Shown: positions 1 to 64,000 of the stretch, piece by piece
How positions within the stretch are numbered: the stretch's first letter is position 1
How the letters are laid out: every line of letters starts with the position of its first letter
Made by a program: the position numbers and the translations under genes
The notes under the pieces: model-generated
The model's input: the letters and a program-made list of their open reading frames with translations, nothing else
The model's database searches: none
What the model was told of the DNA's origin: nothing
NCBI RefSeq assembly: GCF_019175385.1
Contig: NC_083339.1
Location: 34,122,147 to 34,186,146, forward strand
Source: Lycium barbarum
Lineage: Eukaryota; Streptophyta; Magnoliopsida; Solanales; Solanaceae
Reading direction: 5' to 3'
DNA length: 64,000 nt

Positions 1-154
1 TTGTTGGTTGCTGGCTTGTGATTTCGGGCTAGGCATATAAATAGGGGAAATGCTGCCCGAATTTTGGGAGATTCTAAAGGAGTTTGGTTTAAGGACTTGA
101 GATAGGCATATGATGATAAGTCTAACGGTAGTATAATTTCTCTTGAGTGTAGAT
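1..154 (+). mobile_element. Tekay-type LTR fragment
   Basis: This stretch has the TATA-like ATATAAATAGGGG followed by AAATGCTGCC and an AAATTT-like core, the same order seen at the transcription-start region of the other Tekay-type LTRs here (20531-20568, 41890-41930). It is cut at 155, where a sequence starting TGTTATACCCC begins. Only the promoter/leader part of an LTR is present. It could be the left flank of the LTR into which later elements inserted, but no matching right half could be assigned. Confidence 0.5.
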
Positions 155-3100
155 TGTTATACCCCATTTTAACCGGGTCAAAAGCGGAGTACAACACATT
201 GGTGATTCCTGGTTATTTTAACTTAAGGAGTCGCCACCTAATTATTTTAACGGTGAATTAGGACACCTAATTATTAACTAAGGTAAAACTAAACTAAACT
301 CCATTTTAAGGTCTTACGAGCCTAATAAATTCTAGGTAAGGGTTCTAAATATCCTAATGGGAAGGTCTTAGGAATCCATTAGAATCTGTTTAAGTACGGT
401 TAACCGGTCAAACTTAGGTTAATTAAAAAGGGTTAAAATCTATCACTAAACAATTTAAGAACAAAAAAAAAATTGTTATCTATTATAACTAGATGCGGAT
501 TAGCTAAAAAAAGCATAAAGCTTAAAATTTAAAATAATTACTTTAACAATACAATCTGTAAGAAATCCCAGAAAATGTTAACCTTGCTTGCAACTTTTGA
601 ACTTAAACTTGAAAGAAACTGGTCTTAAGAAAAATAATTACTTTTGTTGAAATCAAATTATTTAAAAACTTATAAGAAACTAATAGGTCTAATAGATCAA
701 AACAAGAGGGTTGTAAGTTAGTGAAAAGCTGAACTCTTATTCAATAATTTAAGAATACTTAACAGGTTAAATCTTGAGTCGGTGATATACTTTCTAGAAG
801 GGGAGCACTTCATCCGACTATTTTAAAATCGACACTTAATTAAAAAAATTTGCACCACTCTATCAAAGTTAAAAAAAAAGTTGTTTGTGACAAAGTGCTT
901 CACGCAACATTTTCCAGTTCACATTTTTAAACTAGATCACAAAGAAAATTTAATTTTCTTAATTTAAAGAAATATGTTTAACTTCTGAAAATCAGTTTGC
1001 AATAGGTCAAACCGTGAACTACGTTTCCATCTTTATAAAACCACCAGTGATAAAAAAAACCCGTAAATACAGATTTGATTCCTTAATAAATAAAAAAATA
1101 TAATGGGTATTATAAAGAACTCTAAAATAAGGAAAAAGGCTAACTATTGATTGTTATATCGACTATCCCTCTAAATTAGGTGTTCTAAGGTCAACAATCT
1201 TAAACCAAACACACTTAAGAAAACAAAGCAGTTAACTAATCCTAGTACGAGTTAAAAAAATGCGACTGAACGCCTTTTTGCTCCCCTCTTTTAATTCTGC
1301 CCGGATGTTTTCAAGAGGGGAGTGAATCAAATGTAGAGTAGATGAGGGTTCTGAATCTAGCGGCAATATCGAGTCTCAAAATGAGTCTTCTTGTAGCAAG
1401 GTGTACATGCAAAAAAAAAAAGAGTCATTTATGAAGACTCCATGTGTGCTCCAAGGTGTACATGCAAAAAAAAAAAAAAAAGATAAAGATTAGCATAAAG
1501 TTCAAAGAATTTTAATAAGAGAGAGCGTCATACAACATTCCTAAGTCGAAATAATTTATATACATATATCGAATAGGTATACTATACTTAACAGAATAAT
1601 CAGGAATGAAAGAGGAAGCCCAAATGCAATTACAACAGAGGCAATCAAAAGCGCAAGCCCAAACACAAAGAGGAAAGGCCTGAATCAATATTTATAGGCG
1701 CAAACAAAAGAACAGGCCCAATTACATGACAACAGTAACAAGGATGAAAGCAGGCCCAAAACGTGTCGCAGTAATAAAAGGAAATAAAGTAGGCCCAAAT
1801 ATTTTCACCAGGCACATAATCATGAGCTTTCTTTGGATGATATACAAAGTATACCCTCCTATATACACCTAAGTGTACACAAGCTGCGTATATCTTATAC
1901 ATTTCATGCATATATGAGAATATCTATTTAGTGCCAGCCTAAGAGTGACAAACAAATATGATTGAGCAGTTTCAATATTCAAGGCAACAAATGATTTATG
2001 CATACATTATGTATATTTGAGTATACTTCGTATATACACATTCATAAGGATGTTTAGAAGGTTAGTATTGGAAAGCTTTTGCCCCCGTCTTCCCGATGTT
2101 GCACAAGTTCCAAGGGATTTCCATGAATCCCAGGCATGGCTAACATCGGGGAAGGTTCAAGCTTAATCCATAATGACCAACTAATCTCCCTATAACTGTG
2201 CTAACTAAAGCATACTCTAAGTATACACACAGAGACACAATCAAACACAGTATACTGTCAATGTAAGAACATAAAAAATTTAAACAGGTGCAGGAACACA
2301 TCATGCTTTACAGATCTGACCCTTTATTTCTTAATATTTTATAAGGCAGTTCAGAGACAAGGAAAACAATAGTCTAACACTCTATAGGACCTTAACTAGA
2401 TCCAACAATCTATTAAAAAATTTAGCAACTTTTAGTTAAAACAGGGGACTGCTTTTAGTTAGCACATTAACAATTTCCAGAACAACAAGAAAACCTTAAC
2501 TAAATGCAGCAATCTAGCACTCCATATTGCACTCGAAAAAAATCAGATCACAGAGGCTCCATCATAATTCACAGCATCATTTAGACTGGTTTTATAAGAT
2601 TTACACACATCAACCTAGGAGTTTGTAGCATGTTCTTATACCATTGTTGGCCTATTAGAGTGTTCAAAGGAACCTAAACCCAAATAGAGATACGTTAATC
2701 AGTTTTCCCTAATTCAGTAAACTCCCTTAGCAAAGGAAAACGACCCTCATTCATCAATAGAATGACTCATAGCTCCTTCGTAATGCTAATTCTCAATCAT
2801 ACAGAACCAATCTAGTCACACAAATCACATTTTTAGGCCATCATGATCATATACTGACTCTGTAGAATCTTAAACATGCATCATAAACTTCCCAGTATAT
2901 TGAATGAATTCACAGACTCTGCAGGTTGTATTTTAAAATCCCTTAAATCCACTGAGACTTTAGAATGCCAAACCAAATCAGACTCAACTCATATCATGTT
3001 TTTCTATAATCTGTAACAGAATCATTAGGAATATACAGAAGTCATGGCTACTTTCAAAACAAGCAAATGCCATTTTAGTCTTAACAAACTCATTTTTAAT

Positions 3101-4560
3101 CTCATTAATTTACGGGTCATACTAATCATTAATAGAACATTGTGAAGGCAGTCTTAAACTCAAATAACATGCCATAGAGGAAGTAACCATATTATATCCA
3201 GATAGAGATCATAAATGACTTTAAACTCCAATACTTGAACAGATATATAGGCACGCTTCAAATATCACATCAGTCTATAAAATCAAACTCAACCAAACTG
3301 ACACAACATGCTTAGTTGAAACATATTAGGCTAAGCTAACCTATCAGGCATATTTAACTGAAAATTAAATTGACTAAGACTGATATGCACACATATCTCC
3401 CTACATTAAACTGCTAAACATATTTATTGACACAAACTAAACCCGACTTAACACATGAACATGCTTAACTATATAGATTAACTGAATTGACACATAATGT
3501 GCTTAACTAATACCAAAATTAGTATCAACACATAGGCACAGATGTGCAGCGAAATGGGGCTTTGAGTCTCCAATATACACTCGAACACTCCAAACTCCAA
3601 ACTTGCATGCACTCAGATTCGAAATAATAGCAGGGGCAGAAAATAAAAGATTTAGTATTTCGATTGAATACCCAGAGGTATTGAAGAAGATTAATATTTT
3701 TCAAGGGAAATCGAGGCGGCTCCAAAAAAATCCCCCCTAAAATGGATAAAGAAGAGAGTATTTATAGTAAAATTTCTAGGGTTTGCTGGGGTTCAAAATT
3801 GGGCGGGATTTCTTGGTAAAAAACGCTCCATTCAAAATCCAAAACGTTAGGATGCTTTGGTATGTCATCGGATCAGAAAAAAAAACAAGGAGACAAAAAT
3901 CCATTAAAGTTATGTACTATCGAAAATGAAAAGGAACTGATAAAGCAAAGGATTTGAACTCACAAATGGACAAAACCCATTAAGGATTTCAGATCAAAAA
4001 ACAAACAGAAAGAGGGGAAATCACCTCTTCAACGTTGAACCCTGATAGAGGAGGTACGACACATTTAATTTCTTTCCCAAATCGACCGCGCATGGTCTGC
4101 AGGAGTGAAAGGGTTCTGCGACTTCACCATTTTCATCGAGGAGAAGAGTAGAGGCGCGGGTGTCAAGAATTGGGTTAGGGCAACTGAATGTGTAATTATT
4201 TCGTGGGCCGGGGATTTTAACGGGTAGTGGGCCGGGTCATTTAACGGGTAGTGGGCTGGTTCATTTAACGGGTAGTGGGCTGGTTTCATATGATTTAAGC
4301 CTTAGCCCAAGTAATTTTACGACTAATTACGGGCTGAATTAACATAATCATGTGGGGAATGTGATATAATAACTTAGTCATTAGCGTAAATAAGGCGTGA
4401 TTTAATGCAATATAAATAACATGATAATGAAGTAAGAAAATTATTTAGGTTATAGCTTATTATGTAAATGAATAAGTAGCAATATACGATGTATTAATAA
4501 AGCGACAGTTCCTAATAATAGAGTAAAGACGAAAATAATATATTTAGTTTATTAATAATT
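155..4560 (-). mobile_element. Minus-strand Tat/Ogre-type LTR-like sequence
   Basis: AT-rich noncoding DNA starting TGTTATACCCC at 155. Positions 229-243 are an exact reverse complement of the 15 bases at 59741-59755, near the end of the plus-strand Ogre-type LTR, so this looks like the U5 end of a related LTR lying in reverse. Read on the minus strand it would run from about 4560 down to 155, ending GGGTATAACA. No coding domain is visible. It contains A-rich tracts, a short duplication around 1398-1480 and a 24-bp tandem repeat at 4203-4286. The right boundary and a TSD were not found, so it could be truncated or a composite of several pieces. Confidence 0.45.
4203..4286. repeat. 24-bp tandem repeat, about 3.5 copies
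   Basis: Three full units (4203-4226, 4227-4250, 4251-4274) and a partial fourth, each of the form GTGGGCYGGKYCATTTAACGGGTA. The first unit differs at its centre. They lie within the minus-strand LTR-like sequence. On the minus strand one frame reads an eight-residue repeat, which is a by-product of the 24-bp period rather than evidence of a gene. Confidence 0.85.
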
Positions 4561-4643
4561 ATTAGGAGCTCACAATGATGAGGTTTTTCTTTAAAACCCA
4601 ATGATCGATGAAAATGAGGTTTTTCAAACCAATATGATTCATG

Positions 4644-5640
4644 GTGTAAAACATTTATGCAGTGAATTTTAAAGAATTTGTGCGGTGCATGTGCGTCTGA
4701 AAGCATTTGTGCAGTGCGCGAAGGACTTATTCGGCACTATGGTGTTGCCACAGTACGAATCATTGGCCATAGACACCCGGGTGATCTATTTGGCCCATGC
4801 GATCTTCCACGGCGTAACCAAAGATCAAGACACAAGTTATTTTGACCTGGCACCCATATTGGTCGACATCTTCCGGGTCCTAGACAAGTGTCGAAATCAT
4901 TTCCGACACTTCCAGGGATGCGATATGTTGCTGCAATGGTGGATTATCAAACACCTCAACATGGCCAAAGAGGTCCAGGGTTGGAGTCGATAGAACCAGA
5001 TAGATCACCTTGTGAATTACTATTCAAATCTCGGGTTCATGTCCAAAAATGCATGGGTTGAATTCTTCACCGACATGACTGAAGATCGGATCTATTGGAT
5101 ATTTCCTGATTTTATATCCAAGATTGTGGTGGTCCGAGGCCAGAATTGTCCATTTGTGCCGCTAGCTAGGGTTCGAGAAATCCGTCTTTATTATCCATCC
5201 TGGGTGTTAAGATAATTCAACAGCAGGGTGGAAGCTCTGAGCAGTTCATCATTGAGAACACAGACCAGAAAATCAAGCACGCGGGGGTGATCCTTAGAGA
5301 ATGGAATGGCCGTGTAAGCTGGGGTCCAAATACTTTGGCCCCAGACAGGCTCGAGGCAGGGTGCGACCCAGGATATCACGCATGGCTGCAGGCACACTTG
5401 GCACTTATGCCAGGGCTCACACCTCCCCAAGAGGCCCAAGAAGAGCAATGTATGAAAGAATGCCTGGTAGGTACGGACGAGCATTTAGCCAGGATCTTGG
5501 AAGAAACAGACCCGGTGATTGTGAGAATAGAGATATATCAGGCATGCCTTCGTATCCAGACCACCCTTCAAAGGGTCAAGAAGTCCAGGACGGGCCAAGC
5601 CTCGACATCAGCCGCTGGAGGACTTCCTTGATTACTGCTT
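4644..5640 (+). pseudogene. Ogre ORF1 remnant (DUF7745-like)
   Basis: Decayed ORF1 of an Ogre/Tat element, the extra ORF these elements carry between the 5' LTR and gag; its role is unknown. The first part (to about 5215) reads in one frame with a stop at 4991-4993 and shows family-like segments: a leucine-rich helical stretch ending in LQWWIIKHL, then CPFVPLARVREIRLYYPSWV, which I recognise as the conserved core. The second part (5287-5631) is in another frame and includes the PDRLEAG...AWLQAHL segment typical of the C-terminal half. The N-terminus is missing; the sequence upstream of about 4640 is not ORF1, so the element is truncated here. The family call is from memory of motifs. Confidence 0.65.
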
Positions 5641-7428
5641 TTTTTATTATAAGCCTCATGTCAGCTATGTCATCACTTTTGTAATCCTTTCAGGGAAGAT
5701 ATTACTATTATTTATTAATTGCGATGACTTTTTCGGGGCAATGGTTCACCTTCACAAATAGCACTTACATGTTTCGAGGACTAAGAAAGCTTTAACTGAA
5801 AAGGCCCTAGGGACACGAGTAGTATAAATACCTGTAAACTACGTCCTTATTTGCTACGTGCTTAGCATGCTATGTGTATAACCATATATTAAGCTTGAGT
5901 ACGATTGGTTCGATAATCTAAACTATGTACCCAAAGGAAAAACCACGAGGGTTTGAACTTACCCAAGCTTATTACACTAAAGGTTGACTTACGATGGCAA
6001 ATCAAGGGGGGTATGAAGCGCGGACCATAGGGGAGACCGCTGAGACGCTGTGAGGCAAGGTGCTGCAGATGGAAAAACACCTCTAAGAAATAGGGAAAAA
6101 GATTAAAGAAGTAGACAGATTACTGGACATGGTTAGGAACCCGCCGGAAGGCGTACCCTAAGAATAGTACTATGAAAATGTCCCTGAAGAGGTAAAGGAA
6201 TTAGTGTTAAATTACATAATGCTAGAGAGAAGGAACCCCAAAGGGAACTAACGAAGGACAAGGAGCCGGTTCGGATCCATGGGTGTTCACATCGAACCCG
6301 CTAGAAGAAACAGGGCCCCAAGAAAGGGATCCTGAGCGCTTTGAAGAAGAAGAGCCGGAGGAAGAAGAAGACCGTTCCACCTTAACCAGGCAGGTCACAC
6401 CTTGAATGAATGTCTAGCATCGAGAAGAAGGATTGTCAGTTTAATCGACGACAATGTCATCTGAACTTTATGGGGGCCACACACTTTGCTGGTCCATGAC
6501 CCCATCACCTAAGGAGAAGGAGTTACCCCCGAGACGTAAGTGTGGCTGTAAGATTTTACAGTTTTTGAGGAGTCATACGCCCGCCTTTTCTCGACTTTAG
6601 CTTCACTAAACAAGATCAGGCCTGTGGAACCTATTTACGAGCCCACACTGTTCGGGTCTAACAAAATAAGTTTTGCCTGTACCATACTGGAGCCAGGGGG
6701 CATGATATTGAAGGATGCCATGCTTTCAAGCTTGAGCTCGAAAATATGATCAGGACACGACAGATCTTGGTCCTGCTCCCACCATAGTTCTAAACAAAGA
6801 AAGATTCGACATGAGAAGGCAAGTTGTGAGGACAATGTCTTGCAGGAACTATACTTTTGGGTAGATATTAGGTGTCCCATATTTTGCACAAATGTTAACC
6901 CCACCTTCATAAAAATGTAAAGGAACCGCGCTGACCTGGTGTCCCAATAAAGGGATACGCGGGAAGCCCTAGTCCGGCCTTGTTTGGGGATGTCTGTAGC
7001 TAGGATTAGTCAAAGGATATTTAGGAAGAAATGTATATCCTTCTTTGCAATCGAACTACGTAGGGCCTGATTTCCCCAGGCAGGATACGTAGGCAGTCTA
7101 CGTAAGACTCGGTCCCTACATAGTTTAAATTATAACCCCCGCCCTCCAAGTTTGCTTAAGACTTTTATGACAGATTAGCCATGGTAAGTCAACCGCGAGA
7201 CCACCAAACCAAGATCTACCCGAACATAAAAGGCCTGTAATGTTCAAAACCTTAGAACATCGGATCGAAAGTACTCAATCTACAGTATATGACTTTGTGT
7301 GCTACTTGCGCTTTAAATACCCATATGTGATATTTTGCCTTTATGTTTGATGACCAGAAACTAACTTTCTTTACCTTGCAGTTATTCTTATCTTATAGAA
7401 AGGGGCCAGTTAGTGTGACATCAAAAGA
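5641..7428 (+). other. Ogre spacer between ORF1 and gag, degenerate
   Basis: No continuous reading frame. From the ATG at 5994 to about 6162 one frame reads a short charged, helix-prone stretch interrupted by stops (TGA, TAA), probably the decayed end of ORF1. Around 6340-6370 there is a Glu-rich patch. At 7052-7098 lies one copy of an element-wide motif (GAACTACGTAG, GGCCTGATTTCC, GATACGTAGGCAG) that recurs three times in the 3' UTR. The remainder shows nothing I can assign. Confidence 0.5.
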
Positions 7429-9453
7429 TGGCATACTTCACAAGATCCAAGGCCGTTTTAGCATCCCTCTCCAACAAAGGAAAGGACAAAATGACTGGTA
7501 CCCCCAAAGAAACAAGAAATGAGCTCTCTCCATAATGGAGACACTCAGGACTCGCAAGAGGCAGCATCCCAGGAGGATGTAATTGCAACGTTGTTAACCA
7601 CCGTCGCCACTCTCTAAGAAAAGGTGGCCAGAAGGGAGGCAGCCGATGCCGAAAAAATAACTCCACTGAAGGAAAGAGGCCCCCTCCTCCCTTCCCATTA
7701 TTAAGCTCTCCAATGCCCGACTACTTTCCTGTTTACCCACCAGGAACCCTGCCACTTCCACTAAACATCATAAATCCAAACCATGCTGGTCAATCCTGCG
7801 ACGCGCCACCGATTAAAAAATCCCAAGATCCAGGAACCACCCACTCAGTCCCCTCACACCAAACCCCTCAGCCAGCATTCTTCAACCTGGTAAGCCAAGC
7901 ACACACATCAGCCCCACCGGTGGGGAAAGTTACCATCATCATGTTTAACCAAATTTCCTTCTTCACTCCCAACGTCCCAAACGAATCCTCCCCAGGACAC
8001 AAGGAGTTGGATCATTATGAAGAAATGGAAAGGATTTGGAGAGCTGAACAAGATAGGCGTGAGAAAGATATAGAGAGAAAGATGGAGGAATTGTTGGAAA
8101 AGTCCAACAGATTCACGATGAAGGTGACAGGCCTGAGGTATGATGACTTATGCATGTACTCAGATTTGGATTTGCCGGAAGGGTTTAAAATCCCAAAATT
8201 CGAAATGTTCAACGCAACGGGAAACCCCAAAGCATACCTCCATTCATACTGCGACCAGTTAGTCAGAGTAAAAAGGAATGAATCCTTAATCATGCGACTA
8301 TTCAGTCGTATCCTGACCGGCGAGGCAGCCGAATGGTTAGCCACACAAGACATGGGCTAGTGGCTCCTGTGGGAGGACCTAGCAGAATACTTCATGGAAA
8401 GATTTTGTTTCAATATCGAGGCCGTGCCAGACCGTTACTACCTCAAAAAGGTCAACCAAAAGTCGACTAAAAATTATAGAGAATTCGCCAGCAGATGGAA
8501 GGCTACAGCGGCCCGTGTACAGCCGCTAATGAGCGAGGGAGAACTCATTTCTTTATTCATCAGGTCACAGGAGCCAGATTTTTATGATAGGATGTTGTCC
8601 ATGGCGGGGAGGCCGTTACCCGAATTAGTAAAAATGGGAGAGTCCATATAAGACAACCTCAAATCTGGAAAGATCGTCAGTATCTTCAACAAAGCGTCTG
8701 GCAAGCCGCTGCGGGAATCTTCCGCAAAAAGAAAGAGGACATGGCAAGCATATCCCACCTTTCAAACAAAAACCTAAGAGGAACACCATCTTCTCATCCA
8801 AATTCACCCCTCTTAAATTATTCAGCCCCTTCGTATAGCCCAGCACCCATGCTCTACACACAACAAGCCTTCACCACTGCTATACCACCGTACACGGCTC
8901 CACCCAGTATCCGTGTATCCGCTCCTGCTTATCAACGACCAACAAAACAAACGTACCAGCCGCTACCCTAGCAAAACTACCACCCACCACAAAACAACCC
9001 TCCACAAGCCTATCAACCCCAGAATTATCAAAATCAGCCACCGCCATAACATACAATGCGCCATGTCCAGCTTTTGAGAAAAGGCCTATGAGGGAATTCA
9101 CGACACTCCTCGAACCAAGGGCGCGATTATTAGAGAGGCTACTAACCGTAGAGTTAATCCAGAAAGCCCTGCCAAAGCTTGCACAACCTAGAAGTAGGTT
9201 CTACAGGCCCGATCGGACTTGTGCCTACCATTCGGGAGGGAACGGACACAACACGGAGGATTGCATAAACCTAAAACACAAAATACAAGATCTGAATGAT
9301 AAAATAGAAATCATTTTGGAAACTGCCACTCCTATCGTGAAAACGAACCCCTTGCCAAATCATGGGAACAGTGGGGTCCACATGATAGAAAGGGATAAAG
9401 ACTGGGAAGCTTGCGGAACATTGTCTCCTAAAGTCACCAAGCCTCTTGAATAG
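7429..9453 (+). pseudogene. gag: Ogre/Tat gag remnant
   Basis: Structural capsid protein gene of the Ogre element, broken by stops and frameshifts. It plausibly starts at the ATG at 7429. The retrotransposon-gag core is clear at 8190-8650: GFKIPKFEMFNATGNP, then YLHSYCDQLV and RLFSRILTGEAAEWL, followed after a stop at 8358 by the PDRYYLKKV...YREFASRWK region. A stop at 8649 and a Pro/Gln/Tyr-rich linker in another frame (8741-8971) follow. The zinc-knuckle-like CAYHSGGNGHNTEDC sits at about 9220-9265 in a third frame (9088-9453). Gag of this lineage packages element RNA in cytoplasmic particles. At least three frames are needed to read it, so it is not functional. Confidence 0.8.
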
Positions 9454-10920
9454 ACGATTGCTTCCCTCAGACTCCAGGAGAGTCCCAAATTCAAGGTTTT
9501 GATCCCCATCCCGAGAGTTCCCAAGGCTATATTCAGAACCTTGGTCCTAGCACCTGTGGTAGTCCAGGTAGCACAACAGATCGTGTCGGACCCCAAAAAG
9601 CCAATCACTGTGTAGAATGTGATAACCCAAGGCATGATTCGTTCAGGGAGATGCTACACTCCTAACAAATTGGCCCAAAACGCCACAAGGAAGGAGAATA
9701 CTCAAAAAAGGGCTATAACCGAAGGAGAGGCTGAAGATTTCTGGCGACGCATGCAGCCAAAAGATTGTTCCATTGTTAAGCATTTGAGAAAGACGTCCAC
9801 GCATATCTCGGTGCTGTCGCTGTTAGCTAGCTAACCATCACATAGGCATGCCCTCATGAAGTTATTGGATGAAGCACACGTACCAGCTGGTATGAGCAGT
9901 GAAGATTTAGCCTAGCTAGTGGCCCATATCATTGGGGAACATAAAATCTACTTCTCCAAGGAAGAGTTGCTCGTCGAAGGGACGTCCCACAACAAAGCCC
10001 TTCATATCACCCTGGCATGACGTGATAAGGCGTAGGAAGGGTACTTGTGGATAACGAGTCAGGCCTAAACATTTGCCTCGTAACCACCCTGACACACCAT
10101 GGCTATGACATAGGCAAGATTCGCTAGAGCGGGACAAACATAAGGAGATTCGATGGATCCCTAAGTGATTCCTTTGGAGAGGTCGATCTACAAATCCAGG
10201 TCAGACCTGCCTCCTTCACAGCAGAGTTTCAACTCATGGCAATTACTGCCAATTACAATATGCTCTTGGGAAGGCCCTGGATCCACTCCGCCAGTGCAGT
10301 ACCGTCGAGTCTGCACCAGGCCATAAAATTCGAATGGAAAGGACAAGAAATTATAGTGGCAGCTAAGAGGGATATTCAGAAGTACCCTTACGACATCGTT
10401 CTTGTGATCGAAGGGAGTCCTCATTTCTCTAAATTTCATATAGCGGAATACGTAAGGGCCACCCATATGGAATAAGAGGTCGGTAGGCCTATATTGGCAG
10501 TGTACAGAAAGATTGCCTCTACCCTGCTAAGAAACGGTTTTGAAATGGGAAAAGGTCTAGGAAAGGACCTCGAAGGGATAATAGAACCTATGCCAATCCC
10601 AAAATAAAACTACCATTTCGGTGTAAGGTATACCCCTAATAAAGACGAGCTCATGGGGGCAACCAGGAGAGACCCCAGAATAAGAAATCTACCGCATCCA
10701 ATTTCGAGTCTGTACCAGTCATTCCCTAGAAAGATGTCGATGCTAAATGAAGAAGAATCTAATGGAAGTCTCGAGTCACTGTTCCAAGAAGAGGGATGCT
10801 ACGCGGTCGTTGAAAAAAGTCAAAAGACGCCCAACATACGCAGTCTGAGGTCAGAAGAACGCCTGAACAATTGGACATCCACCCCCTCTTGGCCCCTCGG
10901 TAGAGACATGGATTTTTCTT
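9454..10920 (+). pseudogene. Ogre protease region with G-patch-like segment
   Basis: Continues gag into the aspartic protease. The active-site segment at 10041-10091 reads VLVDNESGLNICLVTTL. In the Tat lineage the usual form is DGGSGLNIC, so the catalytic Asp is kept (10050) but the two following residues are changed. The same frame continues to the flap and C-terminal part at 10236-10475 (YNMLLGRPWIH...). Stops lie at 10473 and 10605. Between them, 10498-10604 reads LLRNGFEMGKGLGKDLEGI, a glycine-spaced G-patch-like segment found after the protease in Ogre-type elements. The frame stays open to 10920. Confidence 0.75.
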
Positions 10921-11185
10921 AAAAATATTTTGCTAAAAGAGGCGACGTTGGCTGAGGCCCGAATGATCATCTTTTTCTAAATTCCTTCATGATGTTTTAA
11001 AATGGAAATAGTCCGATTTCATTCCGGACCAGGACCACAGTTGTAATAAATTATCTTTTAAATTGATGAAAGCCTCGATCCACGCAAATCACTACTTTTA
11101 CTGGTTAATAATAACTATTTTTTCTCACTAACTATGTAATAACAACCGATAATAAGCCTAATTTTACTTCGCCTCGCTTTTTCAG
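10921..11185 (+). other. Intron-like spacer between Ogre PR and RT
   Basis: Coding potential stops at about 10920 and resumes after 11185. The spacer is AT-rich and ends in a pyrimidine-rich run (CCTCGCTTTTTCAG, CAG at 11183-11185) after a possible branch-site CTAAT at about 11158. Ogre elements are known to have an intron at this place, between protease and reverse transcriptase, whose splicing joins the two parts of the polyprotein. No clear donor site was pinned down, so the intron call rests on position and acceptor alone. Confidence 0.5.
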
Positions 11186-12740
11186 TAATAATCATAATAA
11201 AATGACCAAAACTGTCATGACATGTCACGAAATGAACGTGGAAAGCAACTAGCCGGAGTACGAGAAGTACGACGAGTCGACGATGATGTCAGAAGGGCTG
11301 GTAGAGGAGTTGGAAGAATTGGAAGAGAAGAAGAAGCCAAATATGGATGAAACTGAGTTGATCAACCTCGGTGACGGAGAAAATATCAAGGAGACACGAA
11401 TCAGCGCTCACTTAGGAGCCCCAAAAAGGGAAGAGCTCATGGCTTTGTTAAAGGAATATGTGGACGTCTTTGCTTGGTTATACGCAGATATGCCAGGGTT
11501 AAGCACTCAGATAGTGGCCCACATATTTCCCATCAAGGAGGATTTTGCCCCGCTCAAACAAAAGATGCGAACATTCAAACCAGACATGAGTATTAGGATA
11601 AAGGATGAAGTCGAAAAATAGACTGAGTCAGGAATAGTGGAAGTAACATCCTACCCCACTTGGGTGGCCAACATAGTATCGGTATCCAAGAAGGACGGAA
11701 AGATCTGAATCTGCGTAGACTATCGAGATCTCAATCGGGCCAGTCCAAAGGATAACTTTCCTCTCCCGAACATCTAAATCTTGATAGATAACTGCGCCAA
11801 GCACGAGCGGCAATCGTTTGTAGACTGTTTCGCTGGGTACCACCAAATACTCATGAGCGAGGAAGATACTGAAAAGATAGCCTTTATCACCCCTTGGGGA
11901 GTTTACCATTACAGGGTAATGCCTTTCGGCCTCAAAAATTCTAGCGCCACATACATGAGAGCCATGACTACCCTGTTCAACGATATGATGCATCGAGAGA
12001 TCGAAGTCTATGTGGATGATGTCATCATAAAATAAAAAAAAACTCAGAACACACCATACACTTGCGCAAGTTCTTCGACAAGCTTCAAAAATTCAATCTG
12101 AGGCTGAACCCCGCTAAGTGCGCATTTGGAGTGCCTGCTGAAAAATTATTAGTATTCATAGTCAGCCGCAGGGGCATTGAACTAGATCCTACCAAATTCA
12201 AAGAGATTCAAGAATTGCCACCGCCCAAGACCAAGAAAGAGGTCATGAGTTTCTTGGGAAGGCTGAACTGTATTGGGTGGTTCATAGCCCAGTCAACTGT
12301 GATCATGGAGCCAATCCTTAAATTGCTCCAGAAAGACGCTTCCATGAACTGGATGGAGGAATGCCAAGGGGCATTCTATAAAATCAAAAGATAACTCTCC
12401 AATCCCCCCGTTCTGGTGCCACTCAGGCAAGGGAGTCCTCTCTTGCTGTACCTGTCAGTATCAGAGAATGCTTTCGGTTGTATGCTGGCCCAATATGACG
12501 AAGAAGGCAAAAAGGAACATGCCATTTACTATTTAAGAACGAAGTTTACGTCCTGCGAGGCACAGTACACACTCGTAGAGAAGACTTGTTGCACGCTGAC
12601 TTGGATCGCTCAGAAGCTAAGGCACTACTTATCAGTGTTCACCACCCACCTCATATCCTGAATGGATCCATTGAGATACATTTTCAGGCAACTGATGCCC
12701 GTGGGAAAATTCGCCAAATAGCAGATGTTGCTAAGTGAAT
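11186..12740 (+). pseudogene. pol: Ogre reverse transcriptase and first RNase H remnant
   Basis: Begins with a stretch containing TKTVMTCHEMNVES, typical of the start of the Tat-lineage RT polyprotein, then YVDVFAWLYADMPGL (about 11457-11505). RT fingers and palm are recognisable: ICVDYRDLNRASPKDNFPLP, VDCFAGYHQI, ITPWGVYHYRVMPFGLKN and the catalytic YVDDVIIK at 12009-12032. In-frame stops occur at 11619 and within the palm (near 11706 and 11775), and a frameshift follows the catalytic box near 12035. The thumb and the first RNase H (LLLYLSVSENAFGCMLAQ at about 12440) then read in a second frame to 12661. Non-functional. Confidence 0.85.
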
Positions 12741-13320
12741 TCGACACATATACGTAGCCCAAAAGGCAATCAAAGGACAAGCCCTGGCTGACTTGCTAGA
12801 AGAAAGCCCCGTCGACAACGAGCTTGAGCCTCTACGGACTTTCTTCCCAGATAAAGAGGTACTGACTATGGAGGAAAAATTGACGGAACCATACATAAGG
12901 TGGAGACTATTCTTTGATGGGGCAGTCAATTACAAAGGGTCAAGCATCGGGGAGGTGTTGATATCAGAGACAGGACAACACTATCTGATGGCCGCAAAGC
13001 TCAACTTTAGGGGTACTAATAACAAGGAAGAATACGAAACATGTGTCCTCGACCTCAGGACGGCATTGGACATGAACCTAATAGAGCTGTTGGTAATCGG
13101 GGACTCCGATTTACTCATAAATCAGGTGAAAGGAAGTTGGGCGACCAAAAATGACAAGATACTCCTGTATGTGAATCTAGTGCAAAGACTATGTGGGAGA
13201 TTCAAGAACATCAATTTCAGGACCTCCAGAGCCCAAGATGAGTTTGCAGACGCATTGGCCACGACAACCTCCGTGATCCAGCACCCTGAGAGTGCTCACA
13301 TTGACCTTCTGGAGATCACA
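12741..13320 (+). pseudogene. Ogre second (archaeal-type) RNase H domain
   Basis: A second RNase H of the aRNH type that marks the Tat/Ogre clade. It reads in the frame of 12793-13647 and follows the first RNase H after stops at 12659-12735. Landmarks: RWRLFFDGAVNYKGSSIG (first acidic residue), NNKEEYETCVLDLRTAL (second) and IGDSDLLINQVKGSW (third). The typical order of acidic catalytic residues is present. This domain is thought to help remove RNA during plus-strand synthesis. Open throughout, but disconnected from the RT frame. Confidence 0.85.
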
Positions 13321-14622
13321 TTAAGGGGAGAACAGGCTCGCTGCACTCCCGTCGAGGCTGAGCCCGATGGCCAACCGTGGTATGCTAACATCAAGACCTA
13401 CTTAGAGAAGGGAGAATACCCCCCAGAAAGTTCAGCAAATCAGAGAAAGACTATCAGGAGTCTGGCCAATGGTTTTTGCCTAAACAAAGAAGTATTGTAC
13501 AAAAGGACATCCAACCTTGGGTTGCTCAAGTTCGTGGATGCCAAAGAGGCTAGAAAACTGCTGAGAGAGGTGCACATAGGGGCATGCAGTCCCCACATGA
13601 ATGGGTTCATCCTCGCAAAGAAAATCCTAAGGACAGGATATTACTAGATGACCATAGAGAATGATTCGTGCAAATTCGTACAGAAGTGCCATCAATGCCA
13701 GTTACACGGGGATTTAATCAAGGTTCCTCCCACCGAGTTACATGCGATGAGCTCACCATGGCCTTTCGTGGCATGGGGGATGGACGTCATAGGACCCATC
13801 GAGCCCCCGGCCTCCAATGGACATCGTTTCATCTTAGTCGTCATCGACTACTTTACTAAATGGGTGGAAGCCACCTCACACAAGTCAGTGACCAAGAAGG
13901 TCGTGGCTGACTTTGTCAAAAACAATCTGATATGCTGCTTTGGCGTACCGGAATCCATCACCACAGACAACGGTGCCAATTTAAACAGTTATTTGATGAA
14001 GGACATTTGCAACAATTCAAGATAACCCACAGGAACTCTATCGCCTACCGACCGCAGATGAATGGAGCCCTAGAGGCCACCAACAAAAACATCAAAAAAA
14101 TCCTGAGGAAGATGGTCGACAACTGTAGGAATTGACCCGAATAGCTACCTTATGCCTTGTTGGGGTACCGGACGACGACCCGCACTTCCACTAGGGCAAC
14201 TCCATATCTCCTTGTCTATGGTACAGAAGCAGTCATACCCAGCGAAGTGGAAATCCCCTCGCTTCGGATCATCCAAGAGGCGGCGCTGTAAGATGCAGAA
14301 TGGGTTAAAAATTATTATGAACAGCTGGCTATGATAGAGGAGAAGAGAATGGTGGTCGTATGCCATGGACAGCTGTATAGGAAAAGGATGTATCGAGCTT
14401 TCAACAAACGGGTTAGAGCTCGACTTTTCAAAATTGGACAACTCGTGCTCAAGCGGGTCTTTCCCTACCAAGAAGACTACAAAGGAAAATTCGTGCCAAA
14501 CTGGAAAGGGCCATACATGGTCAGGAAAGTACTCTCGGTATGAGCCGTAGTCCTAGCCGAGATTGACAGACAGGAGTGGCCTAAGGCCATCAATGCAGAC
14601 GCACTTAAGAGATACTACATTT
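13321..14622 (+). pseudogene. Ogre integrase remnant
   Basis: Integrase of the Ogre element. The N-terminal zinc-binding part spans about 13560-13720 (HIGACSPHMNG..., CHQCQLHGD), interrupted by TAG at 13645-13647 where a Trp (TGG) is expected. The catalytic core follows: WGMDVIGPIEPP (first Asp), TTDNGANLNS (second Asp), then a frameshift near 13990-14020 and the third-acidic region RPQMNGALEATNKNIKKILRKM in another frame (13932-14135). A further shift leads to GYRTTTRTSTRATPYLLVYGTEAV (14161-14232) and a C-terminal part ending NADALKRYYI at about 14620. At least three frames are involved. Confidence 0.85.
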
Positions 14623-16632
14623 AGGATGCCATTTGCTTGTAATCGCATTGTTATTTCCTTGCAATAGTACCTTTTTCTTGTAAGGATACTGGAGCAGGAG
14701 AAAACAAATCATCTATGTAATGAACTACGCGATGACATGAATTCCCTATGGTGAGATACGTAGGCAGTCATAAAAGAAAAACCCAAAAACCATTAGGAAA
14801 ACCCAAGAGACAATGAAGCGAGATAGAATCGACGAGATCAAAATTACGAAGACCGACGCAAGAACTGGTCAGCGTCAACCCCACACTGGGGCAGAATTTT
14901 TGAGAAGATCTCAAAAATTCCTATCAGGAACAATCAACTGGGAGATAGGAGAACAAAACCGTACGCTGGGGTAGAAATTTTTTAGGGAACCTCAAAAATT
15001 CCCACATAAGGAGAAGTAGCAGGGGCCGCGCAAGGCAAGCCCAAAGCTAAGGCAGAATTTTTGAGAAAGGTCCTACGATTCTTCCATCAAGTTCGGGAAT
15101 TAGCAGTCATACTTTCCAGGGGATCCGAAAGACCGCACTCAAAGTCACATGTCATGACAAGATTTTTCAAAAAAAAGTATAATAATAATAATAATAACAG
15201 ACATATATATACAGAACAATGCGCTTTACCAATTTGTACTATAGACTTCAAAAAATAAATATACACCGTTAGTATGAGTATGTTCTAAAAACAATCTCTA
15301 GAAATACCGAGGCTAAGAGGGTTCAAAAGGACATCAAGAGGTGCCACTAGACGGAAGGAAAACAACGCTAATCGGCCTTTTAGGAAACTCACGATTTTTC
15401 TGTGGATGCAAGTTTTAACAGGAAAGCGACAGAACTGTGAAGGCCAAGTCCAGCAAGAACAACTTGTTTGACTATCAAGTACACCATAAGCGAACGGGAA
15501 AGGATACGTCTGACCCAAAGGGTAAGAGATGAACGAGCCTAAAGGCATATCCGACTAGAAGGGTCGTACGAGAGCGGGAGACAAAGACATATCCGACCCA
15601 GAGGGTCAAAATGACAAAGGCAAAAGAGGCGTATTTGGCAACAAGGGTTAACAGCCAACACAACGAATGGAAGAAAGATTATCCAGCCAGAAGGGTCATA
15701 TCTGCCATTTTCTTTATTTACTTTTCTACTGCCAAGAGGGCCATTGCACGTTTACTTTCTACTGCCGAGAAGGCCATTGCACGTTTACTTTCTGCTGCCA
15801 AGAGGGCCATGCCGAGAGGGCCATTTCACATTTACTTTCTGCTACCGAGAGGACCATTCATTCATACTGCTGAGAGGGTCATTCATTCATACTATTGAGA
15901 AGGCCATTCATTTATTCATTCATACTACCGAGAAGGCCATTCATTCATATATACTGCCATTACGTATTTACTTTCCTGCTGCAGAGTGGGTCATTCACAC
16001 AAATATCATGAACATATCTGCACTATTGTTGAATTTCGGAAGCAGATGCACAATCTCCGAGAGAGAGCCAACCTGCTGAACCTGATCCGGACAAATTGCA
16101 GAGCAAACGTGAAACTTTTTCTTATGCAACCAGCCAACCTAGGGGGCCCATGAGAGTCAAGATCTCCGGCTAGGACTTGGAAGTCGTCCAATCTTAGACT
16201 CAGTCACCATCTGTCCTTTTTACTAAAAAAAAAAACCCCGCGACCGATCGAGTGCACACCTGTGAAATTCGAAGGCAGTCCTACAAAAAAGTGGGGTACG
16301 CTTCTCCAGCAAGTCAAACTACATGCGGCCTGATTCCCAGAGGCCAGGGATATGTAGGTAGACTCAAACCCAAGAGTTGGCTGCACTCTAACCACTGTCC
16401 AGGGAAATCCCGATCACAAAATAGGGAGTCCTACGATTTTTCCTACTCAATCACTCAAAGTCTTTGATCGAATCGAACTACAGGTGGCCTGAATTTTCAT
16501 ACACCCCGAGATATGTAGGAAACCCAAAAATTGGTTTTAAGGCAAGATGAGTCGGGTCCGTCAAAAATTGGGGTTAGTCAAATTTCGTTGCTCAAGGATG
16601 GTCCCGCCATCTCCGAACACCGAAGGGGTAGT
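14623..16632 (+). other. Ogre 3' untranslated region
   Basis: Long noncoding region between integrase and the 3' LTR, as is usual for Ogre/Tat elements. It holds three copies of the GATACGTAGGCAG-type motif (14721-14770, 16314-16362, 16474-16525), a cluster of 'AAAAATTC' blocks (14890-15075), a TAA microsatellite (15181-15198) and a tandem-repeat block (about 15500-15990). A polypurine tract, GAAGGGGTAG, lies at 16622-16631 directly before the LTR start TGTTGACACC. Confidence 0.7.
15731..15960. repeat. 33-bp tandem repeats in Ogre 3' UTR
   Basis: About eight units opening with GCCRAGARGGCCATT and continuing with TTACTTTCTRCT or TTCATACT. Unit starts are near 15731, 15764, 15797, 15811, 15844, 15869, 15894 and 15927, giving spacings of 33, 33, 14, 33, 25, 25 and 33. 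Looser copies with a GAGGGTC core extend back to about 15500. Hypervariable tandem repeats in this position are described for Tat/Ogre elements and can seed satellite DNA. Confidence 0.85.
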
Positions 16633-19305
16633 TGTTGACACCTAATTTTTTACCTCCCGAAATTTATTTTAAGTGCTCGAAGTCCTTGGACAATAAATAA
16701 AATCAGTTGTGCACCCTAAAGGGTCTAGGTAGCTTTTATGATATTTCATCCTTTTAAATTGATAACGAAACCTCCAGGGTATTTTAATTTTTTTGTGGAA
16801 ATTGATGATATTTAAAGAATATTCTTATTGAAATTAATCAAAAGGGGAAAGAAAACCCTTTTTGGATAATTGTTTGATTAATTAATTAAATCAAGGAAAA
16901 TCAGATTAATGAGTAGTTTTATTCCAGTTTTATTGTCCAAGGCACTTTGAGTAATTAAAAGAAGTGATCATTTTACCCATTAAATCTTGATTCTGTGTGC
17001 ATTTGTATAGTTGATTATTTTTTTTTATCTGGTTAATTAATTCAAATCAGTATCTGCAAAATGATTTCTATTTTATTTATGAGTCATGTTTTAAATTAAT
17101 TAAGTCCTAATAGACTAATAATTAGTTTTTCTTTATTTATATATTAGTTTATTTTTCCCCGACCCGCTATGCATATATATATACACACAGAGAGACCATG
17201 TATATACCAATATACACGGTGCGTATACATATATGTATATATATAATGGGCCCGTCGTTTTTAATGAATAAAAGACCAGGCCTAGTCTAACAAGGGACCA
17301 GGACCCGGTCAATTAAGAGGTTAGAGGGGGGGGGGGTATTATACTCCTCCCACCCGTTTCATTTAGAAGACCCGAGGGGTCTGTTGCAAACAAAAGAGAG
17401 GAGAGGCGGCTAGGGATAAAACCCTCGCGCCGCCTCCTTTTCCACCACCTACCCCGCCCCATTTTTCAATCCTGTCCCATGGTGGGAGCGTGTAACGTTA
17501 AGGAGAGGACGAAGCATTAATAGCTTCATCCTTCTCTCACCAGAAAACCGGCCAAACAGGCCCTCAAAGGTACTACCTCCCATTTTATATGTATTTCCAT
17601 CATCATTACTAGTCTTGAAGTATTTGAACCATTGATTTTATTTTTACTTTAGATCTGGATCATATATTTGAGTTTGTGAGTGAGACTTGCATAATATGTG
17701 CAAGTCCCGCATCGTTGGTTGTAGTTCGGAGAGCAATTCATGGATTTCTATAAATAGAAACCCCCATTTGTTAGAAAAGAGAGGTCGGAAACCAAAAAGA
17801 GTCTGAAAATCATATTTATAAGCCTTAAGAGTTCCATAAGTCTAAAAAATTTAGTTTTATGACCTAAGGTTTTCAGTTTGTTTTTCATTAGTTCTAAAAT
17901 TTGCTTTTTTCATTTGCTCGTGTGGTGTTGTGGTGGCTTGAGTTTGTTATTGGAGCACAAAGGCCTCCAAAATCCATCGCTTGACCCCGGTTGCACTCAC
18001 AAAAGGTAAATACCTCTTAGTTCAATGCTTTACATTTATGTCATGTTTAGTTAATAAGATTCTGTTTAAGTTAGTATTTAGTTCATTGTTTTTGTACTTA
18101 TATTTTGCTTATGTTGTGTTTAGTTAATAAGAATATGTGGGATTTTATGATGAAGTTTAAGTAGTTATTGTTCATTATGCTTAGTTTCTGTTTTGGGTGA
18201 TGTTTAGGTATCATAATTGTATGGTCTATGATAGGATTTTAAGTTAATGTATTAGCTTGTCATCTTTTTATCTTGATTCTGTCTACACTATACCTAGCTA
18301 AGATGTGTGTGTGTGGCTTAGGATAGATGTCTGAGTCAATATGCTGGTCTACTCCCTTTCGTTTTAGTTTTTGTCCACACTATGCTTGGTTAATGTAATT
18401 GTTTGCGGTTTAGAACAAAGCTCAAACCTGATGTGCTTGTTGTGTTTCCCTTTTGATTTTGTCTGCATTGTGCTCACTTAAAAAGTTTCATATGAAGTTA
18501 TAGAGTAGTTTCAAGTTGATAGGTTATTTTGACTCAACTTTTTAGTTAGAACTTCTGTTCATGCTTAGTGACTAGTTGTTCCTTTATCTTTACATGTAAT
18601 CTAGACTATATCATTAAGTTGATGAACTTGCTTCACTTAGACTCCTATTTAACTTTCCTGCTTGCACCATTGGTTGTTCAGTTATTACTAAAGGTATTTT
18701 AGTGTGGCTTAGACTATGGCTTTGAGTTTGAGGAGTATGAATTTGGATGTCCTTGCTGTATTTTTTGTTCTATCATGATTGTCTAAACATCATCCAATCC
18801 CTATTGTGAGGGTCTGGGATGTAGTCTATCTTGATATGTTAGCCGGATGAAAGTCTTGTGTTTTGATCAGAGTCAAAATAGGTCTGTTGAAGCCCCAAGT
18901 GGTCTAGTCACATGTGTCTCATGTGATAAGTTTGGTTCATTGGGGTTAGTTTGAAGTCACAAGCTCTTTTGAATAACTGATTTGCCTTAGGTCTTGTCAT
19001 TGTCCATTTGGAGGTTGTCTTGGTCTGGAGGTTAATTAACGAAGGGGTCAAGAGGTTCGTCTGAAGTAAGTTGCCTAATCTGGTCATTGCTTGTCCTATG
19101 TGGTTATGTGTTGGTTGGGAGTTGAAGTCTTGAACCCAGTTTGATCATAGTTCGCCTTTCTTGGTCCTATGTGTCATGGAAAAATTGAAGTCTTGTTATG
19201 CTAAATCAAATCTGGTCATTGCCTGTCCTATGTGGTTATGTGTTAGTTGGGAGTTTGATGTCTTGGATCTAGCTTGATAATAGTTTGTCCTGCTTGATCA
19301 CATAT
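16633..19305 (+). mobile_element. Ogre 3' LTR, part 1 (U3 side)
   Basis: LTR start TGTTGACACC follows the polypurine tract. The sequence is AT-rich and noncoding, with a (TATA)n/CACA stretch at 17175-17250, a G9 tract at about 17329-17337 and a core promoter (TATAAATA, 17749-17756). Repeated phrases such as TGGTCATTGCTTGTCCTATGTGG (shortened: two near copies around 19083 and 19215) show internal duplication. It is interrupted at 19306 by the Tekay element; the phrase continues after 30267 as expected from the CATAT duplication. Confidence 0.7.
17749..17756 (+). promoter_or_regulatory. TATA box of the Ogre LTR
   Basis: TATAAATA inside TTTCTATAAATAGAAACCCC, about 1.1 kb into the LTR. The following AAGAGAGGTCGG region would be near the transcript start. 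Predicted from sequence only. Confidence 0.55.
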
Positions 19306-22205
19306 TGTTATGTCCCGTAATTTCGCATAATTGGGAAATCTTGGAAATAATTAAGACTTGTGTGTTTTAAGGCAATATTTTGATTTTGGTTAATATGCCT
19401 ATGTTGTTTATGAAAAATATTGGTGTGGAATATGGAGGAAGTCCAAGGGCAAAAAAAAAAAAAAAATGGAATTTCGGAAATTACAAATGAAATCTCTAAC
19501 GAATTGGGCCAAGAAAAATTGGAAGAAAATTGAAGCCCAAATGCTAGGGGTGGCCGGCCAAGGATCCAAGGCCCAAGCCCCATTTTAAGTGGTCATGTGA
19601 GTTCCATGTGACCATATGAGCAAGATATATTCATGCTCATCTTTTACAATTTTCTAGAAAACCAAACAAACAAAAAAAAATTTTTGAAGAACACCTCAAA
19701 AGAGGCTCTCGGCCGAACCCTCCAAAACAAAAAAAAAAATACTCTAGCCTTGCTTTGATCCTAAAAATCTTGTTCTTCTTGTAATTGTAGTAAGTTCAAG
19801 ACGCTCTCCGACGGGATACAATTAGTTTAGCGAGAGAGCGACGTTTGCGGCAAGTCGTAATTTCAAGAAAAAGGTAAGATTTCTATGTTTTTATGTTATG
19901 GAATGGATATATATGTTATAGTGATTAGAGTTGCATGAAGATTATGGGATTGTGTTGTGTTGAGCATGGCCGTGTGTGTGTGTGAAGGGTGTGTTTGGCC
20001 GTGAGCCATGTGGTGTGGAAGGGGAGGTGAATTTGATTTTGTTTAGTTTGTTAGTTGCGTCGTTGTGGCATTTATGACGTAAATGAATGTTTAGCGAGTC
20101 GAATTGGCATTGAAAATGGTTGCGGGTTTTTATGGGAAATTATATGATTTTTGTATATTCTTATATAATTGTGGAAGCAAGACTTAAAATGCGGATTATG
20201 GTTGTTGTTAATAAATTTGGAAGGAAATAATGCGAGTTAGTATGTTCGTCGTAGTTGTGGACGTTTTGAATAGAATATGGAAAGTAGCGGATTGCTTAAA
20301 TTAATGTATATCGCTTGGGATATTATTGGAATGTGTTTGAATAACTTTGAATGAGTAAAAGAATATGATAATGTTGATATTGGTTTGATGTTGTGAAGTT
20401 TGGAAGAAAGTTGTTGAATTATGTAGAAAGAAAGAATATTGACGTTAGAGTGATTTTGTTATGACTTGTGATGTTGTGACATTGTGGGTTGTTGTTGTTG
20501 TATATGGAGCCGAGCAAAGTCTCGGGGTGTTATATATATAGGGGAAATGCTGCCGAAATTTCGGTAGACAAAAATGAGGTTAAGTGAATTCTTAAGCCTC
20601 GAAATCCCTAATTGGCAACTTTGACCATTTGCAGATTCTGAGCGAAACGGGACTTGAGTTTTGGGCGAGCGTAAGACGCATATAAGGTATGTAAGGTTAC
20701 CCATTCCTTCTTTTGGCATGTCTTAGGTATACTAGGTCGATATTGGAGCCCCGAGGGAAATTCTATTCCTAGAAATCCGAATTGGGAATTTAGTATTATT
20801 CATTCAATTGAATTGAATTATAAAACTCATATTATATTGAAAAGTGATCTAATGTCCGAAACTTTTGTAAACGTAATCAAGTTGCCTGGAGACTTCCATG
20901 TATGATTCCATAGACCCCAAATGTCTGTGATTCATGTCCGCCACCTCGACTTGACCCGCGGTGGGCCCGCTAGCATCGAGACTTCTTTGTTTGCTCTATT
21001 ATGCCCATTGTTGTCTAATGTCGGCAAAACACATTTGGTTATGAATTTGGTTATCATAAAATAATGTTTGACTGCCACGATATTCTAAACTATATTTTGA
21101 ACCATAAATACTATGTTGGAAATACTTTTGTGAAACGAACCCCGTATTGACTAGTTATTCGAACTATTTGATTAATGAGTTAGCATATGATATTATCAAG
21201 TTTAAAAAGGTGTTTTGGCTTATAAGTTGCATTGTTTGCTCACGACTCCGCTCGTGCCCTTATTATGACTTCGTTCACCGGTTCCCGGGCCGGTTATGAT
21301 TCGTGCGCGATATGATAAATTCGGCCGTATGCTGTGTTACGGTTCCCGAGACCTCGCCATAGGGCCGGGTTCCGTTTGGAGTTATGTTGTGATATGGCTG
21401 GTGATATGTTATGCTGATATGTGTGCTCGGGGATGTACGGAGATTTGAACCTTCTGGTGTTATGCTATGTGTGGCACCAGCGTCGGAGTGGTGACCACAT
21501 TCCTGAGCTTTGCATGATTTTGTTTGCATTATGTATATATGGTTTTGATACAGATTTTGATATACTGTTCGGTATTTCCCCTTTGTATCCTGTTTGTTTT
21601 CAGTCGTGGCTCATATTTCTGTACTCTATGCTTTACATACTCAGTACATCTTTCGTACTGACCCCCTTTCTTCGAGGGCTGCGTTTCATGCCCGCGGGTA
21701 CAAACACAGGTGATCCATCGCTGTAGGCTCCACTTTCTGCTATTTCGGAGTACTCCCTTTTGATCCGGAGTCCACTTTTGGTACATACATCTTTTGTTAT
21801 GTATATATTTCTGTATATCTGACTATTTGGGTACGGCGGGGCCCTGTCTCGTCATATGATTCTGTCGGTCTGTTTAGAGGTCTGTGGACATGTTGTGGGT
21901 TGGGTCTTTCTGTACGGATGTGTGTATATGATGTGTTTGGGCGATCCCATTCGCGGCGGCGGCCGGTCCGCATATGTTTACATGTTGCCTTGTTGGCCGG
22001 TGTGGCCTTTGTTGGTATTTTCTGTGCGCAGGGTTATTTTGGATTGTCTGTAAAACAAAGGAAACTCTGCCGAAATTTTCTGAAAATTATCTAAATTTAG
22101 AATATAGCCTTGGCGGCTTCTGCTATATACTTGAATGCATTTGATAGATGGGTTTGGGTGCCCAGATCGGGCACTAGTCACGGCCTACGGGGTTGGGTCG
22201 TGACA
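19306..22205 (+). mobile_element. Tekay 5' LTR
   Basis: 2,900 bp, TGTTATGTCCC...GGTCGTGACA. Holds a TATATATATA core (20531-20540) followed by the palindrome CCGAAATTTCGG (20553-20564), a GGTATGTAAGG block (about 20686) and a hairpin-like CCCCC...GGGGG-type block in the U5 region (about 21660-21682, where one arm is GAGGG). An A-rich run at 19450 and a TG microsatellite at about 19974-19983 are also present. Short ORFs on either strand are not coding features; they recur in the 3' LTR only because the LTRs are duplicates. Confidence 0.95.
20531..20568 (+). promoter_or_regulatory. Tekay LTR core promoter and palindromic leader
   Basis: TATATATATA followed by GGGGAAATGCTGCC and the perfect 12-bp palindrome CCGAAATTTCGG (20553-20564). 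The same order recurs in the other Tekay-type LTRs of this window, which argues for function near the transcription start. Confidence 0.6.
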
Positions 22206-22209
22206 AAAG

Positions 22210-22222
22210 TGGTATCAGAGCA
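22210..22222 (+). promoter_or_regulatory. Primer binding site, tRNA-iMet type
   Basis: TGGTATCAGAGCA begins four bases after the 5' LTR end. It is complementary to the 3' end of plant initiator tRNA-Met and primes minus-strand synthesis in Tekay elements. Confidence 0.9.
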
Positions 22223-22408
22223 GTCTGTCCTCGGAATGTCTACAGGCCGTGTCTCGTAGAGTCTTGTTTATTGGTGTGTTGTGCACCACATCTATAAACA
22301 GGAGGCTACAGGGCATTTAGGGTGTTACCTTCTTTGGAATCTTAGATCGTGCGTTAGAACTGTGCTACTAGGATGATTTTGATCTGATTCGTTATTCTGT
22401 TTGCAGTG

Positions 22409-22744
22409 ATGCCTCCGAAGAAGGCAACGGTGGCCCAGAAGGGCAAGGCAGGGATGGCAGGCACTAGTCAGGCACAGCGAGTTACCCGGGCTCGTGTTTA
22501 TGATTTGCCCGAGGTTGTGCCCCATTCAGAGGGATCCGCTACACCACCACCGGCGGAGCCTAGAGCAGGTCCATCAGCAGCTCCAGGGGCCCGAGTACCC
22601 GCACCCGAGCCTCCAGCTCCTCAGCCAGGGGCGGAGGACAGGACACTGAGAGAGGCTGTGCAGTTATTGACCACACTGGTAGCGGGCAGGCTCGCAGACG
22701 CGGGCGGAGAGATGATGACGATGACGACAGGCGTGACAGCCTGA
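22409..22744 (+). pseudogene. gag: Tekay gag N-terminus, frameshifted
   Basis: Starts MPPKKATVAQ and runs as a Pro/Ala-rich N-terminal region of gag, ending at TGA 22742-22744. The real continuation lies in the next frame: from 22711 the frame of 22828-25539 reads [24 protein letters not shown], the normal entry to the gag core. A small indel just before 22711 therefore separates the two parts. The GTG at 22406 is not needed; ATG at 22409 fits the family. Confidence 0.8.
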
Positions 22745-25539
22745 GGGTTCGAGAGTTCCTATTATGTGGCCCTCCAGAGTTTTTCGGGTCTAAGCCCGAC
22801 GAGGACCCCCATGACTTTATTCGGGAGATGTGGCGCTCACTAGATTTGGTCAGGGCTTCAGAGACTGAGTCTATTGAGTTGGCTTCGCATAGACTACGGG
22901 ATGTTGCTGCTCACTGGTATGAGTCCTGGGAGCTATCCAGGGGTGAGGGTGCTACCCCAGCTACTTGGGACGAGTTTGTGACTGCTTTCACTCACCAATT
23001 TTTTCACCCAGAGTTACGGCGGGCGCGGGTTGACCGATTTTTGCATCTGCAGCAGAGGGGTCGGAGCGTCCGTGAGTATAATATGGAGTTTGATTCTTTG
23101 GCCCGGTATGCACCTGCCATAGAAGCAGATATGGCCGATCGGATGCACAGATACGTGATGGGGTTAGACCGCTATTTGATTAATGGCTGTATGGCGGTGG
23201 CATTGCAGACAGACATGGATATTGCCCGACTACAGGCTTATGCCCTGGGCATGGAGGACCGACATAGAGCTGATTATTCCAGCAGGGATCGGGACAGGAG
23301 GCAGCCCAAGAGGGCCAGATCCGCAGGTTATTCTGGATATTCTGGAGGCGGACAGCCTCAGCAGCAGCAGTCAGGCAGACATCCTCCTCCGTCAGGCCGG
23401 GGTACACAGCCAGCCGGTAGGAGATTTGACAGTGCAGGACCGTCTGGGGCCGGTCAGAGTTCCAGAGCGTCAGGTTCACAGGTAGCCAGAGGTCCCAGCC
23501 AGCCCAGACCACCCAGGCCCCGTTGTTCTCATTGCGGGAAATCACATCCCGGGGAGTGCTATCGAGTTACCGGAGCCTGTTTTTCATGCCGCGGTCAGGG
23601 CCATATTATGCGAGATTGTCCGTTGGCGAGCGGTTCCGGTAGTGTAGCTCAGCCGAAGGGATCAATCGCTGGTTCATCATCTGCTCCATCAGTTGCGCGC
23701 CCTGCGGGGCGAGGTATGCCGGCGGGATGCGGTCGAGGCCGTGGCACTGCTTCGGGTTCTAGCGGTCCCTCGAACCGCATATACGCATTGGCCAACCGCC
23801 AGGATCAGAAGGCTTCGCCGAATGTCGTCACAGGTACATTACTGGTTTTCTCCAGATCTGTATATGCACTGATTGATCCTGGTTCTACTTTATCATATAT
23901 TTCTCCGCTCGTTGCTAGTAAAATTGGGATAGTGTCTGAGCCTATAGAGCCATTTGAGGTAGCTACCCCGGTCAGGGATTGTATTATAGCGAGGCAGGTA
24001 TACATGGATTGTTTTGTGACTATATGTGATCGCTGCACTAAAGCTGATTTGATAGAATTAGATATGCTGGAATTTGATGTCATTATGGGTATGGACTGGT
24101 TGGCTTCCTGTTATGCTAATGTTGACTGCCTGAAAAAGGTAGTCCGTTTTCAGTTTCCAGGGGAACCAGTTATAGAGTGGTTCGGGTCTACAGCATCGCC
24201 GAGGGGTAAGTTTATTTCGTACCTCAAGGCTAAGAAGATAATTCAGAAAGGTTATATCTATCATTTGGTTCGGGTGCACGATACTATAGCCGAGACACCT
24301 ACTCTTCAGTCTGTTCCGGTTGTTAATGAGTTCCCAGATGTGTTTCCAGATGAGCTTCCGGGTCTTCCGCCTGAACGGGAGATAGATTTCACTATAGACT
24401 TGTTGCCAGATACGCAGCCTATATCTATTCCTCCGTACAGAATGGCACCGGATGAATTGAAGGAATTGAAAGAGCAATTGAAGGATCTGTTGGATAAAGG
24501 CTTTATCAGACCTAGCACATCACCCTGGGGAGCGCCGGTATTATTCGTAAGAAAGAAAGATGGGTCACTGCGAATGCGTATTGATTATCGGCAATTAAAT
24601 AAGGTGACTATAAAGAATAAATATCCCCTCCCCCGGATTGATGATTTGTTTGATCAGTTGCAGGGTTCCAAATATTTTTCAAAGATAGATTTGCGCTCGG
24701 GTTATCATCAGGTGCGAGTGCGAGAATCAGATATTCCGAAGACTGCTTTCAGGACCCGGTACGGGCATTATGAATTCAGAGTGATGTCTTTCGGCCTGAC
24801 TAATGCTCCAGCGGTATTCATGGATCTGATGAATCGGGTATTTCGGCCTTTCCTGGATATGTTCGTGATTGTGTTTATTGATGATATTTTGATTTATTCA
24901 CGATCAGCAGAGGAGCATTCAGATCATTTGAGAACAGTACTTGGCATTCTTCGGCAACAAAAATTTTATGCTAAATTTTCCAAATGTGAATTCTGGTTAA
25001 CTTCTGTGGCTTTCTTGGGGCATATTGTCAGAGCAGACGGTATTCGGGTCGATACGCAAAAAATTGAAGCTGTACAGAATTGGCCCAGGCCTACTACACC
25101 GACAGAGGTGCGCAGTTTTCTGGGGTTAGCCGGATATTATCGGAGGTTCGTGGAAAATTTTTCTTCTATTGCAGCACCACTGACGAAGCTTACTCAGAAA
25201 GCAGCGAAATTTCAGTGGACCGATGCCTGCGAGCACAGCTTTCAGATGTTGAAAGAAAAATTAATTACAACACCAGTATTAGCTCTTCCAGAAGGATCAG
25301 AAGGGTATGTTGTCTACTGTGATGCCTCTGGTATTGGGATAGGTTGCGTGTTGATGCAACACGGTCGAGTCATAGCCTATGCTTCCCGGCAGCTCAGACC
25401 GCACGAGAAGAATTATCCCACTCATGATCTCGAGTTAGCCGCGGTGATTCATGCTTTGAAGATTTGGCGGCATTATTTATATGGGGTCCACGTTGATATG
25501 TATACAGACCATAAGAGTCTCCAGTATATTTTTAAATAG
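22711..25539 (+). pseudogene. gag-pol: Tekay gag core, protease, RT and RNase H
   Basis: One open frame to TAG at 25537-25539. Residues counted from the Met at 22828: gag core about 1-150; a Gln/Ser/Gly/Pro-rich linker; [12 protein letters not shown] then the CCHC zinc knuckle [14 protein letters not shown] near 251; protease active site [13 protein letters not shown] near 347; RT with [31 protein letters not shown] and the catalytic FIDDILIYS near 685; RNase H from [16 protein letters not shown] near 830. The terminal TAG (after LQYIFK) replaces a CAG Gln codon, as FKQKELNLRQRRW is expected, so translation would stop inside RNase H. Confidence 0.92.
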
Positions 25540-27243
25540 AAAGAACTAAATTTGCGGCAGAGAAGATGGCTTGAGTTATTGAAAGACTATGACGTTGATA
25601 TCCTGTACCATCTTGGGAAAGCCAATGTGGTAGCAGATGCACTTAGCCGCAAGTCTATGGGCAGCTTGGCTGATGTACCACCTGGTAAGAAAGATTTAGT
25701 TCGTGAAATTCATCAGTTGGCCAACCTTGGAGTTCGTTTGGTAGATTCTGGAGATTCTGTGATTTCTGTCCGTGCAGTTGCTGAATCATCTATTATAGAA
25801 GAAGTAAAGCAGCGACAGTTTGAGGATCCTATTCTGGTTCAGTACAGAGATGTGGCTCTTAATAAAGAAAAGACTCCGTTTGAAATTTCGCCTGAAGGGG
25901 TATTATTATATGAAGGCAGATTCTGTGTACCGGATGTTGCAAGCTTACGACGACAAATCATGGGCGAGGCGCATAATGCACGATATTCTGTTCATCCTGG
26001 TTCCACTAAAATGTATCATGATCTCAGGTGCTTGTATTGATGGGACGGTATGAAGAAAGATATTGCCGAGTTAGTTAGTCAGTGCCCGAATTGTCAACAA
26101 GTTAAAATTGAACATCAGAAGCCCGGTGGGTTATTGCAGGAGATGGAAATTCCAGCCTGGAAATGGGAGATGATTAATATGGATTTCGTTGTTGGGTTAC
26201 CGCGCACTCCACGCCGGTATGATTCTATTTGGGTTATTGTTGACAGATTGACGAAATCAGCCCATTTTCTTCCGGTCCGGACTACTTATTCGGCTGAGGA
26301 CTATGCTAGATTGTATATCAGAGAGATAGTCAGACTACACGGAGTCCCTGTATCTATTATTACTGACCGAGGTGCCCAGTTTACAGCAAATTTCTGGAGG
26401 TCATTTCAGGAGGGATTAGGGACTCAGGTGAGCCTCAGTACAGCTTTTCATCCTCAGTCCGACGGGCAGGCCGAGCGCACTATTCAGACGCTGGAAGATA
26501 TGTTGCGGGCCTGCGTTATTGATTTCAGAGGCAGCTGGGATGATCATTTGCCGCTTATCGAATTTGCTTATAATAATAGTTATCACTCCAGCATCCAGAT
26601 GGCACCGTACGTAGCCCTTTATGGTAGGAAATGCAGATCTCCTATTGGTTGGTTCGATGTGGGCGAAACTAAATTAATTGGGCCAGATGTGATCCAGGAA
26701 GCAGTGGATAAAGTAAAACTTATTCGGGAGCGATTATTGGCTGCACAGAGTCGAAAGAAAGCATATGCAGACAGACGACGTCGACCATTAGAATTCCAGA
26801 TTGGCGACTGGGTATTTCTGAAGGTGTCGCCTATGATGGGTGTTATGAGATTCGGTAAAAAGGGTAAGTTAAGCCCGCGGTATATCGAGCCGTATCAGAT
26901 CATTCGGAAGATAGGCGAGGTCGCCTATGAGCTAGACTTACCATCCGATTTGGAGGCAGTGCACCCGGTATTTCATGTGTCCATGCTGCGAAAATGTATT
27001 GGTGATCCTTCCAGAATATTCCCAGTAGATGACATTCAGGTAACGGAGCATTTGTCTTATGAAGAGCAGCCTATAACTATTCTGGATCGGCAGGTCAGGA
27101 GACTACGTACTAAGGAAGTGCCTTCTGTTAAAGTCCTGTGGCGCAACAACAACCGGGAAGAAATGACCTGGGAGGCGGAGGATGAGATGAAGAAGAAATA
27201 CCCCCACTTATTTCCTACACCCACAGGGAATCTAAATTTTTAA
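25540..27243 (+). pseudogene. pol: Tekay RNase H end, integrase and chromodomain-like tail
   Basis: Same frame as the upstream pol. RNase H ends with the conserved KANVVADALSRK. The integrase zinc-binding part is HNARYSVHPGSTKMYHDL...CPNCQQVK, broken by TGA at 26038-26040 where TGG (Trp) is expected. The catalytic core has MDFVVGLPR, TDRGAQFTANFW and QAERTIQ with a D-35-E spacing between the last two acidic residues. The C-terminal part ends PVFHVSMLRKCIGD, then a chromodomain-like module VKVLWRNNNREEMTWEAEDEM (shortened here in part: key residues W, W, E). Chromodomain tails guide chromoviruses to heterochromatin. Ends at TAA 27241. Confidence 0.92.
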
Positions 27244-27360
27244 GTTTGTTGTGTTGATTGACGAATGAATTATGCGTGCTAATCATAAAGAGAGACTCCC
27301 CTGTTATGTTTATAAGACTAATTTAACATTCGGGGACGAATGTTCTAAAGGGGGGGAGAA
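27244..27360 (+). promoter_or_regulatory. Tekay 3' UTR with hairpin and polypurine tract
   Basis: Short 3' UTR. At 27325-27344 the arms AACATTCG and CGAATGTT flank the tetranucleotide GGGA, giving an 8-bp stem. It is followed by CTAAAGGGGGGGAGAA, the purine tract that primes plus-strand synthesis, directly against the 3' LTR at 27361. The same arrangement occurs at 45442-45477 in the short-cored element. Confidence 0.8.
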
Positions 27361-30262
27361 TGTTATCTCCCGTAATTTCGCATAATTGGGAAATCTTGGA
27401 AATAATTAAGACTTGTGTGTTTTAAGGCAATATTGTGATTTTGGTTAATATGCCTATGTTGTTTATGAAAAATATTGGTGTGGAATATGGAGGAAGTCCA
27501 AGGGCAAAAAAAAAAAAAAAAAAATTGGAATTTCGGAAATTACAAATGAAATCTCTAACGAATTGGGCCAAGAAAAATTGGAAGAAAATTGAAGCCCAAA
27601 TGCTAGGGGTGGCCGGCCAAGGAGCCAAGGCCCAAGCCCCATTTTAAGTGGTCATGTGAGTTCCATGTGACCATATGAGCAAGATATATTCATGCTCATC
27701 TTTTAGAATTTTCTAGAAAACCAAACAAACAAAAAAAAAATTTGAAGAACACCTCAAAAGAGGCTCTCGGCCGAACCCTCCAAAACAAAAAAAAAATACT
27801 CTAGCCTTGCTTTGATCCTAAAAATCTTGTTCTTCTTGTAATTGTAGTAAGTTCAAGACGATCTCCGACAGGATACAATTAGTTTAGCGAGAGAGCGACG
27901 TTTGCGGCAAGTCGGAATTTCAAGAAAAAGGTAAGATTTCTATGTTTTTATGTTATGGAATGGATATATATGTTATAGTGATTAGAGTTGCATGAAGATT
28001 ATGGGATTGTGTTGTGTTGAGCATGGCCGTGTGTGTGTGTGAAGGGTGTGTTTGGCTGTGAGCCATGTGGTGTGGAAGGGGAGGTGAATTTGATTTTGTT
28101 TAGTTTGTTAGTTGCGTCGTTGTGGCATTTATGACGTAAATGAATGTTTAGCGAGTCGAATTGGCATTGAAGATGGTTGCGGGTTTTTATGGGAAATTAT
28201 ATGATTTTTGTATATTCTTATATAATTGTGGAAGCAAGACTTAAAATGCGGATTATGGTTGTTGTTAATAAATTTGGAAGGAAATAATGCGAGTTAGTAT
28301 GTTCGTCGTAGTTGTGGACGTTTTGAATAGAATATGGAAAGTAGCGGATTGCTTAAATTAATGTATATCACTTGGGATATTATTGGAATGTGTTTGAATA
28401 ACTTTGAATGAGTAAAAGAATATGATAATGTTGATATTGGTTTGATGTTGTGAAGTTTGGATGAAAGTTGTTGAATTATGTAGAAAGAAAGAATATTGAC
28501 GTTAGAGTGATTTTGTTATGACTTGTGATGTTGTGACATTGTGGGTTGTTGTTGTTGTATATGGAGCCGAGCTAAGTCTCGGGGTGTTATATATACAGGG
28601 GAAATGCTGCCTAAATTTCGGTAGACAAAAATGAGGTTAAGTGAATTCTTAAGCCTTGAAATCCCTAATTGGCAACTTTGACCATTTGCAGATTCTGAGC
28701 GAAACGGGACTTGAGTTTTGGGCGAGCGTAAGACGCATATAAGGTATGTAAGGCTACCCATTCCTTCTTTTGGCATGTCTTAGGTATACTAGGTCGATAT
28801 TGGAGCCCCGAGGGCAATTCTATTCCTAGAAATCCGAATTGGGAATTTAGTATTATTCATTCAATTGAATTGAATTATAAAACTCATATTATATTGAAAA
28901 GTGATCTAATGTCCGAAACTTTTGTAAACGTAATCAAGTTGCCTGGAGACTTCCATGTATGATTCCATAGACCCCAAATGTCTGTGATTCATGTCCGCCA
29001 CCTCGACTTGACCCGCGGTGGGCCCGCTAGCATCGAGACTTCTTTGTTTGCTCTATTATGCCCATTGTTGTCTAATGTCGGCAAAACACTTTTGGTTATG
29101 AATTTGGTTATCATAAAATAATGTTTGACTGCCACGATATTCTAAACTATATTTTGAACCATAAATACTATGTTGGAAATACTTTTGTGAAACGAACCCC
29201 GTATTGACTAGTTATTCGAACTATTTGATTAATGAGTTAGCATATGATATTATCAAGTTTAAAAAGGTGTTTTGTCTTATAAGTTGCATTGTTTGCTCAC
29301 GACTCCGCTCGTGCCCTTATTATGACTTCGTTCACCGGTTCCCGGGCCGGTTATGATTCGTGCGCGATATGATAAATTCGGCCGTATGCTGTGTTACGGT
29401 TCCCGAGACCTCGCCATAGGGCCGGGTTCCGTTTGGAGTTATGCTGTGATATGGCTGGTGATATGTTATGCTGATATGTGTGCTCGGGGATGTACGGAGA
29501 TTTGAACCTTCTGGTGTTATGCTATGTGTGGCACCAGCGTCGGAGTGGTGACCACGTTCCTGAGCTTTGCATGGTTTTGTTTGCATTATGTATATATGGT
29601 TTTGATACAGATTTTGATATATTGTTCGGTATTTCCCCTTTGTATCCTGTTTGTTTTCAGTCGTGGCTCATATTTCTGTACTCTATGCTTTACATACTCA
29701 GCACATCTTTCGTACTGACCCCCTTTCTTCGGGGGCTGCGTTTCATGCCCGCAGGTACAGACACAGGTGATCCATCGCTGTAGGCTCCACTTTCTGCTAT
29801 TTCGGAGTACTCCCTTTTGATCCGGAGTCCACTTTTGGTACATACATCTTTTGTTATGTATATATTTCTGTATATCTGACTATTTGGGTACGGCGGGGCC
29901 CTGTCCCGTCATATGATTATGTCGGTCTGTTTAGAGGTCTGTGGACATGTTGTGGGTTGGGTCTTTCTGTACGGATGTGTGTATATGATGTGTTTGGGCG
30001 ATCCCATTCGCCGCGGCGGCCGGTCCGCATATGTTTACATGTTGCCTTGTTGGCCAGTGTGGCCTTTGTTGGTATTTTCTGTGCGCAGGGTTATTTTGGA
30101 TAGTCTGTAAAACAAAGGAAACTCTGCCGAAATTTTCTGAAAATTATCTAAATTTAGAATATAGCCTTGGCGGCTTCTGCTATATACTTGAATGCATTTG
30201 ATAGATGGGTTTGGGTGCTCAGATCGGGCACTAGTCACGGCCTACGGGGTTAGGTCGTGACA
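27361..30262 (+). mobile_element. Tekay 3' LTR
   Basis: 2,902 bp, TGTTATCTCCC to GGTCGTGACA. Near-identical to 19306-22205 with scattered substitutions, for example in the leader, where the palindrome reads CTAAATTTCGG instead of CCGAAATTTCGG (about 28610), and a longer A-run at about 27507. The U5 hairpin block reads CCCCCTTTCTTCGGGGG here, a perfect 5-bp stem. Confidence 0.95.
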
Positions 30263-30267
30263 CATAT

Positions 30268-30731
30268 GTCATGGAAAGGTTAAAGCATTGTTATGTTGAA
30301 GGCTTGTTATGTTGTACTTTAGCCTGGTTATTGTTGTGTCATCTGATCATGTACTTGTTGGAAAGATTGAAACTCTAAAAAGGATTGGACCAAGTCTGTT
30401 CATCACATTGTCTTCTCTTGAATATATTGTTTGTTTGAAAGTTGAAGTTGTCATGTGCTGGACCTGGCCAGATCATGCCTGTGCTCTAATGGTATTTTGA
30501 TTCTAAAAAGTGAAAATGTATTGTGTGCTCTTTGTGGAATCCTATTTGTTTCACTTGGCAACCTATTTGGCCTGATTCCTGTTGTCCCACCTAAGTCTTA
30601 CTTACTTGACAAAACTTGGCATTTTGGGGTCACAATAATGTATATTGAAACAAAGGTTTTAAAAGGTCATCCTGGGGGGAAGGGCTTTAACTTGACCAAG
30701 GTACTTCACTTAGCTCTGCTTCTTGTTTGGT
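30268..30731 (+). mobile_element. Ogre 3' LTR, part 2
   Basis: Continuation of the Ogre LTR after the Tekay insertion. The phrase GTCATGGAAAGGTTAAAGC resumes in the style of GTCATGGAAAAATTGAAGTC at about 19170. Noncoding. It ends at the TTGGT target site of the minus-strand solo LTR. Confidence 0.65.
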
Positions 30732-33102
30732 TGTCACGACCCAACCTAGGGCCATGATGAGTGACCGAGCTTAACCTGCCCGATAACCCAACTTATGTTA
30801 CCTGTACTCAAATATGGCATTCAATAGCGTCTATTTAACTAAGTTTGAAAGCTGTAAATAGAATACCAAAGTCCATCTGTAACTCAAAACATCCCAAAAC
30901 ATACTTATATATATGTAACATATCACAATGCAAGCCAACGAGGCTGCTGATACTTCTGTACAACAAAACAATGGCAGGCAAGGCCAAACAGTATCCATGA
31001 CACCCACGCTGTCCGTAGACTACTAGAAGAGTATGACCGTGCATAAGTGACGGGACAGGGCCCCGTCGTACCCATAATGTATACAAACAAAATTATACCA
31101 AAACAGGAACAGTCTTCGAAGCAAGTGGGGTTATCTGACTCTCAATGCTGACTCCTCCTAGGTGGCTGGATCGTTTAACCGCGTGTCTGTACCTGCGGGC
31201 ATGAAACGCAGCCCCCCGGAGAAAGGGGGTCAGTACGAGATATGTACTGAGTATATAAAGCATGAAATACAATAAACAAACTCATGACTGAATAAAATAT
31301 TACAGGAGGCAAATATGATAATCAAGATACCAATGCACCTGTATCTTACGAGATGAGAATCATGCATGTTTATATCATATACCATACCCGGCCCATTATG
31401 GGACTCGATGAATAAAGTTATCATATACCATACTCGGCGCCATAATCACATAATAATCATCATATATATATATATATATATACCGTACCCGGCTCTCTAC
31501 TGAGGGACTCGGTGAACAATGCAGTGAAACTGTGCACGAAAACATACCCGGCCCGGGACTCGGTGAAAGATATATTAACAGCATGCACGAGCAGAGTAGT
31601 GAGCAACTATATGCAAACTAAGTCATGTCCGAGGCTCAATAGAAATAATTAAAATGAACTATCATTTGAAAATCAAAGACAATAGTCATGTCAAGTACCC
31701 TTCGAATGTCATTATGGATTATATCAAATAGAACTTCAGGAATCATAGACACGTATCAAGACATAATGAAGTAGGTTCTGGGAATCAAGAACATTAGCCA
31801 TCCTAGTGTCTCTAAGAACAGGAGCTTCTTTGGAGTTATATGCTCGTCGTCTGTTTGTTTCATAAAGATCATGCCAAAAAGAAGGAAGGGATAGCCTTAA
31901 CATACCTTATTTATGCCTCAAGCTAATCCTCGAGTCCCTTCCCGAGCTTAGTCAACTAAAATACCATCAACAATATAGGGATTAAGACTAGGCCAACAAT
32001 ATTATTCTAACTAATCATTTATTCTGTCGCCTAATGGGATTTGGACAGCATCTCCCCTATAATCCTACCAACCCAACAATTCCAAATTAAGCTAATAACC
32101 AACAACAACAACAAATCTAACAATTTACAACAATAATATAACTAAACTCATCTTACAATTCTATCCAAAACAGCCCCTAAATCACAACGCCTTAATATTC
32201 GGTATACGATAATTATAACTATGTTCCTAACACTTTAATCCGTTAAATCTCCACGTAATCATCTCAATAACAAAGATGAGAAAATAATACATACCTTAGC
32301 AGCAGCTCAACCACGAAAATATCATCCCCCAAGCTCAATATTTAGCTTGAAACGACGACGACAACTCGTATTACACTTTATCCTTCACGAGCATCGGGAT
32401 TCGGGGCCTCGAACTTGATCGAACCCTTGCTTTATCTCTCTAACTCTCCTCACTCTCTCTCTCTCTAAAATATTCCAGATCTTTTGGCATGCAATGAGGA
32501 AGATAATGGGTGAAAATGTTCCTTAAATAGCCAAGGAAGTGGGCCTAACCCGACTTGGAGTCGGGTTGGGCCGAGCCCACTGCCAGTTTGACCTTTCCTC
32601 CTTAAACCGTCCATAACCTTTTATCCCTATGTCGCATGAAGGTCCACGACCTATGGTTGGAAAGGTATTTCAATTAGCTACAACTTTCATTTTTTGTGTT
32701 TTCCCAAATTCTCAATGTATAATGGTGTGTTGGCCTCGTAAAGCTAGATCACCCGAAAACGTATCCTTAAATCATCCTTTTGGAGTGCTTATGCTCATAT
32801 TTGGCTTAAGTTTCCCCCTTAAGACTTGCTAAACTTCCTATGTACTATTCAAATAACTTGTCATATGCCCTTTATAAAATCCCGACATGTGGGCCCCACC
32901 TTAACTTACGGTTACGAGGGTTGTTTGTCAAGTAACATATTAACCAACTTACACCATATGGCCTCCACTGTCGTCTATATGTTATTCTTATACATATATA
33001 ACTGAATTTTCATCCCTAATCCTTGTATATCTTTACTCTCCCCTGAGCCCATACTAAGTCGTCTGTAGTCTCGGTAACATGAAATTTTTCCAGGGTGTAA
33101 CA
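30732..33102 (-). mobile_element. Solo LTR, Tekay-related, minus strand
   Basis: A 2,371-bp LTR with TGTCACGACC at its left edge and GTGTAACA at its right edge, flanked by a perfect TTGGT duplication (30727-30731, 33103-33107). No internal region or primer site is present, so it is a solo LTR left by LTR-LTR recombination. On the minus strand it shows the shared Tekay-type blocks: TATAGGGGAGATGCTG at about 32040-32060, AAGGTATGTTAAGGC at about 31895-31910 and the CCCCC...GGGGG block at 31211-31230. It contains an AT microsatellite at about 31460-31482. Confidence 0.93.
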
Positions 33103-33107
33103 TTGGT

Positions 33108-35990
33108 TGTCCTGGTTGTGGAAAATATGGGAATTTCTTAGAATAACCCTGAGTAGAACATGTAAGGGTGTGTGATTATGATGTGCTTGAGTCTAAAAGG
33201 TTTTCTAAGGTTTCTACAATAAACTAGGTTCAGGGCAATTCTAAAATGGTCCATGTCTGATAAAAAGAAGAGGCAAATCACCCAGTCTAACAGGTTGATT
33301 AGGAGGTGATTGACATGTTTGTTCTCACCTAGAAAATGAAATATGTCTTCTGATAAAAATGGCACAAAAGAAGGATTCAAAGGTTGGTAGTTTGGCAAGA
33401 AGTGTGTACAGGTGTGTGTGGCCCATAGGTCATGTCTGTGTGCAGGAAAACCTTTTTATTTTATTGAGAACTTTTCGTATAGTTACAATAATAAGTAAGG
33501 ATAAAGGATAAAAGAAGGAAGGATGATGGGATCTTTGGTTACAAGTCTTGCTTAACTTGTCCTTGTGTGGTTTTTGTTTTTTTTTTATACTGTTGTGTTT
33601 CCCTTTGATGTTGAGAGATGAGTTCCTTTAGAAAGAGTGGTAGTGAGGCTAAAATGATGGTGTTGAAGTCTGCTGAGTGTTCCTTTGTATGGTTTGATCC
33701 TGATGGAAAAGAAAAATGTGTCCTTTTTCCTTTAAACTACAGTGTGGTTAAAAAAAACAAAGACTCTTCTATGATCTTGGTTTTAGTTTGAAGTTTCTAG
33801 GGAAAACTAGTTTGTTATCACTTTCTATATGTCCTTGATGTGTCTGTTTCTAGTACTCATAGGGAAATTTGATAATAAAAGGTCTTTAAAATCTAGATAT
33901 GGTCTTTCTAAATCAACTACTTTGCTGTTGCCTGCTATGTGTCTATGAGGTACTTGTTCCCAGTAAATCATTTTTACTTGATAACTAAGGTTTACTTTAT
34001 AATCTGGACATAGTCTTATGAATTAACCAGCCTGTTATTGTGTGCTACATGTTTATAAGGGGGTCTTTTCTTAGTGTTCATAGTTGAATTTAGTAACAAA
34101 GACTTTTAAAATCTGGACCTTAGTCCCATGGGTCCATTTTTGAAACTGTGTGATAGAGTTAAATTGTCCTAGATCTTCCATGGCCCTTAGTGGTGTCACT
34201 AGGGTAAGAGGGGGAGTGCATAAAGGAGAGGAAAGAGGTCTTAGGAGAGTGAAGGTGAGCTTGGGCATGAACTGGAGGTAATGACCAGTGGAACCCGGGA
34301 TCCCTTTGCTGAAAGGGAGATTTAGGAGGAGGTGATAACCCCCCCCCCCCCCCTTCTCCTGCTTCCCCTTTCCTTACCCTGAGATCACATCCTTTTCTTT
34401 TAGAACTCTTTTTCATGGCCTTGGGACACACAAAGGCACAAGGTGATTTTGGAATAGTCTAACTGTGTCTAAGAGGGAGGGAAACACACACCTAGAACCA
34501 AATAAGCTACTGTCAATACTAGTCAAGTCTAAGGTGTGGTTCCCACCGTGCCTTCAAAAAATCCCTCTTATCTGAAAGGTTTGTAGGTTTTCTTGAGCCT
34601 TACTTGTTTAAAATTAGTTGTGTGTAAAGGGAAAATGGGGCTGATGGTTGTGTCATAAATTCATCTATGAGCAGACTGAGGGTCAAGTGTGTTATGTACC
34701 ATTTACTTTGCTGTTGGCCATATGCCTCTGTCTACTTTTTTTTTCTAACTTGTTTCATCTATGACTGATGTTTGAGACCTGCCACCTTGTTTATTGGTTT
34801 AGGCTTGTTCCTTATGTGATGTTTTGTCTCTTTGTTTGCCAATACTGTGGTCATGCTATAATTTCATTTCTTGTCTTTCTCTTCCTCCCCTTCTGTGCTT
34901 TGGGAAAAGGCCTCGGAATAGTTTAAACTATGTTGAAGGAATGCTTTTAGGAACCAAGACTGTTGTAAAGCTATCTGGTTGAAGTGTACATTTGACTTGT
35001 CCATTAAGACTTCCCTCCTTTTAAAAGGTTTTCTTTAAGCTCAGTTATCTATTAATCAAGGGTCCTGCTTTATGTACCAGTTTGTGGTGTATTCGAGTTA
35101 ATAAAGAGGAATAAGTTTTAAAGGATGCCAGTTCTGAATGTGTTTTTTCTAAAAGTTTTAAACATGGTCATGAGCCTTGGCTATCTGTGAGGTCCTCCCA
35201 GGTCTTTTTTTCTGAGAATATTGTGCTTGTTTTGGACTTGGTTGTGAGCAATCTTGAGCTTAGCTGAGATAGGGTGAATTCCATCACTTGAATTGGGATA
35301 ACCAGGCCTTGTTTCCTCTAGGAAGTGACTAGAACCTTAATAAATGGATAGGTTAGACTGCCTGAACATGGGCATTCGAAACTTTTCTAGAAGTCCATTG
35401 GCTAAGTGATTGTCTAAAAAAGGGGCAAGCTTGTATTTGGCCATAAACCCTCTTGTGTTTGGTTTGGTATTTCTGAATATGTTCCAGCTTATTCCTTCTG
35501 TTACCGTGATTGTCTTAGCAAGTCCATGGTTTGATTGACCATTATCTGTGTTTCCTCTAAAATAGTTATGTGCATTACCTTCAGTCATGAAACTGAGTTC
35601 TCCCCTCATTATTTTATATTTGCTGGTTATCTAGTCTCACTTAGGGGCGGTTGTTTGCTATGTTTGATGTAAATGTCTCCCATTAGAGTATGGCAATTGG
35701 TTGTTGTTTGTTTGTGAGTTTACTTGAAATCTATTGTCATTCCCGAGTTCTATTCTCTCTTTTCCTCTTGCTTGGGATGCCCTAGTTGAGGATAAACTAT
35801 GGTAGTTCGGGATCGTCCAGGCCTTCTTAGTGTTAGCCATGCCTGGGGTTCTTAGAAGCCCCTTAGAACTTGTGCGACATCAAGAATATAAGGCAAGAAC
35901 TCAGTCCCCATGCCATTGCAAAATCTCCAATCAAGGCAAATCCATTCAAGGAGAAATGGGGTAAGTATAGATTAATAGGAGTACTTTTCT
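33108..35990 (+). mobile_element. Ogre 3' LTR, part 3
   Basis: Noncoding, T-rich sequence with the same repeated phrases as parts 1 and 2 (CTTAGTCCCATG, GTTTGATCCTGATGG-like pieces). A C-run of about 15 lies at 34340-34355. I see no protein domain on either strand. It is assigned to the Ogre LTR by continuity, as both flanking insertions have target duplications, but another unrecognised repeat could be hidden in it because the summed LTR length (about 7.5 kb) is large even for Ogre. Confidence 0.5.
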
Positions 35991-36943
35991 ATTGCCTATA
36001 AATGATGTGCTCAAGAAAATTCATATTTCTATTGCTTCAAGGTGTAAATGCTGTGATGATCCTAATCAGGAGGAAACCTTACAGCACTTGTTCTTAACTG
36101 GTTCCTTTTTCAGATCCATATGGCAATATTATAAAAAAGCAGCAGGAATTATCGAGCCTTTTATGCATATTCATCAAACAATAGTGAAGTGGTGGGAATA
36201 TGCATGTCATGCTAAGTTGAAGATTATTATGCAAGCTATACCAGCTCGGCTTGAGAGTGAGAGAATAGGGCGCAGATTTACTTTGTTTTCTATATCTGTG
36301 GTGTGTTGGCAACTCTGGAAGAGGAGAAATGCCATTATGCATGGAGGAAGAATGAGCAGAACTATGGTGATCCATAGTATAAATCTGATTCTGCATAATC
36401 TCATCAAGCCCTTGTATCCTTCGTTGCAGCAAGTACCTTACTCATGGCCTCAAATGGTGCAACTCTTGGAAAGATATAGGCCAAAAATTCTTTGCAAGGA
36501 GGTCATGTGGATGCATCCATCAATGAGATGGTTTAAGTGCAACACTGATCGGGCCTCTAGGGGAAATCCAGAGATGAGTTCTGGTGCCTTTTGCATATGG
36601 AATGACAGAGGAGATCTAATGTATGCTACAGCTAGAACCCTGATGATACTACCAATATTGGTGCAGAGGCCATTGCAATAGGAGATGGAATTGAATATTG
36701 TGTGACACATCAGTTCTTGCATGTGATTATGGAAACTTATTCCTTGGCTTTGCTAAACATCATAAGGCAGATATGGAGTATCCCTTGGAATATCAAAATG
36801 GAGATAAGGAGAATACATTATTGGAGCAATAAGGGGCAAGTGCAGTTTGCTCATATCCTGAGGGAAGGCACTTGCAGACTGTTTAGTTTTAATAAAAATC
36901 TCCATTAGCATAATGCTAGTTGCTTTGCTATAAAAAACAATAT
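35991..36943 (+). mobile_element. 5'-truncated LINE (L1-type) insertion
   Basis: A 953-bp insertion flanked by the 12-bp duplication GAGTACTTTTCT (35979-35990 and 36944-36955). Only the 3' end of ORF2 remains. Coding begins at once: a zinc-binding region after reverse transcriptase (CKCCDDPNQEETLQHLFLTG), then an RNase H-like domain starting RWFKCNTDRASRGNP. A frameshift near 36670-36702 moves the rest (ALLNIIRQIWSIPW...) to another frame. There is no clear poly(A) tail, only TATAAAAAACAATAT, so tail loss or end-joining is possible. Transposition by target-primed reverse transcription explains the 5' truncation and long duplication. Confidence 0.8.
35992..36906 (+). pseudogene. LINE ORF2 3' end (zf-RVT and RNase H-like)
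   Basis: Reads in one frame to TAG/TAA at 36679-36681 and then in another from about 36702 to 36906. The first about 35 residues form the Cys/His zinc-binding domain found after plant LINE RT. Residues from about 180 on form an RNase H of the RVT_3 type; the first acidic motif NTDRAS is kept (usually NTDGAS). Non-functional remnant. Confidence 0.8.
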
Positions 36944-36955
36944 GAGTACTTTTCT

Positions 36956-38053
36956 TTTTTTTATACTATGTAACTTTGTATAGTTTTACTATTTTAGTGA
37001 TAAATTTAGTGTTTATAAACTAACTGGGTCCCTTCCCCCCCCCCCCCCCCCCCTCTTCTCCTCACCGCATGGCCACTCGGGTCCAGCCAAAGCCCACCTA
37101 TTGGACCAAAGTCCCAATAGGAAATTAATTCAAAAATTGAGTCCGCAAAGACAAAGGAAATAGCAAGGCGCGCAGAAGGCCCAGCCATGGGTGAAAATGG
37201 CTAAACTAGGGGCTTGGTACGCCCCTAGTCTAATTTTACTTTCATTATCATTTTACATTATTTGTTTGAGGCTTTGATGGACTTGTAATTTGTATCCAAG
37301 CTCATAATATAGTGGAAAGTATTATGGTTAGAACTAGCCGTCTTAGGACAACAGTGCTTATACTATTTAGACGACTTTAGGTCCCTAATGAATTTCCAAA
37401 ACCACGAGCAAGTTCACCGTTTTAAAGCTAAGTGTAAAAAATGAGATTTCACAAACTCTTTTTTAATATAACTCATGTTTTAGACTCCAAACGGTCACAA
37501 ATGATTATTGGTAACAAATGCAGTTTCCAAAGTTTAACAAAATTACAAACTCTTCTTCAAGCAAACCTTTTTTTTAAAACTTACACAAAAGAGTTTCCTT
37601 TTTACAACTGCTTGATATAAACTTTGGGCCTCAGCCTAAGGATAATCTCTAAAAAAAGGCAAGTATACATCATTCACAGGTTTCAGAAAAAAAGATGGAC
37701 CAAATTCCCTATTTAAGCCCTTTTTAAAACTAACAAGGGCTAGATTTGGCAAAAGAAATGTATATACAACTCTCTTTTCTCTAAAAAAAAAAATTATAAC
37801 TGAACCAAAGTCTTCCTATGGATTGCAGTTTTGGGCCAATAAAAGGCCATAAAATATGAGTATATACAGACAAGGTATACTCCTTTGAACATACAAAAAT
37901 GCTCTTTTATAACATAAAAACCAATTGTAGTACAAAGTTCCGGATAAGACTGAACGTACCAAAACGGAGTGATACAAGCCAAAGTATGAGTATAACATGA
38001 AAAATCAAGAATCTCACCTTTCTCTTCATTTGTGAAAAAATATAAAATATACT
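36956..38053 (+). mobile_element. Ogre 3' LTR, part 4
   Basis: Noncoding. Holds a C-run of about 18 (37036-37054), then AT-rich DNA with a block resembling the start of the conserved LTR tail. It ends in ATACT, the target site duplicated by the Athila element; the sentence continues at 59378 (CCTTATACATAAAAGGAG). Short minus-strand ORFs here have no recognisable content. Confidence 0.55.
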
Positions 38054-38220
38054 TGATGTGGCGTGATTTTACGCCATAATCGATGCTTTTTGGCTATAAG
38101 TTTACTTGTTTTTAAGCAAGCCTATGTGATTTTACGTGGTTTTTAGTGTTTTTTTTCAGGTAACGGAACAGATTTGGCATAATGACAGTTGAAAGGCAAA
38201 ATCAAGTCATAAATGCAGTT

Positions 38221-38544
38221 TACGGTCCGTATTCTACAATACGGACCGTATTCCATGGGAGTATTAAAGGATCTCAGAAACAAAAAGTCAAGCTGAGAAG
38301 ATGGTGATTTACGAGCTGAGTTTACGGACCGTATTTCAGTTTACGGTCCGTATTCCATCACGTATTTAATCATTCAAGCTTCTGGCAGAAAGTCTGAGGT
38401 TGGCAAGGTGAATGACGATCATGCAGTTTACGGACCGTAAACCACTTTACGGTCCGTATTTCAAAAGAAGGAAATAGTTTACCATTGAAGGACGACTGGG
38501 TCGTAAATAGACTTTACGGTCCGTAAACCGGTTTACGGACCGTA
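38221..38544. repeat. Array of paired TACGGWCCGTA palindromes
   Basis: Copies at 38221-38231, 38240-38250, 38323-38333, 38342-38352, 38429-38439, 38448-38458, 38515-38525 and 38534-38544. Each 11-mer is palindromic except its central A/T, and each neighbouring pair has opposite centres. Every pair is 19 bp start to start and can fold into a hairpin with an 11-13 bp stem. The last pair, 38515-38544, is a perfect 30-bp palindrome. Confidence 0.95.
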
Positions 38545-38598
38545 TTTTGTAATGACGGGACCAAAGTGCAAATCGGTAACTTTTGTATTTCCAAAACT

Positions 38599-38606
38599 TA
38601 TAAATA
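38599..38606 (+). promoter_or_regulatory. TATA box of the Athila 5' LTR
   Basis: TATAAATA in ACTTATAAATAGTCATTG, 55 bp after the palindrome array, so the array sits where upstream promoter elements would lie. The 3' LTR has the same box at 58515-58522. Confidence 0.6.
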
Positions 38607-39474
38607 GTCATTGTAGGGTTTTAATAGTTATCAGTTATTATATTTTTGTCTCTTGACTTAGAACATTAAATTCTCTCTAGTTTTTGAAGACTCAAACATC
38701 AATTCAAGTATTATCAATTCCTCTTTTCTTCCAAAGTAAGCAATTATGAATTCTTTAAATTCTTATTTCTTGTTCTTTGTCATGAGTAGCTAAATTCCCT
38801 TACTAGGGTTGTGAACCCAATGATGGGTGTTTTGTGATTGGGTTTTGTGATTGATATACACATAATGGATTATTAGTGTTTATTTATTCTTCATTATTCA
38901 TTCATAATTAATGGTTGCAAACATTGATTAAAGCCATAAACCTCAATTTATTTGGGAAAATAATTAGGGTTGGTAAGAATAACTAACAAGAACTCAAAGC
39001 TTTAAACTTTGTTTAATAAATTCACTTAGGAATAAGACGAATTTACTTGGCATGATTAATTGTTCTTCATGGAGACTTTCTTATATTTGGGAAAATCATA
39101 GAAAGACATAATCTTTATTTATTGGGAAATAGTAGAGATTCACATAGAGATTAAGTGCATTCATATAATGATCCATTAGAAGTATATTAAGATCAATACC
39201 CATGATCATATACCCTATCTAACGGGGACACAACCTTAGTTTCTTTTACCATAAATTTCCACCAAAGAAATAGTTTGGCAATTAGTCATAGAAAAACCAA
39301 CTTTTACACAAATTATCGGATTAAGACATTAGACCTAGAACTTAGCATCTACGACTTTAGTAACCTTTTCACACCATATTCCCTGTGGGATTCGACCCCA
39401 ACCTTGTTGGGTTACTATATTTGACAACGTCTGCGTTATACCATTAATAGGTGTAATTTGAGCGTATCAAATTT

Positions 39475-39492
39475 TAGCGCCGCTGCCGGGGA
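39475..39492 (+). promoter_or_regulatory. Athila primer binding site
   Basis: TAGCGCCGCTGCCGGGGA, five bases after the 5' LTR. It matches the Athila consensus TGGCGCCGTTGCCGGGGA (tRNA-Asp type, from memory) except for two positions. Confidence 0.75.
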
Positions 39493-39589
39493 ATACGGTT
39501 TTGAAATTACTAAATTGTGTTTGCTTTGATTAAAGTCTTTTGCTTATTCCATCACACCTTGTTTGCTACTCTGTGTATACCAGGTGAAC

Positions 39590-40618
39590 ATGAATCAAAA
39601 TCAGCAGAATCAGCGTGCTGGTAATCAGGTAAATCGGTTGAACAATCAAGCGAATGAATCCGATGATGAGAATATTTCTGCTGAACTGGTTCAAGAGGAG
39701 GACTATGCATCTGCTATTATTCAACCTCGAGTTGGAGCGGCTACTGTGAAAATTGACTCATCTCTTTACCAGCTGTTGAAACTTGAGGGGTACTTTCGGA
39801 ACTCCACCGAGAATGACCCTCAACGTCATTTGCAGAATTTTGTGGATGTGTGTGCTAATCACATCCAGAAAAATATTCCACAAGATGATATTCGGTTGAG
39901 GTTATTCAAGTATTCCTTAGCTGGAGAGGCAAGAACATGGTTCGAAAAGCTGCCCCGAAACTCGATTACTTCATGGGCAGAGATGGTAGCTATTTTTCTT
40001 ACAAAGTGGTACCCCCCTAGCAAGAAGGCTGAGATTCGCGACAAGATATATGAATTCAAGCAGCGACCGGGGGAAAAACTATATGAAGCCTGGGAGAGGT
40101 TCAAAGAGTATTTGCAGAAGAGCCTGAATCATGGTTTTCCGGAAAATATATTGATGGAGAAGTTCTACCGAGGGTTAGATCCAGTGACACAGTTAGTAGC
40201 TAACAACGCAGTTGATGGGTGTTTTATGAACAAGACCTTTCGACAAGTGACCACCATACTCAACAAGCTGACAATTCATAATCAGGCTTGACACTCAAAC
40301 AATGCTGATGTGGTACCGTATGGTAGTGCTATGCTCCAGAATATAGTGAAGGAGAATCAGGATACCCAGCAAACATTGGCAGAACTTGCAACAAATATTT
40401 CCTTGCTGACGAAGAAGTTCGATGAATCTCAAATCAAAAAAGTAAATGTTTGTGAGGATGATGTAGTTTTGCCAAAAGGGATGTACCATGCTCAAGATGG
40501 TCCGTTCCTTGATGGGCCACCTATGCAGGTTGAAGATGCCAATTATGTTAATAACTCTCAAGGGGGTTATCAAAGATAAAATTACCAAGGTGGCTATCAA
40601 AATCAGAACCAATGGAGA
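39590..40618 (+). pseudogene. gag: Athila gag, N-terminal part
   Basis: Probable start MNQNQQNQRAG at 39590. The retrotransposon-gag core is intact from about 39770: ENDPQRHLQNFVDVCANH, LFKYSLAGEARTWFEKLP, then FLTKWYPPSKKAEIRDKI and FPENILMEKFYRGLD. A TGA at 40289 stands where TGG fits, and a TAA at 40577 where CAA fits. After these the frame continues through a Gly/Tyr/Gln/Asn-rich region to the insertion point at 40623. Confidence 0.88.
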
Positions 40619-40623
40619 CCTCA

Positions 40624-43600
40624 TGTTATATCCCGTATTTTTGAACGTCAGATTATTTGCTGAGGTGGGACCCACACATCGAGATTTTTTTTGGGACATC
40701 TAAAACAAATTCATATGAATCACATATGAGAAGTAAAACACGACTCAAGAAGGACCCTTGGGCCAAATCAAAGTGGAAGTCCTCCAAACGAATATTTTTA
40801 AGAAAACGTTTTCGGGTGATCTGACTTCAAGCGGAAAAAACGGTATTATAAGTTTGGAATTTGGAAGAGTACCAAGATATAGAGGTTGTAGATAATTGAA
40901 TTAGCTTTCCAACCATAGGTCGTGGGTCCCCAGGTGACGTCGGTACAAGGAGATATGGACGTTTTAAGGTCGAAAGGTTAGTGGGCTAGGCCCAACTCGG
41001 GACCAACCGGGTTGGCCCAAACAAATCAAAAAAATAATAATAAGGCCCAATTTTGTGAGGGATGGCCGGCCAACATGGCCCAAGCCCATGATTTTATTAA
41101 TTATCCATGTGATAATTAATATAAAGGATCAATTAATGAGTCATATCTCATTAGAAACTTCAAGAACACTTGAGAAAAAGGAAAGAAGGAGAAATCTCCA
41201 AGGCCATTTCGGCCAAGTGCAAAAATTGACAACAATTTCTTCAAAAAAAAATTTCTACCAATTAAAGGATTCCTAGCAAGGTGAAGTGGTCTTTGGAGCA
41301 AGAAAAATTCATATTCTAGCAAGTTGCAAGACTTAGCTAAGTGAAAGATCAGGGAAGAAGGTAAGAACTTATTCTTTACATGTTATGGATATTTTTGCAT
41401 GTTGTAGTGTGAAAAAGTGAGTGAAATTCATGAATAGCAAGAATATAGTTGTGTGGCGGTGAGTTGTATATCACATGTATAGCCGTGTATATTTGGTGAA
41501 TCATGAATGCATGGTGAGCATGTTTTATTTAGTATGTTGGTTGTTGTGTTGTGGATTTTATATTGCAAACAAAAGCCTAATGAGCTTAGTGAAGTATTAG
41601 TAGTTGGAGGCTTGTCTTGGAAGATTATGTAAATTGAATATTATGTTCTTACATGTATGGAAGATAATGATATTAGTATGGTGTTGTTGGAATATATATA
41701 TTATGAGGTTGTTATTGTTTTCATTGGAGTTGGAAGGTTTTGAAAGAAGTAGTAAGTTGATTAAGTTGTTATAACGTATCTTGGATTGAATATGGAAATT
41801 GTTAGTGTGGTTGAGTTATGTTATAGTTTGGTCGGGTTTGAATTCCCGGGTTGTTGTTGATTGAAAACTTGCTAGGTAAATGTTGAGGATGGTGTATTTA
41901 CAGAGCAAATGCTGCCGAAATTTCGGTAGCCAAGTGTTTCCTTAAGATTCTAACTCTAAGTACCCTAATGAAAGTTTGGGTAAATGTGACCAAATCGCAG
42001 ATTTTGGCGGATTTGCAGCTTGAATTCGGAATAGCAAAAGAAGCGGAAAGAGGTATGTAAGGCTTCACCCTTCTTTCTATGGCATGTCTTAGTTGAAATA
42101 AGTTGGGTACGAGCCTCGGGGACAACTCGGTTCCCCGGAATCCGCACCTAAAGTTTTCCACTTTTTGTTCAATAGAATTGAACTAGAAAGTGTGCCAATT
42201 GTTGGAAAAACCTCCTACACCCTTAGAACTTGTATAAATGGGACCCGATTACCCTAAGACCCTCACAAGTAACGCTATGACACGTAACATACGTAAATCG
42301 TATATGCTACCTCATCCGGCCCGAGGTGGGCCAGCTACTCTCGGATTTTTCCTTACAGTCTTGCTTGACTTACTTGAAGTGAATCCAAAGGGAACCTTTG
42401 ATCCCGATTTCGTTACCAAATGATAAATACTATGACTCCTCTAACGAGGGCACTTCCATGACGATAATGATAACAATGATGTTAGATAAGAGAATATGCC
42501 TATGATACGTACTACCGGAACAACTCTATGACTAATATGACTAAGCTAAGTATCTTATGTAAACATGAAAATGATAAACTAATTTTTGAATATTATTTAT
42601 ATTTCCTAGCTATGACTTTATTTTCTAAAAGATTTCAAAGTCTATGAACTGTCATCTATGATGCTCCGATTTCATTCTACGTTTACTTTAATATTATTCC
42701 CCGTTGATAGTCTCACCTTAAAATACTCGTTCCTTCAAGGTGAGAAAGAGCGATCACGAGTGTTCTATAATATAATTGGAGGTCACCGACCTTACGTCAC
42801 TCCGATGACTACATGATTCTTCTTTGGGCTTTCCTGCGTGCCTATGAGACATATGTATATAGGATACGTAAATGCATATAAGACATGTAAATGTATGTAA
42901 GATATGTGTATATATTTTTAAAATATGCACATGACGAAAGAGCTAGAGCGGTATAGACGCTGATACATGCACATGACACACGTATATGTATATGATAAAA
43001 GAGCTAGAGCGCTATAGACGTTGATATATGTACATGATATATGCATATGTATACGGGGGAAATGGAGGTAAGGGCAGAGCGTTATGAACGCATATCCACC
43101 TGATCAGTTGGCATTACATGATATGATATCGTCCCGGACGCGGGATGCCCAGACGCGGGATGTGTATATTTATGGTTAAATGGATCGGCTGCCGACGCCT
43201 CGGCAATATGAGATGTCCTATTTTATATGTATATGTATATGAACAAGGAAAGATTCTTAAAGGAAAGCTAAGTACGCATAGCACCTGCCAAGGATATATA
43301 TATATACAGGTTATGTTTTTACCTCAGGACATGTGCTATTATCCTCTTATGTCGTTATTTCCGTTTTATACTTTCTGTATGCTACTATTCATGCCTTACA
43401 TACTCGGTACACTATTCATACTGACGTTCCTTCTTGTGGACGCTGCGTTTCATGCCGCGCAGGTCAGCAGACAGGCGGATTTGATCCTTAGAAGCCTTAC
43501 CAGCAGTGTTGACAGCGCTCCAGTTGTTCCGGAGCCCTACTTTCGTGGTACTATTTTGTGTATGTATTTTCGGGCACGACAGTACTCGACCCTTTCTATG

Positions 43601-43869
43601 TATAAGTGTACTATGTCTAGAGGCTCGTAGACAGATATGTACAGTCAGTCAGGTACAGTTAGATATATGGTGTTCTAGCATGTTAATGTTGTTGTAGAAA
43701 GTGATAATTAAGTTGACTAGTCTATGCTCATAATGATGCTGCTAATGTTCAAAAACAAAAATATGGCACAGTTCATACGGCCTGCTAAGAGGAAAAAGTA
43801 AAAGGATAAGCAAGGGGTGCTCGGTACAAGTATCGGGTACTCGTCACGGCCCCTAGGCGGGTCGTGACA
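40624..43869 (+). mobile_element. LARD-like element 5' LTR
   Basis: 3,246 bp. Contains the leader palindrome CCGAAATTTCGG (41915-41926), GGTATGTAAGGCTTCACCC at about 42050, and two tandem copies of a roughly 65-68 bp unit with AAAGAGCTAGAGCG (about 42937-43035). A 161-codon ORF at 43145-43630 recurs in the 3' LTR but has no recognisable domain and lies in U5, so it is not annotated as a gene. Confidence 0.93.
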
Positions 43870-43873
43870 GAAG

Positions 43874-43886
43874 TGGTATCAGAGCA
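43874..43886 (+). promoter_or_regulatory. LARD-like element primer binding site (tRNA-iMet)
   Basis: TGGTATCAGAGCA starts four bases after the LTR end, at the same spacing as in the Tekay element at 22210. Confidence 0.9.
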
Positions 43887-44070
43887 GTTCGGTCCTAGGA
43901 GTTTGTCTACGAGCCGTGTCCAGTAGAGTCTTGTTTATGGGTGTGTTGCGCGCCACACTTATAAACAGGAGGCTACAGGGCATTTAGGAAATATGAACTT
44001 CCTTGTATTCTAAGATCGTGCGATAGAGCTATGCTACCAGGCTTCTACATTCCTTTCCTAATCCTATGCT

Positions 44071-44700
44071 ATGGTTTCAGTACTGTCGATGAAGAGATCA
44101 GCTTCAGATGATGGGGGCACCAGTAAGGCCCCTAGAGTATCTCCAGAGCCGAGTAGGGGGAGCCTCGGCTATTCGATTGAGTCAGACCCGTCAGAGGACC
44201 CAGCCACAACTCCTCCGGATTTCCTGACTCCCAGAGCGGAGGATCCCGCGGAGGACAGCTATGATACGGATCCGTCAGAGGACCCAGCGACAATTCCTCC
44301 AGAGATTCTGACCCCTAGAGCAGGGGACTCCACAGACAGTGGCTATGATACAGATCCCTCAGAGGATTCGACGATGACTCCCCCGGAGCTTCTTACCTCC
44401 AGGGAGGAGGATAGTTATGGCACAGACCCGTCAGAGCACTCTTCTGGGATGACGGATGAGGAGGCTTCCGGGGGTACGCCAGTTACTCCCGTGATGGAGG
44501 ACCGTGCCAGTCCGGCCACCTCGGAGAGTGCTACGGATTTCTCCTGTCCCTTGTTTCGGCCATCAGAGAACCAGGAATCACCGCTATTCTCTTCGGATTC
44601 TGACGTGAGAAATGACGAGGGTCGGGCGAGCGATGAGCAGACAGACGAGAATGAAGAATATACTTCACATGGTAGTTCCCCGGGCCAGGCTCGAGATTGA
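44071..44700 (+). CDS. Acidic repeat protein of a non-autonomous LTR element, unknown function
   Basis: 209 codons, intact, ending TGA at 44698. A second Met (MKRSAS, 44089) is an equally good start. The product is rich in Asp, Glu, Ser, Pro and Thr. Residues 39-125 hold four copies of a repeat starting DPSED or DPSEH at residues 39, 67, 95 and 119 (28, 28 and 24 residues apart), with a PATTPPDFLTPRA-type middle. A short basic N-terminus (KRS...KAPR) precedes it. No gag core, zinc knuckle, membrane segment or protease motif is seen. It sits where gag would start, just after the primer site, and is the only ORF of the element. It may be a diverged gag N-terminal linker, or a non-coding leftover; I do not recognise a family. 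Confidence 0.55.
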   Translation: MVSVLSMKRSASDDGGTSKAPRVSPEPSRGSLGYSIESDPSEDPATTPPDFLTPRAEDPAEDSYDTDPSEDPATIPPEILTPRAGDSTDSGYDTDPSEDSTMTPPELLTSREEDSYGTDPSEHSSGMTDEEASGGTPVTPVMEDRASPATSESATDFSCPLFRPSENQESPLFSSDSDVRNDEGRASDEQTDENEEYTSHGSSPGQARD

Positions 44701-45477
44701 TCGACTACAAGTATATGAGATTTTCTTTAAAACTTTCTATGTATACGTAACCTCTGCAGGAATACTAATTAATAACGGCAGGTAGAAATTCAAAAAGGGG
44801 TCAAAGATTTAACGGTTATAAGTAATGGCGACTGAGATGTCCCCGCCACCAGTGTGAATTTAGAAACCCCGGTAAAAGATAGTTATATGTATGGATAGGA
44901 GTAAATAGCGAAGATTTAAGCAGAGGCAATATGGTAGTTGTATGGTTAGGAAAGTGAAGATAAGAGCGGGACCCGCCGTGAGGACGTTTGGGGAGCTGTT
45001 GGAACCCCGACTTACTTTAAATAATGTGACAAAGGTCGTATGGGGCAGTCGGTAAAATTACACCAGCGTTCACGCATTAAAATGCACCAGAGTTTCAAGG
45101 TTAAGCGTGCTAGGGTGAGAGCAATCTCAGGATGGGTGACCCCCTGGGAAATATGCTGAAATTTTCACAAATGTGGGAACAAGAGACGAATGTGAAGCTA
45201 GGTAGTCCAATGTAAATTAGAGTGTGTGGAGTGGTTACAAACCCTATAAAAGTCATGTAGGCTGAGACGGACAAGACTAACGGAAGAGGAGAAAGCATGA
45301 CAGAAAGGGGACTTATTAACGTAGGGCCAACGTTCAGAGCTTACTCAATGGACTTACGACATAAAAGCGACCTAAGCGACATGCGAGATGTCTACGAAGG
45401 AGACCTCCCCGAAGTATTATGATACACTATGAGGCCAGTTTAACATTCGAGGACGAATGTTCTAAAGGGGGGGAGAA
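44701..45477 (+). other. Non-coding 3' part of the LARD-like core
   Basis: No reading frame of note. It ends with the hairpin arms AACATTCG (45442-45449) and CGAATGTT (45454-45461) around AGGA, and the purine tract AAAGGGGGGGAGAA to 45477. Both closely match the Tekay 3' end at 27325-27360. The rest holds nothing I recognise; it may be scrambled remains of pol or unrelated captured DNA. Confidence 0.7.
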
Positions 45478-48400
45478 TGTTATATCCCGTATTTTTTAAC
45501 GTCAAATTATTTGCTGAGGTGGGACCCACACATCGAGATTTTTTTTGGGACATCTAAAACAAATTCATATGAATCACATATGAGAAGTTAAACACAACTC
45601 AAGAAGGACCCTTGGGCCAAATCAAAGTGGAAGTCCTCCAAACGAATATTTTTAAGAAAACGTTTTCGGGTGATCTGACTTCAAGCGGCAAAAACGGTAT
45701 TATAAGTTTGGAATTTGGAAGAGTACCAAGATATAGAAGTTGTAGATAATTGAATTAGCTTTCCAACCATAGGTCGTGGGTCCCCAGGTGACGTCGGTAC
45801 AAGGGGATATGGACGTTTTAAGGTCGAAAGGTCAGTGGGCTAGGCCCAACTCGGGACCAACCGAGTTGGCCCAAAAAAATCAAAAAAATAATAATAAGGC
45901 CCAAATTTGTGAGGGATGGCCGGCCAACATGGCCCAAGCCCATGATTTTATTAATTATCCATGTGATAATTAATATAAAGGATCAATTAATGAGTCATAT
46001 CTCATTAGATACTTCAAGAACACTTGAGAAAAAGGAAAGAAGGAGAAATCTCCAAGGCCATTTCGGCCAAGTGCAAAAATTGACAAAAATTTCTTCAAAA
46101 ATTATTTTCTACCAATTAAAGGATTCCTAGCAAGGTGGAGTGGTCTTTGGAGCAAGAAAAATTCATATTCTAGCAAGTTGCAAGACTTAGCTAAGTGAAA
46201 GATCAGGGAAGAAGGTAAGAACGTATTCTTTACATGTTATGGATATTTTTGCATGTTGTAGTGTGCAAAAGTGAGTGAAATTCATGAATAGCAAGAATAT
46301 AGTTGTGTGGCAGTGAGTTGTATATCACATGTATAGCCGTGTATATTTGGTGAATCATGAATGCATGGTGAGCAAGTTTTATTTAGTATGTTGGTTGTTG
46401 TGTTGTGGATTTTATATTGCAAACAAAAGCCTAATGAGCTTAGTGAAGTATTAGTAGTTGGAGGCTTGTCTTGGAAGATTATGTAAATTGAATATTATGT
46501 TCTTACATGTATGGAAGATAATGATATTAGTATGGTGTTGTTGGAATATATATATATTATGAGGTTGTTATTGTTTTCATTGGAGTTGGAAGGTTTTGAA
46601 AGAAGTAGTAAGTTGATTAAGTTGTTATAATGTATCTTGGATTGAATATGGAAATTGTTAGTGTGGTTGAGTTATGTTAATAGTTTGGCCGGGTTTGAAT
46701 TCCCGGGTTGTTGTTGATTGAAAACTTGCTAGGTAAATGTTGAGGATGGTGTATTTACAGAGGAAATGCTGCCGAAATTTCGGTAGCCAAGTGTTTCCTT
46801 AAGATTCTAACTCTAAGTACCCTAATGAAAGTTTGGGTAAATGTGACCAAATCGCAGATTTTGGCGGATTTGCAGCTTGAATTCGGAATAGCAAAAGAAG
46901 CGGAAAGAGGTATGTAAGGCTTCACCCTTCTTTCTATGGCATGTCTTAGTTGAAATAAGTTGGGTACGAGCCTCGGGGACAACTCGGTTCCCCGGAATCC
47001 GCACCTAAAGTTTTCCACTTTTTGTTCAATAGAATTGAACTAGAAAGTGTGCCAATTGTTGGAAAAACCTCCTACACCCTTAGAACTTGTATAAATGGGA
47101 CCCGATTACCCTAAGACCCTCACAAGTAACGCTATGACACGTAACATACGTAAATCGTATATGCTACCTCATCCGGCCCGAGGTGGGCCCGCTACTCTCG
47201 GATTTTTCCTTACAGTCTTGCTTGACTTACTTGAAGTGAATCCAAAGGGAACCTTTGATCCCGATTTCGTTACCAAATGATAAATACTATGACTCCTCTA
47301 ACGAGGGCACTTCCATGACGATAATGATAACAATGATGTTAGATAAGAGAATATGCCTATGATACGTACTACCGGAACGACTCTATGACTAATATGACTA
47401 AGCTAAGTATCTTATGTAAACATGAAAATGATAAACTAATTTTTGAATATTATTTATATTTCCTAGCTATGACTTTATTTTCTAAAAGATTTCAAAGTCT
47501 ATGAACTGTCATCTATGATGCTCCGATTTCATTCTACGTTTACTTTAATATTATTCCCCGTTGATAGTCTCACCTTAAAATACTCGTTCCTTCAAGGTGA
47601 GAAAGAGCGATCACGAGTGTTCTATAATATAATTGGAGGTCACCGACCTTACGTCACTCCGATGACTACATGATTCTTCTTTGGGCTTTCCTGCGTGCCT
47701 ATGAGACATATGTATATAGGATACGTAAATGCATATAAGACATGTAAATGTATGTAAGATATGTGTATATATTTTTAAAATATGCACATGACGAAAGAGC
47801 TAGAGCGCTATAGACGCTGATACATGCACATGACACACGTATATGTATATGATAAAAGAGCTAGAGCGCTATAGACGTTGATATATGTACATGATATATG
47901 CATATGTATACGGGGGAAATGGAGGTAAGGGCAGAGCGTTATGAACGCATATCCACCTGATCCGTTGGCATTACATGATATGATATCGTCCCGGACGCGG
48001 GATGCCCGGACGCGGGATGTGTATATTTATGGTTAAATGGATCGGCTGCCGATGCCTCGGCAATATGAGATGTCCTATTTTATATGTATACGTATATGAA
48101 CAAGGAAAGATTCTTAAAGGAAAGCTAAGTACGCATAGCACCTGCCAAGGATATATATATATACAGGTTATGTTTTTACCTCAGGACATGTGCTATTATC
48201 CTCTTATGTCGTTATTTCCGTTTTATACTTTCCGTATGCTACTATTCATGCCTTACATACTCGGTACACTATTCGTACTGACGTCCCTTCTTGTGGACGC
48301 TGCGTTTCATGCTGCGCAGGTCAGCAGACAGGCGGATTTGATCCTTAGAAGCCTTACCAGCAGTGTTGACAGCGCTCCAGTTGTTCCGGAGCCCCACTTT

Positions 48401-48726
48401 CGTGGTACTAATTTGTGTATGTATTTTCGGGCACGACAGTACTCGACCCTTTCTATGTATAAGTGTACTATGTCTAGAGGCTCGTAGACAGATATGTACA
48501 GTCAGGCAGGTACAGTTAGATATATGGTGTTCTAGCATGTTAATGTTGTTGTAGAAAGTGATAATGAACTTGACTAGTCTATGCTCATAATGATGCTGCT
48601 AATGTTCAAAAACAAAAATATGGCACAGTTCATACGGCCTGCTAAGAGGAAAAAGTAAAAGGATAGGCAAGGGGTGCTCGGTACAAGTATCGGGTACTCG
48701 TCACGGCCCCTAGGCGGGTCGTGACA
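45478..48726 (+). mobile_element. LARD-like element 3' LTR
   Basis: 3,249 bp, near-identical to 40624-43869. Differences are scattered, such as an extra T in the opening TTTTTT run and an extra AT in a TA run at about 46545. The leader palindrome is at 46772-46783. Confidence 0.93.
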
Positions 48727-48731
48727 CCTCA

Positions 48732-49104
48732 GCAAGGTCAAGGTGCTTACAACAACTCTGGGAACTACAACAATAATTATGGTGGTGTGAACCAAGGGAG
48801 CTACAACAACAGCAGCAATTTTGGGAACAAGAGTTCCAATCCTTATATACCACCGAAAGGGCAGTCATCGGAGCAGGGTAGTTCGAAAGTTGAAGCAATG
48901 CTTGAGAAGATTCTGGCAAATCAATCGAATTCTGAAAGGACTTTATCTGGGTTGACAGAAACAATGGGTTCTCATATAGCGGCTATTCAGAAGCTTGAGT
49001 TGCAGATGAGGGATATTTCTAGAGAGTAGCACCCTCCTAAAAGGGGAGGACTTCCAAGTGACACCATCCCAAATCCGAAGAATGGGGGAGGCGGTTTAAA
49101 CAAT
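48732..49104 (+). pseudogene. gag: Athila gag, C-terminal part
   Basis: Continues the Athila gag frame after the insert: a Gly/Tyr/Asn-rich tract (QGAYNNSGNYNNNYGGVNQG), then a helical stretch MLEKILANQSNSERTLSGL. A TAG at 49027 replaces a probable CAG. The NGGGGLNNVFAITTRSGK segment marks the step into the protease region. No CCHC knuckle is visible, as is common in Athila. Confidence 0.85.
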
Positions 49105-50019
49105 GTGTTTGCCATTACTACTAGAAGTGGTAAAACAATACAGGGGGCTGCTGAGAAGGTGATTGATCTTGAGCCGATAGATGAAGAGAATGAGGTGCAG
49201 TCTGAAGCACCCATTATTGCTGATGAGATTCCTACTGACAAGAAGGTTGCTGATATTCCAGAGATGGTCAGTGAAGCTGATAACACGAGCAATCAAGCTG
49301 TAAAAGGGGCTCTCCGCCCTTTGACACAGCTATTCAAATCCAAACCTCCCTTTCCTCAGAGGTTGGTAAAGAAGAAGGAAGATGCTAAGTTTGAGAAGTT
49401 TTATGATCAGCTGAAGCAGTTATCTCTAAATTATCCCTTTTTGGAAGCTGTCAAGGAGATGCCCGGTTTTGCAAAATATTTGAATGATTTACTGACTAAG
49501 AAGAAGACGGTTCAACATGAAATCGTGAGTTTGACTCACACTGTGAGTTCCATCATTTCAACTACAACTGTGCAGAAAAAGGGAGATCCTGGGGCGTTCA
49601 CCATTCCTTGTTCTATTGGGTACCACGATTTTGCTCGTGCTTTGTGTGATAATGGGGCGAGTATAAATTTGATGCCCCTTGCTATATATAAACAATCGGG
49701 TTTAGGGATGCCAAGGCCGACTACAATAAGGTTGCAGATGGCTGATAGGTCTATCAAAAGACCTGTTGGGGTGGTTGATGATGTAATTGTGCGGGTTGGT
49801 AAATTTTTGTTGCCCGCTGATTTTGTGATTCTTGACTGTGCTGTTGATCGGGACATTCCTATCATTCTGGGGAGACCTTTCCTTGCTACAGGGAGGGCTT
49901 TGATGGATTCGGAGAAAAATGAAATCAAGTTCCGAGTCAACAATGAAGAAGTGACTTTTCAGGCTAGCAAAGGGATGAAGTTACCAAGTTCTTATGAGAG
50001 TATTTCGGTAATTGATTAG
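49105..50019 (+). pseudogene. Athila protease region
   Basis: Opens FAITTRSGKTIQGA and runs through an acidic linker and FPQRLVKKKEDAKFEKFYDQ to the aspartic protease: ALCDNGASINLMPLAIYKQ (catalytic DNGAS), MADRSIKRPVGVVDDV and IPIILGRPFLATGRALMD. All key protease motifs are kept. A TAG ends this stretch at 50017; the frame continues directly as a further pol linker (50041-50358). Confidence 0.9.
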
Positions 50020-51486
50020 TTTGTTGTTGTTGATGAAGCAGTGGAGTTCAAGATGGAAGAAGAGAGTTTGGGTGAGGCTTTAGCTGGTATTCTGATGAAT
50101 TTCGATGCTGAAGACATGGAAGGTTATGAGGAGACAATTAATTCACTTGTTGGGTTGGGCTCATATACATACCACCCAAAGAAGCTGAATCTTGATCTGG
50201 AAAATAGAAAAAATCCTCCAGCAAAGCCTTCGATCATTGAACCACCTAAGTTGGAGCTTAATCAGCTCCCATCACACCTGAGATATGAGTTCCTTAGTCC
50301 GGACAATACATTACCGGTGATTGTTTCAGCCTTATTGACTGAGGAGCAGATTTTATAGCTTTTGGAGGTGTTGAGGGAGTATAGGTGTGCTATTAGTTGG
50401 ACCATAGCAGACATCCGAGGCATTCCATCTGGGATCTGTGAGCATAAAATTCAGTTGGAGGAGGGTAGCAAACCGAGTGTAGAGCATCAGAGGCGACTGA
50501 ACGAAAATATGCAAGAGGTCGTCAAGAAATAAATCATCAAATGGCTGGATGCAGGCGTGGTTTACCCAATTGCTGATAGTAAATGGGTGTGCCCGGTCCA
50601 ATGTGTTCCTAAGAAGGGCAGCATCACTGTTGTGCCGAATGCAAAGAATGAGTTGATCCCTACCAGAACTGTCACCGGATGAAGAGTTTGCATGGATTAT
50701 CGCAAGCTCAATACAGCCACTTGCAAGGACCATTTCCCTATGCCCTTCATTAATCAGATTCTTGACAGGTTAGCAGGGCGTTCCTACTATTGTTTCCTTG
50801 ATGGTTATTCGGGCTACAATCAGATCAACATCGATTTGGAGGATCAGGAGAAGACAACCTTTACTTGCCCTTATGGGACATTTGCGTTCAGCTGGATGCC
50901 GTTTGGTTTGTGTAATGCACCGGCCACTTTTCAGAGGTGCATGATGTCAATCTTCTCTGACATGGTAGAGGATTTCTTGGAGGTGTTCATGGATGACTTT
51001 TCTGTGGTGGGAGACTCGTTTGAAGATTGTCTTGGCCATCTGGGTCAAGTGCTAAAAAGGTGTGAGGAGACCAATCTGGTGCTAAACTGGGAGAAGTGCC
51101 ATTTTATGGTGAAAGAAGGAATCGTCCTCGGTCACAAAATCTCTGAAAAGGGAATCGAGGTCGATCAAGAAAAAGTTGATGTGATTTCAAAACTTCCTCC
51201 ACCTATCTCAGTCAAAGGTGTCCGAAGTTTCTTGGGACATGCTGGGTTCTACAGGCGTTTCATCAAAGATTTCTTCAATGTTGCCAATCCATTATGCAAG
51301 CTTCTTGAAAAAAAGGCTAAATTTGTGTTTGATGAGAAGTGCCAGAAGGCGTTTGAGGAATTAAAAGAGCGTCTCACTACTGCTCCTATTATTATTGCTC
51401 CTGACTGGTCCCTACCTTTTGAACTGATGTATGATGCTAGTGTTTTTGCAATAGGTGTTGTTCTTGGGTAGAGGCACAATAAAATT
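50020..51486 (+). pseudogene. pol: Athila linker and reverse transcriptase
   Basis: Same frame as the protease. A linker with LPSHLRYEFL leads to the RT. Stops: TAG 50356 (CAG expected), TAA 50530, TGA 50680 (TGG expected before RVCMDYRKLN), TAG 51469 (CAG expected). RT motifs are all there: WVCPVQCVPKKG, CMDYRKLN, FLDGYSGYNQI, CPYGTFAFSWMPFGLCNAP, and the catalytic box EVFMDDFSVVG, which has the Athila form FMDD. The fold continues through VRSFLGHAGFYRRFIKDF to the start of RNase H (LMYDASVFAIGVVLG). Confidence 0.92.
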
Positions 51487-53190
51487 ATGCACCCGATCTA
51501 TTATGCTAGCAGAACACTGAATGCTGCACAGATGAATTACATAGTGACGGAGCAAGAGCTGCTTGCCATTGTGTTTGCCTTCGAGAAATTTCGAGCCTAC
51601 TTGTTAGGGTCCAAAGTTGTGGTTTTTACTGATCATGCAGCCTTGAGATACCTCATGGAAAAGAAGGAAACAAAACCGCGACTGATCAGATGGGTGCTAT
51701 TGCTGCAAGAGTTTGATTTTGAGGTGAAGGACCGGAAGGGCACTGAAAACCAGGTGGATGACCATCTCTCTCGGCTTGAAGAAGCTGGGAGACCTTCTGA
51801 TGAGCTTAATATCGATGATGCTTTTCCAGATGAATGGGTGTTGGCTGTGTCGATGGAGGTAGCACTGTGGTATGCTGATATTGCCAATTATTTGGTAACA
51901 GGTATAGTTCCCGATGATATCAAGACTTACCAAAAGAAGAAATTCTTGCGGGATGCTCAGCAATACTATTGGGACGAGCCTTATTTGTCCCAAACATGCG
52001 CTGATAACATCATTCGGCATTGTGTTCCGGAAAGTGAAGTGATGGCAATTCTAAAGGCATGTCATGACTCTCCTGTTGGGGGTCATCATTGCGGAAACCG
52101 GACTGCAGCCAAGGTACTTGAGTGCGGCTATTACTGGTCGACTATTTTTCATGATGCTAATCCTTTGGTGCGGTCCTGTGATCAATGTCAAATGCAAGGG
52201 AATATCGGCAGAAGGCAAGAGATGCCTATGAATTTTGTTATGGAGGTGGAAGTGTTCGATGTATGGGGGATTGACTTTATGGGACCTTTTTTGAGTTCTG
52301 GTGGCATGAAATACATCTTGGTAGCTGTAGACTATGTGTCAAAATGGGTAGAAGCGGTGGCTTTACCCAATAATGAGGCCAAGAGTGTTATGGGGTTCCT
52401 CAAGAAGAACATATTTACTCGTTTTGGTACTCCGAGGGCGATAATCAGTGATGGTGGATCCCATTTTTGCAATAAAGCGTTCGCGGGACTGATGGAGAAA
52501 TATGGTGTAAAACATAGGGTGGCAACGCCTTATCACCCTCAGACAAGTGGACAGGTTGAAGTGTCCAATAGGGAGATTAAAAGTATTCTAGCAAAGACAG
52601 TGAATGCCAATAGAACTGATTGGGCCCGCAAGCTCGATGATGCTCTATGGGCATACCGGACTGCTTTCAAGACTCCAATTGGGACTTCACCCTTCAAGCT
52701 TGTATTCGGGAAAGCTTGTCACTTGCCGGTTGAACTTGAACACAAAGCTATGCGGGCGCCGAAGAAACTGAATATGGATTGGGAGGAAGCAACCAAGCTG
52801 CGGTTGTTTCAATTAAATGAGATGGATGAATTTCGGTACCAGGCATATGAGAGTGCGACCCTTTATAAAGAAAGGATGAAGCAATACCATGACAAGAAGA
52901 TTCTGAAGCGAGAGTTCTACAAGGGTGACTCTGTATTATTGTTTAACTCTCGGCTGAAGTTGCTACCGGGTAAGCTTAAATCCAGGTGGTCTGGTCCGTT
53001 TGAGGTGATAGGTGCTTCCCCCCATGGAGTGGTTGAATTAAAGTCCGGAGATAGTACTCGGACATTTAAGGTGAATGGGCAGAGATTGAAGCACTATCAC
53101 GGCATGATTTCGAAGGATAGTATTGTTGATCGCTACAGGTTGAAACACCTCGGAACGAACAATGATCTGGTGTACCAAGACCAGGAGTGA
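51487..53190 (+). CDS. pol: Athila RNase H and integrase (intact segment of pol)
   Basis: 567 codons open to TGA 53188, the natural end of gag-pol. RNase H (residues 1-95) has [20 protein letters not shown] and [13 protein letters not shown]. The integrase zinc finger lies near residues 190-240 (GGHHCGNRT ... CDQCQMQG). The catalytic Asp of WGIDFMGPF is near 263, that of SDGGSHF near 322, and the Glu of [11 protein letters not shown] 36 residues later (D-35-E). C-terminal part: [20 protein letters not shown]. It lacks its own start in the element's logic, being the tail of a polyprotein; eight stops upstream make it untranslatable by normal readthrough. Confidence 0.9.
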
Positions 53191-54291
53191 TTGGTCACCA
53201 CCGCCGTGCCGCGACGTTAAATCAAGCGCTTCTTGGGAGGCAACCCGAGTGTAATGTTTATTTTTCTTTTGATTTTTTTATGACATATAGGGTAATGGTT
53301 GTTTTGGTGCAGGAACAGATCACAGAAAAATTCTACTGAAAAGCAGGTAAGTTCAGTTGTAAGACACTGTTTAGCAACATTGCAACATACGCCTGAAGTT
53401 TACGGACCGTATTTCACTATACGGCCCGTAAACCAGGGCATATTTAACATTGTTACCAAACAGTGAGCACTGTAAGTAACATGCTAGTTTACGACCATGG
53501 AGGACGGACCGTATTTCACAATACGGTCCGTAAACCTGATCGTAAACTAACATGCAACATTGCAGTGTTCTGCCCTCATCAACTACTCTAAATCCGGGTT
53601 GTAAACTATTTTACGGACCGTATTTAGAGATATAAAAAAAACAAATTAAAGCAGCGGTTTAAATATAACCCACACGATTTAAATCAAGGGCAGAAGAACC
53701 AAACACCCCATCGACTTCCCTCCATTACTTCTCCTTTCACCTTCACGTCTCCCTCCAAAACTCCCCTCATCCCAAATGGGTTGGAGGGCATTCCATACTT
53801 TAAATTTCAATATTTGAAGTTTTGGTCTGCCTACCAATAACTTGAGTCTTGTGGGAATTATGCAAAATTTGTAGAAAATGGGTGAAGTCTGAGTAACCTA
53901 ATCCCCGAACACAAATGTGAAACCGAGATGTGAAATGAAATTTTGAAATCAGAATATGTATGTCTGTGGTGCGAAATACGACTGCACTTTATGGACCGTA
54001 TTTCAATTTACGGCCCGTATTTAAGCATGTAAGTGGACAGAATGTTATCCAAAAGGAATCCCAATTTACGATCTAACTTTACGGTCCGTATTTTAGTTTA
54101 CGGTCCGTATTTAAGATTACAGGATGGGACAGAATGTTATCCACTACAAATGCTCAGTTTACGATCGTACTTTATGGACCGTAAACCAGTTTACGGTCCG
54201 TCTTTTGTGTTTACGACCTAAGACAAAACAAATATTTTGTGCATAGTCAAACTATCTTATCTTTGGTTGGATTTTCCATGGTAACTAATAT
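53191..54291 (+). other. Athila spacer with TACGGWCCGTA copies
   Basis: Non-coding between pol and the third ORF. It carries about eleven full or near copies of the palindromic 11-mer, again mostly in pairs about 19 bp apart: at 53401 and 53420, around 53511 and 53530, 53613, 53994 and 54011, 54079 and 54098, 54175 and 54192. Some are decayed (TATGG or CGGCCCG). A pyrimidine-rich run follows at the end of the region. Confidence 0.8.
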
Positions 54292-54307
54292 GTGGTGTCT
54301 TTTGCAG
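54292..54307 (+). promoter_or_regulatory. Possible splice acceptor before the third Athila ORF
   Basis: GGTGTCTTTTGCAG ends at 54307 and the next bases contain the likely start ATG of the third ORF (54310). Downstream ORFs in env-position are often expressed from spliced RNA in LTR elements. Only the acceptor is visible; no donor was identified. Confidence 0.4.
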
Positions 54308-54309
54308 GA

Positions 54310-56442
54310 ATGGGTCAGAAAAGGAAAGCAACGAAAGCGGGGGCCCAAAGCACGGGCAAGAAAAAGAAAGCACGCTCGGATTCAAGATTGATAGATGAAC
54401 CTTCCACTTCGGAAGGGGAACAATCAGGATCCGAGTACGCCGAGGTGATACCACCACCAAAAGTTAGGGGGGGCCCCACCCAAGACACAGCGGCAACCAC
54501 ATCACAGCCCTCACCTATGACCCCGTCCAAGTCTACGTCAGAAGCCTCCCAGTCTGAAGAGGGGGATTCCGACGCGAAAAAATCAAGCAGGGGGGATACC
54601 ACCCGAACTCCACCAGAGAGTGACTCAGCAGGGTTGAGTGAAGGCAGTGATCTGGTTGATGGGACGCCGCCTAAAGGTCGTAAGCTGGTCGTAAGGACCA
54701 AACGGCTGGAGGAAGAGAAGCTGCGGTTCTCGGTAAAGGGGTCAAAGGAGTTGTATGACCAATGGATGGCCGGGACTGAGACTGGTGGACAGCCGTCGCA
54801 GAAAATATTCGAAGAACGGCGGCTGATTTTCGATGGTATTTCAGCTCACCCACAGCTGGATGATACCATCGAAGGGTACAAGTTAGATGCGTTCATTCAT
54901 GAGCCGGGAGAATATGCTCCGCATATTGTGCGGGAGTTCTATGCCTCCTATGGGGCCGTCTTGATGTCGATGAAAAATCCGAGTCGTGCTTGGCACCAGA
55001 TTCCCATGCTGGAGAATGTGACAGTCCGGAACTCGCTGGTTGATATTTCCTCCAAGGCCATCAACAGGGTCCTGTTCGGTGATGATTTTGTGGCTCTTAC
55101 TGATCTGAGCCTGTTCCTGGACAAACGAGACAGGAAGGACAAGAAATCCGTCCGGGAATGGACTGCGGAAATTATAACGTCGGAGCCACATGAGCAAAAA
55201 TGGACCACTGATGGCAAAGTCAAGATCACTAAAAGCTGTTTGTCCACAGAGGCTAAATTTTGGTGGACCTTGCTGCGGTACAGGATCACTCCAACCCAGG
55301 CTGATAATACCCTGTCCACCAGTCAGGCAGTCACTATTGCCTCTTTCATGTCAAGGTACCCGATGGATATTGGGGAGCTGATAGCTGAGGAGCTGCATGT
55401 GCGGGCACACAAGCCCAACCAGAACATTGTCTTTCCGTGTCTTATCACGGCGTTGTGTCGACGGGCAAGGATAATTTCGCTTCCATATTGGGACGGTACC
55501 ATCACAGCTGCGCATGTAAGGGATTGGAGGAAAAACAAGGTGATGAGCCAAAAGGACCGGGAGGCAGATCAGTCCGGCGATGACGACGACACTCAGCTGG
55601 AATTGAGTCCGAGCCGTGCATATGGGACTGATCCAGTAGGGTCAGAGTTTGGTACTGCTACTACTGGGCCTGAGGCTCCCACGACGGGTGTTCCGGATAC
55701 TGTCCATACACAGGAGGCTGCAGCCACACTAGATATTTCTAAAGCAAGACCTCCACCACCACTTCCGGCCACACAGGATCCTCCTTCGGGGTCCGCCACG
55801 GCTGCTGCGACAGCCGATCCTGCTGATCCAGAGCTAGGGTTGCTGCACTTCAGTCCTGCTAACTATAGCCAGATTGCAATCAAAGCAATGCAGACCGAAA
55901 GGCAAGTAGACAAAATCTTGCAACAATTCAGGCCGAAGGTGGTGAAAATAGTGCAGCAGCTGGTTACCGAGGCGACCACAGAGATCCGTGCTGATTTTGA
56001 GAAAAAGCACGAGGTGTATCAGGCTAGACTTGACAGCTTTGAGGCGAGATTGTTGACTCGAGAGCAGACCGCACCCGGTGGGGAGTCTAGTTCTTTGAGG
56101 AGCGAGTTGGAGAAGCTGAAAAAGGAGCTTGAGACACTCAAGGGGCACGGGATGATAGCCGCACTAGCACCAGAACCAGCACCACGTCCCATTTTGCCTA
56201 CTACGTTTAAGGTGCTGGATTTGCTTGATTCTGAGGAGGAGACGGAGGATGCCGAACCCTCTGTTCGCGATACTGGAAAGAGGGTCCTTGAGTCATCTGA
56301 GGACCCGGAGGAGTTGGCCATGAGATTAAGAAAGACTGAAAAGAAGGAACTGCACCAGGCGATCTTTCAGTCATTAGTTGAGCCGCAGCGCCAACCAGGA
56401 GAGTCCTCAAGTCAACCACCGGATGCGGCGGACCAGCGATGA
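54310..56442 (+). CDS. Athila third ORF (env position), plant transposon protein-like
   Basis: An intact 710-codon ORF, with start MGQKRKATKAG preferred over the upstream Met at 54292 because of the putative splice site. Residues about 1-25 are Lys/Arg-rich, like a nuclear signal. About 25-120 are Ser/acidic-rich and disordered. About 130-400 form a globular part (KELYDQWMAG, FEERRLIFDGISAHPQL, PHIVREFYASYGAVLMS, then a run ending FPCLITALCRRARI) that resembles the 'putative plant transposon protein' family (PF20167-like, from memory). A Pro/Ala/Thr-rich linker follows, then a coiled coil at about 525-615 and an acidic tail. No signal peptide or membrane segment is seen, so it does not look like a classical envelope protein. 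It is fully open, unlike gag-pol. Confidence 0.75.
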   Translation: MGQKRKATKAGAQSTGKKKKARSDSRLIDEPSTSEGEQSGSEYAEVIPPPKVRGGPTQDTAATTSQPSPMTPSKSTSEASQSEEGDSDAKKSSRGDTTRTPPESDSAGLSEGSDLVDGTPPKGRKLVVRTKRLEEEKLRFSVKGSKELYDQWMAGTETGGQPSQKIFEERRLIFDGISAHPQLDDTIEGYKLDAFIHEPGEYAPHIVREFYASYGAVLMSMKNPSRAWHQIPMLENVTVRNSLVDISSKAINRVLFGDDFVALTDLSLFLDKRDRKDKKSVREWTAEIITSEPHEQKWTTDGKVKITKSCLSTEAKFWWTLLRYRITPTQADNTLSTSQAVTIASFMSRYPMDIGELIAEELHVRAHKPNQNIVFPCLITALCRRARIISLPYWDGTITAAHVRDWRKNKVMSQKDREADQSGDDDDTQLELSPSRAYGTDPVGSEFGTATTGPEAPTTGVPDTVHTQEAAATLDISKARPPPPLPATQDPPSGSATAAATADPADPELGLLHFSPANYSQIAIKAMQTERQVDKILQQFRPKVVKIVQQLVTEATTEIRADFEKKHEVYQARLDSFEARLLTREQTAPGGESSSLRSELEKLKKELETLKGHGMIAALAPEPAPRPILPTTFKVLDLLDSEEETEDAEPSVRDTGKRVLESSEDPEELAMRLRKTEKKELHQAIFQSLVEPQRQPGESSSQPPDAADQR

Positions 56443-57997
56443 GATGCTCACAGCATCAAGGTACCATTTTCTTACTCCCTCATTCTTATAATTGAAGCAC
56501 TGAGACAGTGCTTGATTCTTTAGTTGGGGGTGGGACTAATTGATAGTAGGGGAGTGTAAATATGTGTTTAGGAACCCCCTCGGCTTTTCTTTGCCAAAGT
56601 TCTTTTCCTGAGGGGGGTTTTATTTTGTTGAAACTGGCATGTTTAGGATGTTGCTTAGGTTGAATAGAATAATTTTTACTTATTTGGTGTTACTTTGTAA
56701 CTGATGGCATGTGTTGTAGTTGGTTGAAAATTTGGACCCCTCAGAATTTTTGAAAAATGCATATTTAGAACAGTTATTGTCTGACATTATTGATTCTTTA
56801 TATGACATTGTGATTATTGGGGTGTTGTATGATGAATGACTACTTAGGAGGTCACAAGTGTAAAAATGATTGTCCTTATGCCGATGTTTATGTGAGTTGT
56901 TAGTTTAATTCTGTTTACGCATGTATAATCTAGAACTTGCCTGGTTGGTCTTGTTTGAAATCCGAAAGTTAGTTTGGTTGTGAAATGATCTTAGGCTTTC
57001 TTTGTATTAATAAGTCACTTTGCCTAAATAAGCCTCACCAAAAGCTGAAAATATCACTAGTTTTCCCTTTTTGAGCCTTTTTGACCGTTTTCTTGGCTAG
57101 CCGAATGAAACCTCACCCATTGTGAAAATTATCCACCTTTGCACCCGTTTCCTCCTTGATGCTACTAGATAGACGAGGCAAAACGCCTAAGTTGGGGGGT
57201 AAATTAAATGTGAAGTAGATGTTGAGAACAAAGGTTGGGGGTGGTGAAATTTTATTAGTAGAGAGTCGATGTGGTAGTTGATACTGTATATATAAAAAAA
57301 AATCATCAGAAAATTGAAACACAAAAAAGAATTGCTAGTTGGATAGGAATAAAACCACATCGAGGTCGAAAACGTGAAAGAAAAGAAGGGGCTGGAAAGA
57401 TAAGAGGCGAATCAAGGTAAAGAGATGTTGTAGTGTCAAGGAGGGTGAGTCACTAATACCCAAAAGGTATCCTACCCGTCCCTAAGCCTACATTACAAGC
57501 CGAAACAAGTCCTAATATGATCACAACCGAACGAGCCTAGGATGAGAACATAGAAAATAAGGGCAAGCCTATGGTATTTGCATGTGTAAATATGAATTCT
57601 TTATGAGTGTTGAGTGTTTTTCTCTTCTCTTTCATCTTCGTCCCATTCTTGTCGTATATATGTGTGTTGGGACATTCTTTGGACTATGTGAGGGCATAAG
57701 GATGAGAATTGAACAAAATAAAGTGACCACCGAAAGTAGCGTTTGTGTGCATGATAATATGTTCGATAATGTAATGTCATGTAGTGAAGCTTCATGGTTA
57801 GTCATAACGTTCTTAAGTGGTGTAATATTGCTTTACAATAGACAGGTGGGGTTATCAGTTGAAGGAAAACATGCATGCCAGAAGTTCCGAGTCAAAACCA
57901 ATGTAGACATTGTTATTCTGTGAAGTCTAGGTGTAGATTGAGTCGTTGCGTGGTATGGCCTGCTTGAGGACAAGCAAATGCTTTAAGTTAGGGGTGT
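56443..57997 (+). other. Athila 3' untranslated region
   Basis: T- and G-rich non-coding DNA between the third ORF and the 3' LTR. A 113-codon ORF at 57582-57923 has no recognisable domain and is probably chance. The end, AAGTTAGGGGTGT (57985-57997), is a weak polypurine tract just before the LTR start. Confidence 0.75.
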
Positions 57998-59372
57998 TGA
58001 TGTGGCGTGATTTTACGCCACAATCGATGCTTTTTGGCTATAAGTTTTACTTGTTTTTAAGAAAGCCTATGTGATTTTACGTGGTTTTTAGTGTTTTTTT
58101 CAGGTAACAGAACAGATTTGGCATAATGACAGTTGAAAGGCAAAATCAGGTCGTAAATGCAGTTTTTGGCATGGGCGTATTAAAGGATCTCAGAAACAGA
58201 AAGTCAAGCTGAGAAGATGGTGATTTACGAGCTGAGTTTACAGACCGTATTTCAGTTTATGGTTCGTATTCCATCACGTATTTAATCATTCAAGCTTCTG
58301 GCAGAAAGTCTGAGGTTGGCAAGGTGAAAGACGATCATGCAGTTTACGGACCGTAAACCACTTTACGGTCCGTATTTCAAAAGAAGGAAATAGTTTACCA
58401 TTGAAGGACGACTGGGTCGTAAATAGACTTTACGGTCCGTAAACCAGTTTACGGACCGTATTTTGTGATGACGGGACCAAAGTGCAAATCTGTAACTTTT
58501 GTATTTCCAAAACTTATAAATAGTCATTGTAGGGTTTTAATAGTTATCAGTTATTATATTTTTGTCTCTTGACTTAGAACATTAAATTCTCTCTAGTTTT
58601 TGAAGACTCAAACATCAATTCAAGTATTATCAATTCCTCTTTTCTTCCAAAGTAAGCAATTATGAATTCTTTAAATTCTTATTTCTTGTTCTTTGTCATG
58701 AATAGCTAAATTCCCTTACTAGGGTTGTGAACCCAATGATGGGTGTTTTGTGATTGATATACACATAATGGATTATTAGTGTTTATTTATTCTTCATTAT
58801 TCATTCATAATTAATGGTTGCAAACATTGATTAAAGTCATAAACCTTAATTTATTTCGGAAAATAATTAGGGTTGGTAAGAATAACTAACAAGAACTCAA
58901 AGCTTTAAACTTTGTTTAATAAATTCACTTAGGAATAAGACGAATTTACTTGGCATGATTAATTGTTCTTCATGGAGACTTTCTTATATTTGGGAAAATC
59001 ATAGAAAGACATAATCTTTATTTATTGGGAAATAGTAGAGATTCACATAGAGATTAAGTGCATTCATATAATGATCCATTAGAAGTATATCAAGATCAAT
59101 ACCCATGATCATACACCCTATCTAACGGGGACACAACCTTAGTTTCTTTTACCATAAATTTCCACCAAAGAAATAGTTTAGCAATTAGTCATAGAAAAAC
59201 CAACTTTTACACAAATTATCAGATTAAGACATTAGACCTAGAAGTTAGCATCTACGACTTTAGTAACCTTTTCACACCATATTCCCTGTGGGATTCGACC
59301 CCAACCTTGTTGGGTTACTATATTTGACAACGTCCGTGTTATACCATTAATAGGTGTAATTTGAGCGTATCA
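57998..59372 (+). mobile_element. Athila 3' LTR
   Basis: 1,375 bp. Lacks the first palindrome pair (the sequence runs CAGTTTTTGGCATGGG at 58160), has a decayed second pair (about 58238-58270) and keeps the third and fourth (58344-58373, 58430-58459). The fourth pair has CCAG in place of CCGG at its centre. TATA box at 58515-58522. Confidence 0.93.
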
Positions 59373-59377
59373 ATACT

Positions 59378-59841
59378 CCTTATACATAAAAGGAGACTAT
59401 TTATACACGGATATTGTAATTCCAAAAACTACGATACCCTATATATAAGGAGGACATATTCAAAAAAAATATTCCAAAATAATATGCAATTTACAAAAAT
59501 GACAGTTTCTTTAAATGCGAGAATAAACACAAAATAGACAGTTCAGGCAAATACTCATACTTTGGAATTCGAAGGTCAACTGTATAGTACGGATCCTTAA
59601 TAATGGGGTGCCTTAATACTGGGGTGCCTAACACCTTCCCTAGGGGATCATTAAAACCCTTACTTAGAACTCTGGATTACGAAGGTTTTTTCACGGTATT
59701 TGAATAAATCCTTCAAAACCGATTTTTCTAATTTCCTAAAAATTAGGTGGCGACTTTTTTAAAACAAATTCCGAAAGAGCACTAACGAGTTCGTAGTAGC
59801 CTTTCACTCCTTAACAGCCGCGTGAAAAGCGAACTACAACA
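59378..59841 (+). mobile_element. Ogre 3' LTR, part 5 (U5 end)
   Basis: After the Athila target site the sequence resumes CCTTATACATAAAAGG and reaches the conserved tail GGGGTGCCTAACACC...AACCCTTACTTAGAA and AATTAGGTGGCGACT (59741-59755). It ends CTACAACA at 59841, matching the TGTTG start at 16633 as inverted ends. The flank GTGTG could be one half of a target duplication; the other half would lie at the lost 5' end. Confidence 0.6.
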
Positions 59842-60476
59842 GTGTGTATGGTTGAGATACTATCATTGCTTGCATTTCATTGCATTGGGTCTTACCTTAT
59901 TTTTGTGATTGGTAGATGATTTGTTGTTAATACTATTTGATTGTTGTGTTGTTGTGCCTATCTGCCTATTCTGTTGATTTTACAAACGAATGTATGATAC
60001 TAATCTTAGTCGGCTTATGATATCTACCGGTACATAGTGTTTGTACTGATACTACCTTGCTGCACCCTTTTTGAGTGGAGATTGTGTGCCAGAGACTTCC
60101 TCCAGACCTTACCTTTAGCCTGAGGCAATTTCCCGTTCAGATCAAAGGGTGAGCTCCTATCCATGTCATCCGCTTGAAGATCTTTCCTTATTAATTTCTA
60201 TCTCATTTCTGGACACTAATGCTATTTCAGACAGGTATTTATTCTTTAGACAGCTTTATGTTTTAGAGTCCTTGTACGATGACTTTCGGATCTTTGGGGT
60301 TGTAATAGTTATAATTTCGCACTTTTATTTTATTATGTCATGACTAGACAGTTTTATGATTATATTCTTTTTATTGATTTATAAATGGGTTAAATAAATG
60401 AGAAATTGGTTAAGGGGATGGTTCGCCCACCAGGGGGGTTAGTGTGGGTGCCATCACGACTTGTTTTGTTGCGACA
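59842..60476 (+). mobile_element. LTR tail of a further Ty3/Gypsy element
   Basis: Ends CATCACGACTTGTTTTGTTGCGACA at 60476 (shown only in part: key end GCGACA), followed after four bases by a tRNA-iMet primer site. Only the right part of the LTR is present, starting where the Ogre LTR stops. This suggests that the Ogre inserted into this LTR, whose left part could lie at or before position 1. Confidence 0.6.
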
Positions 60477-60480
60477 AATT

Positions 60481-60492
60481 TGGTATCAGAGC
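60481..60492 (+). promoter_or_regulatory. Primer binding site, tRNA-iMet type
   Basis: TGGTATCAGAGC starts four bases after the LTR end at 60476, the same spacing as in the two other Met-primed elements here. Confidence 0.85.
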
Positions 60493-60692
60493 CCTAGGTT
60501 CGTTGATCTAGTTGTACAAGGACATGTCTAGTAGAGTCTTGCAGATCGGTAAGGAGACGTCTGCACTTATCTTCGACAGGCTATGGGACACAAGGAAAAT
60601 TCAAGTTCCTTCTTTCTTTCATGCTACTTGATTCCAATTGCTATCTAGATGATTCAAATTGGTATCTGACTTTTCATTCTATTCTCTCACAG

Positions 60693-62111
60693 ACGGTAAG
60701 GATTCGTGCGAGGGCAGCAGTAGATGAGGTACCCAAGAAGGTCGTGAGGGCCGCAGCTTGCGGCAGAGTTCAGGCTAGAGGCGGTGGTTGAAGTAGAGGC
60801 CGGGGAGTAGCACCAGCCAGGGGCAGGGTTCCTGCAGCTGGTCAGGCTCATGTTGCATCCCCCGCACCTCAGGTATTTCTAGATGAGGCAACAGAGTTTG
60901 CAGTGACACTAGCTCTGCCAGACGTTATGGCTGCTCCAGTGCTGATAGATGTTATGGGTCGAGTGTTGAACCTGTTGAACGGTTTGACTGAGTCAGGTGT
61001 GTTACCAGCCGCACCAGCTGGCCAGGGTATGAGATTAGGTGATCCGACTACAGATAGAGTCCGTACTCCAAGGGCACAGCACGCCGCAGCTGTGGCCCTA
61101 CGTTTAGATGAGGCTCCAAGACTTAAGGTATTTCCTAGACCAGGGGCAGGGCTGGTGATGACCAATGAGGACCATGATTTGTTTTGGAGGTTTACTAAGA
61201 TGAAGCCTCCTATTTTCTATAGCACTGAGTCTAAGGACGCTTATGAGTTTATTATTGATTGTCATGAGAGGTTCCATAAGTTGGAGGCGGTTGATAAGCA
61301 TGCGGTAGAGTTTGTGACCTTCCAGCTCTTGGGTGATGCCAAGTTATGGTAGAGGGCTTATGTTGAGTGTAGACCAACTGGGTTGCCTCCGCTGACTTGG
61401 ACTCAGTTCTATTCGGTATTCTTGGAGAAGTACGTTCCACGTAAGGACGCTTATAGGTTTATTATTGATTGTCATGAGAGGTTCCATAAGTTGGAGGCGG
61501 TTGATAAGCATGGGGTTGATTTTGTGACATTTCAGCTCTTGGGTGATGCCAAGTTATGGTAGAGGGCTTATGTTGAGTGTAGACCAACTAGGTTGCCTCC
61601 ACTGACTTGGACTCAGTTCTATTCGGTATTCTTGGAGAAGTACGTTCCACGTACTTTGAGGGATAGGAGATGTGATGAGTTTAGTATCATTGAGCAGGGT
61701 AATTCTTCAGTTGTTGCTTATGAGGCTCAGTTCCATTCCTTGTCACGTTATGCTCTCTAACTATTAGCTACTGAGGAGGATAGAGTTAGGCAGTTTATGA
61801 AAGGGTTGAACACTCTTCTTCAGTTGTCAGCTCTTCCGCTTGTAGCTACAGGATCTTCCTTCTAGGAGGTGATGGATCATGTCAGGACTGTTGAGGGTGT
61901 TAGACAAAATGGTTACAGCAAGTATGCAGAGAAGAAGGCCCGCACGGGTGGTAGCTTCAGTGGTTCTTTCTCCCGAGGACAGAGTTCCCATGTTTATTCG
62001 AGGCGTCTGATTCAGTCAGCCATGCAGATTTCTGCTAGAGGCACATCAGGGGCCGGTCATTACTCTTCTGGCCAACCAGGGGGGTTCACAACCCCGATTT
62101 TTGGACCATAG
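60693..62111 (+). pseudogene. gag: Gag remnant with a 210-bp in-frame duplication
   Basis: Gag of a Met-primed Ty3/Gypsy element in one frame. N-terminal part RIRARAAVDEVPKKVVRAA, Arg/Gly-rich with a TGA near 60789. The gag core starts at about 61186: FWRFTKMKPPIFYSTESKDAYEF, FVTFQLLGDAKLW. A TAG at 61350 replaces TGG. Bases 61232-61441 are repeated at 61442-61651, so the core stretch including the TAG occurs twice. After it, EYVPRTLRDRRCDEF-like sequence, stops at about 61758 and 61866, and a Ser/Gly-rich tail end the gene. It is cut at 62170 by a minus-strand LTR. Confidence 0.85.
61232..61651 (+). repeat. 210-bp tandem duplication (2 copies)
   Basis: 61232-61441 and 61442-61651 each start TAAGGACGCTTA and end GTACGTTCCACG(T). 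The copies differ at only a few bases, for example ATGAG versus ATAGG near the start and GCGGTAGAG versus GGGGTTGAT. 210 bp is 70 codons, so the reading frame is kept. Both copies have the same TAG. Confidence 0.93.
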
Positions 62112-62170
62112 TGGTTATTCGGATTTATCTATTTCTGTTCAGCGGCCTACGCTAGACCGTGGATGTTTTG

Positions 62171-62799
62171 TGTCATGACCCAACCGGAGGGCAGCGACAG
62201 GCAACTGGAGCTAACCTACCGAGCACTTTCTAACGTCCATCTCATAGTCATATCTAAGTGGTCCGCATGTCTAACTCACAATTATCATAATCTATAAGAG
62301 AAATGAGTTCACTAAATATATGCAAGTCTATATAATCACCATCAGCTATACCCATATGTACAAGGCGACAAGGCTACCAAAAATGACATACAAAATATGA
62401 ACCGATGAGGTTATAGAGCATCTAACTATAGACATTTGTCTATGAGCCTCTACAGGAAGTGCATAACATCATAAAGATGGGACAGGACCCCGCCATGCCC
62501 ATACATGTACACAAAAGAATAATACAAGCTGAACCGTAGCTCCGAAACAAATGGAGCGCTCCTGTACAATCGCTAATGAAGCAGCCTAGGGGGTCTGGTC
62601 CATCTCCCTGTCTACCTGCGGGCATTAACACAACATCCACAAATAAAAGGACATCCGTACGAATAATGTACCGAGTATGTAAGGCGTGAGAACAAAATAA
62701 GGAAAGTATGAAGACGACATAAGATAAAGAGATCAATTTGTACCTCCGAATGGCTCTTAAGGCGGATGTCATGCATGTTTATCCTTAAAAAAACATTTT

Positions 62800-62846
<47 letters not shown>

Positions 62847-63753
62847 TCATGCCCGACCATTTAGGCTCGGTGTTATCATCATATCATCGTCATCCAGCGT
62901 CCAGGGCATCCCGCGTCTGAGGCATCCCGCGTCCGGGTTAACATCATAACGTACGTACTGCAGTGGTATGCACATCTATGTGTCGTACCCGGCCGACTAT
63001 AGCACAACTCGGTGTGAGAAAATAGCTACATACATATATAGCATGCATAAGAGCCCAAATAAAAGTTATAACTCCATCGGAGTGACGTAAGGTTAGTAAA
63101 CCTCCGATTTTCATTATGGAACTATCATCATCATATCTCACCTTGAAACAATAATAACCATAAGGTGAGACAAACAACAATGAAAAAGATCAATAATCAG
63201 GAAACAAAGATCAATAATATCATAAGAACATCAAGAACCATAAGTTTTTAGTAATTCTAGGAATGGAGTCATTATGGAGGACATTTGTATATATTTTTGT
63301 ATCGAAGTGATCATGCCATAAGAAGGGAAAGGGTTAGCCTTAACATACCTTTTCATCTCCCTAACTACTTAATATTTCTACTTCCAAGCTCGCAAATCTA
63401 CATTCAAAAGGATTCATACTAGAGTTAAGTCTTGAAAACACTCATAAGTTCAAACTAGAGTAATTAGTGAGCTAGCGGAATTTGGGTAGCACTTCCCCTA
63501 TTTTGTCTACTTGCACCAAATTCCAAAACAACTCCCAAAAAATAATAATAACATCAAAAATACCATAATCAAAATATTTCCTTCAAACTAAACTTAAATT
63601 AATCCAAAATCCTCTTTCAAATTCACTTCAGAGCCATCAACTTCAATTCAATACCTTGTGGCTTCTCCACTATGATTCTTTTCCATCCCAAGACTTATTA
63701 AACCTTTAAGTCAACTCAATCATATAAATAAGATGAATAACATACCTTGTAGT
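62171..63753 (-). mobile_element. Tekay-related LTR, minus strand, interrupted
   Basis: Begins TGTCATGACCCAACCGG at 62171 and follows the same order of blocks as the solo LTR at 30732-33102: AGGACATCCGTACGAATAATG (shortened), a CATACCTT block at 63343, TAGCACTTCCCCTATTTTG at about 63487 (leader region on the minus strand) and a second CATACCTT at 63741. An AT microsatellite lies at about 62804-62842. At 63754 another LTR start interrupts it, about 1.57 kb in, at a point equal to position 32291 of the solo LTR. The other end lies beyond the window. Confidence 0.75.
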
Positions 63754-63795
63754 TGTCACACCCTAATTCCACTAGGGTGTGATGGGCACTCGACA
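63754..63795 (-). mobile_element. Start of another minus-strand LTR
   Basis: TGTCACACCCTAATTCC at 63754 has the form of a reversed Tekay-type LTR end (GGGTGTGACA on the minus strand). CCACTAGGGTGTG nearby forms a short inverted repeat with CACACCCTA. The sequence then runs into the assembly gap. Confidence 0.5.
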
Positions 63796-63920
63796 NNNNN
63801 NNNNNNNNNNNNNNNNNNNNNNNNNNNNNNNNNNNNNNNNNNNNNNNNNNNNNNNNNNNNNNNNNNNNNNNNNNNNNNNNNNNNNNNNNNNNNNNNNNNN
63901 NNNNNNNNNNNNNNNNNNNN
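63796..63920. other. Assembly gap (N)
   Basis: 125 N. The size may be arbitrary. It lies in a nested-LTR region, where collapse is common. Reading frames across it are not meaningful. Confidence 1.
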
Positions 63921-64000
63921 TTTAGAGAGTGAGAAAATCAACTCAACAAATAATGGAAAGAGGGACATCAACTAGAGGGGAAGCGATTCTTCCCGATCGG
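63921..64000. other. Unassigned tail of the window
   Basis: 80 bases after the gap, purine-rich, with nothing recognisable. Possibly the 5' leader or U5 region of one of the minus-strand LTRs. Confidence 0.4.

What the first reader, a model, noticed from the sequence alone, without database searches (positions are those of the whole stretch)
40624..48726. Non-autonomous 8.1-kb LTR element with one 28-residue-repeat ORF
Seen: perfect CCTCA duplication, 3.25-kb LTR pair, Met primer site, polypurine tract, and a 1.6-kb core with no gag or pol. The core's only ORF (44071-44700) is open and codes an acidic protein with four DPSED/H repeats spaced 28, 28 and 24 residues. Known: LARD-type derivatives usually have non-coding cores. 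Inference: either this family kept a protein that helps its RNA to be packaged, or the ORF is the remains of a variable gag N-terminus. I know of no described family with this ORF.
Basis: partly seen in the sequence, partly recalled or inferred. Interest (0 to 1): 0.75.

Follow-up and report, generated by a model that had tools for sequence, protein, structure and literature searches.

The report
Parasitic retrotransposon lineage keeping own gene
A wolfberry-genome retrotransposon that lacks all the usual replication genes belongs to a large lineage that has nevertheless kept one small acidic protein under natural selection and, in most types seen, a 5S-ribosomal-RNA-like control sequence, so it is not the passive debris such elements are usually taken for.

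Summary
In detail: an 8.1-kb LTR element with a perfect CCTCA duplication, LTRs 98.7% identical, primer site, polypurine tract and a 1.6-kb core without gag or pol. The ORF is not a gag remnant. It marks a lineage in this Lycium genome with at least five structural types; no gag-pol was found in the stretches read. Variants shared among copies are mostly synonymous, private ones look neutral (7N/19S against 87N/37S, p=8e-5). Between types median dN/dS is 0.31, below 1 in 116 of 116 usable pairs, about 1 in the wrong frames. The 15 named of 28 homologues are all Lycium. Best reading: a Tekay-chromovirus parasite that borrows Gag-Pol but keeps an NLS-like, disordered acidic protein and a pol III-type box, probably for transcription or escape from silencing. 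That role is untested.

The parts
40619..40623 (.). Target site duplication CCTCA, left copy
40624..43869 (+). 5' LTR, TGTTATATCCCG...CGTGACA, 3246 nt
   Evidence: 98.7% to the 3' LTR
43874..43885 (+). Primer binding site TGGTATCAGAGC (Met-type; the tRNA assignment is recalled)
43871..44041 (+). 5' leader shared with the window's gag-pol Tekay element (83% over 171 nt to window 22207-22372)
   Evidence: also shared with types B and C
44089..44700 (+). Conserved ORF, 203 aa from MKR (209 aa from ATG 44071): basic NLS-like N-terminus, acidic DPSED repeats, C-terminus TSHGSSPGQ
45050..45170 (+). 5S rRNA-derived stretch; A box 45100-45111 and C box 45129-45150 identical to the host 5S gene, TTTT at 45162-45165
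45464..45477 (+). Polypurine tract before the 3' LTR; the last 51 nt (through the first LTR base) are 90% identical to the Tekay element at 27311-27361
45478..48726 (+). 3' LTR, 3249 nt
48727..48731 (.). Target site duplication CCTCA, right copy
19306..30262 (+). Tekay-type (chromovirus) gag-pol element, a relative of the presumed helper, not part of the finding: LTRs 19306-22205 and 27361-30262, 98.6% identical; the frame changes near the start of gag and pol is interrupted by stops at 25537-25539 and 26038-26040
   Evidence: the lineage name is recalled, from the look of the gag-pol sequence

Best explanation
The element is one copy of a large Lycium lineage of non-autonomous LTR retrotransposons that parasitise Tekay-type chromoviruses. 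Reverse transcription, particle formation and integration are supplied in trans by a Tekay helper, which recognises the shared primer-site leader and polypurine end (inferred). The lineage keeps one gene of its own, a short, disordered, strongly acidic protein with a basic NLS-like start and a variable number of DPSED repeats, which natural selection has maintained as protein through the diversification of the types (shown by substitution patterns). Four of the five types read also keep a 5S rRNA-derived stretch 3' of the ORF, with A and C boxes nearly fixed and, in the window copy, identical to the host 5S gene (shown). Mechanism I think most likely: what the element contributes itself is transcription, the step that a helper with different LTRs cannot provide. 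The protein enters the nucleus and acts at the chromatin of the few active copies (anti-silencing or activation), and the 5S boxes recruit TFIIIA/TFIIIC-type factors as an auxiliary promoter or boundary. Because few copies are active at once, the copy that is transcribed also makes the protein, which gives selection a hold on a single copy. This last part is inference; I give it about 0.3 on its own.
For: Selection: private variants N/S 87/37, at neutral expectation, against 7/19 for variants shared by four or more of 33 copies, Fisher p 8e-5; all 40 copies 82/38 against 9/19, p 9e-4; shared ORF variants fall on third codon positions (19 of 26) while UTR variants show no phase. Between-type NG86 dN/dS median 0.31, below 1 in 116 of 116 usable pairs of 120; wrong frames 1.20 and 0.88. 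No gag-pol: core of type A (window), B (L072), C (L093), and the stretch from ORF to 3' LTR of D (L094) and E (L095, L102); tblastn of the window's Tekay and Athila pieces against these gave nothing better than E 0.77, positive control 100%. Shared leader and polypurine end with Tekay. 5S: host 5S gene matches window 45100-45150 at 86% (E 4.7e-12) and L072 over 102 nt at 74% (E 1.3e-12); box columns invariant 29 of 32, other columns 28 of 113, p 1e-11, over 11 sequences; 5,013 exact matches to CAAT-N5-C box, reversed control 0. Protein: M-K-R invariant in 19 sequences, net charge -36; AlphaFold2 mean pLDDT 51, pTM 0.10.
Against: No expression, localisation or binding data. Variants in two or three copies look neutral (15N/6S in 33 copies, 23N/7S in 40); pooled with the shared class the contrast is p 0.007 (33) and p 0.097 (40). 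The ORFs compared were picked as open and the pairs are not independent. No helper was tied to any type by near-identical LTRs, so the Tekay assignment rests on leader, polypurine end and diverged LTR similarity. I could not exclude an autonomous element that carries this ORF: five types were read, one to a few copies each, and genome searches score only the best 40 to 150 candidates. An NLS-like pattern is a motif, not proof of nuclear entry. The 5S stretch scores 25.6 bits, E 0.08, below Rfam's cut-off of 38; it lies about 1.2 kb inside the core; RNA-structure covariation was not found; within type A its shared-variant density is no lower than that of its flanks; the two type C pieces tested lack it.
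Confidence: 0.6

Rival explanations
1. The protein is a cis-acting packaging or trafficking adaptor: it binds the RNA (or helper Gag) while still near the RNA that encodes it and so favours its own genome in the helper's particles.
For: Explains directly why selection acts on single copies; the ORF lies next to the leader that is shared with Tekay.
Against: Acidic (net charge -36 in the window copy), predicted disordered, at most two cysteines in six copies counted, basic NLS-like N-terminus. No Pfam match up to E 10.
Confidence: 0.25
2. The ORF is shared with an undetected autonomous master family; selection acts there, and the copies seen are its deletion derivatives.
For: Would explain low dN/dS without cis action; one Lycium ferocissimum gene model (P0010) fuses what looks like a Tekay pol fragment to this ORF.
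Against: Types A, B and C, with different LTRs and core lengths, show the same order PBS, leader, ORF, non-coding, polypurine tract, 3' LTR, and D and E the same from the ORF on; no gag-pol. Independent deletions would hardly leave the same plan. P0010 may be a gene-prediction join across neighbours.
Confidence: 0.15
3. Remains of a variable gag N-terminus.
For: Position just after the leader.
Against: No similarity to the Tekay or Athila gag of the window; a conserved C-terminal part followed by a stop, with a few copies running on by some residues; low dN/dS over the ORF.
Confidence: 0.03
4. The 5S-like stretch is a passive fossil of a 5S-derived insertion in the founder, not a working promoter.
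For: Below Rfam cut-off; within type A its shared-variant density equals or exceeds that of the flanks; absent from the type C pieces tested.
Against: Across types the A and C boxes are the part that stays nearly fixed, 29 of 32 columns against 28 of 113 elsewhere, the pattern described for Cassandra (PMC10853983, sections read).
Confidence: 0.3

Closest known systems
LARDs (large retrotransposon derivatives)
   Same: LTRs, PBS, polypurine tract, long core, no gag-pol, many copies.
   Different: LARDs are described as encoding no protein products (PMC7215508, introduction passage); this lineage keeps a selected protein gene.
Cassandra and other TRIMs with a pol III promoter (Ajax; Helenus with a tRNA-derived sequence)
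   Same: Non-autonomous LTR element with a 5S rRNA-derived stretch (Cassandra, Ajax), A and C boxes conserved, sequence between them variable; LTR-core tandem arrays occur in both.
   Different: There the stretch is in the LTRs of elements of about 0.3-1.3 kb that encode no proteins (PMC10886601, passages and discussion; PMC10853983); here it lies in the core of 8-9 kb elements (types A and B), 3' of an ORF.
Tekay (Del) chromoviruses
   Same: Leader after the PBS 83% (type A, 171 nt) to 86-90% (types B and C, together with the LTR's last 50 nt) identical; polypurine end 83-91% over 40-71 nt among types and Tekay; type B LTR about 70% and start of type E LTR about 75% identical.
   Different: No gag-pol; extra ORF unrelated to the Tekay proteins of the window; 5S stretch absent from the window's Tekay element.
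Retand elements with additional ORFs (TRP28)
   Same: Plant Gypsy-type element with an extra ORF of possible regulatory role, some non-autonomous (abstract, PMC11963269).
   Different: There the extra ORFs are antisense, between pol and 3' LTR, with a probable DNA-binding domain; here sense, at the gag position, acidic and predicted disordered.
TR-GAG elements
   Same: Non-autonomous elements that keep one ORF.
   Different: They keep gag (recalled; only a search listing was seen); this ORF resembles neither gag of the window.

Membership tests
Non-autonomous LTR retrotransposon | Paired LTRs, 5-bp TSD, PBS, polypurine tract, no gag-pol | tested here: met
LARD | Core encodes no protein | tested here: not met
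   Selected ORF
LARD | Long LTRs and long core, trans-mobilised | tested here: inconclusive
   Sizes met; mobilisation in trans is inferred
Cassandra / TRIM with pol III promoter | 5S-derived sequence with A and C boxes | tested here: met
Cassandra / TRIM with pol III promoter | 5S sequence lies in the LTR; short element; no ORF | tested here: not met
   5S in the core, element 8.1 kb, ORF present
Tekay chromovirus | gag-pol with chromodomain integrase | tested here: not met
   tblastn of the window's Tekay pieces, best E 0.77
Tekay chromovirus | Leader, PBS and polypurine end of the lineage | tested here: met
   Compared with one Tekay element only, that of the window
Functional pol III promoter | TFIIIA or pol III occupancy, short transcript | not testable with these tools
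   no expression or occupancy data
TR-GAG | ORF is gag | tested here: not met
   No Pfam match, no similarity to the Tekay and Athila gags of the window

The most novel reading that the evidence does not exclude
A long-lived class of non-autonomous LTR retrotransposon that is a two-part genetic parasite: it borrows Gag-Pol from chromoviruses but carries its own nuclear regulatory protein, under selection in cis, together with an internal 5S-type pol III control region, so that transcription, not replication enzymes, is what it keeps for itself.
Probability: 0.3. Interest if true: 0.88.

Novelty: new variant of a known kind. Interest (0 to 1): 0.72.

Why it matters
Elements without gag-pol are usually treated as passive passengers. 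A lineage with very many copies, several LTR types and one gene kept by selection shows that such a parasite can have a gene worth keeping, and asks how selection can act on one copy among many. It gives a natural test of cis preference in plant LTR elements. It also puts a 5S-derived control region in the core of a long element, outside the short TRIMs where I found it described, and suggests that a set of uncharacterised Lycium gene models (one labelled RPB1-like) are retrotransposon genes.

Tried and rejected
Gag remnant: rejected. ORF intactness as evidence: set aside, because about 4 private ORF substitutions per copy, 9 of 133 of them stops (33 copies), already leave most ORFs open. RNA-structure conservation of the 5S stretch: fold_alignment found no pair changed on both sides among 17 predicted; a small hairpin between the boxes seemed to covary but is out of register between types, so I do not claim it. 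Low variability of the 5S stretch within type A: not found. Pfam: nothing up to E 10. AlphaFold2: no confident fold, so no fold search was made. Literature: the ten searches listed nothing that, from title, abstract start or the passages read, describes this ORF or a 5S stretch in the core of a long LTR element; only open-licence PMC papers are held and all but four (PMC10886601, PMC10853983, PMC11963269, PMC7215508, read in part) were seen as listings. An unbiased sample of 5S-box places, to count how many have the ORF, could not be fetched. Instead, of six ORF hits on C1 that lie within the range listed, four have an exact box 425 or about 795 nt downstream and two have none; of five type C ORF hits in that range none has a box nearby.

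Full report
What is there. The window lies at C3:34122147-34186146 of a 1.67-Gb genome. Two chromosome lengths are within a few kb of those of Lycium barbarum contigs in the protein database (C1 171,831,605 against 171,835,435; C3 149,354,575 against 149,360,239), so the source is probably that species or a near-identical assembly. The element at 40624-48726 is as described: perfect 5-bp duplication, LTRs 98.7% identical (K2P 0.0127; 0.5-0.9 My at recalled rates of 1.3e-8 and 7e-9), PBS, polypurine tract, and a 1608-nt core. It is nested in the gag of an older Athila/Tat-type element (lineage names recalled).

A lineage, not one element. The core search scored 40 of 8,089 first-look candidates: the window itself and 39 other places, all at 95% or more. 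Protein searches of the same genome with three family members scored 150 candidates each of 4,630, 5,116 and 4,561 and listed different subfamilies. Reading a few copies gave five types. A: window, LTR 3.25 kb, core 1.61 kb, ORF 203 aa. B: L072, LTR 3.06 kb, core 3.04 kb, ORF 193 aa. C: L093, core 2.47 kb, LTR about 4.2 kb inferred from the 6.7-kb repeat period, ORF 136 aa; L071 is a C copy with a solo LTR inserted. D: L077/L094, ORF 193 aa, polypurine tract about 2.1 kb after the ORF. E: L075/L095 and L102, polypurine tract within about 1.3 kb of the ORF. For D and E only the ORF region and the stretch to the 3' LTR were read. No gag-pol was found in any of these stretches with pieces of the window's own Tekay and Athila proteins as queries.

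The ORF is selected as protein. I aligned 40 cores (L001-L040, window copy included) and also a set of 33 after dropping seven array duplicates (L009, L013, L026, L028, L030, L031, L039). Private variants, which mostly arose after insertion, have N/S 87/37 in the 33-copy set, as expected without selection (omega about 0.9). Variants shared by four or more copies, which passed through transposition, have 7/19 (omega about 0.14); Fisher p 8e-5. With all 40 copies it is 82/38 against 9/19, p 9e-4. Against this, variants in two or three copies look neutral (15/6 in 33 copies, 23/7 in 40); pooling them with the shared class gives p 0.007 (33 copies) and p 0.097 (40 copies). Shared ORF variants concentrate on third positions (3, 4, 19), while 5' UTR (7, 4, 7) and 3' UTR (10, 12, 12) variants do not. 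Between types, 20 open ORFs were collected (two fetched pieces, L076 and L083, gave none); one was a duplicate, and 16 of the other 19 served as representatives. NG86 gives 120 pairs, 116 usable (dS defined and above 0.05): median dN/dS 0.31, all below 1; wrong frames 1.20 and 0.88. Two of the four dropped near-identical pairs that were printed have 0.65 and 0.86. The open state of the ORF in 31 of 40 copies, or in all but 35 (my count by eye) of the roughly 150 rows, is not by itself evidence, since the copies are young and the list is ranked by score.

The protein. Of 28 proteins found with the family profile, 15 bear names and all of these are Lycium ferocissimum or L. barbarum; 13 are unnamed, on contigs of 548-1,616 nt (only the 7,993 candidates sharing most words were scored). 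It has no Pfam match. M-K-R, then a spacer and a K-A-P-R core that is usually preceded by K (S in the window copy), resembles a bipartite nuclear localisation signal (motif recalled). Then follow one to several DPSED repeats and a conserved C-terminal part. Computed pI is 4.05, the floor of the routine, and net charge -36 in the window copy. AlphaFold2 on 19 sequences gave mean pLDDT 51 and pTM 0.10, as expected for a disordered protein.

A 5S rRNA-derived control region. The host 5S gene (L092, from the C6 array) aligns to 45100-45150 at 86% (E 4.7e-12) and to 102 nt of L072 at 74% (E 1.3e-12); it finds nothing with E below 1 elsewhere in the window, the Tekay element included. Rfam's 5S model matches full length in both but below its cut-off (25.6 and 26.5 bits against 38, E 0.08 and 0.07). 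Eight of nine downstream pieces fetched carry it (A, B, D and E types; the one without is C type), and L093, also C type, lacks it. The A box GTTAAGCGTGCT and the C box AGGATGGGTGACCCCCTGGGAA in the window copy are identical to the host gene. Over 11 element sequences 29 of 32 box columns are invariant against 28 of 113 others; the exceptions are single changes in L020, L098 and L102, and L094 has one extra C. A run of four or more T follows in 9 of 12 sequences. Cassandra shows the same pattern, with boxes fixed and the sequence between them free (PMC10853983, sections read). The pattern CAAT-N5-C box, which the host 5S gene does not match, has 5,013 exact matches in the genome and none reversed; not every match need be a whole element.

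Relation to Tekay. The leader after the PBS is 83% identical between type A and the window's Tekay element (171 nt) and 86-90% for types B and C, where the match also takes in the last 50 nt or so of the LTR; A against B is 79%. The last 40-71 nt before the 3' LTR are 83-91% identical. LTRs are less alike (type B about 70% over 1.7 kb, type A only patches of 66-78%). Conserved ends with diverged LTRs fit dependence on one kind of helper; this is inference, from one Tekay element.

How it probably works. Shown: structure, lineage, selection on the protein, conserved 5S boxes, no gag-pol in what was read. Inferred: mobilisation by Tekay; nuclear protein; TFIIIA-type factors at the boxes. Selection on a gene in a non-autonomous element needs the product to help mainly the copy that made it. 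Either few copies are active at a time, or the product acts in cis on its RNA or locus. Since the helper supplies the enzymes, I favour a role in transcription or escape from silencing (about 0.3) over RNA packaging (about 0.25), with a hidden autonomous master at 0.15.

Novelty. LARDs are described as encoding no protein (passage, PMC7215508), and TRIMs with a pol III promoter carry the small-RNA sequence in the LTRs of short elements (PMC10886601, abstract, passages and discussion). The ten literature searches listed under Tried and rejected showed no element with both features. I file it as a new variant of a known kind, because the mobility machinery is ordinary.

Noticed in passing
window 19306-30262: Tekay-type gag-pol element with 2.9-kb LTRs 98.6% identical; the frame changes near the start of gag and pol is interrupted by two in-frame stops.
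   Followed up: partly
G000 C6:117332525-117342217, C1:63206113-63221227, C4:110524902-110537092, C1:47245108-47262847: LTR-core-LTR-core tandem arrays of this lineage, judged by hit spacing of about 4.4-6.1 kb, up to five units; only the C4 array was read in part (L072). Cassandra is reported to form such arrays.
   Followed up: partly
L073, L074, L075 upstream of the ORF; P0004, P0010, P0013, P0023: In some B and E copies the frame is open upstream of MKR and holds a recurring peptide FWE(I/V)(V/I)SDP..AGDCR; possibly an upstream exon or an N-terminal extension.
   Followed up: no
P0010 (Lycium ferocissimum): Gene model named DNA-directed RNA polymerase II subunit RPB1-like looks like a Tekay pol fragment joined to this retrotransposon ORF, probably a misannotation.
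   Followed up: no
window 40032-40137, minus strand: Rfam snoR71 match, 42.6 bits against cut-off 40, inside the gag of the older element; probably chance.
   Followed up: no
L071 about 1393-4374: A solo LTR of another Tekay-like family inserted in the core of a type C copy, 3' of its ORF.
   Followed up: partly
window 54289-56442: A 717-aa open frame 3' of the Athila-type pol frames; not identified.
   Followed up: no
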